Assembly (NCBI GenBank): GCA_030658975.1
Contig: JAUSBL010000040.1
Location: 1 to 64,000 of the forward strand
Direction of reading: 5' to 3'
DNA from: Candidatus Latescibacterota bacterium
GTDB taxonomy: Bacteria > Krumholzibacteriota > Krumholzibacteriia > LZORAL124-64-63
DNA length: 64,000 bases
The notes under the pieces are model-generated. The model searched no databases. It saw only the letters and a list, made by a program, of their open reading frames with translations, and was not told where the DNA came from. The position numbers and the translations under genes were made by a program. Shown one piece after another: positions 1 to 64,000 of the stretch (position 1 is its first letter; each line of letters starts with the position of its first letter).

Positions 1-969
<969 letters not shown>

Positions 970-1080
970 GGATCCTCCGCTGGGGGTCGCTTCCCGGGCG
1001 TTCAGGCCTTATGATCCGGGCCACCTTAAGCGATGGGGACGCGGCCCCGCAAGGAGCCATCCGGTCCGGGGAGGTCGACA

Positions 1081-1875
1081 TTGGATCTTGGCGTGAAAGG
1101 ACGGGTGGCGCTGGTGACAGCCGGGTCGCGCGGTTTCGGCCGCGCCGTGGCCGAGGGGCTGGCCCGCGAGGGGGCGCGCGTCGCGCTGTGCGCCCGCGGC
1201 GCCGACGATCTGGCCGCGGCGGCGGCGGCGGTGGCCGCGGCCGGCGACGGCCGCGTGCTGGCCGCGCAGGTCGACGTGTCCGACGGCGATGCGCTGGCGG
1301 ATTTCGTCACCGAAATCGAGCACGACCTGGGACCGGTCGAGCTGATGCTGGTCAATGCAGGCGGCCCGCCGGCGCTCGGCTTCCTCGAGGCGGACCTCGC
1401 GGCCTGGGAGGCGGCCTACCGCCTGAACCTCGAGAGCGCCGTGAAGGCCTGCCGGCGCGTGCTGCCCGGCATGATGGAGCGCGGCTACGGGCGCATCGTC
1501 GCGGTCACTTCGGTGACGGTCCGCCAGCCGCTCGACAACCTGACGCTCTCGAACGTCATCCGCCCGGCGGTGCACGCGCTGGTGAAGGACCTGTCCCGAC
1601 TGGCGGCGCCCCGCGGCGTGACCGTCAACTCCGTCGCGCCGGGCTTCCACCTCACCAGCGCGGTGGAGCGTCTGATCGCGCGCAAGCTCGCCGACGGCGC
1701 GGCCGCCACGCGCGGGGAGGCGCTGGCGGGCTGGGAGCGCGAGATCCCGGCCGGGCGTCTGGGTCGCCCCGAGGAACTGGCGGCGCTGGTGCTGTTCCTG
1801 ATGTCCCAGGGGGCGTCCTACGTCACCGGCCAGTGCGTCGCCTGCGACGGCGGCTGGGTGAGGGGCACGTTCTGA
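1081..1875 (+). CDS. SDR-family oxidoreductase with degenerate active site
   Basis: The product is about 264 residues with a short-chain dehydrogenase Rossmann fold: TAGSRGFGRA near the N-terminus (a variant of TGxxxGxG), NAGG in the middle, and the C-terminal GGW of FabG-like proteins. Where classical SDRs have YxxxK, this protein reads LSNVIRPAV, so Tyr becomes Ser and Lys becomes Arg. This matches the FabG-like SDR subgroup known to depart from the catalytic tetrad. I chose the TTG at 1081 because GGGGAGG sits about 6 bases upstream; an in-frame ATG at 1033 has no clear ribosome site. Substrate is unknown and ketoreductase activity is doubtful. Confidence 0.85.
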   Translation: MDLGVKGRVALVTAGSRGFGRAVAEGLAREGARVALCARGADDLAAAAAAVAAAGDGRVLAAQVDVSDGDALADFVTEIEHDLGPVELMLVNAGGPPALGFLEADLAAWEAAYRLNLESAVKACRRVLPGMMERGYGRIVAVTSVTVRQPLDNLTLSNVIRPAVHALVKDLSRLAAPRGVTVNSVAPGFHLTSAVERLIARKLADGAAATRGEALAGWEREIPAGRLGRPEELAALVLFLMSQGASYVTGQCVACDGGWVRGTF

Positions 1876-1884
1876 CCGGCGGTC

Positions 1885-1912
1885 TTGACGTCCGGATGGG
1901 CGTGGTTATATT
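1885..1912 (+). promoter_or_regulatory. Sigma70-like promoter ahead of the small ORF and fmdB
   Basis: A TTGACG -35 hexamer (1885-1890) and a TATATT -10 hexamer (1907-1912) are separated by 16 bases, just after the SDR stop codon. It would transcribe the 26-residue ORF and the FmdB-type gene. No expression evidence is available. Confidence 0.6.
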
Positions 1913-1956
1913 AGCTGTCAATGAACTTGGAATATAAAGAAACGACAGGAGACGCC

Positions 1957-2037
1957 GTGACGGAGGCCCTGATCATCCTCGCGATCTACCTCGCCCTGGT
2001 GCGCTGGGTCTTCCCGCGCCTGGGCGTGCCCACCTGA
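1957..2037 (+). CDS. Putative 26-residue membrane peptide
   Basis: A GTG-initiated frame has AGGAG five bases upstream (1947-1951) and a near-consensus promoter just before that. It encodes a 26-residue peptide. The first half is uninterrupted hydrophobic (ALIILAIYLALV), followed by RWVFPRLG, like a single-pass membrane microprotein with a positive cytoplasmic end. It precedes the FmdB-type zinc-ribbon gene by 79 bases. I do not recognise a family; function is unknown. Support comes only from the ribosome site, the promoter and the composition. Confidence 0.45.
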   Translation: MTEALIILAIYLALVRWVFPRLGVPT

Positions 2038-2116
2038 GGCGCCCCCACCTGCTCGATCGGTGATCGGGCTCCGAAAACGAAGGACGACGACCGTCCGCCG
2101 ACCGGGGGTGCGTGAC

Positions 2117-2326
2117 ATGCCCATGTACGAGTTCACCTGCCGCGCCTGTGGCGCCGAGTACGAAGAACTCTGCACGGCCGCCGAGGCCGCGGCCGGGAAA
2201 GTCGCCTGCCCCGCCTGCGGCGCCCGCAAGTCGGAGCGCAAACTATCCACGTTTGCCAGCAAGGACGCCGGCAGCGGGGGCGGCGGCGGCGGTTGCGGCC
2301 ACAGCAGCCACGGCGGGTTCGGCTGA
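2117..2326 (+). CDS. FmdB-type zinc ribbon protein
   Basis: This 69-residue protein begins MPMYEFTCRACG, the typical start of the FmdB/putative regulatory protein family. Two pairs, CRAC and CPAC, form a zinc ribbon in the first 40 residues. The tail is Gly-rich and ends with Cys and His residues (GGCGHSSHGG). FmdB proteins are small and of unsettled role; the name comes from a putative regulator of amidase genes. The ATG at 2117 was preferred because the family starts at this point; a longer frame from 2060 has unrelated sequence. An intrinsic terminator follows at 2354. Confidence 0.85.
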   Translation: MPMYEFTCRACGAEYEELCTAAEAAAGKVACPACGARKSERKLSTFASKDAGSGGGGGGCGHSSHGGFG

Positions 2327-2353
2327 GCCCGCTAGTCAAGGCCATCGTGCTGA

Positions 2354-2381
2354 GGGCGCCCGTGAGGCGCCCTTCTTCTTT
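2354..2381 (+). terminator. Intrinsic terminator after the FmdB gene
   Basis: A perfect 7-bp stem GGGCGCC/GGCGCCC with a 5-base loop is followed by the T-rich run TTCTTCTTT. Confidence 0.75.
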
Positions 2382-2426
2382 CCGTCCGGCGGGACGCGGC
2401 CCGCAAATCCGCCCATCAACAATGAA

Positions 2427-2456
2427 TTGCCATATTCATCCGAATTGCAGTATCGT
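2427..2456 (+). promoter_or_regulatory. Possible promoter for the CsgG-like/OmpA gene
   Basis: TTGCCA (2427-2432) and TATCGT (2451-2456) are spaced 18 bases apart, in a locally AT-richer stretch between the terminator and the ATG at 2512. The -10 match is weak. Confidence 0.35.
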
Positions 2457-2511
2457 CGACGCCGCAACTCGCGTGCCGGATCGCCGGCTAACCGTTTCCG
2501 GAGGGTGGACG

Positions 2512-4332
2512 ATGAACCGTCGAACCTTGGGCCGCCTCGCCGTCGTGACGGCGCTTCTGGGCCTGCTGGCTGCCGGGACCGCCGTCGCCGGCGCCAAGGA
2601 CCGCCTGACCGAGCAGAACAACAAGTGCCGCATCGTCGTCGGCCAGATCAAGTCCAACGCCGACCAGTGCGACTGGGGCATGGCCGCGGCGATCGGCCAG
2701 ATGTTGTCGACGGCCCTGGCCAACGAGGACCGTTTCATCGTTCTGGCCAGCCAGGAGGAGGTCGCCGAGCTGGCCGGTGAGATCGAGCTGAGCGAGTCGG
2801 GTCTGGTCGAGGAGGGCCGCGGGGCCGAACGCGGCTTGATGGAGGGCGCCGACGTCATGGTGACCGGCGCGGTCACCAGTTTCGAGCCCGAGGCCAGCGG
2901 CGGCGGCGGCCTGCTCGGCGCGGCCAAGAGCCGGCTGGGCGGTTCGGTCGGCGTCAGCAGCAACACGGCCGAGTGCACGCTGGACCTGAAGCTCATCGAC
3001 ATCCGCACCCGGCGCGTGATCAAGGCCTTCAGCGTCGAGGGCAAGTCCAAGAGCTGGTCGACCGACCTGACGGGCGCGGGCTGGGTCGAGGACGTCGCGC
3101 TGGGCGGCGCGCTCGGCAGCTACTCCAACCAGCCCATGGAGAAGGCCCTGCGCACCGTGCTGGCCAAAGCCGTCGAGCGCGTCGCCAAGGATGTGCCGCA
3201 GGAGTATTACCGCTACACCGGGGATGGCCAGTACACGCAGGAGTACGCGGCAGGCGGCGGCGGGAGCGGGGCCGCGCCGGCGGCGGGCGGCGCCGGCGGC
3301 GACGACGACGCGCCCCTGCGGACGGCCGCGTCCGGCGGCGGCGCGTCGGGAGGTCGTCCCGCGGGGAAGGTCGCCGAGGACATGGCTCTCTATACCCGCT
3401 GCGACTTCGTGCCGGGCGACCGCACGATCTTCTGCGACGACCTCGACCGCGAGGAAGTCGGCGAGTTCCCGAGCCGCTGGAACCTGGTCGACGGCGTGTT
3501 CGAGGTCGCGCGCAAGGGCGACAAGGGCTGGATCCTCTGCTCCGACACCGGCAACCTCAGCCCGAAGCTGCCCGCGGGCCCGTTCCCCGAGAAGTACACG
3601 ATCGAGATGGACATCTACGACAACGGCGAGCCCCACAGCGGCCACTGGTATACCATCAAGCTGATGGAGGGCGAAACGGAGGCGATCGTCTTCTTCTTCG
3701 GCGACAGCCAGAACACGCGCGTTACCGTCGGCGGCGAGACGAAGTCCGACAAGGCGCTCACACAGCGCGTCGGCAAGGGCCGGCACACCCTGAGGATCAT
3801 GGCGACGTCGACCACGTTCAAGTGCTACCTCGACAACGAGCGCGTGGGGAACGTGCCGAAGGTCGAGGGCGTCGCGCCCGACGGGATCCGGGTTTCCATG
3901 GACCGCTGGGACCAGGAGGGCAACCCGATGCTCATGTCGGGCTTCCGCTTCGCCGCGGGCGGCAAGACGCTGCGCGACCAACTCGCCCAGGACGGCCGCA
4001 TCGTCACCCACGGCATCCTGTTCGATTCCGGTTCGGCCGTGATCAAGGCGGAGTCCTACAAGACGCTCGCCGACCTCGGCGAGCTGCTGAAGACGGACGC
4101 CGGCCTGCGACTGTCGATCGAGGGGCACACCGACAGCGAGGGCGCCGACGACGCGAACCTCGCTCTCTCGCAGCAGCGGGCCGCATCGGTGAAGGACTAC
4201 CTCGGCAGCGCCTTCGGCGTCGCGGCGGACCGTCTCGAGGTCAAGGGCCTGGGCGAGACCAGGCCGCTGGGCACGAACGACACGTCCGAAGGCCGCGCGA
4301 ACAACCGGCGCGTGGAGCTGGTGAAGATCTGA
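2512..4332 (+). CDS. CsgG-like / LamG-like / OmpA fusion, cell-envelope protein
   Basis: The 606-residue product starts at an ATG with GGAGGG upstream. A signal peptide (residues 1-27, ending AVAG) precedes a CsgG-like domain (about 30-235), recognisable from the GADVMVTGAVT stretch and the LIDIRTRRVIKA repeat-sheet region. A Gly/Ala-rich linker follows (about 240-290). Residues 300-480 look like a concanavalin/LamG-type sandwich. The last 120 residues are an OmpA peptidoglycan-binding domain with ILFDSGSAVIK, EGHTDSEG and NNRRVEL. In curli systems CsgG forms the secretion pore; no curlin genes are visible, so I infer envelope anchoring rather than curli export. There is no lipobox Cys. Confidence 0.85.
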   Translation: MNRRTLGRLAVVTALLGLLAAGTAVAGAKDRLTEQNNKCRIVVGQIKSNADQCDWGMAAAIGQMLSTALANEDRFIVLASQEEVAELAGEIELSESGLVEEGRGAERGLMEGADVMVTGAVTSFEPEASGGGGLLGAAKSRLGGSVGVSSNTAECTLDLKLIDIRTRRVIKAFSVEGKSKSWSTDLTGAGWVEDVALGGALGSYSNQPMEKALRTVLAKAVERVAKDVPQEYYRYTGDGQYTQEYAAGGGGSGAAPAAGGAGGDDDAPLRTAASGGGASGGRPAGKVAEDMALYTRCDFVPGDRTIFCDDLDREEVGEFPSRWNLVDGVFEVARKGDKGWILCSDTGNLSPKLPAGPFPEKYTIEMDIYDNGEPHSGHWYTIKLMEGETEAIVFFFGDSQNTRVTVGGETKSDKALTQRVGKGRHTLRIMATSTTFKCYLDNERVGNVPKVEGVAPDGIRVSMDRWDQEGNPMLMSGFRFAAGGKTLRDQLAQDGRIVTHGILFDSGSAVIKAESYKTLADLGELLKTDAGLRLSIEGHTDSEGADDANLALSQQRAASVKDYLGSAFGVAADRLEVKGLGETRPLGTNDTSEGRANNRRVELVKI

Positions 4333-4351
4333 TTCGCGGCGGGAAGCAGCG

Positions 4352-4385
4352 GCGGCCGGTCGGTGCGGGTGCGCCGGCCGGCCGC
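4352..4385. terminator. GC-rich hairpin between convergent genes
   Basis: A stem of about 15 bp (4352-4366 with 4371-4385) includes two G-U pairs and a GGGT loop. It lies between the OmpA-fusion gene and the convergent small membrane gene. No clear T-run follows, so it is only a probable bidirectional terminator. Confidence 0.45.
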
Positions 4386-4392
4386 GCCGCGT

Positions 4393-4647
4393 TCAGCCGG
4401 TCTTCGGGGCGGACTTGCGGAAGCGCGGCGCCAGCCACGCCACCAGCAGCGCCCACAGGCAGATCACGACACCCAGGCCCAGGCCCGTTCCGACGAAGGT
4501 CAGCGGCGCGATGGCCGACTGGGCGCTCGAGAGCCACTGCTGCGGCACGTTGGACAGGAACAGGCGGTGGAAGATCAGGCCGAACACCACGCCCAGGACA
4601 AGGCTGCCGACCAGAGTCAGGACGAGGCCGACGCGGAATCTCTGCAT
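4393..4647 (-). CDS. Small two-TM membrane protein, hypothetical
   Basis: An 84-residue protein with two predicted membrane helices: about residues 5-27 (VGLVLTLVGSLVLGVVFGL) and 48-70 (FVGTGLGLGVVICLWALLVAW). The C-terminus is basic (APRFRKSAPK). An ATG start with AGGTGCC-like sequence upstream is plausible. It is transcribed alone, convergent with the OmpA-fusion gene. I do not recognise a family. Confidence 0.6.
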   Translation of the reverse strand: MQRFRVGLVLTLVGSLVLGVVFGLIFHRLFLSNVPQQWLSSAQSAIAPLTFVGTGLGLGVVICLWALLVAWLAPRFRKSAPKTG

Positions 4648-4746
4648 GCTGGCACCTCCGGATGGCGGAACGCAACGACGACGCGCATCCTAGCAGCACG
4701 GCCTGCGTATGTCTCTAGTTGCGGCCACGAATCTGTCCCTACCGTA

Positions 4747-4775
4747 TTGACGGAGCTTATCCGTCCCGGTACCAT
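4747..4775 (+). promoter_or_regulatory. Promoter for the NfeD-SPFH operon
   Basis: TTGACG (4747-4752) and TACCAT (4770-4775) are separated by exactly 17 bases and lie 49 bases ahead of the NfeD start. Confidence 0.55.
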
Positions 4776-4823
4776 CCCTTGGGGGTTCCTGCCGTCAGCT
4801 GACGCATCCCGACTGGAGGCGAC

Positions 4824-5252
4824 ATGGCCTGGTGGATCTGGATCATCGTGGGCGCGATCCTGCTCGCCGCGGAAGCGGTGATCACCGCCGACTTCTACCT
4901 CGTCTTCTTCGGCCTCGCGGGCCTGGTGCTGGGCCTGCTCGGAGTCTGCGGCCTCCACCTGCCGGCCTGGACGCAGTGGCTGCTGTTCGCCGTCCTGGCC
5001 GTCGCGGGCCTGCTCCTGTACCGCGGCCCCCTGAAGCGCAAGCTCGCGAAGGTCGACCGGGCGATGGGCCCCGAAATGATCGGCGAGATCGCCAGCGCCC
5101 AGGCGCCGATCCCGGCAGGCGCGCGCGGGCGCGTCGACCTGCGCGGCACGGCCTGGGACGCCCGCAACGACGGCGACAGCGACCTGGCCGCCGGCGCCCG
5201 TTGCCGGGTCAAGGGAGTGGACGGGCTGACCCTGCTCGTCCGCGCCGAGTGA
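4824..5252 (+). CDS. NfeD family membrane protein
   Basis: The 142-residue product has two or three closely spaced hydrophobic helices in the first 75 residues. A soluble C-terminal domain of about 60 residues follows, containing IGEIASAQAPIPAGARGRVDLRGTAWDARN, the OB-fold of NfeD proteins split here across the description: IGEIASAQAPI then GRVDLRGTAWDA. It lacks the N-terminal ClpP-like protease domain of long NfeD proteins, so it is the short type. It is followed after 34 bases by an SPFH gene, the usual partner; the two are thought to organise membrane microdomains. TGGAGGCGAC precedes the ATG. Confidence 0.88.
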   Translation: MAWWIWIIVGAILLAAEAVITADFYLVFFGLAGLVLGLLGVCGLHLPAWTQWLLFAVLAVAGLLLYRGPLKRKLAKVDRAMGPEMIGEIASAQAPIPAGARGRVDLRGTAWDARNDGDSDLAAGARCRVKGVDGLTLLVRAE

Positions 5253-5286
5253 ACCGAACCGCCAACCGCCTTCATCGGAGGACGCC

Positions 5287-6216
5287 ATGGACACCATGAT
5301 CGCCGCCGTCGTCGTCGTATTCCTGGTGCTGATCGTGATCGCCAGGACCGCGATCGTCGTGCCCCAGCAGTCCGCCTACATCGTGGAATACCTGGGCAAG
5401 TACCGCAAGACCATCCAGGCGGGCTTCCACATCCTGGTGCCCTTCGTCGAGAAGGTCGCCTACAAGCACAGCCTCAAGGAGCGGGCCTTCGACATCGCCG
5501 AGCAGGTCTGCATCACGCGCGACAACGTGCAGGTCGGCGTCGACGGCGTGCTGTACCTGAAGGTGCTCGACCCGCAGCGCGCGTCGTACGGCATCTCCGA
5601 CTTCAACTTCGCCATCACGCAGCTGTCCCAGACCACGCTGCGCAGCGAGATCGGCAAGATCGACCTGGACCGCACCTTCGAGGAGCGCGCCACGATCAAC
5701 CAGCAGGTGGTGCAGGAGCTGGACAAGGCGTCCGACCCGTGGGGCGTCAAGGTGCTGCGCTACGAGATCAAGAACATCAACCCGCCGCGCGACGTGCTCA
5801 GCGCCATGGAGAAGCAGATGCGCGCCGAGCGCGAGAAGCGCGCCACGATCCTCACCAGCGAGGGCGAGCGCGACGCCCAGATCAACCGGGCCGAGGGCGA
5901 GAAGCAGCGGGTCATCAAGGAGTCCGAGGCCAACCAGCAGCAGCAGATCAACGAGGCGCAGGGCGAGGCCGCGGCCATCCTGGCCGTCGCCACGGCCACC
6001 GCCGAGGGCCTGCGCCAGGTCGCCTCGGCGCTCAGCACCCCGGGCGGCGACCAGGCCATGCGCCTGCGCGTGGCCGAGCAGTACGTCAACGAGTTCGGCA
6101 AGCTGGCCAAGGCGGGCAACACGCTGGTCCTGCCGGCGAACCTCAGCGACGTGGGTGGGATGATCGCGCTGGCGACCAACATCGTGAAGGGCGGGCCCGC
6201 GGGCGAGGTCCGCTAG
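5287..6216 (+). CDS. SPFH/band 7 (stomatin-like) membrane protein
   Basis: This 309-residue protein has an N-terminal membrane anchor (about 4-24) and an SPFH domain (about 25-190) with VPQQSAYIVEYLGKY at its start. A Glu/Ala/Arg-rich coiled coil follows (about 180-240: EKRATILTSEGERDAQI). This order is typical of QmcA/stomatin homologues, which oligomerise at the inner membrane and can control membrane proteases. GGAGG stands 6 bases before the ATG. The pairing with NfeD directly upstream supports the assignment. Its stop codon overlaps that of the convergent PAP2 gene in a GCTAGC palindrome. Confidence 0.92.
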   Translation: MDTMIAAVVVVFLVLIVIARTAIVVPQQSAYIVEYLGKYRKTIQAGFHILVPFVEKVAYKHSLKERAFDIAEQVCITRDNVQVGVDGVLYLKVLDPQRASYGISDFNFAITQLSQTTLRSEIGKIDLDRTFEERATINQQVVQELDKASDPWGVKVLRYEIKNINPPRDVLSAMEKQMRAEREKRATILTSEGERDAQINRAEGEKQRVIKESEANQQQQINEAQGEAAAILAVATATAEGLRQVASALSTPGGDQAMRLRVAEQYVNEFGKLAKAGNTLVLPANLSDVGGMIALATNIVKGGPAGEVR

Positions 6217-7166
6217 CGGCGCGTCCAGCGCGGACGCGGAGGCGACGGCGGCCGCCACGAGCGCCAGGGCAGGCGGCGCCCCGTCTCGTTCAGGTGCTCG
6301 CCGGCCCAGAGCACCAGCGCGCCCAGCATCAGGCCGCCGATGACGTCCACCACGTAGTGGTAGCGGCAGTAGACGGTCGAGGCGCAAAGCAGAACGAACA
6401 GGGTCGACATCCACCAGCGGTGGCGCGGGAAGAGCCGCCAGACGTGCCACCAGGCCACCATCGAGGCGGCGACGTGGCTGCTCGGGAAGGCGGCGCCCAG
6501 GATCGCCCCGTTGGCGTGGATGTAGTGCATGATGTCGGTGAAGATCCAGCCCTCGACCGGGATCGGGCCGGTGCGGAAGTACTTGGGCCCCCACGCCGGG
6601 AAGAACGTGTACAGGGTGTAGCAGAGCAGCATCACGCCGCCGAGGTCGCGCGCGAAGGCGCGGATCGCGGGCCAGCGCCGGTTGGCGGGCAGGCTTCCGT
6701 CGCGCACGATCATCGCCAGCACCAGCGGCGCCAGTGCGTAGTAGCTGAAGTAGGCCGCCTCCATGAGCTCGTGGAACCAAGGCCAGGGCCAGGCCCGGCT
6801 CCAGGCCAGGCTCGGCTGCAGGCCGAAGATCCTCTCCTCCCAGCCGATCAGCACCGGGTCGAAGCTGTCGTGGAACCCGTGGAAGACGATGCCCAGGTAC
6901 TCCATCTCGGCGTAGAACAGCGGGAATCCGAACGGCAGGTAGATCTCGCCCAGGAAACGCACCAGGGCCGAGCGCGACATGCGGGCCAGCGGCGGCAGGA
7001 ACCACACGAAGAGGGCCGCGCAGAGGTGCCAGACCAGGCGCTCGTAGGGCCGCGCCACGACGTCCGGCCGCAGCAGCGGATAGATGCCGCTGACCACCAG
7101 GTACACCACGGCCCAGCGGTCCAGCTCGATGCGGTACAGGGCCAGCGCCTGCAGTCTACGGCGCAC
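6213..7166 (-). CDS. Aur1-like PAP2 family membrane enzyme, candidate sphingolipid head-group transferase
   Basis: This is a 317-residue polytopic protein. It carries the PAP2 motifs GAAFPSSHVAAS (about residue 225) and CRYHYVVDVIGG (about 268). It also has an upstream EERIFGLQPS stretch and an HELMEAAYFSYYA helix, both resembling inositol-phosphoceramide synthase (Aur1) relatives rather than simple lipid phosphatases. Known Aur1 enzymes move a phospho-head group from a phospholipid to ceramide. The GTG start (7166) lies inside the 3' end of the CerR-like gene, an 11-base overlap, so it is co-transcribed with the ceramide genes. I infer it adds or removes a phosphate-linked head group on ceramide; a plain phosphatase is the alternative. 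Confidence 0.8.
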   Translation of the reverse strand: MRRRLQALALYRIELDRWAVVYLVVSGIYPLLRPDVVARPYERLVWHLCAALFVWFLPPLARMSRSALVRFLGEIYLPFGFPLFYAEMEYLGIVFHGFHDSFDPVLIGWEERIFGLQPSLAWSRAWPWPWFHELMEAAYFSYYALAPLVLAMIVRDGSLPANRRWPAIRAFARDLGGVMLLCYTLYTFFPAWGPKYFRTGPIPVEGWIFTDIMHYIHANGAILGAAFPSSHVAASMVAWWHVWRLFPRHRWWMSTLFVLLCASTVYCRYHYVVDVIGGLMLGALVLWAGEHLNETGRRLPWRSWRPPSPPRPRWTRR

Positions 7167-8175
7167 GGAGCCATCCTTCCCGCCGGTAGAAGTCCAGCGT
7201 TTCGGCGAAACCCCTCGCCAGGTCGCGCGCGCCGCCGAAGCCCAGTTCGTCGCGCAGGCGCGAGCCGTCGCAGACCCAGCCCGGCGCCGCGGCGTCGCGC
7301 AGGCGGTCGGCGGCCAGCAGCGGCAGCGTCTCGGCGCGCTCCCGGCCGACCATCCGCGCGGCCAGCCGCAGCATGTCGACCGGCAGATGCGTGCAGCGGA
7401 CGCGGCGGCCCCAGGCGGCGCCCAGGGCGGCGGCCAGCGCGGGCGTGTCGTGGACGGCGCCGTCCTCGACGAACCAGGGCCCGCGGGCCCGCTCGTCCTC
7501 CAGCAGCAGCACCGCCGCCGCGGCCGCGTCGCGGCCGTCCAGCAGCGACAGGGCGCGGACGTTGCCCAGTTGCGCGGTCCAGCCGTGCTTCGCCGCGCGG
7601 AACAGTTCCAGGAAGGCCCGGTCGCGCGGACCGTAGAGGGCCGGCGGCCGCAGCGCGCAGGTCCGCAGCGGCCAGTCGCCCGCCAGCTGCTGCTCCGCGG
7701 CCAGCTTCGAACGGCCGTAGCCGGTGATCGGGGCGCAGGGGTCGCTCTCGCGGCGCGGGCGCTCCGGCCCGGCGGGGCCCGACGCGGCCAGGCTCGAGAC
7801 CAGCACGAAGCTGCGCACGGTGCCCGCGCGCGCGGCCGCCTCGAGCAGGCGCCGCGTGCTCAGGACGTTGCCGCGCCGGTAGCCGTCGTCGTCGGGCGAG
7901 CGCACCACGCCGGCGCAGTGCAGGACGGCGCCGGCGCCGCGCACCAGGTCGTCCAGGCCGGCGGTGTCGGCGTCGTCGGGCAGACCGCGCGGGGGCGCGA
8001 GCACCGCCGTCACGGTCGCGACGCGCGGGTCGAGCCAGCGGCGGTCGCTGGTCGGGCGCACCGCGGCGCGCACGGCGTGGCCGCGCGCCAGCAGCAGGTC
8101 GGCGATGTGGCTGCCCAGGAAACCCGTGGCGCCGGTCAACGCCACCAGACCGCGCGTGCCCGTGTCCGCGTTCAT
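7156..8175 (-). CDS. CerR-like NAD(P)-dependent epimerase/dehydratase-family reductase
   Basis: The 339-residue extended SDR has the glycine motif GATGFLG (residues 15-21) and the catalytic YGRSK near residue 156. In Caulobacter an enzyme of this family (CerR) reduces the 3-keto group during bacterial ceramide synthesis. Here the gene sits between a GNAT-fold ceramide-synthase-like gene (ATG inside its stop, 4-base overlap) and the Aur1-like PAP2 gene. That context, more than the sequence itself, drives the CerR assignment; a sugar-nucleotide or steroid-type dehydrogenase would look similar at this level. Confidence 0.78.
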   Translation of the reverse strand: MNADTGTRGLVALTGATGFLGSHIADLLLARGHAVRAAVRPTSDRRWLDPRVATVTAVLAPPRGLPDDADTAGLDDLVRGAGAVLHCAGVVRSPDDDGYRRGNVLSTRRLLEAAARAGTVRSFVLVSSLAASGPAGPERPRRESDPCAPITGYGRSKLAAEQQLAGDWPLRTCALRPPALYGPRDRAFLELFRAAKHGWTAQLGNVRALSLLDGRDAAAAAVLLLEDERARGPWFVEDGAVHDTPALAAALGAAWGRRVRCTHLPVDMLRLAARMVGRERAETLPLLAADRLRDAAAPGWVCDGSRLRDELGFGGARDLARGFAETLDFYRREGWLRAP

Positions 8176-9302
8176 GACAGCGGCAGGTCGTAGATCCGGT
8201 AGGTCTTGTACACGCCGGCGCCGAGCTTCTCGAGGATGCGGTTCATGGCGGTGTTGTTCTCGAGGATCCAGCTGCACTCGCCGGCGGTGATGCCGCCCCT
8301 GACCGCGGCCTTGTAGCTGCGCAGGACCATGAGTACGTCGGCGCCCTTGTGGCGGTGCTCGGGCAGCACCCCCAGCAGCAGGGTGCGCGCATACACGATC
8401 TTCTTGCGGTCGGCCAGGAAGCGGAAGATCCCGAAGGGGAACAGGCGGCCGCGGACGCGCTTGAGCGCCAGGTTGAAGTCCGGGACGGTCATGCTGAACC
8501 CGATCGGCTCGCCCTTCCACTCGGCGATCAGCAGCAGGTTCTCGTTGACCATCGTCTTCATCTCGCGGGCCGAGAAGTGGAACTCGTCGGGGTCCATGGG
8601 GATGAAACCCCAGTTCTCGTGCCAGCAGCGGTTGTAGAGATCGCGGATCAGCTCGACCTCGTTGCGGAAGTCCTTCTTGTTGATCGGCCGCACGCTGAGG
8701 TCGCTCTCGCCCCGGAAGACCTGCTTCGCGTTCTCGACCATGCGCTCCGGCAGCCTGATCCCGTCGGCGGTGATGCGCCAGGCCCAGAGGTCCCGGCTCT
8801 TGGCCAGGCCCGGGTACGACTCCAGCAGGTCCTGGTACCAGACCGGGTTGTAGGCCATGCCGGTGACCGGCGACGACGGTTCGCCCGCGATCAGCAGGCC
8901 GGGGTGGTCGTGGTTGGTCGTGAAGTTCAGGGGCCCGCGCATGACCGTCATGCCCTGCCCGCGCAGCCAGTCCCGGGCCGTGTCGAGCAGGGCGTGGGCC
9001 GTGGCGCGGTCCCGCTCGCACTCGAAGAAGCCGAAGAAGCCCGTGGTCTCGTGCCAGTGCTCGTTGTGGTAGCGGTCGACGCAGGCGCCCACGCGGCCGA
9101 CGACCCGTCCGTCCCGGCGCGCCAGCCAGAGCCGGGTCTCGGCGTGGCGGAAGAACGGGTTGTGGGCCGGGTCGAGGAACTCGCGCAGCTGCTTCAGCAG
9201 CGGGAAGACGTAGTGGGGGTCGTCGGCGTAGACGGTGTACGGCAGCTGCAGGAACGCCTCGAGGTCGCGCTTGCCGGCGACGGGGGTGATCGCGACGCCC
9301 AT
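8172..9302 (-). CDS. GNAT-fold protein, candidate bacterial ceramide synthase (bCerS)
   Basis: This 376-residue protein starts MGVAITPV and shows two acyltransferase-like halves: FRHAETRLWLARRDGRVVGRV (N-terminal half) and LLLGVLPEHRHKG followed by an ILENNTAMNRILEKLGA acyl-CoA-type end (C-terminal half). Proteins of this kind are usually annotated as hypothetical or GNAT. In Caulobacter a GNAT-superfamily protein is the bacterial ceramide synthase that N-acylates the long-chain base. It lies 22 bases after the serine palmitoyltransferase-like gene and overlaps the CerR-like gene by 4 bases, as expected for that pathway. Function is inferred from operon logic and fold. Confidence 0.72.
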   Translation of the reverse strand: MGVAITPVAGKRDLEAFLQLPYTVYADDPHYVFPLLKQLREFLDPAHNPFFRHAETRLWLARRDGRVVGRVGACVDRYHNEHWHETTGFFGFFECERDRATAHALLDTARDWLRGQGMTVMRGPLNFTTNHDHPGLLIAGEPSSPVTGMAYNPVWYQDLLESYPGLAKSRDLWAWRITADGIRLPERMVENAKQVFRGESDLSVRPINKKDFRNEVELIRDLYNRCWHENWGFIPMDPDEFHFSAREMKTMVNENLLLIAEWKGEPIGFSMTVPDFNLALKRVRGRLFPFGIFRFLADRKKIVYARTLLLGVLPEHRHKGADVLMVLRSYKAAVRGGITAGECSWILENNTAMNRILEKLGAGVYKTYRIYDLPLS

Positions 9303-9324
9303 GCGGTCTCCTCGGCGGATCGGG

Positions 9325-17178: not shown

Positions 17179-18255
17179 GTGACGCATCCCCAGCCGACGG
17201 CGCAGTCCGTCCGCGACGCCCTGCGCGAGGTCCTGGTGCCCGGCACCCGGGTCGACGTGGTCAAGATCGACCTGATCGGCGACGTGCGGGTCGCCGACGG
17301 CCTGGTCGAGGTGCGGATCAAGCACACCACCGAGAAGCAGGAGACCATCGACGCCGTGCGCGGGCTGGTCGAGGCGCGCGTGCGCGCGCTGCCGGGCGTG
17401 CGCGAGGTGCGCGTCGCGGTCGACAGCCCCGCGCCGCCGCCCAGGCGCGCGGCGCCCAACCCCGATCCCTGGGCCGACCGGGCCCGCCTCGACGGCGTGA
17501 AGCGCATCGTCGCGGTGGCCAGCGGCAAGGGCGGCGTGGGCAAGTCGACGGTGGCGGTGAACCTGGCGCTGGCCCTGAAGGCGCTGGGGCACCGCGTCGG
17601 GCTGATGGATGCGGACATCTACGGGCCGTCGCTGCCCACGATGCTCGGCACGCAGGAAGGTCCCGTGGCGCTGGGCGAGAAGGCCATCGGCCCCGTCGTC
17701 GCGCACGGGCTGCAGTGCATCTCGATGGGCATGCTGGTCCCGCCGGGTCAGGCCGTGGTGTGGCGCGGGCCGATGGTCATGGCGGCGGTGCGCCAGTTCC
17801 TCAAGGACGTGGTCTGGTCGGATCTCGATTACCTGGTCGTGGACATGCCGCCGGGCACCGGCGACGCGCAGCTCACCCTGGTCCAGCAGGTGCCGGTCGA
17901 CGGCGTGGTGATGGTGACCACGCCGCAGGAACTCGCGCTGGCGGACGTGCGCCGCGGCATCCAGATGTTCGGCCAGGTGGGGGCGCCGGTGCTGGGCGTG
18001 GTGGAGAACATGAGCTACTTCCACTGCCCGGACAACGGCAAGGACTACCACATCTTCGGCAAGGGCGGCGGCCGCGCGGTCGCCGACGAGTTCGGGGTGC
18101 CCCTGCTCGCGGAACTGCCGCTGGATCCGGCGACGCGCGAGGGTGGGGATTCCGGGGCGCCCGTGGTCGAGGCGGGGGAGAGCCCGACGCGAACGGCATT
18201 CCTGGAGCTGGCGCGGCAGGTCGCGCAGCGGCTCGCGCCGAAGACCGTCGCGTGA
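17179..18255 (+). CDS. mrp: Mrp/ApbC-type Fe-S cluster carrier ATPase
   Basis: The 358-residue P-loop protein has an N-terminal MIP18/DUF59 domain (about 8-85) and a deviant Walker A motif SGKGGVGKST (115-124). DADIYGPSLP, VDMPPGTGDAQ and VENMSY follow. Mrp/ApbC/NBP35 proteins carry Fe-S clusters to apoproteins in the cytoplasm. The usual C-terminal CxxC is here CPDNG, with only the first Cys retained, a variant seen in many DUF59-Mrp fusions. The GTG start has GGAGG upstream. It is read divergently from the GT2 gene. Confidence 0.93.
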   Translation: MTHPQPTAQSVRDALREVLVPGTRVDVVKIDLIGDVRVADGLVEVRIKHTTEKQETIDAVRGLVEARVRALPGVREVRVAVDSPAPPPRRAAPNPDPWADRARLDGVKRIVAVASGKGGVGKSTVAVNLALALKALGHRVGLMDADIYGPSLPTMLGTQEGPVALGEKAIGPVVAHGLQCISMGMLVPPGQAVVWRGPMVMAAVRQFLKDVVWSDLDYLVVDMPPGTGDAQLTLVQQVPVDGVVMVTTPQELALADVRRGIQMFGQVGAPVLGVVENMSYFHCPDNGKDYHIFGKGGGRAVADEFGVPLLAELPLDPATREGGDSGAPVVEAGESPTRTAFLELARQVAQRLAPKTVA

Positions 18256-18431
18256 ACGGGTAACGATGGCCCCCATCGCCGGGGTCGCGCGCGGGGCACA
18301 TTCCGGGCCCGGCGCGCCTGTCTTCCGGGCGCTCCGGCGGCGGGGGCGATTTGTGCTTCCTTGCGGCGGGCATTCGTGAATAATCCGGGGCGTCGCGCCG
18401 GGAGTCGGGCGGTTCGCAGCGGGAGGACGCG

Positions 18432-19631
18432 GTGACGGGTCGGAGCCGGTGGTGGGCGGGGGACGGGATCGTGTTCGCGGCGCTGCTGCTGACGGCGCTG
18501 GCGTCGATGCTGTCGGTGGCGATCGCCCAGCTGCTGCTCGGCGCGGCCCTGCTGGCGGCGCTCGTGCGGGTGGCGTCGCGGCGCGACCGGCCGGCGCGCA
18601 CGGGGCTCGAACTGCCGTTCCTGCTGCTGCTGGTCTGGGCGCTGGCGACGATCCCGCTGTCCGACGTGCCGCACGAGGGCCTGCGCAACGCGCGCCGCTT
18701 CTACCTCTTCGTCCCGCTGTGGCTGGGTGCGGGCTACGTGACCGGCGAACGCCGGCGCTGGGCCGTGCTGGCCGCGCTCGCGCTCGGCGCGACGATCAAC
18801 GCCGTGTACAGCGTTACGGTCGAGTCGGTGCTCCCCGGCGACTACGCGCACCGCATCGGCATGATCCAGCACAGCATCATCACCGCGAGCTGGCTCGTGA
18901 TGGCGGTCGCCCTGCTGGCGGGGGCCGTCGCGCTGCTGGGACCCGGACGCCGGCTGCGCCTGGCGGCCGGCGCCGTCCTGGTGCCGCTGCTCGTCGCCCT
19001 CGCCCTGACCCAGTCGCGCAGCGCCTGGCTGGGCGCCGCGGCGGGTTTCGGGCTGATGACCCTGCTCTCGCGGCCGCGCCTGATCCTGCCGCTGGTCCTG
19101 CTGGCGGCGGCGGGCGTCGCGCTTTCGCCCGCGCACCTGCGCGACAGGCTGTGGTCGGTGACCGACCCGAACGACGCCACGAACGCGCAGCGGCTGGTCC
19201 TGTGGCGGGCCGGGCTGGACCTCGTGCGCGAACACCCGGTCGTCGGCGTCGGCGACCGCAACCTCGCGCCGCTCACGCCCGCGCTGGTGGTGGTGCCCGG
19301 CGCCACCCTGACCACTCACGTCCGCCACCTCCATCAGAACTTCCTGATGCTCGCGGTGATCTGGGGCCTGCCGGGCCTCGTGTTCGGGACCTGGTTCCTG
19401 CTGGGTCTGGGCTGGCGGCTGGCAAGCCGCTGGCGGGCGCTGCGCCCCGCCGGCGCGCGCGCGCCGCCCGCGCAGCGCATCTGGGCGCTGGGCGCGCTGG
19501 GCGTCTGGGCGGGCGTGGTCGTCGCGGGATTCTTCGACTGGACGTTCGGGGATCCCGAGCTGGGACTGGTCTACCTGCTGGCGGCCGGCATCGCGCTGGC
19601 GCCGCCGAAGGCGGGAGCCGATCAGGCGTAG
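18432..19631 (+). CDS. O-antigen ligase/polymerase (WaaL/Wzy) family protein
   Basis: A 399-residue polytopic membrane protein with about ten hydrophobic segments. A large periplasmic loop (about 235-300) carries RLVLWRAGLDLVREHPVVGVG and the conserved His in HVRHLHQNFLMLA, the Wzy_C/WaaL signature. Such enzymes join O-antigen or other glycans to lipid A core, or polymerise repeats, on the periplasmic side. The GTG at 18432 has GGGAGGA upstream. It lies near a GT2 gene and a phosphotransferase-like gene. Its last 10 bases overlap the convergent sulfatase-fold gene. Confidence 0.87.
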   Translation: MTGRSRWWAGDGIVFAALLLTALASMLSVAIAQLLLGAALLAALVRVASRRDRPARTGLELPFLLLLVWALATIPLSDVPHEGLRNARRFYLFVPLWLGAGYVTGERRRWAVLAALALGATINAVYSVTVESVLPGDYAHRIGMIQHSIITASWLVMAVALLAGAVALLGPGRRLRLAAGAVLVPLLVALALTQSRSAWLGAAAGFGLMTLLSRPRLILPLVLLAAAGVALSPAHLRDRLWSVTDPNDATNAQRLVLWRAGLDLVREHPVVGVGDRNLAPLTPALVVVPGATLTTHVRHLHQNFLMLAVIWGLPGLVFGTWFLLGLGWRLASRWRALRPAGARAPPAQRIWALGALGVWAGVVVAGFFDWTFGDPELGLVYLLAAGIALAPPKAGADQA

Positions 19632-21139
19632 CCGAGTTCGGTCAGCTGACGCCGCACCCTGTCATCGAGATCCTCCCACCCGCCGGCGGCCTCTGGCTCC
19701 CCGCGATCGTCGTCGTCGGGGCCGCCGGCGCGGTTCCACACCGCAGCCGCGTCCAGCAGTTCCTGCAGGCGCTGCGGCTGTTCCGCGCTCAGGTCGCGCA
19801 GCTCCCGCGGATCGTCGATGAGATGGAAGAGCGCCAGCGGCGCCAAAGGGCGGCGTCGGGCGATGAGCTTCCACGGCCCGGCGCGCACGCCGACCAGGTC
19901 CGGGCCGTAGGCGATGTCCTCCGACAGCAGGATCCTCTCCGCTGAGGAATTCCCGGCGCCGTCGCGGGGCTGCGCCCGGCCGAGCAGGGACGCCGGCGCG
20001 CTCGCGGGCAGCGGCAGCGGCGGCTGGTCCAGCCAGGTGGCGGCCGTCGGCGCCAGGTCGCAGAGCGAGACCGGCCGGTCCCGGACGGCGCCGGCCGGGA
20101 CGCCGGGCCCGCGCACGAGCCAGGGCACGTGCAGCAGTTCCTGGAACTGGGTGTGGCCGTGGCCGATGGCGCGCAGGTCGCGCGGGTCGTGGTCCCAGAG
20201 GCGCGCGGCAGCGGCGTGCTCCAGGAATTCCTCGCCGTGATCCGACCAGATCATCACCAGGGTGTTCGTCGCGAGGCCCCAATCCTCGAGCCGGTCCAGG
20301 ATCGTTCCCAGCGATTCGTCGACGTGGCGGACCGACGCGGCGTAGAGGGCCTTCTTGGCCGCCAGGGCCAGCGCGGCCGGCCCGTCCAGCGGCAGGGCCG
20401 CCCGGCCGAGGTGGGGGACCCCGACCGACTCGTCGCCCCAGCGGGCCAGCGCCCGCAGCTGCGCGTCGCGGTAGCCGCCGGCTCCCGCGGCCTCGAGCAG
20501 GGGAGTATACAGGCGGCGCGGCGGCATGGTCGGTTCGTGCGCGTCGTTGAACAGGACGAAGGCGCAGAACGGCCGGTCCGCCCGGCGCCGGATCCAGTCC
20601 AGGGCGAGCGCGGCGACGTCGGGCGCGGCGTGGTTGCGGTAGACCCGGTCCTGGAAGCTCTCCGCCAGACCGAAACCCACGAAGGGATTCGAATAGATGG
20701 CGCCGGTGCGGTAGCCGCGGCCGGCCAGGTGACCGGCCAGCGTGGTCGCGCCGTCGCGCAGGCGTGCGGGAGCCTGCTGCGCCATGTTGCGCGGGCCGCC
20801 GCGCATCCCGGCGCCGTGCAGGCAGGGCATCAGGCCCGTGAACGCGCTGGCGAACGAGGGCAGCGTCCAGGGCGCGGGCGCGTTCGCGTCGGCGAAGCGC
20901 AGGCCGTCGCGGGCCACGGCGTCCATGGCGGGCGTCAGCGGCCCTGCGGCGCAGGCGGCGCCCATGTGGTCGGCGCGCAGGGTGTCCACCGCGAGCAGCA
21001 GGAGGTTGGGCGGACCCTCGCGGCGGGGCGCGGCGGTCGGCGGCGAGATCGTCCGGCGCAGCACGGTCACGAGCCGGTCGCGGCGCGTCGCGAGGCGTCG
21101 CTTCAACGTCATGGGCAGGAAGGGATCGTTGTGGTTCAT
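19622..21139 (-). CDS. Sulfatase-fold (alkaline phosphatase superfamily) enzyme with Thr nucleophile
   Basis: The 505-residue protein shows LLAVDTLRADHMG (metal Asp 52), PWTLPSFASAFTG at about 90-102 and SDHGEEFLEH near 315. At the position where true sulfatases have Cys or Ser in CxPxR, this protein has Thr in TLPSF, so formylglycine formation is not expected. Thr is the nucleophile in phosphoethanolamine and phosphoglycerol transferases of this superfamily. A role in modifying surface glycans or lipids fits the adjacent ligase gene. No N-terminal signal or membrane bundle is obvious, which is unusual for a transferase; a soluble phosphodiesterase is possible. Confidence 0.82.
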   Translation of the reverse strand: MNHNDPFLPMTLKRRLATRRDRLVTVLRRTISPPTAAPRREGPPNLLLLAVDTLRADHMGAACAAGPLTPAMDAVARDGLRFADANAPAPWTLPSFASAFTGLMPCLHGAGMRGGPRNMAQQAPARLRDGATTLAGHLAGRGYRTGAIYSNPFVGFGLAESFQDRVYRNHAAPDVAALALDWIRRRADRPFCAFVLFNDAHEPTMPPRRLYTPLLEAAGAGGYRDAQLRALARWGDESVGVPHLGRAALPLDGPAALALAAKKALYAASVRHVDESLGTILDRLEDWGLATNTLVMIWSDHGEEFLEHAAAARLWDHDPRDLRAIGHGHTQFQELLHVPWLVRGPGVPAGAVRDRPVSLCDLAPTAATWLDQPPLPLPASAPASLLGRAQPRDGAGNSSAERILLSEDIAYGPDLVGVRAGPWKLIARRRPLAPLALFHLIDDPRELRDLSAEQPQRLQELLDAAAVWNRAGGPDDDDRGEPEAAGGWEDLDDRVRRQLTELGYA

Positions 21140-21192
21140 CGCCCCGTGTTCGCTTCCTGGACAGTCGCGGTCCCGGCGACTAGTCTAGGTCC

Positions 21193-21651
21193 ATGGACCT
21201 GCGCGCGCATATCCCCGCTGGCTGCCTGCTGCCGAGACTGGCCTGCTCGAGCCAGGAAGAGGCCGTCGGCGTGCTCGCCACGGCCGTGGCCCGCGCCGTC
21301 GGCCTGCCCGACGACCGGGCGCTGCGGCAGGAGATCCTCGCGCGCGAGGCCGTCGGAGACACCAACGTCGGCCTGGGCGTCGCCATCCCCCACATCCGCA
21401 CCCGGCTGGTCGCCAAGCCCCTGCTCGCGGTCGCCACGCTGGCCGGACCCCTGTCGCGCGAGGGGCGGGAGCCGCCCGTGGACGTGCTGCTGCTGATCGT
21501 GGGCCCGCAGCAGGACCCGCGCACGATGCTCAAGCTCCTGGCCAGGCTGGTGCGGCAGGTCAAGGCTCCCGGCTTCCTGGAAGCCCTGCGGTCGGCGACC
21601 TCGCCCGAAGAATTGAAACGGGCGTTTCCCGCCGACGTGCCGACCGTCTGA
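21193..21651 (+). CDS. PTS EIIA (PtsN/fructose-type) domain protein
   Basis: A 152-residue single EIIA domain. GLGVAIPHIRT carries the phospho-accepting His (near residue 75), and the C-terminal LKLLARLVRQVKAP and FLEALRSATSPEEL helices are typical. No EI, HPr, EIIB or EIIC is in this window, so a regulatory PtsN-like role is more likely than sugar transport. It starts 53 bases from the divergent sulfatase-fold gene. Confidence 0.85.
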   Translation: MDLRAHIPAGCLLPRLACSSQEEAVGVLATAVARAVGLPDDRALRQEILAREAVGDTNVGLGVAIPHIRTRLVAKPLLAVATLAGPLSREGREPPVDVLLLIVGPQQDPRTMLKLLARLVRQVKAPGFLEALRSATSPEELKRAFPADVPTV

Positions 21652-21668
21652 CAGGGCTCGTTTTCCGC

Positions 21669-21697
21669 TTGGTCCCCTCCCGGCCTTGGGCTATGTT
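21669..21697 (+). promoter_or_regulatory. Candidate promoter of the exported-protein operon
   Basis: TTGGTC (21669-21674) and TATGTT (21692-21697) are spaced 17 bases apart, 73 bases before the lamin-tail protein start. Confidence 0.5.
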
Positions 21698-21770
21698 AAA
21701 CGGCCCGGCAACGGCCCACAACCGAGATCATCCCCGTCAACGTTTTCCCTCCGCAAGGGAGCGAGGTCCG

Positions 21771-24700
21771 ATGACCAGCCAATCCAGGATCCCCCGCCGC
21801 GGCGCATGGATCGCCATCTTGGTCGCGACGGTCGCTTTCGCCGCGACCGTCCACGCCGCCGCCGACCATCTGCTGATCAGCGAGGTCCTCGTCAAGGAGC
21901 GGCCGGGCGTCACGTCCTACGGCAGCGAGTACGTCGAGATCACCAACGCGGGCGCCGCGGCGGCCGACCTCGCGCAGGTCTACCTGACCGACGCGGGCAA
22001 CAGCCTCAACGCGACGACCTTCTACTACAACATCGTCACGGGCGGCGGCGCCGGCGGCGGCGGCTCCTCGGGCGACTTCCACGCGCGCTTCCCCGCGGGC
22101 GCGACGCTGGCCCCGGGCGCGTCGGTGGTGGTGGCGCTGCGCGGCAGCGCGGCCTTCCAGACCTCGCACGGCCGGCTGCCCGACTACGAGCTGTTCGAGG
22201 ACGGCATCGCGCCCGACGCCGTGCCCGAACTGGTCGAGGCCTTCCCCGGCAGCATCGGTTTCGGACTGGGCAACGGCTCGACCAACACGGTCCCCACCGG
22301 CGGTTGGCTGGATGACGTCTCGGAGACCCTGGTGATGTACCACTGGGATGGGGCGACCGACCTGGTCGCCGACCTGGACTACCTGACCTGGGGGACCAGC
22401 ACCTCCCTGCGCATCAACAAGACGGGCGTGACGGTCGACGGCCCCGACGCCGACAGCATCGCGAGCGCCTACCTGGCCGACACCGCCCCGGGTTCGCAGC
22501 AGGCGATCACCACGATCCACGCCTATGGCGACTGCTTCCAGCGACTCAGCGCCGACGAGGGCGCCGAGACCGCCACGGGCGGCAACGGCCTGACCGGCCA
22601 CGACGAGACCAGCGAGAACCTGACGGCGACCTGGAACGTGGCCGCGGACCAGGACCCGACCTCCACCGGGACCGCGTCGCCCGCGACGCCCCTGGTGACC
22701 GCGGCCGAGACCTCGCCTGCGACGCCCTACAACACGCTGCCGGTGACCGTGACGGCGACGGTCCTGTCCCCGTCCGGCAACGCCGCGAGCGCGGTGTCCC
22801 TGAACTGGCGCACCGACGCCGGCTGGACCACGGTGGCCGCCACCGGCGCCGGCAACGCCTGGACCGCGCAGATCCCCGCCCTGCCGGCCGGCACGGTCGT
22901 GCAGTGGTACGTGACCGCCGCGGGCACCGCCGGCGGCCCGAGCGCGCTGCCCCACGGCGCGCCTTTCTACGTGCGCGCCTACACCGTGCAGCAGCCGCCC
23001 GACCCGGGCGACAGCCCGCCGCACCTGCTGCTGACCGAGGTCTGCGTGCAGGGCAGCGACCACGAGTTCATCGAGATCTACAACCCGACCGACGAGACCG
23101 TGGAACTGGACAACTACTACGTCACCGACGCGGTCTACACCACGCAGGGCTACTGGCTGCTGCCTGCGGGCAACCCCTCGTCGGGGACCATCGGCGGCGG
23201 CACATTCACCGACTTCCAGGCCCGCTTCCCGGCTGGGGCGACCATCGAACCGGGCGAGGCGCTGACACTGTCGCTGGCCGGCAGCGACAAGTTCCAGACG
23301 GTCTGGGGTTCGGCGCCCGACTTCGAGATCCGCGAAGACGGCGGGTCGGCGGACGCGATCCCGAACATGCGCGAGGTCTTCCCGGGCAGCCTGCAGGGCG
23401 ACGAGACCGGCGCCTGGGCGACGCTGACCAACACGGCCGAGATCGTCGTGCTCTACTACTGGGACGGGGCCAGCAACCTGGTCACCGACATCGACATGTT
23501 CATGTGGGGCTCGAGCACGAGCGCCCGCGTGGACAAGACCGGCGTCTCGGTCAACGGCTCGACCTACGCCGCGGATACGCCCGTGGCCTCGCAGGACCAG
23601 TTCATGCTGACCCACGACATCCTGGGCAGCTTCCAGCGGCTCGATCCGGGGGAGGGCACCGAGACCGAGGCCGGCGGCAACGGCCCCCTGGGCCACAACG
23701 AGACCAGCGAGAATGTCAGCGGCACCTGGTCCGCCGCCGACGGCACGCCCGGCGTCTACGAGGTGGTCGAACTGGCCGTCACCGTGGCGACGCTCGCGCC
23801 CCAGCACCCGCAGCCGGGCGAGGACGCCGTGGTGACCGCCGCGGTGACCGGCACGGCCGCGGTCACCAGCGTGACCCTGCGCTACTCCCTGGACGGGGGA
23901 GCGTTCACGGACGTCGCTTGCACCAACAACGGCAACGGCACCTGGAGCGGCACGATCCCCGCCCAGGCCGACGGCGTCGAAGTGGCCTGGTACGTGACGG
24001 CCGCGGGCGCGGGCGGCGCGTCGGCGGTCTGGCCGCAGGGGGGCGCCGCCGAGGCCCCGACCTACACGGTCGAGATCATCGTCCCCGGGTACGGCCTGGC
24101 CAAGCTGCTGATGACCAAGGTCTGCACGCTCGGCACCGCCGCGGAGTTCGTGGAGATCTGCAACCCGAACGCTTTCGACGTGCCGCTGCGCAACTTCTAC
24201 CTGACCGACGCGGTGTACTACGAGAGCCAGGCCTACTGGAACCTGCCGAACGGCACGCCTTCGCGCGCCACGCTCGGCGGCGGCGACTTCACCGACTTCC
24301 TGGCGAAGTTCCCCGACGACGCGGTGCTGGCGGCCGGCGATACGATCACCGTTTCGATCAGCGGCAGCCAGAGCTTCCTCTCCGCCTGGGGCGTGATGCC
24401 CTACTACGAGCTGTTCGAGGACGACGACTACGAGGACTCCGTCGCCGACCTGCGCGAAGTGTTCCCCGGCAGCATCAACGGCGTCACCGCGCCCACGCTG
24501 TCCAACCTCTCGGACACGGGCACCTACATCAACGGCGAGATCGTGGCCCTGTTCTTCTGGGACGGCGTCAGCGACCTGGTGACCGACATCGACGTCTTCA
24601 TCTGGGGCGAGGGCAACTCGTACTCGGTGGTCAAGACCGGCATCACCATCGGCGCCAGCACCTACGCCGCCGAAGCCGGCTACCCCGACCCGTTCATGGC

Positions 24701-25208
24701 CGAGCACTCCGGCGGCGAAGCCTACGTCCGCCTCGACGCCACCGAGGGCAGCCAGGCCCAGTCCGGCAGCAACGGCTTCGGGGGCGCCGACGAGACCAGC
24801 GAGAACCTGGCTACGACGTGGGGCGTCCAGGTCGTGACTCCGGTCGCGCCCCCGATGCCCGAGGGTTCCGGCGAGGTGACGCTGGGCGTGCCGGCGCAGA
24901 CCTTCCTGGCCTCGCGCGGCGAGAGCTTCCGCATCACGTTCACGGCTTCGCCCGGGGCGGAGACGGTGCTGCGCATCATCGACCTGAACGGCCGCCTGGT
25001 GCGCCACCTCTACGACTCGCGCTTCGACGGAGACGCTTCCATCGTGCCCGACACGCCGTCGATCAGGGTGTGGGACGGGCGCAACGAGACCTACGAGCTG
25101 GCCCGGGCCGGGATGTACGTCGTCCACCTCCAGGTGACCGACCCCAGGACAGGCAAGAGGATCGAAAAGACCGCACCGGCCGTGGTGTCCACGCGCCTGA
25201 GCAACTAG
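21771..25208 (+). CDS. Secreted triple lamin-tail-domain protein with FlgD-like C-terminus
   Basis: The 1145-residue protein has a signal peptide (about 1-30, ending HAAA). Three lamin-tail-domain (LTD) units start near residues 31, 416 and 774, with LLISEVLV, LLLTEVCV and LLMTKVCT as first strands. Each is followed by a YLTDA or YVTDA strand and closes with a DETSEN or NETSEN block. Two Ig/FN3-like linkers (WYVTAAG endings) separate them. The last 110 residues look like a FlgD Ig-like domain (LRIIDLNGRLVRHL ... VWDGRNETYELARAGMY), common at the end of secreted FCB proteins. No catalytic domain is seen. LTDs in bacteria are often linked to secreted nucleases or phosphoesterases. Confidence 0.87.
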   Translation: MTSQSRIPRRGAWIAILVATVAFAATVHAAADHLLISEVLVKERPGVTSYGSEYVEITNAGAAAADLAQVYLTDAGNSLNATTFYYNIVTGGGAGGGGSSGDFHARFPAGATLAPGASVVVALRGSAAFQTSHGRLPDYELFEDGIAPDAVPELVEAFPGSIGFGLGNGSTNTVPTGGWLDDVSETLVMYHWDGATDLVADLDYLTWGTSTSLRINKTGVTVDGPDADSIASAYLADTAPGSQQAITTIHAYGDCFQRLSADEGAETATGGNGLTGHDETSENLTATWNVAADQDPTSTGTASPATPLVTAAETSPATPYNTLPVTVTATVLSPSGNAASAVSLNWRTDAGWTTVAATGAGNAWTAQIPALPAGTVVQWYVTAAGTAGGPSALPHGAPFYVRAYTVQQPPDPGDSPPHLLLTEVCVQGSDHEFIEIYNPTDETVELDNYYVTDAVYTTQGYWLLPAGNPSSGTIGGGTFTDFQARFPAGATIEPGEALTLSLAGSDKFQTVWGSAPDFEIREDGGSADAIPNMREVFPGSLQGDETGAWATLTNTAEIVVLYYWDGASNLVTDIDMFMWGSSTSARVDKTGVSVNGSTYAADTPVASQDQFMLTHDILGSFQRLDPGEGTETEAGGNGPLGHNETSENVSGTWSAADGTPGVYEVVELAVTVATLAPQHPQPGEDAVVTAAVTGTAAVTSVTLRYSLDGGAFTDVACTNNGNGTWSGTIPAQADGVEVAWYVTAAGAGGASAVWPQGGAAEAPTYTVEIIVPGYGLAKLLMTKVCTLGTAAEFVEICNPNAFDVPLRNFYLTDAVYYESQAYWNLPNGTPSRATLGGGDFTDFLAKFPDDAVLAAGDTITVSISGSQSFLSAWGVMPYYELFEDDDYEDSVADLREVFPGSINGVTAPTLSNLSDTGTYINGEIVALFFWDGVSDLVTDIDVFIWGEGNSYSVVKTGITIGASTYAAEAGYPDPFMAEHSGGEAYVRLDATEGSQAQSGSNGFGGADETSENLATTWGVQVVTPVAPPMPEGSGEVTLGVPAQTFLASRGESFRITFTASPGAETVLRIIDLNGRLVRHLYDSRFDGDASIVPDTPSIRVWDGRNETYELARAGMYVVHLQVTDPRTGKRIEKTAPAVVSTRLSN

Positions 25209-25223
25209 GGGAGGCTGAGAGGC

Positions 25224-26111
25224 ATGATCCGCAGCGCAACGATCACCGTCGCCTTCGTGCTCGGGCTGGCCGCGTCCACGGCGCAGGCGGCCTTCGAGAA
25301 CGTCGACATCAGCCCGCGGGCGCGGGCCATGGGCGGCGCCGCCGTGGCGGTCGCCGACGACGCCTTCGCGCCCTTCTTCAACCCGGCCGGGATGGCGGGA
25401 CAGACGCGCCCCGCCCTGGGCAACTCCTACGTGAAGCCCTACGGCCTGAGCTTCAACGAGCAGATGTACTTCGGCGGCGTGGCGCCGCTGTCGGCCCGCC
25501 TGGGCGCGCTCGGCTTCGGCTACCGCCGCTTCGCCGTGACGTACCAGGACGTCGACCTCACGACCGAGAGCACGTTCACGCTGGCCCACGGCCTGACCCT
25601 GTACGAGGACCTCCACTCGACGATCAGGTTCGGCACCGCGCTGAACCTCTACGACCTCGAGTACGCCGAGACCGTCGGCGGCGTGGACCCCGGCCACGCC
25701 AGCGTCGTGGGCGCGGACGTGGGCCTGCAGGTCGTCCTGCACGAGCGCACCCGCCTGGGCGTGATGGTCCGCAACCTGAACAACCCCCAGATCGGCCTGG
25801 ACAGCGAAGAGCTCATGCAGCAGCTCACGGGCGGGATCTCCTACATGCCCTACGACGGCGTGACGACCGCCTTCGAGGTGGGCAACACGCTCGACGGCCA
25901 GACCCGCTACCGCGGCGGCGTCGAGTTCGCGGCGCTGGGCGCCCTGCACCTGCGCGGCGGCGTGGCCACCAACCCCTCGCTGGTGACCGGCGGCTTCGGC
26001 TACGGCTACGGCGGGATCACGGTCGACTACGGCTTCTCGACGGGCGGCGGGGTGCTGTCCCCCAGCCACCAGTTCGGGATGACCTTCGCCTGGGGCGGTG
26101 AGGCGCCGTGA
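25224..26111 (+). CDS. PorV/PorQ-like outer-membrane beta-barrel protein
   Basis: A 295-residue protein with a signal peptide (1-22). The ARAMGGAAVAVADDAFAPFFNPAGMAG-type N-terminal region (seen from residue 31; key element MGGAAVA then NPAGMA) is the hallmark of the PorV/UPF0164/FadL-related barrels. Alternating hydrophobic strands run to a terminal aromatic strand (MTFAWGG). PorV acts as a shuttle or anchor subunit in type IX secretion; no other T9SS core gene is visible here. It starts 15 bases after the LTD gene and overlaps the next gene by 4 bases. Confidence 0.85.
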   Translation: MIRSATITVAFVLGLAASTAQAAFENVDISPRARAMGGAAVAVADDAFAPFFNPAGMAGQTRPALGNSYVKPYGLSFNEQMYFGGVAPLSARLGALGFGYRRFAVTYQDVDLTTESTFTLAHGLTLYEDLHSTIRFGTALNLYDLEYAETVGGVDPGHASVVGADVGLQVVLHERTRLGVMVRNLNNPQIGLDSEELMQQLTGGISYMPYDGVTTAFEVGNTLDGQTRYRGGVEFAALGALHLRGGVATNPSLVTGGFGYGYGGITVDYGFSTGGGVLSPSHQFGMTFAWGGEAP

Positions 26112-28675
26112 GGAACACGATCGCAGCGGTGTGGATGGCGGCGCTGATGCTGGCCGCCGTTCCCGCCGCACAGGCTGCGTCGGCGTCCGCCGGCAAGCTC
26201 GACCTCAACCAGGCGTCGCTGGAGCAGATCCGCGGCCTGCCGGTGAGCGAGGAGCTGGCGCGGGCGATCTACGACCACCGGACCTACGTCCGTTTCTTCG
26301 ACAACGTCTACGACCTCATGGAGGTCGCGGGCATGACGCCGGCCGACCTGGCCGCGCTCAAGCCCCTGGTGATGACCCTGCCGCCCGCGCCCACGGACGC
26401 CGGCATGGCCCGCCTGGCCGCCTCCTACGAGCAGGTCAGCGGCTTTTTGAGCCAGGAGGGCGCGAGCGAGGGTCTGGTCGACGAGTACCTCGACCTGATC
26501 CGCGACCCCGTCGACATCAACGGCCTGGACCTGTTCGACCTCATGTCGTTCCAGAACGTGTCGCCGGTGGACGCGAAGGCCATCCTGCGCGCGCGCCAGC
26601 GCCTCGGCGCCTTCGACGACGACCGCCAGCTGCGGCGCAGCGACGGCCTGAGCTACTTCGCCTTCCGCAACATCCGCGACTTCGTCGTCTACGGGGCGCC
26701 GCAGAGCGGCGAGCGGGGCAGCGGGATCCACGGCAACTACCAGCTGCGCTGGTACGACACCCCCTACGTGCTCGACGACAGCGACATCGCCGGCGCGGGC
26801 GGCCTGACCTCCGCCGACGAGATCACGGCCGGCACGCTGCTGACCGAGGGGAACGCCCACCTGACCCAGAAGCTGACGTTGAACCTCGGCGACGGCTTCC
26901 GGGCCGGCGTGCTGACGCACCGCGGCCTGGGCGAGGACTCCTGGCGCGAGACGATGAAGGGCTACTACGGCGTCGACGACCGCCGCTTCGGGGACCTGCG
27001 CCTCAAGCGCCTGTACTTCGGCAACTACCGGGTCGCCTTCGGCCAGGGCCTGATCATGGACAACACGGACTTCATGATGAGCCGCAAGACCGGTTTCGGC
27101 TGGAACAAGCGGCCCATCGGCGTGCGCGGCGACCTCAGCCGCAGCCACGAGTTCGCCCTGACCGGCCTGGCCGCCGAGGCCAGCTACGGCCGCCTGCACG
27201 GCACGATGTTCCTGTCCTGGGACCGCAAGGACGGCATCCTGAACCCTGACGGGACGGTCAACCAGTACATCGTGATGAAGCCGCGGCCGACCGACGACTG
27301 GCTGGGCGACCACCTGGCCTTCGAAGCCGGGCGTTCCTACGCCGTCGGCGCGCTCAAGGACACCCCGACGCTCCTGAAGCGCGACGCCTTCCGCGAGGAC
27401 ATCGTCGGCGGCAACCTGAAGTTCATGCTCGACGACGCCTCCTTCGTGGGCGTGACGGCCTACGAGGCCAAGTACGACCGGGCCTTCGACGCCGACCCGT
27501 CCACCCTGGTCAGCTACTACAGCCTGGTGGACCGCGACCTGCTGGAGGCCCGCGACAGCGAGCTGTGGTCGGGCTACACCAGCGTCGAGCAGGACGCGGC
27601 GGCGGGCACCCGCACCGAGCACAAGTTCCGCCGCGTCTACGGCGCCGAGTTCCAGACGGTCTTCGACAACGTGTCGCTGCAGGGCGAGTACGGCGTGCTG
27701 CAGGACCCGAAGGCCGGCTGGTTCCACGGGAACAGCCCCGACGCCCTGGTCCTGAACGCCTTCGCCCAGTGGGACGACCTGAACCTGCTGGCGCTGTACC
27801 GCGACTACGACCTGGGCTTCGACAACCCCTACAACCGGGCCTTTTCGAACGACAACCGCTACGAGCAGACCCTCCTGGATTCGCCGTTCCGCCTGAACGA
27901 CGACCTCTACTCCTGGCTGGCCGTCAACACGCCGCAGCCGAAGCCCGAGCAGGGCGTCTTCCTGTCCACGCGCTACCGCATCAGCCGCACGCTGATCCTC
28001 AACGGGCTGGAATACGACCAGTGGCAGCGCAAGTCCGACAACGCCGACCTGCAGCGCTACACGGTGCGCCTGGAGTACCAGCCCACGTTCAACCTGCGCT
28101 TCCGCCTGCGGCACCGTTTCAGCAGCCGCAGCGAGACCAACCCCGACGACGTGCGCTGGTTCCGCTCGTGGGAGTCGCGCTTCGAGGTGATCACGCTGCT
28201 GAGCGACATGAACCGCCTGCGCTTCATGTACATGACCAGCAACGTGATGTTCCCGCCGCGGGCGCGCCTCAGCGGCACCCCCGACGGGGGCACGACGCCC
28301 TACGAGGATGACGGCATCCCGGGCGTCGGCACCGCCGGCATGCCGGCCCACGCGTTCCAGGCGATGTACGAGCACCGCCTGTCGCCGGGCGTCTCGCTGA
28401 GCCTCAGCTCCGAGATCTACAACGGCTTCGTCTGGAACTTCGAGGGCAACGAGTTCGTGGTCGTCGACGGCCGGGGTTTCCGCAACTGGGCCAGCATCGA
28501 GAGCCGCGTGTCGGACCGGCTGTTCTTCCAGCTGAAGGCGACGCGGGACCACAACCTCCCGCGGACCTACCTCGACGTGCGCGCCTACCAGGACGCGTAC
28601 GGCGCCGACATCGAGAGCAGCTACGCGCCGCGGGACTGGACGACGTTCCGCATGCAGCTCGACTACACCTTCTGA
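26108..28675 (+). CDS. Outer-membrane barrel with tandem ComEA-type helix-hairpin-helix motifs
   Basis: An 855-residue exported protein from a GTG overlapping the previous stop (GTGA). After a signal peptide (1-23) come two helix-hairpin-helix units. The first, near residues 30-80, has KLDLNQASLEQIRGLP and YDLMEVAGMTPADL. The second, near 137-195, has PVDINGLDLFDLM and DAKAILRARQRLGAF. ComEA-type HhH motifs bind double-stranded DNA outside the inner membrane during transformation. Residues 200-855 are rich in alternating Tyr/Phe/Leu strands and end MQLDYTF, as an outer-membrane barrel does. DNA binding is inferred; similar large proteins exist without known function. Confidence 0.8.
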   Translation: MRNTIAAVWMAALMLAAVPAAQAASASAGKLDLNQASLEQIRGLPVSEELARAIYDHRTYVRFFDNVYDLMEVAGMTPADLAALKPLVMTLPPAPTDAGMARLAASYEQVSGFLSQEGASEGLVDEYLDLIRDPVDINGLDLFDLMSFQNVSPVDAKAILRARQRLGAFDDDRQLRRSDGLSYFAFRNIRDFVVYGAPQSGERGSGIHGNYQLRWYDTPYVLDDSDIAGAGGLTSADEITAGTLLTEGNAHLTQKLTLNLGDGFRAGVLTHRGLGEDSWRETMKGYYGVDDRRFGDLRLKRLYFGNYRVAFGQGLIMDNTDFMMSRKTGFGWNKRPIGVRGDLSRSHEFALTGLAAEASYGRLHGTMFLSWDRKDGILNPDGTVNQYIVMKPRPTDDWLGDHLAFEAGRSYAVGALKDTPTLLKRDAFREDIVGGNLKFMLDDASFVGVTAYEAKYDRAFDADPSTLVSYYSLVDRDLLEARDSELWSGYTSVEQDAAAGTRTEHKFRRVYGAEFQTVFDNVSLQGEYGVLQDPKAGWFHGNSPDALVLNAFAQWDDLNLLALYRDYDLGFDNPYNRAFSNDNRYEQTLLDSPFRLNDDLYSWLAVNTPQPKPEQGVFLSTRYRISRTLILNGLEYDQWQRKSDNADLQRYTVRLEYQPTFNLRFRLRHRFSSRSETNPDDVRWFRSWESRFEVITLLSDMNRLRFMYMTSNVMFPPRARLSGTPDGGTTPYEDDGIPGVGTAGMPAHAFQAMYEHRLSPGVSLSLSSEIYNGFVWNFEGNEFVVVDGRGFRNWASIESRVSDRLFFQLKATRDHNLPRTYLDVRAYQDAYGADIESSYAPRDWTTFRMQLDYTF

Positions 28676-28691
28676 CCGGGAGATCGAGACG

Positions 28692-29981
28692 ATGATGCTC
28701 ACGACCAGGAATCACAGCGCCATCGCGGCGGCGGCCGTGCTGCTCGCGCTGCTGTCGCTCGCCACGCCGCGGCCGGCCGGCGCCGGCCAGGCGCTGAACG
28801 CCGCCTACGGCGACGTCGCGACCTTCCGGCACCCGGAGATCGAAGCGATGTCGGGCACCGGCGCGGCGCTGTTCCGCGGCGGCTTCTCCGCCGTGCTGAA
28901 CCCCGCCATGCTCGGCGAGGCCGCCGGCTGGCGCCTGGATGCGGCCGGCTCGCTGGCCCAGGACCACGAAGACCGCTTCCAGCCCCTCTGGGACAGCTTC
29001 GGCAGCTACATCACCGACACGGCGATCGCCAGCAACCGCAGCCACGACTTCGACTCGGGCTTCGCCCTGTCCGGCCGCGCCCTGCCGCGGCTCGGCGTCG
29101 GGGCCGCCCTGACCAGCCGCTACGACTTCGGCTACGAGTTCCGCGAGGAGGTCCGCGACCCGAGCACCACCGCCGACCCCTACGACCAGATCCTCGAGGA
29201 GCGCTCGGTCGTCGGCGGCGGCAGCCTACGCGACCTGAGCCTGGGGGCGGCCTGGGAGCCCGGCCCGGGCGTCTCGGTGGGCGCCACGGTCCACTACGTC
29301 TTCGGGACCCGCACCCTGGACTTCAACCGGCGCGACGTGCAGGTCCCCGCCGACAGCTACCTGGTCTCCGAGTCGCACGAGGCCGACGGCATGAACGCCA
29401 CCCTGGGCGTGCGCGCGTGCGCGGGCGAGCGCTTCGTGCTGGGCGCGGCCTGGGACACCCCCCTGAAGGTCGAGGGCGACTGGACCACGACCACCACGCT
29501 CGGCGCCGCCGCCCCCGCGGCCGCGGTCGAGGGGGTGTCGGTGCGCTACCCCGGCCGCCTGCGGGCCGGTCTCGCCTACTACCCGCGCTCCGAGCCCCGC
29601 ACCGTCTTCGCCGCCGACGTCGTCTACACCGAGTGGAAGGAGCTGGAAGACAGCCGCGACGCGGCCGCCGGCTCCGGCCTCGAGAACACGATGGACGTGC
29701 AGATCGGCGTGCAGCACACGTTCTACAACGGCGTGCCCCTGCGCTTCGGCTTCCGCCACCTCGACAGTTACGCCGACCGCGAGGCCGGCACGGCGAGCTT
29801 CAACGCGGGCGTGGGCTTCCCCTACGCGGCCGGCATGTTCTCCGTCTCGGCGGAGCTGGGCAAGCTGAGCAGCCGCCAGGAGCACTGGTACCCCTATCCG
29901 GCCGGGTACGCCGTGGCGCCGACGTCGCGCGTGGAGGACAACCGGTTCCGCGTGGGCGCGGGCCTGACCTACGCCTTCTAG
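28692..29981 (+). CDS. FadL/OmpP1-like outer-membrane beta-barrel protein
   Basis: A 429-residue protein with a signal peptide (about 1-32, ending AGAGQ). The ALFRGGFSAVLNPAMLGEAAG segment (key element SAVLNPAML near residue 65) resembles the FadL/PorV amino-terminal hatch region. The rest is amphipathic strands ending VGAGLTYAF, with a C-terminal Phe. FadL relatives pass hydrophobic or aromatic compounds through the outer membrane. It is the fourth gene of the exported-protein operon, 16 bases after the HhH-barrel gene. Substrate unknown. Confidence 0.75.
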   Translation: MMLTTRNHSAIAAAAVLLALLSLATPRPAGAGQALNAAYGDVATFRHPEIEAMSGTGAALFRGGFSAVLNPAMLGEAAGWRLDAAGSLAQDHEDRFQPLWDSFGSYITDTAIASNRSHDFDSGFALSGRALPRLGVGAALTSRYDFGYEFREEVRDPSTTADPYDQILEERSVVGGGSLRDLSLGAAWEPGPGVSVGATVHYVFGTRTLDFNRRDVQVPADSYLVSESHEADGMNATLGVRACAGERFVLGAAWDTPLKVEGDWTTTTTLGAAAPAAAVEGVSVRYPGRLRAGLAYYPRSEPRTVFAADVVYTEWKELEDSRDAAAGSGLENTMDVQIGVQHTFYNGVPLRFGFRHLDSYADREAGTASFNAGVGFPYAAGMFSVSAELGKLSSRQEHWYPYPAGYAVAPTSRVEDNRFRVGAGLTYAF

Positions 29982-30012
29982 CCGGGGGGAAGATCCCCCG
30001 CGAGGAGTGACC

Positions 30013-31758
30013 ATGAGCATCTGCGCCCGTCGCCAGCGGCCCGCGGCCCTGGCCCTGGCCCTGGCCTTCATCCTGCTCGCCGCCGCCGGCTCTCCCGGCG
30101 GGGCCGGGACCGCCGACGCGCAGCAGGGTCCCGTCCGGCTGCACCTGATCTGGACCAACGACGTCCACGGCCACATCGCGCCGGAACCCGCGCGTTTCAT
30201 GAACCCGTCGTTCCCGCCGCCGCTGGGCGGCGGCGCATCGCTGGCGACCTACCTCGCCGGGGTCCGCGAAGAGGCCGCCGCCGCGGGCGAGGCCGTCCTG
30301 GTGGTCGACGTGGGCGACTTCTTCCAGGGCACGCCCGTGGGCTCCAAGACCAAGGGCGACGCCGTCATGGCGTACTTCGAGCAGCTCCGCTACGACGTGA
30401 TCGTGCCGGGCAATCACGACTTCGACATGGGCCGCGACAACACCGAGCGCCTGGCCAACGGCACCCGCATCCCCTTCGTCTGCGCCAACCTGCGCGACGC
30501 CGCGGACGGCGAGATCGTCGACTGGTGCGTGCCCACGCTCATGCTCGAGCGGGCCGGCCTGAAGATCGGCGTCATCGGCATCATCACCACCGGCACCGAG
30601 CACATGTCCTTCCCGGCGAACATCGAGGGCCTGATCTTCGATCCCATGGTGCCCGCCATCGAGACCTGGCGCGACCGGCTGCGGGCCGACGGCGCCGACC
30701 TCATCTTCCTGCTGATCCACGAGGGCCTGCCCTTCGACCCGCAGGAGGGCTGGCGGCGCATCGTCGGCGGCGGCGAGGCCGAGACCGGCCAGGCGGAGTC
30801 CCAGGGCGGGGCGTACGGCACGGTGACCGGCGGCGCCATGAACCTCATGGAGATCGTCAACGCGGTGGAGGGCATCGACGTCGCGGTGGGCGGGCACACG
30901 CACCGCGGCTACGAGCAGCCCTGGATCGATCCCATGACCCACACGCTCTGCTTCGAGAGCTTCGGCAACGGGTCGAGCGTGGGCCACGCCATCCTGAAGA
31001 TCGACCCCGTCACGCGCACGCTGCTGGGCTACGAGAGCCCGCACGACCGCGGCGTCCTGATCACGCTCTTCGAGGACGAGCTGTGGCCCGACCCGGCGAT
31101 GCGGCGGGTCCTGCAGCCCTACATCGCGAAGGCCGACGCGGAGATGGGCAAGGTCGTCGGCAGCTCGGCGGTCAACCTCACGCGCGGCGATCCCGGCGCC
31201 TCCCTGATGGGCAACCTGGTCACCGACGCGATGCGCGAGTACTTCGACGCCGACTTCTCGTTCCAGAACCTCGGCGGCCTGCGCGCCGACGTCCCGGCCG
31301 GAAACATCACGGCGCGCGACGTCTTCAGCGTGCTGCCCTTCGGCAACGAGCTGGTCGTGGTGCGGATGCCGGGCTCCCTGATCCGGACCCTGGTCGAGCG
31401 CAAGGTCGCCGGCGATTCGGGCGGCATCTGCGTCTCGGGCCTCCGCATGCGCTACAACAAGCAGCGCCCCGACGGCGACCGGGTCGTCGAGCTGGAGATC
31501 GCCGGCGCGCCGCTGGATCCCGACCGCATGTACCGGGTGGTCACCACCACCTTCCTCATGGAAGGCAACAGCGGCCTGGACTTCCTGACCACCGTGCCGG
31601 CGCAGGACATCGAGCTGACCCAGATCACGATCGACGCCGCCTTCGAGCAGTACCTGGAGCGGCACAGCCCCGTGCGGCCCCGCGTGGACGACCGCTGGGT
31701 CGAGGACACCGCCGGCGTCCAGGCCCCCTACCTGGCCAGGCCCCCCGCGGCGGACTGA
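30013..31758 (+). CDS. Exported 5'-nucleotidase / UshA-family metallophosphoesterase
   Basis: The 581-residue protein has a signal peptide (about 1-38). Metal motifs are IWTNDVHGHI (near 50), VVDVGDFFQG, PGNHDFDMG (near 136) and VGGHTHRGY (near 297). The C-terminal domain (about 370-560) contains SLMGNLVTDAMREY and FQNLGGLRADVPAG, the 5'-nucleotidase C domain that sets substrate specificity. It hydrolyses nucleotides or UDP-sugars outside the cytoplasm. I chose ATG 30013 with GAGGAG upstream. It is the last gene of the exported operon, so nucleotide salvage is a plausible theme. Confidence 0.92.
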   Translation: MSICARRQRPAALALALAFILLAAAGSPGGAGTADAQQGPVRLHLIWTNDVHGHIAPEPARFMNPSFPPPLGGGASLATYLAGVREEAAAAGEAVLVVDVGDFFQGTPVGSKTKGDAVMAYFEQLRYDVIVPGNHDFDMGRDNTERLANGTRIPFVCANLRDAADGEIVDWCVPTLMLERAGLKIGVIGIITTGTEHMSFPANIEGLIFDPMVPAIETWRDRLRADGADLIFLLIHEGLPFDPQEGWRRIVGGGEAETGQAESQGGAYGTVTGGAMNLMEIVNAVEGIDVAVGGHTHRGYEQPWIDPMTHTLCFESFGNGSSVGHAILKIDPVTRTLLGYESPHDRGVLITLFEDELWPDPAMRRVLQPYIAKADAEMGKVVGSSAVNLTRGDPGASLMGNLVTDAMREYFDADFSFQNLGGLRADVPAGNITARDVFSVLPFGNELVVVRMPGSLIRTLVERKVAGDSGGICVSGLRMRYNKQRPDGDRVVELEIAGAPLDPDRMYRVVTTTFLMEGNSGLDFLTTVPAQDIELTQITIDAAFEQYLERHSPVRPRVDDRWVEDTAGVQAPYLARPPAAD

Positions 31759-31781
31759 TTTCCGCCCGGCGATTCCGCCTC

Positions 31782-31825
31782 AAGCCCGTCCGCCGCCTAC
31801 CGATGTAGGTGTGCAGGACGGGCTT
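31782..31825 (+). terminator. Two-tier hairpin after the 5'-nucleotidase gene
   Basis: An outer 10-bp stem AAGCCCGTCC/GGACGGGCTT encloses an inner 5-bp stem CCTAC/GTAGG with a CGAT loop. No T-run follows, so this may end transcription, stabilise the upstream mRNA, or form a leader for the AAA ATPase gene 71 bases downstream. Confidence 0.55.
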
Positions 31826-31896
31826 CTGCATGTCCGCCCGCCGCCATGAAGACCGACGGGGATCCGGTCCGGCCGGACCAACCGAGGAGACGCTGC

Positions 31897-33144
31897 GTGA
31901 TCGAGCTTAAGACGGGTGTGGTCAACGAGCAGCTGCGTCGCTTTCGTCTGCGCATGAACCGCATGGTCGTGGGGCAGCCCGCCGCCACGGACAGGATCGC
32001 GGACTGCTTCAGCCGCCTGATCGCCGGGATCCACGATCCCGAGCGGCCCCTGCTCACGATGATGTTCCTGGGGCCGACCGGCGTCGGCAAGACCGAGACG
32101 GTGCGCTGCCTGGCCGAGTCCCTGTTCGGCGACCGCCGGGCCTTCACCCGGATCAACTGCCAGGAATTCTCGGCCCACTACAACATCTCCAAGCTGCTCG
32201 GCTCGCCGCCGGGCTACGTGGGCGGCGAGATCCGGCCGCTGCTGGCGCAGGAGAACCTCGACAAGCACCACCTCAAGGCGCTGGAGAAGCGCTCCGGCAT
32301 GATCTGCGAGGACGGCGGCCGGCTGGCCGACATGTACCCGCCCGAGTCGCCGCGCCGCCTGTCGATCGTGCTGTTCGACGAGATCGAGAAGGCCCACCCC
32401 AAGATGTGGAACACCCTGCTGGGGATCCTCGAGGACGGGCACCTGGTGCTGGCGAACAACGAGGAAGTGGACTTCACCGGCTCGATCATCGTGCTGACCT
32501 CGAACGTGGGCAGCCAGGCGATGAACGAGCGCCTCAGCCGCAGCGGCATCGGCTTCCGGGCCGCCGGAGACGATGCGGGCCTGGACGGCGACCTCGAGAC
32601 CGCCGTCACCCGCGAGGCGAAGAAGATCTTCCCGATGGAGTTCCTGAACCGCTTCGACGAGCAGATCACCTACCACACGCTCAAGCGCGAGCACCTCTTC
32701 GAGATCCTCGACAACCAGATCTCCCAGGTGCACCACCGCGCGCTGGGCAGCGCCGAGCCGTTCCTGCTGGAGGTCACCCGCCGCGCCAAGGAGCGCCTGG
32801 TCGAGGAGGGCACCGACCCCGAGTACGGCGCGCGCCCCCTGAAGCGCGTGGTGGAGAAGCGGATCGTGACGCCCGTGTCGCACCACATCTGCAGCGACCA
32901 GATCCGCCGCGGCGACCTCGTCATGATCGACCACGACGGCGACGGCTACGTGTTCATGAAGGAGCCCGGCATCGACTGGGAGCGCGACGAGCAGGCCGGG
33001 CGGGTCACCGCCGCCGGCAAGTGGGCGCGCACGGACCTGGGCGTGCGCGACGACGGCGGCGAGAAGAAGAAGATGGTCGAGGAGGCCGGGCAGGCCGCGG
33101 GGCCGGCGCCCGCCGAAGCCCTGACCGGCGCCGTCATCGATTAG
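31897..33144 (+). CDS. Stand-alone ClpB-D2-like AAA+ ATPase
   Basis: The 415-residue protein starts at a GTG with GAGGAG seven bases upstream. It has one AAA+ module like the second ring of ClpB/ClpC: Walker A GPTGVGKT (59-66), pore loop GYVGGE, Walker B IVLFDEIEK, sensor-1 TSNVGS, arginine finger NRFDEQI and sensor-2 GARPLKR. A D2-small-type domain follows, then a charged tail ending in an Ala-rich stretch. It lacks the N-domain, D1 and the middle domain, and has no IGF loop I can see for ClpP. An unfoldase or remodeller is likely; the target is unknown. Confidence 0.85.
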   Translation: MIELKTGVVNEQLRRFRLRMNRMVVGQPAATDRIADCFSRLIAGIHDPERPLLTMMFLGPTGVGKTETVRCLAESLFGDRRAFTRINCQEFSAHYNISKLLGSPPGYVGGEIRPLLAQENLDKHHLKALEKRSGMICEDGGRLADMYPPESPRRLSIVLFDEIEKAHPKMWNTLLGILEDGHLVLANNEEVDFTGSIIVLTSNVGSQAMNERLSRSGIGFRAAGDDAGLDGDLETAVTREAKKIFPMEFLNRFDEQITYHTLKREHLFEILDNQISQVHHRALGSAEPFLLEVTRRAKERLVEEGTDPEYGARPLKRVVEKRIVTPVSHHICSDQIRRGDLVMIDHDGDGYVFMKEPGIDWERDEQAGRVTAAGKWARTDLGVRDDGGEKKKMVEEAGQAAGPAPAEALTGAVID

Positions 33145-33160
33145 ACAACGCCGCGGGAAC

Positions 33161-33197
33161 GCGAACGGCCGCGCCGTCGATCGGCGCGGCCGTTCGC
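33161..33197. terminator. Bidirectional terminator hairpin
   Basis: A perfect 15-bp stem (33161-33175 with 33183-33197) with a 7-base loop lies between the AAA ATPase gene and the convergent zinc-ribbon gene. A short ATTT follows on the plus strand. Confidence 0.75.
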
Positions 33198-33223
33198 ATT
33201 TCCGGTCGCCCGCGGCTCCCGCC

Positions 33224-33565
33224 TCAGGGCTGGAACAGGATCCGCCCGCAGCTCTCGCAGGACATCACCCGGTTCACGTTGGTCACCGAGGTGAAGGCCG
33301 TCGGCACGTTGGCGAAGCAGCCCGTGCAGTGGCCGTCCCAGACCGGGACCACGGGATTCTCGAACCGCGTCTTGAGCCGCAGGTAGTAGCTGCGGTGGCG
33401 CGGCTCGATCTGCTCCAGCAGGCCGGAGATGTCGCGCTGGATCTTCTCGACGCTCATGGGGAACCCCATCGCCTCGAGCGCCTTCGCCTTCGTTTCGTCC
33501 TGGGCGTCCCGCAGCTGCAGTTCCAGGTTCTGGATCGAGACCAAGAGAGCCAGCTGTCGGTTCAT
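33224..33565 (-). CDS. Small zinc-ribbon protein (CT398-like)
   Basis: A 113-residue protein with an N-terminal helical coiled region (residues 1-65, LLVSIQNLELQLRDA) and a C-terminal zinc ribbon formed by CTGC and CESC, ending GRILFQP. This resembles the C4-type zinc-ribbon domain family (CT398/YbgI-like), of unknown function. The ATG is coupled to the upstream EIIA gene by a 4-base ATGA overlap. The pairing with a PTS EIIA domain is unusual. Confidence 0.72.
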   Translation of the reverse strand: MNRQLALLVSIQNLELQLRDAQDETKAKALEAMGFPMSVEKIQRDISGLLEQIEPRHRSYYLRLKTRFENPVVPVWDGHCTGCFANVPTAFTSVTNVNRVMSCESCGRILFQP

Positions 33566-34029
33566 CCCTGTCCCTCCGTCAAGACCAGGCAGAAATCGGC
33601 GTAGTCGGCGGCATTCAGTGCGGCGTCGCGCATTGCGGCGTCCTGCATCTTGTCGATCAGGACGGCGAGCGAGCGGATGTACTGGTTGCCGGTGTCCTGG
33701 GGCGGCGCGATCAGCATGAAGAAGAGGTGGGTCGGGGCGCCGTCCATCGAGTCGAAGTCCACGCCCGCGCGCGAGCGCGCCACGACGATGATCAGGTTCT
33801 GCGCCGCGAGCGTGCGCCCGTGCGGGAAGGCCACGCCCGGGCCGACGGCGGTGCTGCCCTGGGCCTCGCGGCTCTTGAGCATCTCCAGGATCGTTTCTTT
33901 GTTGGTGATCGGGGAACCGGCGAGCAGGGCGTCGGCCATCTCGGCGAGGACGCCTGTCTTGTCCTTGGCCTGCAACTCCCCGATGAAGCGTGTCCCGGAG
34001 GTGAGTTGCAGGACGTCCTTGATGTCCAT
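33562..34029 (-). CDS. PTS EIIA (PtsN-like) domain protein
   Basis: A 155-residue EIIA domain: MDIKDVLQL at the start, GVAFPHGRT with the phospho-accepting His (near residue 69), and FFMLIAPPQ and LAVLIDKM in the second half. It is the second lone EIIA in the window and more PtsN-like than the one at 21193. ATG 34029 is preferred since AAGGCGG lies upstream and it matches the family's start; in-frame ATGs at 34065 and 34068 are possible. A regulatory function is likely because no other PTS protein is nearby. Confidence 0.87.
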   Translation of the reverse strand: MDIKDVLQLTSGTRFIGELQAKDKTGVLAEMADALLAGSPITNKETILEMLKSREAQGSTAVGPGVAFPHGRTLAAQNLIIVVARSRAGVDFDSMDGAPTHLFFMLIAPPQDTGNQYIRSLAVLIDKMQDAAMRDAALNAADYADFCLVLTEGQG

Positions 34030-34115
34030 GGCGACCGCCTTGTTCTGCGCGATGTTTCCCTGCATCATTGATCCCGGCAAACCTAACCAATAGAATGTTG
34101 TTCCTCAAGGTGCAA

Positions 34116-35144
34116 ATGGGTCCGCGATACGCCGGGAGGCGGCCGGACCGGGAAGGGCGGGGCGTGGAGCCGAACGACGGGGACGCGGGGAACCGCGGGG
34201 AGGGCGTGGTCATCAACGCCGGCAGCGGCCACTGCACGGTGGTCTGCGACGGGCGGGAGATCCCGTGCCGGCTGCGCGGGAGGCTGAAACAGGGGCTGCA
34301 GACCGAGCGGACGCTGGTCGTGGCCGGCGACCGCGTGCGCATCGCCCCGGTGCCCGGGGATCCGGCCATCGCCGTGGTGGAGGAGGTTCTGCCCCGCCGC
34401 AACCGCATCTCCCGCACGTCTTCCAAGCGCGAGCGCGGCCGCCGCGAGCAGGTCATGATGGCCAACCTCGACCAGGTGGTCGTCGTGCAGTCCGTCCGCC
34501 AGCCGGAGCCCTCCGGCGGGCTGATCGACCGCCTGCTGGTCGCGGCCGAGCGCTACGAGGTCGAGGGCGTGCTCTGCCTGAACAAGGTGGACCTGGACCC
34601 GGCCGCCGCCGCCGCTCCCGCCTGGGACCACTACCGCGCCATGGGTTACGTGGTGCTCAGGACGTCCGTGGTGAGCGGCGAGGGGATCGAAGCCTTCCGC
34701 GAACGGCTGCAGGGCCGGATCTCGCTGCTGCTCGGCGCCTCGGGCACCGGCAAGAGCTCGCTGCTGGCCCGGGCCACCGGTCTGGTGCTGCGGATCGGCG
34801 AGGTGACCGCCAAGACCGGCCTGGGAAGGCACACCACGACCCAGACCGAACTCTACCCCCTGGGCAACGGCGGCTTCATCGCCGACACCCCCGGCATCCG
34901 CGGCTTCGATCCCTGGGACGTAGCGCCGATCGAGCTGCGGGACTGGTTCCCCGACTTCACGGCGCCGGCCCAGACCTGCCGCTACGACACCTGCCTGCAC
35001 CGCGACGAACCCGACTGCGGGGTCAAGCGGGCCGTGGCCAGCGGCGAACTGCCTGCCTGGCGCCTCGCCGCTTACCTGGGCATCCTGAAGGACCTGCAGG
35101 AGAGGGACGTCGTGCGGGGGCCTCAGCGCAGGAGGTCGTCGTAG
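34116..35144 (+). CDS. rsgA: Ribosome small-subunit GTPase RsgA
   Basis: RsgA helps mature the 30S subunit through GTP hydrolysis. The protein shows the circularly permuted order: an OB-fold start (VVINAGSGHCTVV), then G4 LNKVDL, G1 LLGASGTGKSSLL and G3 ADTPGIRGF. A C-terminal zinc motif uses the Cys/His set CRYDTCLHRDEPDC. About 342 residues from ATG 34116, which has AAGGTG upstream; GTG 34164 would trim 16 poorly conserved residues and is a real alternative. It is divergent from the EIIA gene. Confidence 0.94.
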   Translation: MGPRYAGRRPDREGRGVEPNDGDAGNRGEGVVINAGSGHCTVVCDGREIPCRLRGRLKQGLQTERTLVVAGDRVRIAPVPGDPAIAVVEEVLPRRNRISRTSSKRERGRREQVMMANLDQVVVVQSVRQPEPSGGLIDRLLVAAERYEVEGVLCLNKVDLDPAAAAAPAWDHYRAMGYVVLRTSVVSGEGIEAFRERLQGRISLLLGASGTGKSSLLARATGLVLRIGEVTAKTGLGRHTTTQTELYPLGNGGFIADTPGIRGFDPWDVAPIELRDWFPDFTAPAQTCRYDTCLHRDEPDCGVKRAVASGELPAWRLAAYLGILKDLQERDVVRGPQRRRSS

Positions 35145-35362
35145 AAGACGATGGCCTCGGCGCCCTCGTGGAGCAGGCGGTCGAGCGGTCGCAAGCCGGT
35201 GAGGTCGCGGTAGGCGACTGCGTGGTCGGCGCGCTGCGCCTCCCACCACCCCGGCAGGGCGATGCCGAGCAGCCGGTCGGACCGGGCCGTGATCTCGTAG
35301 TGGACCAGCCCGGTCGCCAGGGTGGCGACCATGGTCCGCCCGAAGAATTGCAGGTTACGCAC
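35123..35362 (-). CDS. Hypothetical 79-residue protein
   Basis: A GTG start with GGAGGTT seven bases upstream gives a 79-residue product beginning MRNLQFFGRTMVATLATGLVHYEI. It is mostly polar after the first 25 residues and ends GAEAIVFYDDLLR. Its 3' end overlaps the end of rsgA by 22 bases in convergent orientation. I recognise no family. The good ribosome site supports it; the short length and overlap count against. Confidence 0.5.
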   Translation of the reverse strand: MRNLQFFGRTMVATLATGLVHYEITARSDRLLGIALPGWWEAQRADHAVAYRDLTGLRPLDRLLHEGAEAIVFYDDLLR

Positions 35363-35436
35363 GTCAGGGAACCTCCGGGGTCGCACCATCGCGAACGCGG
35401 AACGAACCCGAAGCAACCGGGGTGCCAGGAGGGCAG

Positions 35437-36570
35437 ATGAGGGCGCATTCGCTCCGAAAAGACGTGAAAAGGACCGTGTCGGGCGCCCTGGCGCGGCTCT
35501 GCCGCCGCCAGCCGGTCACCGCGGAGCAGCTGCGCGCCGCCCAGCCGCGCCGCATCCTGGTGGTCCGGCAGCACAATCAGATGGGCGACATGGTCTGCGC
35601 GACGCCGGCCCTGCGCGCCCTGCGCGAGACTTTCCCGCAGTCCGAGATCACGCTGGTCTGCGCGCCGGTCAACCGGGACGTCGTCCTGCATAACCCCCAC
35701 CTCGACCGGGTGCTGGTCTTCGACAAGCGGGCCTGCACCCGGCCGCTGCCGCTGCTGCGCTTCCTCGGGGAACTGCGCCGGCTGCGGCCCGACGCCGCCT
35801 TCGTGCTGAACTCGGTCTCCTACTCGGTGACCAGCGCCGCGCTCGCCGCGGCCAGCGGCGCCCCGCTGCTGATCGGGGGCGACAGCCTGCCGTTCGGTTT
35901 CGACATCAGTCGCCACGCCTACTCCCTGGTGATGCCGTCGCAGCCCGATCTCGACCGCCACGCCGTCGACCACAACCTGGCGCCGCTGGAGGCCATCGGG
36001 ATCCGCACCGCCGACCGCCGCATCGTCGTGGTGCCGGCGGCCGCGGAGGAGGCGGCCGCGCGCGAGATCGACGATCATGTGCCCGGTTCGGGCGGGCTGT
36101 GGCTCCTGCATCCGGGCGCCGGCAAAGCGCAGAACCGGTGGCCGGCCGGGCGCTTCGCCGAGGTGGCCGCGCGGGCGGTGCGCGAAGGCCGGCGGGTGCT
36201 GGTCCTGCAGGGGCCGGCCGACGGACCGGCGATGGCGGATTTCTCGACGGAGGTGGCCGGGCGTCTGGCGCCGCAGGAACTGCCATCACCGCCGGTCAAT
36301 CCGCCGGTCACGGTCGGGGTCTGCGCGGCGCTGCTGGCGCGGGCCGAGCGCTTCCTGTGCAACGACACCGGACTGATGCACGTGGCGGGTGCGGTGGGGA
36401 CGCCGACCCTGGCCCTGTTCGGGCCCACCGATCCGGCCCTTTGGGGTCCGCAGGCTCCGGAAGTCCTCTGCCTGCGCGGCGCCCAGGGGCGCCTCGAAAC
36501 GCTGGAAACCGACAACGTGTGGGATCTCTGGCGGCGCCTGCCGCCGCGGTCCGGCCCAACCAGGGGATAG
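35437..36570 (+). CDS. Glycosyltransferase family 9 (heptosyltransferase-like)
   Basis: A 377-residue GT-B protein. The N-terminal half contains RILVVRQHNQMGDMVCATPALRAL, with MGDMVCATPAL as the GT9 signature. The C-terminal half has LLHPGAGKAQNRWP (near 220) and ERFLCNDTGLMHVAGAVGTPTLALFGPT (NDTGLMHVA near 310), the ADP-heptose-binding region. It probably adds heptose or a related sugar to LPS core. The ATG at 35437 has AGGAGGG just upstream. A Tat-like or TM signal is not seen. The M50 protease gene follows after 2 bases. Confidence 0.88.
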   Translation: MRAHSLRKDVKRTVSGALARLCRRQPVTAEQLRAAQPRRILVVRQHNQMGDMVCATPALRALRETFPQSEITLVCAPVNRDVVLHNPHLDRVLVFDKRACTRPLPLLRFLGELRRLRPDAAFVLNSVSYSVTSAALAAASGAPLLIGGDSLPFGFDISRHAYSLVMPSQPDLDRHAVDHNLAPLEAIGIRTADRRIVVVPAAAEEAAAREIDDHVPGSGGLWLLHPGAGKAQNRWPAGRFAEVAARAVREGRRVLVLQGPADGPAMADFSTEVAGRLAPQELPSPPVNPPVTVGVCAALLARAERFLCNDTGLMHVAGAVGTPTLALFGPTDPALWGPQAPEVLCLRGAQGRLETLETDNVWDLWRRLPPRSGPTRG

Positions 36571-36572
36571 GC

Positions 36573-37244
36573 ATGCAAACACCGATCGCGATCCTGGTGC
36601 TCCTGTTCTCCCTCTCGTTCCACGAGTTCGCCCACGCGCGGGCGGCCCTGCGTCTGGGTGACGACACCGCGCAGCGCCTGGGGCGGGTCTCGCTGAATCC
36701 GCTGGCCCACATCGATCCCGTCGGCACGATCATCGTGCCGCTGGTGATGGCCCTGTTGCCGGGCGGGATGATCTTCGGCTGGGCCAAGCCCGTGCCCGTG
36801 GACGAGCGCCGCCTCGGCAGCCCCCTGCGCGACCAGGCCCTGATCGCCGCCGCCGGGCCGGTCAGCAACCTCCTGCTGGCCGCCGTCTTCGCGGTGGGAC
36901 TCGGGTTGACGCTGGCCGGAGGCCACGGCGGTCCGCTGGCGACGCTGGCGGGCGGGGACGTCGGCGTGTTCCTGCGGCTGCTCTGCCAGTGGGGGATCAC
37001 TCTCAACGTGCTGCTGGCCCTGTTCAACCTCATCCCCCTGCCGCCGCTGGACGGCAGCTGGATCATGCGCCTGGCCCTGCGCGGCGACGCGCGCGCCTCG
37101 TACGAGCGTTTGCGCCCCTACGGTTTCCTGATGGTGCTGGCGCTGATGTACGTGGGCCTGGGCAGCGTGCTCGGGCGGGGAGTCACGGTGGTCGGGAGCT
37201 GGTACCTGCAGGTGGCTCTGGCCGTTGGCAGCCTGCTGACATGA
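36573..37244 (+). CDS. Site-2 protease (M50) family membrane protein
   Basis: A 223-residue polytopic membrane protein with the metalloprotease motif HEFAH at residues 17-21 inside the first helix. The partner motif NLIPLPPLDG (near residue 150, the NxxPxxxLDG type) completes the zinc site. It is the short YwhC/Rv-type M50 group with no PDZ domain. It would cut membrane-embedded substrates. It starts 2 bases after the GT9 gene and so is co-transcribed, though the reason for that pairing is not evident. Confidence 0.9.
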   Translation: MQTPIAILVLLFSLSFHEFAHARAALRLGDDTAQRLGRVSLNPLAHIDPVGTIIVPLVMALLPGGMIFGWAKPVPVDERRLGSPLRDQALIAAAGPVSNLLLAAVFAVGLGLTLAGGHGGPLATLAGGDVGVFLRLLCQWGITLNVLLALFNLIPLPPLDGSWIMRLALRGDARASYERLRPYGFLMVLALMYVGLGSVLGRGVTVVGSWYLQVALAVGSLLT

Positions 37245-37353
37245 GCGAAGCCGCCGGCGCGGCCGGCTCCCGAACGGACGCGGGAACGCCGGATTCCCTG
37301 GGGGATTCCGGCGTGTTCGTCGAACTGGCGGATCCCGGCGCCGTCGCGGCCGG

Positions 37354-37761
37354 TCACTCCACGCTGGCGACTTCGTAGCCCTGGTAGGGATCGTCGTCCA
37401 CCGTGACGGTCACCGTCGCGACCGCGCTCTCGTTGTCGTTCACGTCGACGGCCGAGACCCGGTAGACGTTCGAGCCGACCATGGGGCACTCGTCGACGTA
37501 CCAGGTGTCGGTGATCGGGGCCTGGCACATCGTCGCGACCCGCGTGCCGTTGGCGCGGTAGACCATGTAGCCGGCCAGGTCTGCGTCGGTATTGTTGGGG
37601 GCCCAGTGCACGATGACCTGGGACTCGATGACTTCGCCGAGGACGTCCACGGGAACCGCAGGGGGCGCCGTGTCGACCACGACCGGCGGGTTGGTCACGT
37701 TGTCGCTGCCGCATCCGGCCAGCAGCGCCAGACACCACAACCCGGTGAACATCAATTTCAT
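37354..37761 (-). CDS. FN3-domain lipoprotein
   Basis: A 135-residue protein with a lipoprotein signal MKLMFTGLWCLALLAGCGSDN; the lipobox LLAGC puts the lipidated Cys at about residue 16. A single fibronectin type III domain follows (about 35-125), with PPAVPVDVL, VIVHWAPN and YMVYRANG. ATG 37761 is preferred over upstream frames since only it gives the signal peptide. No enzyme domain is present; it may be a small surface adaptor. It is transcribed alone. Confidence 0.82.
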   Translation of the reverse strand: MKLMFTGLWCLALLAGCGSDNVTNPPVVVDTAPPAVPVDVLGEVIESQVIVHWAPNNTDADLAGYMVYRANGTRVATMCQAPITDTWYVDECPMVGSNVYRVSAVDVNDNESAVATVTVTVDDDPYQGYEVASVE

Positions 37762-38191
37762 CTTACCTGCCACCTTGGGTCCTCCTTGGTCAGCCTCTTC
37801 AGTGACCGGAGGCGCCGCGCGGGGGTGCGCCAGTGCCTGCTCCGGTATCGCTCGAACTCGCGAGGCGGGACGCTGCAAGGGAGGTGCCAGCGGTTGCGGA
37901 CGGACCGCGGCCGTGGGGCGCCATGGTAATTCCTTGAGGTCAGGGAGGTTGCGAACGGGCCCATCCGTGCCGGGGCTGCCCCGGACTTCCCCTTGATGCC
38001 CGGGAACGGACCACCCTGCCCCGTCCTGCACGATCCGCCGTTCGTCCACCGTGCAGTTTGCAACCGGCGGAACATTGAAATGTCCTTGACAGCAAGGGAG
38101 TTAAGAGGGACGATGACTCCGGCGCTGCGGAGTCGGAGCCATCGCGGGGAGACGATGCTGTGCTGGACGATCAGCGGGAAAGGGGGATCTG
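37762..38191. other. 430-base region without a supportable gene
   Basis: The region lies between the FN3 lipoprotein gene (minus) and the HU gene (plus). I see candidate promoter elements for HU at 38086-38114 and otherwise nothing convincing. A minus-strand frame at 37758-38075 is Arg-rich and Trp-containing, but has no ribosome site or recognisable motif. Confidence 0.5.
38086..38114 (+). promoter_or_regulatory. Candidate promoter of the HU gene
   Basis: A perfect TTGACA -35 hexamer (38086-38091) has a 17-base spacer to a weak GACGAT -10 (38109-38114). It is 77 bases before the HU start codon. Confidence 0.5.
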
Positions 38192-38473
38192 ATGACCAAG
38201 GCGGATATTGTCGAGGATATCGCTCAAAAGACGGGTCTGACCAAGAAGGAAGTCGGCGAGACGGTGGACCTTTTCCTCGAGCAGGTCAGCGACCTGCTCT
38301 CCCAGGGACACCATCTCGAGATCAGGGGCTTCGGCACCTTCAAGGTGAAGGAGCGCAAGGAGCGCATGGCCCGCAACCCCCGGACGGGGGATGCCGTGCC
38401 GGTGCCGTCGCGCCGCGTGCCGATCTTCAAAGTCTCGAAGATGCTCAAGGACAAGGTGGCTCACCAAGCTTGA
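38192..38473 (+). CDS. hup: HU/IHF-family DNA-binding protein
   Basis: A 93-residue nucleoid protein. [11 protein letters not shown] and [16 protein letters not shown] form the helical dimer body. [22 protein letters not shown] is the strand pair leading into the DNA-binding arm, with the conserved Pro in the RNPRTG tip. It wraps and bends DNA as a dimer. The arm motif RNPRTGD is shared by HU and IHF, so a hetero- or homodimer role cannot be fixed from this sequence. An ATG with GGGGGATCTG upstream was taken. Confidence 0.95.
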
Positions 38474-38510
38474 GCCCGTGTGCGCCCGAAGTGGCTGCCG
38501 AATGATCGAC

Positions 38511-38541
38511 CCGGCCTTCCCGCCCGACGCGGGGAGGCCGG
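38511..38541 (+). terminator. Hairpin terminator after HU
   Basis: CCGGCCTTCCCG pairs with CGGGGAGGCCGG (one G-U pair) around a 7-base loop, 38 bases after the HU stop. The following sequence has only a short T pair, so efficiency is uncertain. Confidence 0.5.
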
Positions 38542-38567
38542 TCGCCTGTTCCGCCCGGAGGTGACTC

Positions 38568-39602
38568 GTGCTGGATCTGCGCAGCGATACCGTGACCCGA
38601 CCGGATGCGGGGATGCGCCGGGCGATCGCCGAGGCCGAGGTCGGGGACGACGTCTTCGGCGACGATCCGACCGTCAACCTCCTGCAGGAGCGCTCGGCCG
38701 GTCTGCTGGGCAAGGAAGCAGCCATCTTCGTGCCCAGCGGCACGATGGCCAACCAGATCGCGCTGCGCGTCCAGACCCGTCCCGGCGACCAGGTCGTCTG
38801 CGAGGCCGACTGCCATATCTACCGTTACGAGCAGGGGGGGCCGGCGGCCCTGTCCGGGCTGCTTCTGGCCTGCGTGGCCGGGGATCGCGGCGCGCTCCCG
38901 TGGTCCGCCATCCAGCCTGTCCTGAACCCCGACGACGACCACGCCGCCCGCCCGTCGCTGATCTGCCTCGAGAACACGCACAACCGGGCCGGAGGGCGCA
39001 TCCTGCCCCAGGACCAGGTGGTCGAGGTCGGTCGCGAAGCGCACGCCCGCGGCCTGCGGCTGCACCTCGACGGAGCGCGGCTCTGGAACGTCCACGCCGC
39101 GACGGGGACCGCCGTGGCGGAACTGGCCGCGCCGGCCGACACCGTCAGCGTCTGTTTCTCCAAGGGGCTCGGCGCGCCGGTGGGCTCGGTCCTGGCCGGG
39201 AGCGCCGCGGCGATCCGCGAGGCCCGCCGCGTCCGCAAGCTGTTCGGAGGCGGCATGCGGCAGGCGGGCATCCTGGCAGCGGCCTGCCTCCACGCCCTGG
39301 ACCACAACCTGCCGCGGCTCGGCCGGGATCACGAACACGCCCGACTGCTGGTCGAAGGTCTGGACAACCCGGCCCTCAGGCTCGATCATCCCGTCGAGAC
39401 CAACATCGTCATCCTGCGGGTCGCCGACGAGCGGCGCCTGCTCGAACACCTGCGCGGGAGAGGCATCCTGGCCGTGGCGTTCGGAGCCGGACGCGTGCGT
39501 CTGGTGCCGAACCTCATGATCGACCGCGAGGGCATCCTGGCGGTGCGGGCCGCGCTGGACGCCTACCGCGGCCCGGCGCCCGCGCGCGAACACACGTCCT
39601 GA
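38568..39602 (+). CDS. ltaE: Low-specificity L-threonine aldolase-like PLP enzyme
   Basis: The 344-residue fold type I PLP enzyme begins [16 protein letters not shown], the exact family start. It has [20 protein letters not shown] (near 138), [10 protein letters not shown] (near 165) and the Schiff-base lysine in [12 protein letters not shown] (near 198). It cleaves threonine or allo-threonine to glycine and acetaldehyde. The GTG at 38568 follows GGAGG. It is the first gene of a five-gene run through the dTMP kinase gene. Confidence 0.94.
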
Positions 39603-39613
39603 AGGGAAGCGAA

Positions 39614-40435
39614 GTGTCGGCAGCAGCGGACTGGGACTGGCTGATTCCCGCGGCGCACGCCGAGCGCGAGACGGTCGCGTTCCTGCGCGCCACCGTCGCG
39701 GCGTCCGGCGCGCAGGGGGTCGTGGTCGGGCTCTCGGGAGGGATCGACTCGGCCGTCAGCGCCGCCCTGGCGGTGCGCGCCCTCGGAGCCGGGGCCGTGC
39801 TCGGCGTCTGCCTGCCGTACCGCACCAGCAGTCCGGACTCGCTCCACGACGCCGTCGCGGTGGCCGCCGGGCTGGGCATCCGCTGCGAACGGCACGACAT
39901 CAGCGACCTCGCCGACGCCTACCTGCGCGACGTCCCGCCCGAGGCCGGCCTGCGCCGCGGGAACGTGATGGCGCGCTGCCGCATGATCGTTTTGTACGAC
40001 CTTTCGGCGCGCGACCGCACGCTGGTCCTGGGCACCGGCAACCGCACCGAGACCCTGCTGGGCTACGCGACCCTGCACGGGGACGCGGCCTTCGGGCTGA
40101 ATCCCCTCGGCGATCTCTACAAGGCCGAGGTGCGCGCCCTGGCGCGCGCCCTGGCGCTGCCGGCGCGGGTCATCGACAAGGCGCCGAGCGCCGACCTGTG
40201 GGCCGGCCAGACCGACGAGGACGAACTGGGTTTCACCTACGAACAGGCCGACCTCATCCTGCACCACCTGGTGGATGAAGGGTTGGACGACGGGCGGATC
40301 GCGGCGCTGGGCTTCACGCCGGACCTGGTCGCCAGGATCCGCGCCCGCGTCCGCGCCCAGGCCTTCAAGTGGCTGCCGGTGCCGTCCGCGACCTTCCCGG
40401 GACGCCCCCTGCCGGACATCGCGGGCGGCTTCTGA
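39614..40435 (+). CDS. nadE: NH3-dependent NAD+ synthetase
   Basis: A 273-residue N-type ATP pyrophosphatase. The PP-loop SGGIDSAVSAAL lies near residues 44-55, and LVLGTGNRTETLLGY is the second ATP/NaAD-binding element. DKAPSADLWAGQTDEDELG is the conserved C-terminal stretch (key element PSADLWAGQTDE). It lacks the glutaminase domain, so ammonia is the nitrogen source. The final step of NAD synthesis is its role. A GTG start at 39614 fits the family length; AAGGGA lies upstream. Confidence 0.95.
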   Translation: MSAAADWDWLIPAAHAERETVAFLRATVAASGAQGVVVGLSGGIDSAVSAALAVRALGAGAVLGVCLPYRTSSPDSLHDAVAVAAGLGIRCERHDISDLADAYLRDVPPEAGLRRGNVMARCRMIVLYDLSARDRTLVLGTGNRTETLLGYATLHGDAAFGLNPLGDLYKAEVRALARALALPARVIDKAPSADLWAGQTDEDELGFTYEQADLILHHLVDEGLDDGRIAALGFTPDLVARIRARVRAQAFKWLPVPSATFPGRPLPDIAGGF

Positions 40436-40436
40436 G

Positions 40437-41180
40437 GTGGAGACGCCCGAGCGCCCCGTCACCGTGGCGATCCCGGATCTCGCGGAGTCCGGGGGTTCGT
40501 GCCTGTTCGTGGCAACGCCGATCGGCAACCTGGACGACGTGACCCTGCGCGCGCTCGGGGCGCTGCGCGACGCCGACATCGTCTACGCCGAAGACACGCG
40601 GCGCACGCGGGGCCTGCTGTCGCGCTACGGGCTGCACGCCCGCATGGAGCCCTACCACGACCACAACAAGGAGCGGCAGGCGCCGCGCGTGGTCGAGCGG
40701 GTGCGCCAGGGCGAGCGCGTGGTCGTGGTCAGCGACGCCGGCATGCCCGCGGTGGCCGACCCCGGTTACCTGATCGTCCAGGGTCTGCGCGACGCCGGAC
40801 TGCCCTGGTCGGTGGCGCCCGGCGCCTCGAGCGTGCTGGCGGCGCTGGTGCTGTCGGGGTTCCCGACCGACCGCTTCCTGTTCACGGGCTACACCCCGCG
40901 CAAGCCGGGTAAGCTGCGGACCTTCCTGCAGGAGGCGCTGGCGGAGCGCGGCACGGTGGTCATGCTCGAGTCGTGCCACCGCATCCGCAAGACGCTCGCC
41001 GCGCTGGCGGAGGTGGCGCCCGACCGCGAACTGGCGATCGCGCGCGAGATCACGAAGGTCCACGAAGAGACGCTGCGCGGCACGGCCGCCGAACTGCTGG
41101 AAGTGATGGACGGCCCCCGCCTGAAGGGGGAGCTGGTGCTGCTGGCCCGAGGCCGGCCCGCCGGCGGAGGAGGAGCCTGA
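40437..41180 (+). CDS. rsmI: 16S rRNA 2'-O-methyltransferase RsmI
   Basis: A 247-residue tetrapyrrole-methylase-fold protein. LFVATPIGNLDDVTLRAL, YAEDTRRTRGLLSRY, VSDAGMPAVADPGYL and PGASSVLAAL are all RsmI signatures, and EITKVHEETLRGT lies near the C-terminus. RsmI methylates C1402 of 16S rRNA with SAM. The GTG at 40437 is 1 base after the nadE stop, with no strong ribosome site, so reinitiation is likely. It lacks nothing expected of the family; the C-terminal end is slightly short. Confidence 0.95.
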   Translation: METPERPVTVAIPDLAESGGSCLFVATPIGNLDDVTLRALGALRDADIVYAEDTRRTRGLLSRYGLHARMEPYHDHNKERQAPRVVERVRQGERVVVVSDAGMPAVADPGYLIVQGLRDAGLPWSVAPGASSVLAALVLSGFPTDRFLFTGYTPRKPGKLRTFLQEALAERGTVVMLESCHRIRKTLAALAEVAPDRELAIAREITKVHEETLRGTAAELLEVMDGPRLKGELVLLARGRPAGGGGA

Positions 41181-41181
41181 G

Positions 41182-42015
41182 ATGGACAGGATCGGACTGA
41201 AGACGATGGCCCGCGACAAGGTCAAGCCGCTGGTGCTCGCCCTGGACCGCGCCGGCGTGTCGCCGGACGGCGTGTCGCTCGCCGGACTGGGGATCAGCGT
41301 CTTCGCCGCCTGGATCACGGCCGCCGGGCAGCTGTTCCTCGGCGCCCTGGTCCTGATCGTCGGTTCGGTGTTCGACATGCTGGACGGCGATCTGGCGCGC
41401 CTGCAGGGGCGGGCCAGCCGGCGCGGCGCCTTCCTCGATTCCAACTTCGACCGCCTCTCCGAAGCGGCGGTCTACGCGGGGCTGGCCTGGTTCTACATGG
41501 AAGCCCTGTCCTGGCCCGATTCCGGCGCCGTGCTGCTGGTGATCCTCGCCCTGACCGGATCGTTGACCACGAGCTACGCGCGCGCCCGCGCCGAGGGTCT
41601 CGGCGTCGCCTGCACGGGCGGCTGGCTGCAACGCCCCGAGCGCATGGTCCTTTTGATCCTCGGCATGATCCTGGGCCGTCACGTCTTGAAGCTGGTGCTG
41701 GCGCTGCTGGCGGCCGCGACCCTGTTCACCACGCTGCAGAGGATCGCCGCGGTCAGCCGCGATCTGGGCGGCGATCCGCGCGAAGGGCCGCCGAGAGCGC
41801 CGCGCCCGCCGCGTGCGGACGTGACCGCGGCCACGATCGTGGCCGTCGGGCCGGACGAACCGGCGCCGGCCCGGACCGCCCGCGCGGACGAACCCGTCGC
41901 CGAACGTCCCGATCTCGACAATCCCGGTCCTGAAGGTCCGGATCCCGAAGGCGAGATCCCCCTGGTGGATCCCGACGACGACGACCCCTACGCGGACCTG
42001 CACCGCCGTGGCTGA
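41182..42015 (+). CDS. CDP-alcohol phosphatidyltransferase, PI-phosphate-synthase-like
   Basis: A 277-residue membrane protein. The catalytic CDP-alcohol motif is complete: D65, D68, G69, A72, R73, G82, D86 and D90, within DMLDGDLARL and FLDSNFDRLSE. After the motif come SYARARAEGLGVA and WLQRPERMVLL; the RPER element resembles actinobacterial and archaeal phosphatidylinositol-phosphate synthases more than PgsA or PssA. The last 75 residues are Pro/Asp/Glu-rich and probably disordered. If it makes PI-phosphate, it could feed inositol to the Aur1-like enzyme at 6213. It overlaps tmk by 8 bases. Confidence 0.85.
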   Translation: MDRIGLKTMARDKVKPLVLALDRAGVSPDGVSLAGLGISVFAAWITAAGQLFLGALVLIVGSVFDMLDGDLARLQGRASRRGAFLDSNFDRLSEAAVYAGLAWFYMEALSWPDSGAVLLVILALTGSLTTSYARARAEGLGVACTGGWLQRPERMVLLILGMILGRHVLKLVLALLAAATLFTTLQRIAAVSRDLGGDPREGPPRAPRPPRADVTAATIVAVGPDEPAPARTARADEPVAERPDLDNPGPEGPDPEGEIPLVDPDDDDPYADLHRRG

Positions 42016-42658
42016 TCCGGCCCGACGGGGCCTGCTGGTCACCTTCGAGGGACCCGAGGGCAGCGGCAAGTCGACGCTCATCCGCGGTCTCGCCGACCGT
42101 CTCCGGACGCTGAGAAGTCCGGTGGTGGTGGCGCGCGAACCGGGCGGCACGCCCGCCGGCGAGCGCATCCGGGCCGTGCTGCTGGACCCTTCGCTGCCGG
42201 AACTCTGCCCCGAGACCGAACTGCTGCTGATGGTGGCCAGTCGCGCCCAATTGGTCCGCGAGGTCGTCCTGCCGTCCCTCGCCGCCGGGAGCATCGTGCT
42301 CTGCGACCGTTACGCCGACGCGTCGGTCGCCTACCAGGGCGCCGGCCGGGGTCTGGGCAAGGCTCGCGTCGACGCCCTGAACGATTTCGCCCTGGCCGGG
42401 GCGACGCCCGACCTGACCCTGCTCTGCCTGCTGCCGCCGGCCGCCGGCCGCCGGCGCTTCGGGAGCCGCGATCCCGACCGCCTCGAACGGGAACCCGCGG
42501 ACTTCCACGAGAGGGTTTACGCCGCCTATCTGGACATGGCCGCGTCCGGCGACCCCCGCTTCCGCACCCTGGACGCGTCCGTCCCGCCCGCCGGGCAGGT
42601 CGAGCAGGCCGTGGCCCACCTGCGTCGTTTGGAACACGATTTGCTGACGGGACTATAA
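42008..42658 (+). CDS. tmk: dTMP kinase
   Basis: A 216-residue P-loop kinase. FEGPEGSGKSTLIRGL (P-loop near 14-23), VVAREPGGTPAGERIR and CDRYADASVAYQG (DRY motif near 99) are typical. The LID-like region has SRDPDRLEREPADFHERV. It phosphorylates dTMP to dTDP. The GTG start lies inside the 3' end of the CDP-alcohol transferase gene. Its stop overlaps the TATAAT of the next promoter. Confidence 0.95.
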   Translation: MADPARRGLLVTFEGPEGSGKSTLIRGLADRLRTLRSPVVVAREPGGTPAGERIRAVLLDPSLPELCPETELLLMVASRAQLVREVVLPSLAAGSIVLCDRYADASVAYQGAGRGLGKARVDALNDFALAGATPDLTLLCLLPPAAGRRRFGSRDPDRLEREPADFHERVYAAYLDMAASGDPRFRTLDASVPPAGQVEQAVAHLRRLEHDLLTGL

Positions 42659-42659
42659 T
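42629..42659 (+). promoter_or_regulatory. Promoter-like TATAAT upstream of the CtpA-type protease
   Basis: A perfect TATAAT (42654-42659) overlaps the tmk stop. The best -35 is TTGGAA (42629-42634), with a long 19-base spacer. The transcript would start about 60 bases ahead of the protease gene. Confidence 0.5.
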
Positions 42660-42726
42660 CGCTTATGGATGTGCCCGAAATCAGGGGCGCTGCGTCCCCC
42701 GACACCTGTGAGAAAGCCGGTCGAGC

Positions 42727-44445
42727 ATGAAGGCCCTAGTGCGCAACCTCGCCGCCCTGCGGCGCCCCCTGCTGGTCATGGCCGTCCTGGCGGCCCTGGC
42801 CGCGTCCGCGGCCCCCGTCGCCGCCCAGGACTCCACGCGGACCCTGGAGCGTCCCCGCGGCACCGACCGCCAGCGCTACATCGAGGCCCTGCAGACCCTG
42901 GGCAACGTCTACGAGCGCGTCTTCTACAACTACGTCGACGACGTCGACGCCGACGCGCTGCTCGAGGCCGGCATCAACGGCATGATGGACTACCTCGACG
43001 AGCACTCGCAGTACCTGCCCCCGAAGAACTACGAGGACCTCATGATGTCCACCGAGGGGGAGTTCGGCGGGCTGGGCATCACCATCAACATCCGCGACCA
43101 CTACCCGACGGTCGTCTCGCCGATCGAGGGCACGCCCGCGTTCCTGATGGGCATCCAGGGCGGCGACCGCATCGTGGAGATCGAGGGCGAGTCCACCTTC
43201 GACTTCGGCAGCGACGACGCCGTGAAGCTGCTGCGCGGCGAGCCTGGCACGCAGGTGACGATCACCATCCAGCGCGAGGGCATGGCCGAGCCGTTCCCGC
43301 TGACCATCACGCGCGCCGTGATCGTGGTCGAGAGCGTCCCCTACGCCTTCATGATGGGGGACATCGGCTACATCCGCGTCCAGAGCTTCGCCCGCACCAC
43401 GCCCGAGGAGATCCGCGACAAGATCGTCGAGCTGCGCACCCAGGGCGCGCGCGGCCTGGTGCTCGACCTGCGCTGGAACCCGGGCGGGTTGCTGGAGTCC
43501 GCCAACGGCGTGAGCGAACTGTTCCTGGACCACAACGAGCTCATCGTCTACACCAAGGGACGGCTGCGCAACCAGAACCGCAGCTACTACGCCGAGAAGG
43601 GTCACCAGGCCGCCTCGGGCCTGCCCACGGTCGTCATGATCAACGGCGCCTCGGCGTCGGCCAGCGAGATCGTGGCCGCCGCGGTGCAGGACCACGATGC
43701 GGCGCTGGTCGTCGGCAAGACGAGCTACGGCAAGGGGTCGGTCCAGACCGTCTTCCCCCTGAGCGAGGACAGCGCCCTGAAGCTCACCACGGCCAAGTAC
43801 TACACGCCCAGCGGCCGCTCGATCCACAAGGACCGCCACGAGGATGACAGCGATCTGGACCTGACGCTGATGCCGGCCCGCAGCGGCCCGCCCGACGTCG
43901 AGCTCGACGTGCCGCGCTCCGAGAAGGAGAAGTTCGCCACCGACAGCGGGCGCGTCGTCTACGGCGGCGGCGGCATCACGCCCGACATCGAGGTCGAGCA
44001 GCCCTTCCTGGCCGACTTCGAGGTCGCGCTGGAGCGCGACGGCGCCCTGTTCAGCTTCGCCACGTGGTGGGCCGCCTATCACGACGTGCCGGGCGACCTG
44101 CAGGTCGACGCCCCGATGTTCGTGTCCTTCAAGGAGCACTTACGCAAGCGGGAGAAGATCGAGGAGTACCTGGGCGTCTACGACCTGAAGCTCGACGACG
44201 CGCTGCTGGACGCCAACCGCGCCTACATCGTGCAGGGGATCCGGCGCGAGCTGATGCGCCACAAGTTCGGCCAGCTGGCCGCCTACCAAGTGGCCATCGA
44301 GGACGACGTGCAGCTCAAGGAAGTCCTGAAGCTCTTCGAGCGGGCCCGCACCCTCGACGACCTGCTGCGCATCGCGCGCGAGTGGGAGAACGCCCAGGTC
44401 GCGGAAGCGGCCAAAAAGGACGCCGGCGCGCCCGTGGTCCGCTGA
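42727..44445 (+). CDS. S41-family C-terminal processing protease (CtpA-like)
   Basis: A 572-residue periplasmic protease with a signal peptide (about 1-33). A PDZ domain lies at about 95-185 (GGLGITINIRD ... GGDRIVEIEG). The catalytic Ser-Lys dyad is visible: S311 in GASASASEIVAAA and K336 in TSYGKGSVQ, 25 residues apart as in E. coli Prc. A C-terminal extension of about 150 residues (from 420) is helical. Proteases of this kind trim envelope proteins. It ends 4 bases from the convergent PLP enzyme gene. Confidence 0.94.
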   Translation: MKALVRNLAALRRPLLVMAVLAALAASAAPVAAQDSTRTLERPRGTDRQRYIEALQTLGNVYERVFYNYVDDVDADALLEAGINGMMDYLDEHSQYLPPKNYEDLMMSTEGEFGGLGITINIRDHYPTVVSPIEGTPAFLMGIQGGDRIVEIEGESTFDFGSDDAVKLLRGEPGTQVTITIQREGMAEPFPLTITRAVIVVESVPYAFMMGDIGYIRVQSFARTTPEEIRDKIVELRTQGARGLVLDLRWNPGGLLESANGVSELFLDHNELIVYTKGRLRNQNRSYYAEKGHQAASGLPTVVMINGASASASEIVAAAVQDHDAALVVGKTSYGKGSVQTVFPLSEDSALKLTTAKYYTPSGRSIHKDRHEDDSDLDLTLMPARSGPPDVELDVPRSEKEKFATDSGRVVYGGGGITPDIEVEQPFLADFEVALERDGALFSFATWWAAYHDVPGDLQVDAPMFVSFKEHLRKREKIEEYLGVYDLKLDDALLDANRAYIVQGIRRELMRHKFGQLAAYQVAIEDDVQLKEVLKLFERARTLDDLLRIAREWENAQVAEAAKKDAGAPVVR

Positions 44446-44449
44446 CGGG

Positions 44450-45649
44450 TCAGATCCGCGCGAACGCCTGCTCGAGGTCCGCGATGATGTCCTCGGGGTC
44501 CTCGAGCCCCACCGACAGGCGGACCATCGCCGGGTCGATGCCCACCCTCAGGAGGTCCTCCTCCGAGTAGGTGCTGTGGGTCATCGTGGCGGGATGCTCG
44601 ATGAGGGTGTCCACGTCCCCGAGGCTCACCGCCAGGGTGCACAGTTCCACGCTGTTCATCACCGTGCGGCCGGCGTCGCGGCCGCCCGCGATCAGGAAGC
44701 TGATCAGGCCGCCGAAGCCGGCCTGCTGCCGCTTCGCCAGCTCGTGCTGGGGGTGGGTGGGCAGGCCGGGGTAGATCACGCGCGTCACCTTGGGGTGCTT
44801 CTGCAGCCACTTCGCCACCGTCATCGCGTTCTCGCCGTGCTGGCGGACGCGCACCGCGAGGGTCTTCAGCCCGCGGATCAGCAGCCAGGCGTTGAAGGGG
44901 CTGATGCAGCCGCCGATGTCGCGCAGGGTCTCGAAGCGCGCGCGGGTGATGAACTCGGACGAGCCCACCAGGATGCCGGCGATCGCGTCGCCGTGGCCGC
45001 CGATGTACTTCGTCGCGCTGTGCAGCACGATGTCGGCGCCCATCTCCAGCGGCCGCTGCAGCACCGGCGTGCAGAACGTGTTGTCCACCAGCAGCGGGAT
45101 GCCGTGCCGGCTCGCGATCGCGGCCACCGCGGGCAGGTCGGTCAGCACCAGCGTGGGGTTGGCGGGCGTCTCGACGTAGAGCAGCTTCGTGGCCGGGGTG
45201 ATCGCGCGCTCGAAGTTGGCGGGGTCGGTGGCGTCGACCTCCGCGACCGCGATGCCGAGGCGCGGCAGCGTGTGGGTGAACAGCTGGTGGGTGCCGCCGT
45301 AGAGGGTGTCGCCCGAGACGATGTGGTCCCCGCTGCCGCACAGGGTCAGCACGGCGGTGGTGCAGGCGGCCATGCCGCTGGCCAGGGCCAGGGCGGCCTC
45401 GCCGCCCTCCAGCGCCGCCATGCGGCACTCGAGGGCCTCCTGGGTGGGGTTGCCCAGGCGCGTGTAGAGGAAGCCGTCGTTCTCCCCGGCGAAGATGGCG
45501 GCGCCGTGCTCGGCGCTCTCGAAGGCGAAGGTCGAGGTCTGGACGATGGGGCAGGAGACCGGCCGGGCCGTGCGCCAGCGGCCGTCCGAAACGTGGCCGT
45601 GGCCGTGGATGCAGCGCGTCTGGAAGCCGTAGTTCTTCTTGTCGGACAT
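44450..45649 (-). CDS. Cys/Met-metabolism PLP enzyme (trans-sulfuration family)
   Basis: A 399-residue fold type I enzyme of the cystathionine gamma-synthase/beta-lyase/methionine gamma-lyase family. It has YTRLGNPTQEALE, ALASGMAA and DNTFCTPVLQRPLEMGADIV (key DNTFCTP). The Schiff-base lysine is in HSATKYIGGHGD (near 212), and SLGDVDTLIEHPATMTHS lies near the C-terminus. Which reaction it runs (synthase, lyase or sulfhydrylase) is not decidable here. ATG 45649 follows GGGGGGGA. A GC-rich leader with a hairpin precedes it. Confidence 0.88.
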   Translation of the reverse strand: MSDKKNYGFQTRCIHGHGHVSDGRWRTARPVSCPIVQTSTFAFESAEHGAAIFAGENDGFLYTRLGNPTQEALECRMAALEGGEAALALASGMAACTTAVLTLCGSGDHIVSGDTLYGGTHQLFTHTLPRLGIAVAEVDATDPANFERAITPATKLLYVETPANPTLVLTDLPAVAAIASRHGIPLLVDNTFCTPVLQRPLEMGADIVLHSATKYIGGHGDAIAGILVGSSEFITRARFETLRDIGGCISPFNAWLLIRGLKTLAVRVRQHGENAMTVAKWLQKHPKVTRVIYPGLPTHPQHELAKRQQAGFGGLISFLIAGGRDAGRTVMNSVELCTLAVSLGDVDTLIEHPATMTHSTYSEEDLLRVGIDPAMVRLSVGLEDPEDIIADLEQAFARI

Positions 45650-45677
45650 GGGTCCCCCCCGCCTTCCGGGCGGTCCG

Positions 45678-45705
45678 GGCGGGATTGCGCTTGCAATCTC
45701 CCGCC
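45678..45705 (-). promoter_or_regulatory. Hairpin in the leader of the trans-sulfuration gene
   Basis: GGGCGGGATTGC and GCAATCTCCCGCC form an imperfect stem with a GCTT loop, 29 bases before the minus-strand start. It could be an attenuator or leader element; I found no match to a SAM or SAH riboswitch consensus by eye. Confidence 0.3.
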
Positions 45706-45785
45706 GCCCTGGAACAATGGGCCGGTCGCGACGTAGGAGCCCGCCGCAGACGTCGGCAACGTCCCGCAGAATACCAGGATTCAAG

Positions 45786-46748
45786 ATGGAAGCCACCAAG
45801 ACCGCTGTCAAACCCGCCGCCGCGGCCATCGCCGTGCGGGACTTGACGTTCGCCTACGCGGCGGCGCCGGTCCTGCAGGACGTCAGCTTCGGCCTGGAGA
45901 AGCGGGCCGTGGGCCTGCTCGGCCCCAACGGCTCCGGCAAGACCACGCTGCTGCGGGCCCTGCTCGGCCACCTGCCCCTGAAGCGGGGTTCCGTCACGGT
46001 CATGGGCTGCGACATGGCGCGCGACCCCCGCGGCGCGCGCCGCCGGATCGGCTGGATGCCCGAACGCGGGGGCATCCTGCCCGGCATGAGCGGCGTCGCC
46101 ATGGTGGCCTACCTGGGCGAGCTCGGCGGCATGCCGCCGACCGACGCCCTGCAGCGGGCCCACGAGGTCCTGAACTACGTCGGGCTCGCCGACGAGCGCT
46201 ACCGGGAGGCCGACACCTACAGCCAGGGCATGCGCCAGCGGCTGAAGCTGGCCCAGGCCCTGGTCCACGACCCCGACTGGCTGCTGCTGGACGAACCGAC
46301 CAGCGGCCTGGACCCCCGCGGCCGCGTCAGCATGCTCGAGCTCATGCGCGACCTGGCGGCGAACAAGGGCTTCGGGATCATCCTCTCGACCCACCTGCTG
46401 GCCGACGTGCGCGAGGTCTGCCAGGAGATCCTGGTCCTGCGCCAGGGCCGGCTGCTGAGCCACGGCCGTGTCGAAGCGGCGCCGCCCGGGGCCACCGCGC
46501 AGTTCCTGGTCGAGGGCTTCGGCGACGAGCCCGCGTTCCAGGCCGCGCTGCGGGAGGCGGGGCTCGAGGCCGTGCGCCGCGAGCGGCTCCTGGAAATCAC
46601 CGCCCCGGCCGACGCCGGCGCCCGCCTGGTGCTCGCGGCCGCTTCGGCCAGCGGCTTCGCGCTGCGCCGGCTGCAGCCGCGCCGCGAGACGCTCGAGGAC
46701 CTGTTCTACCAGCTCGTCGACGACGCCGACGACGCGCGCAAGGACTGA
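45786..46748 (+). CDS. ABC transporter ATP-binding protein (first pair)
   Basis: A 320-residue ABC ATPase: Walker A GPNGSGKTTLL (near 53), the ABC signature YSQGMRQRLK (near 145), Walker B WLLLDEPTSGLDP (near 164) and switch His in STHLLAD. The C-terminal 100 residues form an accessory domain like that of ABC-2 exporters. It heads a run of four genes, ATPase-permease-ATPase-permease, and is divergent from the PLP gene. Substrate is unknown. ATG 45786 chosen after AGGATTCAAG; an earlier frame has no motif support. Confidence 0.92.
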   Translation: MEATKTAVKPAAAAIAVRDLTFAYAAAPVLQDVSFGLEKRAVGLLGPNGSGKTTLLRALLGHLPLKRGSVTVMGCDMARDPRGARRRIGWMPERGGILPGMSGVAMVAYLGELGGMPPTDALQRAHEVLNYVGLADERYREADTYSQGMRQRLKLAQALVHDPDWLLLDEPTSGLDPRGRVSMLELMRDLAANKGFGIILSTHLLADVREVCQEILVLRQGRLLSHGRVEAAPPGATAQFLVEGFGDEPAFQAALREAGLEAVRRERLLEITAPADAGARLVLAAASASGFALRRLQPRRETLEDLFYQLVDDADDARKD

Positions 46749-46749
46749 C

Positions 46750-47601
46750 ATGCCCGTCTACGAACGCGGATACCGTCCCTGGGAGCACAGCGGCCGCCGC
46801 GCGCGCGCGCCCTGGTGGACGATCGCGCGGCGCGGCATCGCCGAGCCGCTGAAGAGCCGCCGCCTGCTGTTCCTGCTGGCGGTCGCCTGGGTGCCGGCCA
46901 TCGTCAAGGGAGGCATCCTCTACTTCACCTTCCAGATGGGCGAGCTGTCGCGCCTGATCGGCGGCAAGTGGACCGACATCGGCCCGCGCGGTTTCCTGAC
47001 CTACCTGGGCTGGCAGTCGCCGTTCGTGCTGATCCTGCTGGCGATCGTCGGCTCGGGCCTGATCAGCCGCGACCGCCGCGAGAACGGCCTCGCGCTGTAC
47101 CTGGCGCGGCCCCTGAACGTGCGCGACTACGTCCTGGGCAAGGGCGCCGTGATCATGTTCTACTACTTCGCCGTGACGCTGCTGCCCGTCTGGGCGCTGT
47201 GCCTCTTCGGCTACCTGGTGACCAGCGGCGCGACCGGCATGCAGATGCTCCTGCTGATCCCCCTGCAGGCGCTGGCCTACTGCCTGGTGACCGGCGCCGG
47301 TTTCACGCTGGTGCTGCTGGCCCTGTCCTCGGTCGGCCAGCGCACGGTGTTCGTCGCCCTGTGGTGGGTGCTGCTCTACGCCGGCACCGACGGGCTCGCG
47401 CAGATCATGTCGCTGTTCAGCCCCGGCCTGCAGATCCTCAACTTCCCCGGCCAGTTCCTGAACGCGGGCATCGTCTTCTTCGGCGGCGAACCGCTGTGCG
47501 AGGTGCCGCCGGTGTTGAGCCTGCTGGTCGTGCTGGCCTATGCGGCCCTGGGCGTCTGGGTGCTGCGGCGGCGGATCAAGCCCGTGGAGGTGGTGGCGTG
47601 A
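46750..47601 (+). CDS. ABC-2-type transporter permease (first pair)
   Basis: A 283-residue membrane protein with six hydrophobic segments, starting MPVYERGYRPWEHSGRRA. SGLISRDRRENGLALYLARPL is the ABC-2 permease coupling motif region (key element LISRDRRENGLALYLARPL). It starts 1 base after the upstream ATPase gene and overlaps the next ATPase gene by 4 bases. It would form an exporter with the flanking ATPases. Substrate not known. Confidence 0.85.
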   Translation: MPVYERGYRPWEHSGRRARAPWWTIARRGIAEPLKSRRLLFLLAVAWVPAIVKGGILYFTFQMGELSRLIGGKWTDIGPRGFLTYLGWQSPFVLILLAIVGSGLISRDRRENGLALYLARPLNVRDYVLGKGAVIMFYYFAVTLLPVWALCLFGYLVTSGATGMQMLLLIPLQALAYCLVTGAGFTLVLLALSSVGQRTVFVALWWVLLYAGTDGLAQIMSLFSPGLQILNFPGQFLNAGIVFFGGEPLCEVPPVLSLLVVLAYAALGVWVLRRRIKPVEVVA

Positions 47602-48545
47602 ACGTCGTACCCGCGAGCGGCGCCGCCGCCGTCCTGCAGGCCGAACGGGTCAGCAAGTGGTTCGGCGAGGTCATCGCCGTCAACGACTGCACGCTGGCCC
47701 TCGGGCCCGGCGTGACCGGGCTGCTGGGCCTCAACGGCGCCGGCAAGACGACCCTGTTCAAGATGCTGTCGGGCCTGATCACGCCCAGCCAGGGGGAGGT
47801 GCTCATCCGCGGGCACCGCCTGCGCCGCGACGTGGGCCTGTTCCGCCGCGTGGGCTTCTGCCCCGAGAGCGACGCGCTGTTCGACTGGCTGACCGGCCGC
47901 GAGTTCATCCGGCTGATGGTGCGCCTGATGGGGTACGACGGCACGGAAGTGGTCGCGCGCGCCGAGCGGGCCCTGGAGCTCGTGCACCTCGGCGACGCCG
48001 CCGACCGCCGCATCGGCGCCTACTCCAAGGGCATGCGCCAGAAGATCAAGATGGCCCAGGCCCTGGCCCACGACCCCGAGATCGTCTTCCTCGACGAGCC
48101 GCTCAACGGCATGGACCCGGTGTCGCGGCGGGAGATCGTCGCGCTGGTGCAGCGCCTGGGCGATGCGGGACGCTGCGTGGTGGTGTCGAGCCACATCCTG
48201 CCCGAGATCGAGACCATGACCCGCTCGATCGTGCTGATCCACCGCGGCAAGCTCATGGCCGAGGGCGACATCACCGAGATCCGCGACGCGATCCACGACC
48301 GCCCCACCATCGTGGCGCTCACCTCGACCGAGCCGCGGCGCCTGGCGTCGTCGCTGGCCGGGCGCGACCTGGTGCGCGGGGTCGAGATCGACGAGTTCGG
48401 CCGCGTTGTGGCGCGCACCGACCACGCCGTGAACTTCTACCGCGAGCTGCCGGGCTGGCTGCTGGCGGAGTCCCTGCCCGTCGACGAGATCGAGACCCTC
48501 GACGACAACCTGCAGGCGGTCTTCGACTATCTGGTGGGAGGGTGA
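47598..48545 (+). CDS. ABC transporter ATP-binding protein (second pair)
   Basis: A 315-residue ABC ATPase from a GTG overlapping the permease stop. Walker A GLNGAGKTTLF (near 49), signature YSKGMRQKIK (near 142), Walker B EIVFLDEPLNGMDP (near 160) and SSHILPE with the switch His are clear. The C-terminal 90 residues include FDYLVGG at the end. It is distinct from the first ATPase (near 45786), which suggests a heteromeric exporter or two exporters in one operon. Confidence 0.92.
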   Translation: MNVVPASGAAAVLQAERVSKWFGEVIAVNDCTLALGPGVTGLLGLNGAGKTTLFKMLSGLITPSQGEVLIRGHRLRRDVGLFRRVGFCPESDALFDWLTGREFIRLMVRLMGYDGTEVVARAERALELVHLGDAADRRIGAYSKGMRQKIKMAQALAHDPEIVFLDEPLNGMDPVSRREIVALVQRLGDAGRCVVVSSHILPEIETMTRSIVLIHRGKLMAEGDITEIRDAIHDRPTIVALTSTEPRRLASSLAGRDLVRGVEIDEFGRVVARTDHAVNFYRELPGWLLAESLPVDEIETLDDNLQAVFDYLVGG

Positions 48546-48546
48546 G

Positions 48547-49416
48547 ATGAGCGTCGCCGCACCGCCCGCCGCCGCGGGCGCCGTCCCGGCCGGCGCCGGG
48601 AACGACCGCCCGCTGGGCCTGGCGGTCTCGTCCTTCTGGATCGCGTTCTTCTCCTTCCGCGAGATGCTGCGCCGCCGGCGCATCCTCTCGGTGGGGCTGC
48701 TGATGCTGCTGCCGGTGGTGCTGGCGGTGGCGTGGCGGGCCCTGGACCGCGAGGGCGCGATCCCGCCGGACCTGCTGCTGGCCAACCTCAGCGGCATGGT
48801 CTACATCCACTTCATGGTCGCGGTCGTCTCGCTGGCCTTCGGCCTGTCGGCCATCGGGGAGAGCGCCGACGAGGGCACGATCATCTACTACTGGACGCGC
48901 CCCCTGCGCCGCGAGGCCATCTACCTGGGGCGCCTGGTGGCGGCCCAGGCGGTGGCCGGCCTGCTGGTGACGGGTTCGCTGGTCGCTTCGTTCCTGGTGA
49001 TGACGGTCGGCAACTTCGGGATCATCTCGCTGGACTTCCTGAAGCTCTACGTCAGCACCTGCCTGGTCATCCTCTACGGCGCGTTCGTCTACACGGCCAT
49101 CTTCGCCGCCATCGGCACCGGGCTGAAGAAGCCCATGCTGCCGGCTATCCTGTTCGCGTTCGGCTGGGAGTCGATCGGGGGCAACGCGCCGCTGCGGCTG
49201 CAGGAGCTGACGGTGGTCTTCCACCTGCGCAACCTGCTGCACAACAACGCAGCCTCGACCGGCAGCATGCCCAACCTGCTGCAGGAGCTCAAGACCATGC
49301 TCCTGCACGAGGTGCCGCCGTCCGCGGGGCACTCCTTCCTGGTGCTGCTGGCGGTGGCGGTCGTCGCCTTCGCGCTGGGGTGCTGGCTGCTGCGGCGCAA
49401 GGAGATCTTCCGCTGA
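48547..49416 (+). CDS. ABC-2-type transporter permease (second pair)
   Basis: A 289-residue membrane protein with about six hydrophobic segments after a polar Ala-rich N-terminus. The SADEGTIIYYWTRPLRREAIYLGRL stretch matches ABC-2 permeases (key element EGTIIYYWTRPL). It follows the second ATPase gene by 1 base, with GGGAGGG upstream. Together the four genes form one operon. Substrate unknown. Confidence 0.82.
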   Translation: MSVAAPPAAAGAVPAGAGNDRPLGLAVSSFWIAFFSFREMLRRRRILSVGLLMLLPVVLAVAWRALDREGAIPPDLLLANLSGMVYIHFMVAVVSLAFGLSAIGESADEGTIIYYWTRPLRREAIYLGRLVAAQAVAGLLVTGSLVASFLVMTVGNFGIISLDFLKLYVSTCLVILYGAFVYTAIFAAIGTGLKKPMLPAILFAFGWESIGGNAPLRLQELTVVFHLRNLLHNNAASTGSMPNLLQELKTMLLHEVPPSAGHSFLVLLAVAVVAFALGCWLLRRKEIFR

Positions 49417-49425
49417 GCGGCCGGT

Positions 49426-49454
49426 TTGACAGCGGCCGCGACCGGTGCTAGCGT
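49426..49454 (+). promoter_or_regulatory. Promoter of the M16 protease pair
   Basis: TTGACA (49426-49431) and TAGCGT (49449-49454) are exactly 17 bases apart, just after the permease stop. The start of the protease gene is 128 bases further on. Confidence 0.5.
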
Positions 49455-49581
49455 GCGGGGGGTTTCCCCGCCGCGATCCACCCGCAACGACAGTGTGCAT
49501 GCCCGGCGCCGCCGGGCGAGTTCGAGGCTGCCCCGCCGGCGCGCCAGCGTCCCGCCGCCGGGGTCAACAGTTGGAGGCGTC

Positions 49582-51093
49582 ATGTCCGCGATCCGCAAGA
49601 CCCTGGTCACCGCCGCCGTCCTGGCCCTCGCGCTGGGCGCGGTGGCGGCGTCGGCTGAGGGCTACCAGGACCTCAAGGAGCAGGTGAGGGAGTTCACCCT
49701 GCCCAACGGCATCCACTTCATCGTGCTCGAGCGCCACGACGTCCCGGTGTTCTCGTTCAACACCTATGTGAGCGTCGGCAGCGCCCAGGAAGTCACGGGC
49801 ATCACGGGCATCGCCCACATCCTGGAACACATGGCGTTCAAGGGGACCGCCGAGATCGGCACCACCGACGCCAAGAAGGAAGCCCAGGCGATGAAGGCCG
49901 AAGACGCGGCCTTCGCCGCGCTGAAGGCCGAGCGCCTGAAGGGCGACCGCGCCGACCCGGCCAGGCTGGCCGAGCTGGAACAGGCCTTCACCGACGCCAA
50001 GGACGCGGCCCGCGCCTTCGTCGTCAGCAACGAGTTCGGGCAGATCGTCGAGAACAACGGCGGCCGCGGCATGAACGCCGGCACCGGCACCGACGATACG
50101 AGCTACATGTACAGCCTCCCGAGCAACCGGCTGGAGCTCTGGGCCTACCTCGAGGGCACGCGCATGTCGCGCCCCGTGCTGCGCGAGTTCTACACCGAGA
50201 AGGACGGTCCGGTGACCGAGGAGCGCCGCATGCGCACCGAGAACAGCCCGATCGGCATGCTCGTGGAGCAGTTCCAGAACCTGGCCTTCATGGCCCACCC
50301 GTACCACCACTCGACCATCGGCTGGATGACGGACCTCAACACGATCACCCGCGAGGACTGCGAGACCTTCTACCGGACCCACTACGTGGGCCGCAACATG
50401 ACGGTGGCCGTGGTCGGCGACGTCGACTTCGACGAGGTCAAGCGGCTGGCCGGCAAGTACTTCACCGGCGTGTCGTCCGCCGAGCCGCCGGTGATCGAGA
50501 CCTTCGACGCCCCGCAGAAGGGCGAGCGCCGCATGGTGATCGAGGACGAGTCGCAGCCCTTCTACATCTGCGGCTACCACATCGGGAACTGGGCCCACGC
50601 CGACGCCGCGGTCTACGACGCCATCGCCGACATCCTCGGCCAGGGTCGCACCAGCCGCCTTTACGAGCGCCTGGTCAAGCAGGACAAGTCGGCGGTCCAG
50701 GCCTTCAGCTTCGCCGGCTTCCCCGGCGACAAGTACCCGACCCTGCTGGCCGTGCTGGGGATGCCCGCCAAGGACGTCACCGCCGAGCAGCTCGAAGCCG
50801 CGGTGCTCGAGGAGATCCAGAAGCTCGTGGACGGCGGCGTGACGGAGCAGGAGCTGGCCGGCGTGAAGCGCCGCGCCCGCGCCAACTTCGTGCGCTCGCT
50901 GGAGGGCAACATGGGCCTGGCCGCCCAGCTGTCCGAGTACCAGGGCAAGCAGGGCGACTGGCGCCTGATGTTCGAGCAGCTCGCGGCCATCGATGCGGTG
51001 ACCGTAGAGGACGTGCAACGCGTCGCCGGCGAGGTCTTCGTCCCCAACAACCGCACGGTTGCCTTCATCAAGACGGTCGAGGCCGCCAACTGA
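49582..51093 (+). CDS. M16 zinc protease, catalytic partner
   Basis: A 503-residue exported protease with a signal peptide (1-25). The inverted zinc motif HILEH lies at residues 79-83, and a helical insert (about 92-150) follows it, as in processing-peptidase-like M16 proteins with NAGTGTDDTSYMY. It degrades or processes peptides in the periplasm. The next gene encodes a second M16 protein lacking the zinc motif, so the pair probably forms a heterodimer. GGAGG precedes the ATG. Confidence 0.93.
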   Translation: MSAIRKTLVTAAVLALALGAVAASAEGYQDLKEQVREFTLPNGIHFIVLERHDVPVFSFNTYVSVGSAQEVTGITGIAHILEHMAFKGTAEIGTTDAKKEAQAMKAEDAAFAALKAERLKGDRADPARLAELEQAFTDAKDAARAFVVSNEFGQIVENNGGRGMNAGTGTDDTSYMYSLPSNRLELWAYLEGTRMSRPVLREFYTEKDGPVTEERRMRTENSPIGMLVEQFQNLAFMAHPYHHSTIGWMTDLNTITREDCETFYRTHYVGRNMTVAVVGDVDFDEVKRLAGKYFTGVSSAEPPVIETFDAPQKGERRMVIEDESQPFYICGYHIGNWAHADAAVYDAIADILGQGRTSRLYERLVKQDKSAVQAFSFAGFPGDKYPTLLAVLGMPAKDVTAEQLEAAVLEEIQKLVDGGVTEQELAGVKRRARANFVRSLEGNMGLAAQLSEYQGKQGDWRLMFEQLAAIDAVTVEDVQRVAGEVFVPNNRTVAFIKTVEAAN

Positions 51094-51131
51094 CGCGACC
51101 ACCGCGTCGCGCCATGGAAAGGAGACTGGTC

Positions 51132-53267
51132 ATGAAGCGAATCCTGAAGACGGCGGCCCCGGTCCTGCTGCTGCTCGCGGCGGCGACCCTGGCCTCGCCC
51201 GCGCTCGCGGCCCGCAGCAAGCCGTGGGAAAAGATCAAGACCCCGGCCCTGGGCGAGATCCGGCTGCCGGACTACCAGCGCGTGCAACTGGACAACGGCA
51301 TGGTGCTCTACCTGGCCGAGGACCACGAGCTGCCGATGATCGAACTTTCGGCCACCATCCGCGCCGGCCAGATCTACGAGCCCGAGGGCAAGACGGGTCT
51401 GGCCGCGCTCACCGGCGAGGTCCTGCGCTCCGGCGGCACCGCCAGCTGGTCCGGCGACGAGATCGACGAGAAGATGGAGTCGCTCGGCGCCATGGTCGAG
51501 ACCTACGTCGGCGAGTACACCGCCGGCGCCTACCTGTCGGCCCTGACCGAGGACGCCGACACGGCCCTGGCCGTCCTGGCCGAGATCCTGCGCAGCCCGC
51601 GCTTCGCCGAGGACAAGCTCGACCTGGCCAAGACCCAGCACAAGGCCGGCATCGCGCGGCGCAACGACGAACCGATGAGCATCGCGCGCCGCGAGTTCTC
51701 CCGCGTGATCCTGGGCCCGGACCACCCCCTGGCCCGCAACGAGGAGTACGACACCCTTGCCGCGATCGCGCGTCAGGACCTGGCCGATTTCCACGCCGAC
51801 TGGTTCGGCCCCGACCGCACCTACCTGGTCGTGATCGGCGACTTCGACGCCGCCGCGATGACCGGGAAGATCGAGGCCGCCTTCGCCGACTGGCCGGCCG
51901 CGCGGCGGCCCCTGCCCGCGGATCCCGTCGCGCCCGACCTGCCCCGCACCGTCAACGTCGCCTCCAAGGACGACCTCACCCAGTCGACGGTGATCCTGGG
52001 CCACAAGGGCATCCGCAACGATGACCCGCACTACGCCGGCATCGAGGTCGCCAACCGGATCCTGGGCGGCGGCTTCGCCTCGCGCCTGTTCAACGAAGTG
52101 CGCAGCGCCCGCGGCCTGGCCTACTCCACGGGCAGCGCCTCGGGCACCGGCTGGCGGCAGCCCGGCGTGTTCGTGGCCTTCGCCGGCACCAAGAGCGAAT
52201 CCACCGAGCAGGCCGCGGCCGTCATGATCGAGCAGATCGAGAAGATGACGCGCGAGCCGGTGTCCGCCGAGGAACTGCGCACCGCGGTCGACGGCATCCT
52301 CAACAGCGACGTGTTCAACTACGACTCCAAGCGCGAGGTCCTGGACCGCATGGTGCTGTTCGAAATGAACGGCTATCCCGCGGACTTCCTGACCGGCTAC
52401 CGGGCCGCGGTCCAGGCCATGACCGCCGAGCAGGTGCTCGAGGCCAGCCGGGCGGTCTGGAAGCCGGAGCGCCTGTCGGTGCTGGCGGTCGGCAACCCGG
52501 CCGACTTCGACGGCGACCTGAGCCGCTTCGGCGCCGTGAACACGATCGACATCACGATCCCCGAGCCCAAGCTGACCCTGGAGATCCCCGCCGCCACGCC
52601 GGAGTCCCTGGCCGCCGGCCAGAAGCTCCTGGACCGCGCCGCCGCGGCCGTGGGCGGCAGGAAGCTCGCGGACATGAAGGGCTTCGCCACCAAGCAGACG
52701 CTCGCGGCCGAGATCCAGGGCATGTCCCTGAACATCACCATGGAGACCACGATCGTGCTGCCGGACCGCCTGAAGCTGATCCAGAAACTGCCCTTCGGCG
52801 AGTCCACGCAGGTCCTCGACGGCGAGAAGGGCTGGGTCCAGAGCCCCATGGGCGTCCAGGACATCGAGGGCGCCGACGTCGCCAAGATGCGCGACCAGAT
52901 CCAGGGCGACATGCTGATGCTGCTGCGCGACCACTCCGGCCGCACCTGCCAGGCCCTGCCGGCCGAGGAACTGGACGGCAAGCTCTGCGAGCGGGTCTAC
53001 ATCACCGACGAGAACGGCGACTACACGCTGATGTTCCTCGACGCCGCGACCGGCCTGCCCGTGATGGAGCAGAGCAAGGGCGAGGCGCCGATGACCGGCG
53101 AGCCGGTCACCCAGAAGGTCAAGTACGACAGCTACAAGGATTTCGGCGGGGTGCAGCGCCCGGCGACGTTCACGATCCTGTTCGACGACGAGGTCTTCGC
53201 CACGGGGCAGACCACGTCGTTCACGCTGAATCCGACGGTCGCGGCGGGGTTCTTCGCCAAGCCGTAG
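51132..53267 (+). CDS. M16 peptidase-like non-catalytic partner with LolA-like C-terminal domain
   Basis: A 711-residue exported protein with a signal peptide (about 1-27). Two M16 halves occupy about 38-460 (QLDNGMVLYLAEDHELP; SRLFNEVRSARGLAYS). At the HxxEH position it reads GLAALTGEVLR, so the zinc site is missing. The last 220 residues resemble an outer-membrane lipoprotein-sorting (LolA-like) beta sheet (VLDGEKGWVQSPMG ... GVQRPATF). ATG 51132 is preferred since AAGGAGA falls between it and an earlier ATG at 51114. The C-terminal domain is unusual for M16. Confidence 0.9.
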   Translation: MKRILKTAAPVLLLLAAATLASPALAARSKPWEKIKTPALGEIRLPDYQRVQLDNGMVLYLAEDHELPMIELSATIRAGQIYEPEGKTGLAALTGEVLRSGGTASWSGDEIDEKMESLGAMVETYVGEYTAGAYLSALTEDADTALAVLAEILRSPRFAEDKLDLAKTQHKAGIARRNDEPMSIARREFSRVILGPDHPLARNEEYDTLAAIARQDLADFHADWFGPDRTYLVVIGDFDAAAMTGKIEAAFADWPAARRPLPADPVAPDLPRTVNVASKDDLTQSTVILGHKGIRNDDPHYAGIEVANRILGGGFASRLFNEVRSARGLAYSTGSASGTGWRQPGVFVAFAGTKSESTEQAAAVMIEQIEKMTREPVSAEELRTAVDGILNSDVFNYDSKREVLDRMVLFEMNGYPADFLTGYRAAVQAMTAEQVLEASRAVWKPERLSVLAVGNPADFDGDLSRFGAVNTIDITIPEPKLTLEIPAATPESLAAGQKLLDRAAAAVGGRKLADMKGFATKQTLAAEIQGMSLNITMETTIVLPDRLKLIQKLPFGESTQVLDGEKGWVQSPMGVQDIEGADVAKMRDQIQGDMLMLLRDHSGRTCQALPAEELDGKLCERVYITDENGDYTLMFLDAATGLPVMEQSKGEAPMTGEPVTQKVKYDSYKDFGGVQRPATFTILFDDEVFATGQTTSFTLNPTVAAGFFAKP

Positions 53268-53291
53268 CTCGGGATTTTGCAGCCGGACAGC

Positions 53292-53325
53292 CGAAGGCGG
53301 GTGGTCGAGGGACCACCCGCCTTCG
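53292..53325 (+). terminator. Strong hairpin terminator after the M16 pair
   Basis: A perfect 15-bp stem (53292-53306 with 53311-53325) with a GAGG tetraloop. It lies 24 bases after the stop; the following sequence has only a weak T content. Confidence 0.75.
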
Positions 53326-53399
53326 TCAGGTCTTGGAAGAAGCCGCGACCAGGGTCATCCGGGTTTCCCCAGGTAGCGTGAAGCCTTGCTGTTCCGGAT

Positions 53400-53543
53400 C
53401 GTCACCTTTGGTTGCAGCTTCTTCGCCTTCAATTATATCAAAATCAATGGCATGATTGTAATGATATTTGAACTTAAGGCGAATCGGGATCGATCAGGCC
53501 GGAGACGAACACCATAATATATTATGAAATATACAATTAAAAA
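53400..53543. other. AT-rich island with a 14-bp perfect palindrome
   Basis: In a window that is otherwise GC-rich, this stretch contains ATTATATCAAAATCAATGG, several A/T runs and the perfect palindrome CATAATATATTATG (53513-53526). No gene is supported in it. It separates the plus-strand M16 terminator from the minus-strand GT39-like gene's stop. Foreign origin or a protein-binding site are both possible. Confidence 0.6.
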
Positions 53544-54980
53544 TCAGTCGGGGGCTTGCATGACGAACGGGGCCTCGGCCAGCCACGGGTGGTGCCGGCG
53601 CAACTGCGCGGCATCCCCCGCTTCTCGCGGCCACCAGACGCCGGCGCGCCGGGCGTGCCACAGCAGGGCGGCGCTGTCGGTCAGGATCGGGCCCGGGGGC
53701 AGGTCCCGGCAGCGCGCGACGGCCGTCGGCATACCGGGCGCGGCGGCGATCGCCCGCTCCCGCGCCTGGTCCCATCCCGGCAGGCGCGCCGGGGTCAGCG
53801 CCAGGGCCAGGGCGGCTGTCGCGACCAGCACGGCGGCGCGCGCCGACGGCCGTGCCGCGGGCCGGACCTCGCGCAACCGGTCGGCGAGCAGCAGCCAGAG
53901 CTCCCAGGCGGCGGCCGGCAGCAGGACGGCCAGATGGCGCAGGTCGTGGGAGAAAGGGGCGTAGACGATCACCATCAGCGCGAGGGTCCCGGCCAGCAGC
54001 GCCGTCGGCCGCAGCGTCCGCGCACCGCCCGGCCGTCGGACGAACGCTGCGGCGACACCGGCGGCCAGCATCCCCCAGGGCAGCCAGTTGTCCAGGCGCG
54101 CCAGGTAGTAGACCAGCCCCTGGACGGCCTTGCCGAACAGGACGTCGGGCCGGCGCAGGAGCGTCGCGCCGAGCCACTCCGGACTCTCCCGGAGGTAGGC
54201 GGCGTAGCCGGGCAGCTGCGCCGTCCCCTTGAGGTGCTCGGCGTAGGCCTGCAGCGCGAAGAAGGGCTGGCCTGTCACCACGAGGTTGCGGACCCACCAT
54301 GGCGCCATCACGAGCGCCCAGACCGCGGCGGTGCGCAGCAGCGCGCGGCCGCGGCAGCCGGTCAGCAGCAGCCACAGCCAGGGCACCCAGATCAGATCGG
54401 TGCGCAGCAACGCGACGGCTGCGGCGAGCAGGCCGTCGAACACGGTTGCGGATGCCGACGGCGTGGCTCCATCGCGCCGCCGCACCCACAGCAGCAGCAG
54501 CAGCAGCGCGACCGGCGTCTCGACCTGCGACCAGCCCGCGGTCATCGCCAGCAGCGGGCTCAGCAGCAGCGTGGCGCACCAGGGCAGTGCGGCGTCGAGC
54601 CGGCCCCGTCGCTGCAGCGCCGCCATTCCTGCCGCGACCGTCAGGCCGAGCAGCGCCGCTTGGAGCAGGCGCGTCAGGACCTCGGCCCTATGCGGGTCGT
54701 CGCCCGACAGACCGACCGGCAACGTCAGCAGCACGGGGTAGCCCGGCGGGCGGTGGATCAGCGGCTGCGGCGCGCGGTCGGCGAAGGGGAACGAAAGCGA
54801 CAGGGGGTAGACCACGTCGTTCAGGAAGCCCTCGCCGCGCACCAGGTGGCGGGCCGTCGCCAGGTGGGTGTAGAGGTCGCTGTCCGGAGGCGAGGGGGTC
54901 GCGGGATGCAGGACGATCCAGACGAGGGTGAAGGCGACGGCGGCCGCCGCGATCGTCGCTGAGCGGCGGCCGCCGGACAA
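53544..54980 (-). CDS. GT39-like polytopic membrane glycosyltransferase
   Basis: A 478-residue protein with about ten hydrophobic segments. The first periplasmic loop has PDSDLYTHLATARHLVRGEG and an acidic pair, and RPPGYPVLLTLP follows (near 78), as in ArnT/PMT-type enzymes that use polyprenyl-phosphate sugars. The TTG start (54980) is 1 base past the pyrE stop, so reinitiation is likely. Its C-terminal 100 residues are soluble. The acceptor is unknown. An AT-rich island lies beyond its 3' end. Confidence 0.78.
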   Translation of the reverse strand: MSGGRRSATIAAAAVAFTLVWIVLHPATPSPPDSDLYTHLATARHLVRGEGFLNDVVYPLSLSFPFADRAPQPLIHRPPGYPVLLTLPVGLSGDDPHRAEVLTRLLQAALLGLTVAAGMAALQRRGRLDAALPWCATLLLSPLLAMTAGWSQVETPVALLLLLLWVRRRDGATPSASATVFDGLLAAAVALLRTDLIWVPWLWLLLTGCRGRALLRTAAVWALVMAPWWVRNLVVTGQPFFALQAYAEHLKGTAQLPGYAAYLRESPEWLGATLLRRPDVLFGKAVQGLVYYLARLDNWLPWGMLAAGVAAAFVRRPGGARTLRPTALLAGTLALMVIVYAPFSHDLRHLAVLLPAAAWELWLLLADRLREVRPAARPSARAAVLVATAALALALTPARLPGWDQARERAIAAAPGMPTAVARCRDLPPGPILTDSAALLWHARRAGVWWPREAGDAAQLRRHHPWLAEAPFVMQAPD

Positions 54981-54981
54981 C

Positions 54982-55557
54982 TCAGGCCGTCCCGCGGCTG
55001 CCGGGCTTCACCACGGGCAGGCCCTGGCGGCACAGCGGGCAGTCGTCCGCCGGCCAGGTCACGACGTCCACCTTCAGCAGGGACGCGACCGGCACGGGGA
55101 GCGCCACGTCCGGCGTCGTGCGGTCGACCAGGGCGGCGGCGCCGACCACGACGCCGCCCGCGGCGGTGACGATGTCCGCCACCTCGCGCGTCGAGGTGCC
55201 GCGGGTGACGACGTCCTCGACGATGAGCGCCTTCTCGCCCTTCTCCAGCGTGAAGTCGCGGCGCAGGCTCATCGCGCCGTCCTTGCGCTCGGTGAATACG
55301 AAGCGGCGGCCCAGGGCGCGGGCGACCTCGTGGCCCAGCAGCAGCGCGCCGAGGGCGGGCGAGACCACCACGTCGACGCGCGCCGCGTCGCAGCGCGCGG
55401 CCAGGCGGCGGCCGAGGTCCAGGGCCAGGTCCGGGTACTGCAGGACCAGCGCGCACTGGAAGTAGGTGTCGCTGTGGCGGCCGCTGCTCAGCAGGAAGTG
55501 GCCGCGCCGCAGCGCGCCCAGCTCCGTCATCAGGTCCATCAGGCCGGTGTCGTTCAT
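54982..55557 (-). CDS. pyrE: Orotate phosphoribosyltransferase
   Basis: A 191-residue type I phosphoribosyltransferase. SSGRHSDTYFQCALVLQYP is the N-terminal hood, and FTERKDGAMSLRRDF leads to the PRPP motif ALIVEDVVTRGTSTREV (VEDVVTRGTS near 115). Pyrimidine synthesis step five. A C-terminal CPLC pair adds an unusual possible zinc or redox site (WPADDCPLCRQG). The ATG overlaps the pyrF stop by 4 bases (ATGA). Confidence 0.95.
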   Translation of the reverse strand: MNDTGLMDLMTELGALRRGHFLLSSGRHSDTYFQCALVLQYPDLALDLGRRLAARCDAARVDVVVSPALGALLLGHEVARALGRRFVFTERKDGAMSLRRDFTLEKGEKALIVEDVVTRGTSTREVADIVTAAGGVVVGAAALVDRTTPDVALPVPVASLLKVDVVTWPADDCPLCRQGLPVVKPGSRGTA

Positions 55558-56303
55558 CGTCGGCACAGCTCCTCGGTGATGGCGTGCAGGGCGGCGCCGG
55601 GATCGGCGGCCCCGGTGACGGGCCGGCCCACGACCAGGTAGTCGGCGCCGTCGGCGAAGGCCGCGGCGGGCGTGGCGACGCGGCGCTGGTCGTCGCCGCC
55701 GGCGCCGGCCGGGCGTACGCCCGGCGTCACGGCCAGGATTTCCGGACCCAGCGCCGCGCGCAGGTCGCGCAGGTCCGGCGGGGCGCAGACGACGCCGTCG
55801 CAGCCGGCTTCCCAGGCGAGGCGCGCCAGGCGCACGACGCGCTCGGCGGGGGTGCCGCCGCCGGGAGCCGTCTCCTCGAGCTCGTCCGCGCCAAGACTCG
55901 TGAGTACCGTGACCGCCAGCAGCGCCGGCCGCCGGCCGCCGGCGGCGCCCGCGCGCGCGGCTTCGGCCGCGGCCTGCAGCATGCGCCTGCCGCCGTCGGC
56001 GTGCAGGGTGAGCAGGCTCACGTCCAGCGCGCAGGCGGCGCGCACTGCGCCGGCGACGGTGTTGGGGATGTCCTTGAGCTTGAGGTCGAGGAAGACGTCG
56101 CGGCCGGCGGCGCGCAGGTCGGCGACGACGGCCGGACCCGCCGCGGTGAACAGCTCCAGGCCGACCTTGACCAGGCGGCCGCGCGGTCCGAGCGCGGCCG
56201 CGAGCCGCAGGGCGGCGCCGCGGTCGGCGACGTCCAGGGCGGTGATGACGCGCTCGGCGACGGGGGCGCCGCGCAGGGACGCCAGCAGTTGTTCGCGGTT
56301 CAT
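55554..56303 (-). CDS. pyrF: Orotidine 5'-phosphate decarboxylase
   Basis: A 249-residue TIM-barrel enzyme. ITALDVADRG starts the barrel, LVKVGLELF follows, and FLDLKLKDIPNTV holds the catalytic DxKxxD Asp/Lys set. LAVTPGVRPAGAGGDDQRRVATP is the phosphate-gripping loop, and VVGRPVTGAADP closes the barrel. It decarboxylates OMP to UMP. It leads the pyrF-pyrE-GT39 operon and is divergent from serS. Confidence 0.95.
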   Translation of the reverse strand: MNREQLLASLRGAPVAERVITALDVADRGAALRLAAALGPRGRLVKVGLELFTAAGPAVVADLRAAGRDVFLDLKLKDIPNTVAGAVRAACALDVSLLTLHADGGRRMLQAAAEAARAGAAGGRRPALLAVTVLTSLGADELEETAPGGGTPAERVVRLARLAWEAGCDGVVCAPPDLRDLRAALGPEILAVTPGVRPAGAGGDDQRRVATPAAAFADGADYLVVGRPVTGAADPGAALHAITEELCRR

Positions 56304-56349
56304 GGCCGGATGTCCTCGGTCGCGGGACGGCGGCGGGGGGCGATTTGCC

Positions 56350-56378
56350 TTGCCCGCTCCAGACCGTTAGTCTATACC
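56350..56378 (+). promoter_or_regulatory. Promoter of serS and downstream genes
   Basis: TTGCCC (56350-56355) and TATACC (56373-56378) are spaced 17 bases, in the divergent gap between pyrF and serS. Confidence 0.45.
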
Positions 56379-56445
56379 CTTCTACCAGCCGCCAGGGCCG
56401 AATGCAACGTGAAAACAGCCCGCCGAGGCGCGGGGGAGGACACCC

Positions 56446-57705
56446 GTGCTGGACCGCAAATTCCTGCGCGAGAACCGGGAGCTCGTGACCGCCGCCGTCG
56501 CCGCGAAGCGCGACACCGTGGACGTCGGAGCGTACTACAGCGCCGACGGGGAGCGCCGGGCCTGCCTGCAGGAGTTCGAGGAGCTGCAGGCCGAGGCCAA
56601 CCGCGCCAACAAGGCCATCGCCGCCGGTCGCAAATCCGGCGCCGACACCGGCGCGGACATCGCGCGGATGAAGGAGATCTCGGTCCGCCTCAAGGACCTC
56701 CGGCAGCAGGCCGACGCCGCCGAGGCCGCCGCCGAGACGCTCTACCTGCGGCTGCCCAACGTGCCGCACGCGAGCGTGCGCACCGGCGGCGAGCAGGACA
56801 ACACGGTGGTGCGCACCTGGGGCGAGATCCCCGCGCCCGCCTTCGCCGTGAAGCCCCACTGGGACCTCGGCGCCGAACTCGGCATCATGGACCTCGAGGC
56901 CGCGGCGCGCATGTCCGGCTCGGGCTTCACGCTGCTCACCGGCCAGGGCGCCCGCCTGGAGCGGGCCCTCATCAACTTCATGCTCGACGTGCACCTCGAG
57001 CAGGGCTACGTCGAGGTCAACGCGCCCTACCTCGTCAACCGCGACGCGATGACCGGCACCGGCCAACTGCCCAAGATGGAAGAGGACATGTACGCCTGCC
57101 CGCTCGACGGGCTCTACCTGATCCCGACGGCCGAGGTTTCGGTCACCAACATGCACCGCCAGTCGACGCTGGACTGGGAGCGCCTGCCCCTGAAGTACGT
57201 GGCCTTCTCGCCCTGCTTCCGCCGCGAGGCCGGCGCGGCGGGCAAGGACACCCGCGGCCTGCTGCGCGTCCACCAGTTCCACAAGGTGGAGATGGTGCAG
57301 TTCGTGCGGCCCGGGACGTCCTACGAGACCCTGGAGACCCTGACCGACGACGCCGAGGAGATCCTGCGCCGGCTGGGGTTGCCCTACCGCGTCGTGGCCC
57401 TCGCCTCGGGCGACCTCAGCTTCGCGGCGGCCAAGTGCTACGACCTGGAGGCGTGGGCCGCCGGCGTCGGCAAGTGGCTCGAGGTCTCGAGCTGCAGCAA
57501 CTTCGAGGATTTCCAGGCCCGCCGCGCCGGGATCCGCGCCAAGGGTCCCGACGGCGCCGTCTTCGTCCACACCCTCAACGGCTCCGGCCTCGCCCTGCCC
57601 CGCGTGCTGGTGGCGATCCTCGAGAACTACCAGACGCCCGACGGGCGCGTCCGCGTGCCCGAGGTCCTGCGCCCCTACCTGGGCGGACTCGAACACCTCG
57701 GGTAA
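56446..57705 (+). CDS. serS: Serine--tRNA ligase
   Basis: A 419-residue class II synthetase. The N-terminal 110 residues form the tRNA-binding coiled coil ([13 protein letters not shown] ... EAAAETLYL). Motif 2 is seen in [25 protein letters not shown] (key FRREAG), and HKVEMV follows. Motif 3 is in [17 protein letters not shown]. It charges tRNA(Ser) and tRNA(Sec). The GTG at 56446 has GGGGGAGG upstream. It is followed by the PorY-like kinase after 9 bases. Confidence 0.96.
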
Positions 57706-57714
57706 GGAGACGGC

Positions 57715-58965
57715 ATGGCCTGGTGGCCCGGGACATTGCGGTTCCTGCGCAGGCGCCGGGTCTTCACCGCCTACGTGCTGGCCGGCAGCCTGGCGATCCT
57801 GGTGATCGTCGGCTGGGGGGCGTACCGCGTCGCCGGCCGCGTCGAGCAGCAGGCGCAGCTCTCGACCTGGCTGTTGTCGCACATCGCCAGCGTCGACCTC
57901 GTGCAGGGGCAGGGGGGAGGGCTGCAGGAAGTCCTGCTGCGCTCGCGCGAGCTGGACGTGCCCTTCATCGTGACCGACAACCAGGGCCGCCCGCTGCTGT
58001 GGAACTCGCCGGTCGTGGGCATCCCGATGCCGGATTCGCTGGAGACGCTGGCGCGCGTGAACCCCGCCGGCGGCAACGGCGGCGACATCGACCGGATCCT
58101 GAGGCTGGTGAAGGAGTACGATTCCCGCAACGAGCCGTTCGCCATCACGGACCCGCGCACCGGCCAGCGCGTGCTGACGCTGCACTACGGCGCCTCGGCC
58201 CTCAGCCGCCAGATCCGCTGGCTGCCCTACGCCGAGCTGGCGCTGCTGGCGGTCTTCTTCCTGCTGATCGTCTGGGCCCTGAGCCTGCAGCGCGAGGGCC
58301 ACGAGCAGAAGCTCTTCGCCGGCATGGCCAAGGAGACGGCCCACCAGCTGGGCACGCCCATCACCTCGATCATGGGCTGGCTGGAGATCCTGCGCGACCG
58401 CCGCCCCGACGACGTCGTCGAGGAGCTCGGCCGCGACGTGGCCCGCCTGGGCAAGGTGTCCGAGCGCTTCAGCCAGATCGGCTCGCGGCCGCAGCTCGCG
58501 GACGCCGACCTCGCGGAGACCGCCGCGACGACCGTCGCCTACTTCCGCCGCCGGCTGCCCCACCTGGGCGGCCGCGTCGAGATCACGGTCGCGGACCGCC
58601 ACACCCGCGGCTGCCGCTTCAACCGGGACCTGCTGGAGTGGGTGCTCGAGAACCTGATCAAGAACGGCATCGACGCGCTGAAGGACGGCGTGGGCGAGAT
58701 CGCGCTGTCCCTGGACGACGGTCCCGACGGCACGATCCTGCTGCGGGTCCGGGACACCGGCTGCGGCATCGCGCCCCAGCACCGGAACCGCATCTTCGAG
58801 GCCGGGTATACGACCAAGAGCCGCGGCTGGGGGATGGGGCTGGCGCTGGTCAGGCGCATCGTCGTGCAGTACCACAGCGGACGCATCCAGATCGAGGAGA
58901 CGGGCGCGGGAGGGACCACCTTCCTGATCACGCTGCCGGGAGAGGAGCCGTTTGACGCCGTATAG
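57715..58965 (+). CDS. PorY-like membrane sensor histidine kinase
   Basis: A 416-residue kinase. TM1 is at about 18-38, a periplasmic sensor at about 40-168, and TM2 at about 170-191. The H-box is KETAHQLGTPITS with phospho-acceptor H210, an uncommon HQLGTP variant. The N-box NLIKNGIDALKDG, DTGCGI and GWGMGLALVRRIV complete the ATPase. Its last 14 bases overlap the PorX-like gene, which makes it the obvious cognate kinase. It detects an envelope signal I cannot name. Confidence 0.9.
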   Translation: MAWWPGTLRFLRRRRVFTAYVLAGSLAILVIVGWGAYRVAGRVEQQAQLSTWLLSHIASVDLVQGQGGGLQEVLLRSRELDVPFIVTDNQGRPLLWNSPVVGIPMPDSLETLARVNPAGGNGGDIDRILRLVKEYDSRNEPFAITDPRTGQRVLTLHYGASALSRQIRWLPYAELALLAVFFLLIVWALSLQREGHEQKLFAGMAKETAHQLGTPITSIMGWLEILRDRRPDDVVEELGRDVARLGKVSERFSQIGSRPQLADADLAETAATTVAYFRRRLPHLGGRVEITVADRHTRGCRFNRDLLEWVLENLIKNGIDALKDGVGEIALSLDDGPDGTILLRVRDTGCGIAPQHRNRIFEAGYTTKSRGWGMGLALVRRIVVQYHSGRIQIEETGAGGTTFLITLPGEEPFDAV

Positions 58966-60508
58966 GATCCTGTGGGTCGACGACCAGATCGAGGAGCTGC
59001 GCTCCCACGTCGTGTACCTCACCGAGAAGGGCTACCAGGTGGACGGCGTCAACAACGGGCGCGACGCCGTCGCCATGCTGGCCACAGAGCGCTACGACGC
59101 GGTGCTGCTGGACGAGATGATGCCGGGCATGGGCGGCCTCGAGACGCTGGTCGAGATCAAGAAGGTGCGCGAGAACGTCCCGGTGATCATGATCACCAAG
59201 AGCGAGGAGGAGGACCTGATGCGGCGGGCCATCGGCAGCCGCATCGACGACTACCTGGTCAAGCCGGTCTCCCCGCTGCAGATCGTCTCGGCGCTCAAGC
59301 GCCTGCTCGAGGGCCGCCGCATCCTGGGTGAGCAGGTCAACCGCGACTACCTCGCCCACTACGGCACGGTCGGCGGCCGCCTGGCCCGCGCCAAGACGCC
59401 CGGCGACTGGGAGGCGCTCTACGCCGACATGGTGGGCTGGGCGCTGGACCTCTACGCCTACAGCGACCACGGCCTGCTGCAGGTCCACGACGAGCAGCTC
59501 GCCGAGTGCAACCGCGCCTTCGCGCGCTTCGTCCGCGAAAACTACTCCCGGTGGGTCAACGGCTCCGCGGACGCGCCGCTGACGTGCCCCGGCCTTTTCC
59601 GCACCTGGGTGGCGCCGGAGATCGAGACCGGACGGCAGGTGTATTGGATCGTCATCGACTGCATGCGGCTGGACCAGTGGCGCCACATCGAGGACCTGCT
59701 GGAGCCCTACTACCACCTCGAACGCCGGCAGTACTGGTCGATCCTGCCCTCGGCGACGCCGTTCGCGCGCAACGCCCTGTTCGCGGGTCTCTACCCCCGC
59801 GAGATCGCCGAGCGCTACCCGGAATGGTGGCGCGGCTCCAGCCAGCAGCAGCATTCCAAGAACGCCCACGAGGAGGAGCTGCTCGGCGAACAGCTGCGCC
59901 GCCTGGGCTCCGCCGCCGCCACGAGCTACAAGTACTACAAGGTGTTCGACGCCCGCGACAGCGACGATCTCCGCAAGCACTTGGGTTCGCTCGACGGGGT
60001 GCGCCTGGTGGCCGCCGTCTACAACTTCCTGGACATCATGGCGCACGGCCGCTCCCAGTCCGCGATCCTCAAGGAGCTGGCGCCGGACGTGGCGGCCTTC
60101 CGTTCCCTGATGCGCAGCTGGTTCGAACACTCCACGCTCTACGAGGTGCTGAAGCTGCTGTCGCGCAAGAAAGTCACGGTCTTCATCACCACCGACCACG
60201 GCTCGACGTGCTGCACGCGGGCCACGACGGTCAAGGGCAACCGCGACACGAGCTCCAACGTCCGCTACAAGTACGGGGACAACCTCGGCGTGGACGAGAA
60301 GGCGGTCTTCCTGATCAAGGATCCGGAGAGCTGCATGCTGCCGCGCCAGTCGACCATCGAGAACTACGCGGTCACGACCGAGAACGACTACCTTGTCTAC
60401 CCGACCAACTTCCACGAGTACGAGCGCCTGTACCGCGGCAGCTTCCAGCACGGCGGCATCAGCCTCGAGGAACTGATCATCCCGTTCGCGGTCCTGCGTC
60501 CGCGCTAG
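58952..60508 (+). CDS. porX: PorX-type response regulator fused to PglZ phosphatase domain
   Basis: A 518-residue protein. The receiver domain (1-125) has the acidic pair D10/D11, phospho-acceptor D54 in LLDEMMPGMGG and lysine in LVKPVSP. From about 210 on is a PglZ/alkaline-phosphatase-like domain: WIVIDCMRLDQW, ILPSATPFARNALFAGLYP with the Thr nucleophile, and TTDHGSTCC. Porphyromonas PorX has the same design and regulates type IX secretion. The start is a TTG with AGAGGAG upstream, overlapping the kinase gene. T9SS core genes are not in the window. Confidence 0.92.
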   Translation: MTPYRILWVDDQIEELRSHVVYLTEKGYQVDGVNNGRDAVAMLATERYDAVLLDEMMPGMGGLETLVEIKKVRENVPVIMITKSEEEDLMRRAIGSRIDDYLVKPVSPLQIVSALKRLLEGRRILGEQVNRDYLAHYGTVGGRLARAKTPGDWEALYADMVGWALDLYAYSDHGLLQVHDEQLAECNRAFARFVRENYSRWVNGSADAPLTCPGLFRTWVAPEIETGRQVYWIVIDCMRLDQWRHIEDLLEPYYHLERRQYWSILPSATPFARNALFAGLYPREIAERYPEWWRGSSQQQHSKNAHEEELLGEQLRRLGSAAATSYKYYKVFDARDSDDLRKHLGSLDGVRLVAAVYNFLDIMAHGRSQSAILKELAPDVAAFRSLMRSWFEHSTLYEVLKLLSRKKVTVFITTDHGSTCCTRATTVKGNRDTSSNVRYKYGDNLGVDEKAVFLIKDPESCMLPRQSTIENYAVTTENDYLVYPTNFHEYERLYRGSFQHGGISLEELIIPFAVLRPR

Positions 60509-60518
60509 GAGGAACGGC

Positions 60519-61028
60519 ATGGAGCACGCCCTGCCGGCTCCCGGGGACTTTCCGGTCGCGGTGCGGACCGGCTCGCCGGCGGCGTCCGCCGCGCTGGGCG
60601 AGCGGGCGGCCGGCCTGCTGCGCGGCGGCGAGACGCTGCTGCTCTGGGGCCCGCTCGGCGCCGGCAAGACGACCTTCGCGCAGGGGCTCTGCCGCGGCCT
60701 CGGCATCCGGGACGAGGTGACCTCGCCCACCTTCACCCTGGCCAACCGGCTCGAGGGCCGCCTCGTCGTCCACCACCTCGACTGCTACCGCCTCGGTCCC
60801 GGCGACGACCTGCACGACGTCGGCCTCGACGCCATCCTCGACGAGGTCGAATCCGGCGCCGCCGTCCTGCTCGCCGAATGGCCCGACCCGCTGGTGCCCT
60901 GGCTCCGCGACCGGATCGAGCTGCTGGCCCTGCCGGGCGCAGAGCCGCAGACGCGCGTCTGGCGGCTGCGCGGCGTGCCGGAACTGCCCGGCCCCTGGGC
61001 CGCGCTGGCGACGGGAGGGGACGGCTGA
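60519..61028 (+). CDS. tsaE: tRNA t6A biosynthesis ATPase TsaE
   Basis: A 169-residue P-loop protein. LLLWGPLGAGKTTFAQGL (Walker A near 44-51), EVTSPTFTLANRL and VVHHLDCYRL (near 84, HLDxYRL) are the family signature. It supports the TsaD/TsaB complex that makes threonylcarbamoyladenosine in ANN-decoding tRNAs. It follows porX by 10 bases and overlaps tsaB by one base. Confidence 0.95.
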   Translation: MEHALPAPGDFPVAVRTGSPAASAALGERAAGLLRGGETLLLWGPLGAGKTTFAQGLCRGLGIRDEVTSPTFTLANRLEGRLVVHHLDCYRLGPGDDLHDVGLDAILDEVESGAAVLLAEWPDPLVPWLRDRIELLALPGAEPQTRVWRLRGVPELPGPWAALATGGDG

Positions 61029-61816
61029 TGCTGTGCCTGGCCCTGGACACCTCCACACCCTCGGGTCGCTTCGCGCTGGCGCAGGACGGCCGGCTCGTCG
61101 GCTACCATCCGCGCAACGTGACCGGCAGCTACGCCAACGCGCTGCTCGCGGCCATCGACACGCTGCTGGCGGAGTCCGGGCGCGACCGCGCCGACGTGGG
61201 CGCCGTCGGCGTGTGCCGCGGCCCCGGCAGCTTCACCGGCGTGCGCATCGGCGTGGCGACCGCCAAGGCCCTGTCCTTCGCCCTGCGCGTGCCGCTGTTC
61301 GCCGTCACCACCCTGGAGGCGATGGCCGCCGCCATGCTGGCCGAACGGCCCGACCGCGACTGGGCCGTGCCGGCGCTCGACGCGCGGCGCGGCGAGGTGT
61401 TCGCCGGCGTCTACCGGCGCGACGGCGGCTGGGTTCGCGCCGTCGCCGAGCCGTGCGCGCTGTCGGCCGCCGGCTGGTGGGAGCGGGTCCTCGCGACGGT
61501 GGGCGATCCGGAGGGACCGGTCTACGCCGGCAGCGGCGCCACCCCGCTGCTGGGCGAGGGGCCCGACCTGCGCCCCGAACTCGCGGCCCGCGGCGAACCC
61601 CGCCTGCGCAGCTGGAGCGCCGCGCACCCGCCGACGGCCAAGGCCCTCGCGCTGGTCATGGCGTCGGGCGAGTCCCGTCTCGAGGCCGCGCACCCCTACA
61701 CGCTGACGCCGCTGTACCTGCGGGCCTCCGACGCCGAGATGCTGCGCGGGCTGGACCTCACGCCCGCCGCACCGCCGCGACCGCCTTCCGGCGGCGCCGC
61801 AGGGCCGCCGTCATGA
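61028..61816 (+). CDS. tsaB: tRNA t6A biosynthesis protein TsaB
   Basis: A 262-residue ASKHA-fold protein starting MLCLALDTSTPSGRFAL. VGVCRGPGSFTGVRIGVATAKALSFAL is the TsaB signature (key GPGSFTGVRIG). It forms the non-catalytic partner of TsaD. It overlaps tsaE (TGATG) and rimI (ATGA). tsaD is not in the window. The tail past 240 is Pro/Ala-rich. Confidence 0.94.
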   Translation: MLCLALDTSTPSGRFALAQDGRLVGYHPRNVTGSYANALLAAIDTLLAESGRDRADVGAVGVCRGPGSFTGVRIGVATAKALSFALRVPLFAVTTLEAMAAAMLAERPDRDWAVPALDARRGEVFAGVYRRDGGWVRAVAEPCALSAAGWWERVLATVGDPEGPVYAGSGATPLLGEGPDLRPELAARGEPRLRSWSAAHPPTAKALALVMASGESRLEAAHPYTLTPLYLRASDAEMLRGLDLTPAAPPRPPSGGAAGPPS

Positions 61817-62265
61817 ACTGCGGCGACGAGATCCTGCTGCGGGAGGGCGTCCCGACCGACCTGCACGCGATCGCGCAGCTGGAGCGCGCCAGCTTCGCCG
61901 ACCCCTGGCCCCGGGAAGCCCTGCTCGCCGAGCTGCAGGTCGACCGCCTGCGGCGGCCGCTGGTCGCCGAGAACGACGGCACCGTGGTGGGCTTCCTGAT
62001 GGCGTGGTCGGTCGCCGACGAGCTGCACGTCATCAACATCGCGGTGGACGAGGGCTGGCGGCGGCGCGGCATCGGCACGCGGCTGCTGGAGGCGGCGATC
62101 GACGCCGGGCGCGGGGAGGGCAGCGTGCTGGCGACGCTGGAAGTGCGCGCCGGCAACCTGCCGGCCCGGGCTTTCTACCAGCGGCACGGGTTCCTGGAGA
62201 CCGGCCTGCGGCGGCGCTATTATCAGGACGGCGAGGACGCCGTGATCATGACGCGCCGGCTGTAG
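61813..62265 (+). CDS. rimI: RimI-type N-acetyltransferase
   Basis: A 150-residue GNAT protein. ASFADPWPREALLAEL, HVINIAVDEGWRRRGIGTRLLEAAI (acetyl-CoA motif RRRGIGTRLL near 78) and LEVRAGNLPARAFYQRHGF are RimI/RimJ-type signatures. RimI acetylates the N-terminal alanine of ribosomal protein S18. The tsaE-tsaB-rimI order is common across bacteria. It overlaps tsaB by 4 bases. Confidence 0.93.
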   Translation: MNCGDEILLREGVPTDLHAIAQLERASFADPWPREALLAELQVDRLRRPLVAENDGTVVGFLMAWSVADELHVINIAVDEGWRRRGIGTRLLEAAIDAGRGEGSVLATLEVRAGNLPARAFYQRHGFLETGLRRRYYQDGEDAVIMTRRL

Positions 62266-62380
62266 CCGGCGCGGCGGGTTGGCTTTACGGCGGGTCGGCT
62301 TTTCCGCCTTGTCGCTGCCCCGGCCAGAAGCTAACCTGGACTGCCCGCCGTGGGGGGATCCGCGCACCGAGGAGGCCGCC

Positions 62381-63262
62381 GTGTCTTGGATCGACCAGGC
62401 GAAGAAGGGCATCCGGGCCATCACGGCCGAGAAGAAGGAGATCCCGGACAACCTGTGGAGCAAGTGCCCCGCCTGCGCGGACGTGCTCTACCACCGCGAG
62501 CTGGCGCGCAACCTCTGGGTCTGCGGCAACTGCAACCACCACCTGCGCCTCACCACGGAGCAGTACCGGGACCTGCTCTGCGATCCCGGCACCTGGCGGG
62601 AGACCCACACCGGCATCATCTCGATGGACCCCCTGGGCTTCAAGGATTCCAAGAGCTACGAAGAGCGGATCAGGGCCACGCTGAAGAAGACGGGCCGCGA
62701 GGATGCCATCGTCGTGGGCGGCGCCGAGATCGACGGGCTGCCCGTGCAGCTGGGCATCATGGACTTCGAGTTCATGGGCGGCAGCATGGGCTCGGTGGTC
62801 GGCGAGAAGATCGCCCGCATGCTCCTGGACGCCCTGCGCGAGCGGCAGGCCGCGATCATCGTGTCCCGCTCCGGCGGCGCGCGCATGCAGGAGTCCCTGC
62901 TGTCGCTGATGCAGATGGCCAAGACGAGCGCCGTGCTCTCCCGGCTGCGCGAGCAGGGGATCCCGTTCGTCTCGATCCTGACCAACCCGACCACCGGCGG
63001 CGTCACCGCCAGCTACGCCTCGCTCGGGGACGTGAACATCGCCGAACCGAAGGCGCTGATCGGCTTCGCCGGCCCCCGCGTCATCGAGCAGACGATCAAC
63101 AGCGAGCTGCCCGAGGGCTTCCAGTCCTCCGAGTTCCTGCTCGAGCACGGCATGATCGACATGATCGTGCCCCGCAAGGAACTCCGGGCCCGCCTGGCCG
63201 CGGTCCTGCACTGGTTCGTCGACGACCGCGACGTCTCGGTCCCGCGCGCCGGTCTCGGTTGA
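62381..63262 (+). CDS. accD: Acetyl-CoA carboxylase carboxyltransferase subunit beta
   Basis: A 293-residue subunit. An N-terminal zinc ribbon CPAC ... CGNC (near 28-50) is followed by the crotonase-like core with IMDFEFMGGSMGSVVGEKI and SRSGGARMQESLLSLMQMAKT (key SGGARMQES). It transfers the carboxyl group from biotin to acetyl-CoA with AccA. The GTG at 62381 follows GAGGAGG; it gives the expected family start SWIDQAKKGI. AccA is not in the window. folC follows after 4 bases, a common pairing. Confidence 0.95.
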   Translation: MSWIDQAKKGIRAITAEKKEIPDNLWSKCPACADVLYHRELARNLWVCGNCNHHLRLTTEQYRDLLCDPGTWRETHTGIISMDPLGFKDSKSYEERIRATLKKTGREDAIVVGGAEIDGLPVQLGIMDFEFMGGSMGSVVGEKIARMLLDALRERQAAIIVSRSGGARMQESLLSLMQMAKTSAVLSRLREQGIPFVSILTNPTTGGVTASYASLGDVNIAEPKALIGFAGPRVIEQTINSELPEGFQSSEFLLEHGMIDMIVPRKELRARLAAVLHWFVDDRDVSVPRAGLG

Positions 63263-63266
63263 CGGC

Positions 63267-64000
63267 ATGCCGCTGCTGCCCGATCCGTCGCGCGACGGCG
63301 CCTCCCATCCGGGCGAAGCCGGCATCGGGCCGGACCTCGCGCCGCCGTTCGCCCCCGACAGCGAGACGACCCGCTGGCTGTTCGACCTGAACCGCCTGGG
63401 CATCCGTCCCGGGCTGCGCCGCATCCGCGGCCTGCTCGACGAGCTCGGCCGGCCCGAGCAGGGCATGATCTCGCTGGTCGTCGCCGGCACCAACGGCAAA
63501 GGCAGCACGACGCGCCTGCTCGCGCAGCTGCTGCGGGAGGCGGGCCACCGCACGGCCTGCTACACGAGCCCCCACCTGCTCTCGATGTACGAGCGGCTCG
63601 AGATCGACGGCGAGCCGGTCGAGCGCGGGCATTTCCGCGGCCTCGTCGAGGGGCTGCGCCCGGCGGTCGAGCGCCACGAGGCGAGCTGGTTCGAGACCCT
63701 GACGGCGGCTTCGCTGGCCGCCGCCCGCGACCGCGGCGTGGAGGTCTTCTGCTGCGAGGCCGGTCTCGGCGGACGGCTCGACGCCAGCAACGCGCTGCCG
63801 GCCGCGGCGGTCCTGCTGACCGGCGTGTCGCTGGACCACCAGGCGATCCTGGGCGAGACGGTCGAGGCCATCGCCGCCGAGAAGCTCGGGCTGCTCAAAC
63901 CCGGCGTGCCTTTCTTCTGCTCGGTCGCCGATGAGCTCAAGGCCCAGGCCTTCGCCGCCGCCGTGGCCGCGGGCTGCCCGGCCCATTTCCTGGACGAGCT
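63267..64000 (+). CDS. folC: Folylpolyglutamate/dihydrofolate synthase (5' part, runs off the right edge)
   Basis: The visible 244 residues begin MPLLPDPSRD and contain LFDLNRLGIRPGLRRIR, the P-loop VVAGTNGKGSTTRLLAQL and CYTSPHLLSMYERLEIDG (SPHLLSMYER), all FolC signatures. CEAGLGGRLDASNAL (GLGGRLDA) follows. It glutamylates folate. A longer N-terminus than usual (about 30 extra residues) is present. The gene continues past base 64000. Confidence 0.94.
   Translation, partial: MPLLPDPSRDGASHPGEAGIGPDLAPPFAPDSETTRWLFDLNRLGIRPGLRRIRGLLDELGRPEQGMISLVVAGTNGKGSTTRLLAQLLREAGHRTACYTSPHLLSMYERLEIDGEPVERGHFRGLVEGLRPAVERHEASWFETLTAASLAAARDRGVEVFCCEAGLGGRLDASNALPAAAVLLTGVSLDHQAILGETVEAIAAEKLGLLKPGVPFFCSVADELKAQAFAAAVAAGCPAHFLDE

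Follow-up and report, generated by a model that had tools for sequence, protein, structure and literature searches.

The question raised by this locus is whether a PorY/PorX-type gene pair in a genome assigned to the Krumholzibacteriota regulates a type IX secretion system (T9SS) in a new lineage or whether its PorX regulates something else, these being the two possibilities left by an earlier note on this DNA. In Porphyromonas gingivalis, PorY phosphorylates PorX which, with the sigma factor SigP, controls the T9SS genes (PMC4800418). PorX binds the motor protein PorL (PMC5005315), with GldL being bound in Flavobacterium johnsoniae (PMC10951265), and the in vivo role of its PglZ domain, a zinc phosphodiesterase, is unsettled (PMC11320123). 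An earlier survey placed the T9SS in Bacteroidetes only (PMC4793230), with reviews suggesting that it may exist in other FCB phyla (PMC11285876, PMC11205867).

Within the window (the whole stretch of DNA that was analysed, 64,000 nucleotides in length), the pair is part of the following gene array:

56446..57705, forward strand: serS, seryl-tRNA synthetase (TIGR00414, 474 bits against a cut-off of 302), which opens the conserved array
57715..58965, forward strand: porY-like sensor histidine kinase, 416 aa (HATPase_c, 82 bits; HisKA; kinase motifs; AlphaFold model)
58952..60508, forward strand: porX, 518 aa (NF052313, 630 bits; Response_reg and PglZ; PDB 7pv7, 8ted, 8p6f)
60519..61028, forward strand: tsaE, ATPase of tRNA t6A synthesis (TsaE, 97 bits)

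The kinase and PorX frames are each complete and overlap by 14 bp, as the earlier note had described, with porX starting at a TTG codon within the overlap. Ribosome-binding-like sites were found for both genes, and both have a codon-position GC profile like that of real genes (strong third-position GC, in a sequence of 71% GC). The serS-porY-porX-tsaE order is kept in nearly all Krumholzibacteriota loci and is also present in loci of the Zixibacteria, Latescibacterota and Eisenbacteria, with tsaE following porX in 80 of the 80 named loci, a pattern which spans the FCB group.

The product of porX exceeded the cut-off of the PorX family model (300 bits) over positions 2–513 of 513, and the solved PorX structures matched it over the full length (E about 1e-130). 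It consists of a receiver domain (6–115), a helical linker and a PglZ phosphodiesterase domain (229–518). Mapped by the F. johnsoniae numbering of PMC10951265, the phospho-site is D54, the nucleophile T269 and the zinc ligands D236, D361, H365, D415, H416 and H500. The phospho-site and every zinc-site residue were found to be invariant among 108 PorX proteins, the sole varying site being the position of F. johnsoniae E12, which is a Q here. Absence of the Thr/Asp/His active-site residues had been named as grounds for rejecting the PorX assignment, and all of them are present. The three-part architecture, phospho-site, nucleophile and zinc ligands are shared with PorX of P. gingivalis and F. 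johnsoniae (residues: PMC10951265), from which the gene described here differs in being co-operonic with the kinase. Judged by its sequence, the protein is a genuine response regulator of the PorX family, and the same chemistry would be expected of it because these residues are kept. The PglZ fold is common to PorX and the BREX-3 protein; membership of BREX was rejected, the score against the BREX-3 PglZ model being 81 bits where its cut-off is 250, and the neighbouring genes include none of BREX type.

None of PorK, PorL, PorM, PorN or PorT was recognised among the scanned part of the window proteins, in agreement with the earlier note, which had in addition claimed a PorV-like barrel and a FlgD-like C-terminal domain elsewhere in the window. 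The barrel corresponds to the following feature:

25224..26111, forward strand: candidate PorV/PorQ-like outer-membrane barrel, 295 aa (NF033709, 46 bits, E 4e-12)

The match to the PorV/PorQ profile is weak, the assignment being kept as a candidate only because the score lies below the family cut-off of 90 bits. The FlgD-like domain could not be recovered, as a motif scan found none and none of the genome's 92 matches to the tail profile lies on the contig of the window. The barrel gene falls within a run of envelope genes (21669–29981) which also encodes a protein of 1179 aa that contains two lamin-tail domains and matches CBM56, one of 855 aa that begins with a ComEA-type helix-hairpin-helix and probably includes a barrel, and a BamG-like barrel scoring below the BamG cut-off. 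The window also holds a gene for a 679-aa protein in which a CsgG domain is fused to a C-terminal OmpA domain (2293–4332), and genes for ABC-2 membrane proteins followed by two adjacent M16-family peptidases (46468–53267).

The earlier description of the pair as lying outside an evident type IX context is true inside the window; it does not extend to the genome, a metagenome-assembled genome (MAG) of 92% completeness, which was searched for SprA, the Por-secretion tail, GldL, GldM and GldN. SprA was found on contig 8 (459.5 bits, cut-off 200) and was matched by the solved SprA structure (E 3e-31), and each of the 13 Krumholzibacteriota genomes examined for it encodes SprA. The Por-secretion tail gave 92 matches, of which 78 were over the cut-off, whereas only 1 of 14 control genomes had a tail over it. 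Single tail domains score low (best 38.5 bits), and the domain was C-terminal in the eight of eight tail proteins that were read.

In the same genome GldM was not found by two profiles, including that for the GldM fourth domain (PF12080). It was also not detected in 12 other Krumholzibacteriota (0/13 with this genome) or in three Ignavibacteria, and GldN was detected in none of 17 genomes, including 13 Krumholzibacteriota and three Ignavibacteria, these absences relying on Bacteroidetes-trained profiles which a very divergent motor would escape. The GldL profile gave chance-level matches only, below its cut-off, and matched no positive-control genome. A full T9SS in the genome had been expected to make the pair ordinary, and this outcome is only half borne out, with SprA and cargo tails present and GldM and GldN undetectable. 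It is considered likely that PorY and PorX form one operon controlling an SprA-type (type IX) secretion system that is without the known GldM and GldN, and probably GldL, motor/ring proteins. This reading is based on the gene structure, the residues, the co-occurrence of PorX with SprA and the lack of detectable GldM and GldN.

It could instead be argued that the genome holds a complete, ordinary T9SS with motor and ring genes too divergent for the profiles or lying in assembly gaps, which would leave only a new phylum record. The divergence of SprA here (459 bits, where SprA of Bacteroidia scores about 2,800), the incompleteness of the MAG and a GldL search with no positive control all favour this argument. 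It is nevertheless judged unlikely, as GldM was found in 7 of 7 control genomes and both GldM and GldN are missing from 13/13 Krumholzibacteriota genomes, three of which are single-contig. Both are missing as well from the three Ignavibacteria, which carry SprA and PorX and in which SprA scores about 1,000 bits.

Of the 57 genomes of the phylum that are at least 85% complete, 55 have a PorX above the cut-off, and given this distribution, together with SprA and tails in the genome, PorX would not appear to have been diverted to an unrelated function. Among named loci, the two nearest encode PorX proteins that are 94–96% identical to the one described here, the next ones being mostly from Candidatus Krumholzibacteriota. 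Loci titled Fibrobacter, Gemmatimonas and Gemmatimonadales (L036, L037, L056) were set aside as likely mislabelled MAGs because their PorX groups inside the Krumholzibacteriota. A split PorX in a single-contig Krumholzibacteriota genome (G054), with pieces 600 kb apart (L194, 5538–7013; L195, 4526–5240), was considered as a natural separation of receiver and PglZ domains and was rejected as a scaffolding misjoin because the halves share an identical stretch and carry runs of N.

The relationship between PorX, the channel and the motor was further investigated in 61 genomes of the phylum around an Ignavibacterium (Bacteroidota). PorX and SprA occurred together in 47 of these and neither occurred in 13, with PorX alone in a single genome; the Fisher p-value for this co-occurrence (2e-12) is only a guide because related genomes are not independent. 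GldN was matched in just 14 of the 61, and PorX tracks SprA rather than GldN. In a PorX tree a single clade holds the proteins of all 14 genomes with GldN and is nested within those of genomes lacking GldN, the direction of the tree being inferred because it was rooted at the midpoint only. These results suggest that PorX is tied to the channel and not to the motor. In addition, 21 named Ignavibacteria-type loci (among L080–L113) have the gene order sprA-porX-tsaE, with sprA immediately upstream, and sprA also immediately precedes porX in 10 of the 61 sampled genomes, where the gap between the two matches is often a few tens of bases. On this arrangement, sprA-porX is a candidate operon of translocon and regulator in lineages in which GldN is undetectable (L080–L113, and also genomes G082, G094 and G114).

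The same data bear on the second possibility raised in the earlier note, namely that PorX regulates a process unrelated to type IX secretion, such as a second-messenger or phage-response pathway, by way of its phosphodiesterase domain. In the window no further gene is of certain type IX identity, porX adjoins serS and tsaE rather than sprA in the Krumholzibacteriota lineage, SprA is retained in two Krumholzibacteriota genomes in which PorX was not detected, and PglZ domains are known in BREX phage defence (the match here being far under that family's cut-off). Set against these points, the near-perfect co-occurrence of PorX and SprA, the sprA-porX adjacency in Ignavibacteria and the PorX equivalog score across the full length leave this possibility very improbable, and it is not supported. 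The first possibility, that of T9SS regulation in a new lineage, is the one upheld: this Krumholzibacteriota genome has SprA and many cargo-tail proteins, and PorX and SprA occur together in the genomes sampled.

The kinase carries HisKA and HATPase_c domains, with membrane helices predicted near residues 15–40 and 170–190. An H-box histidine (His210, in KETAHQLGTP), N-box residues N313 and N317 and G-boxes (DTGCG and GWGMGLAL) were identified, with H210, N313, N317, D347 and the G-box glycines, G373 among them, invariant in 40 relatives. In an AlphaFold model (mean pLDDT 79), a long helix at the N-terminus is followed by a small predicted extracytoplasmic alpha/beta domain (about 62–165), a second membrane helix and a kinase core of normal form. 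A fold search with the kinase returned generic histidine kinases only and no specific sensor type. PorY of P. gingivalis (PGN_2001) likewise has two membrane helices, HisKA and HATPase domains and a similar length (PMC4800418), although porY and porX are unlinked 'orphans' in that organism (PMC4800418) and an overlapping pair here. The predicted architecture and the operon thus agree with PorY, a PorX-phosphorylating membrane histidine kinase, and the kinase is taken to be PorY-type, its orthology to Porphyromonas PorY being inferred from operon context. That it is an unrelated sensor kinase placed upstream of porX by chance, as might be argued from the general kinase models and no PorY-specific profile among the matches listed and from Ignavibacteria loci in which porX has no adjacent kinase of this type, is scarcely credible given the 14-bp overlap and the retention of the pair across Krumholzibacteriota, Zixibacteria and Latescibacterota.

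For the preferred reading, an operon controlling SprA-based secretion, the following mechanism is proposed. The kinase would sense an envelope signal through its small extracytoplasmic domain, autophosphorylate on His210 and pass the phosphate to Asp54 of PorX. Phosphorylated PorX would then presumably dimerise, with its zinc phosphodiesterase (PglZ) domain becoming active, and would set the expression of sprA and of cargo genes as its putative targets, probably via a sigma factor by analogy with Porphyromonas. A contact between PorX and a motor is not expected because GldM and GldN are undetectable, and the pair therefore most likely regulates the SprA translocon, either its synthesis or its state. 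The reported contact with PorL or GldL (PMC5005315, PMC10951265) is thus a point of difference, with no known partner detected here; as such a contact would lack a target in this genome, it would be a later addition.

A partial T9SS has been described from the Bacteroidetes 'Incertae sedis', for which the survey PMC7323717 lists Sov, PorV, PorU, PorX, PorY and SigP and does not list PorK–N. As in the genome described here, Sov/SprA, PorX and PorY thus occur in that list without PorK, PorL, PorM and PorN, and a motorless gene set is therefore already implicit in print. That survey however covered Bacteroidetes alone, and its relevant passages do not take up operation without a motor, whereas the present case concerns another phylum together with Ignavibacteria in which sprA and porX are linked. 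No report of a motorless set in Krumholzibacteriota or of sprA-porX linkage was found in the open-access literature searched.

The results extend the type IX translocon, together with its regulator, to the Krumholzibacteriota and suggest that the translocon-regulator pair is older than the motor. More tentatively, it is possible that in the FCB group outside the Bacteroidia SprA-based secretion has always lacked the GldLM rotary motor and uses another energy source, in which case PorX would have regulated the SprA translocon ancestrally and gained its motor contact later, in the Bacteroidia. PorX has been described as a hub for both the transcription and the motor of the T9SS, and lineages with SprA, cargo and PorX and without detectable GldM and GldN let these two roles be separated. 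They also raise the question of what energises SprA export when the only known motor is missing.
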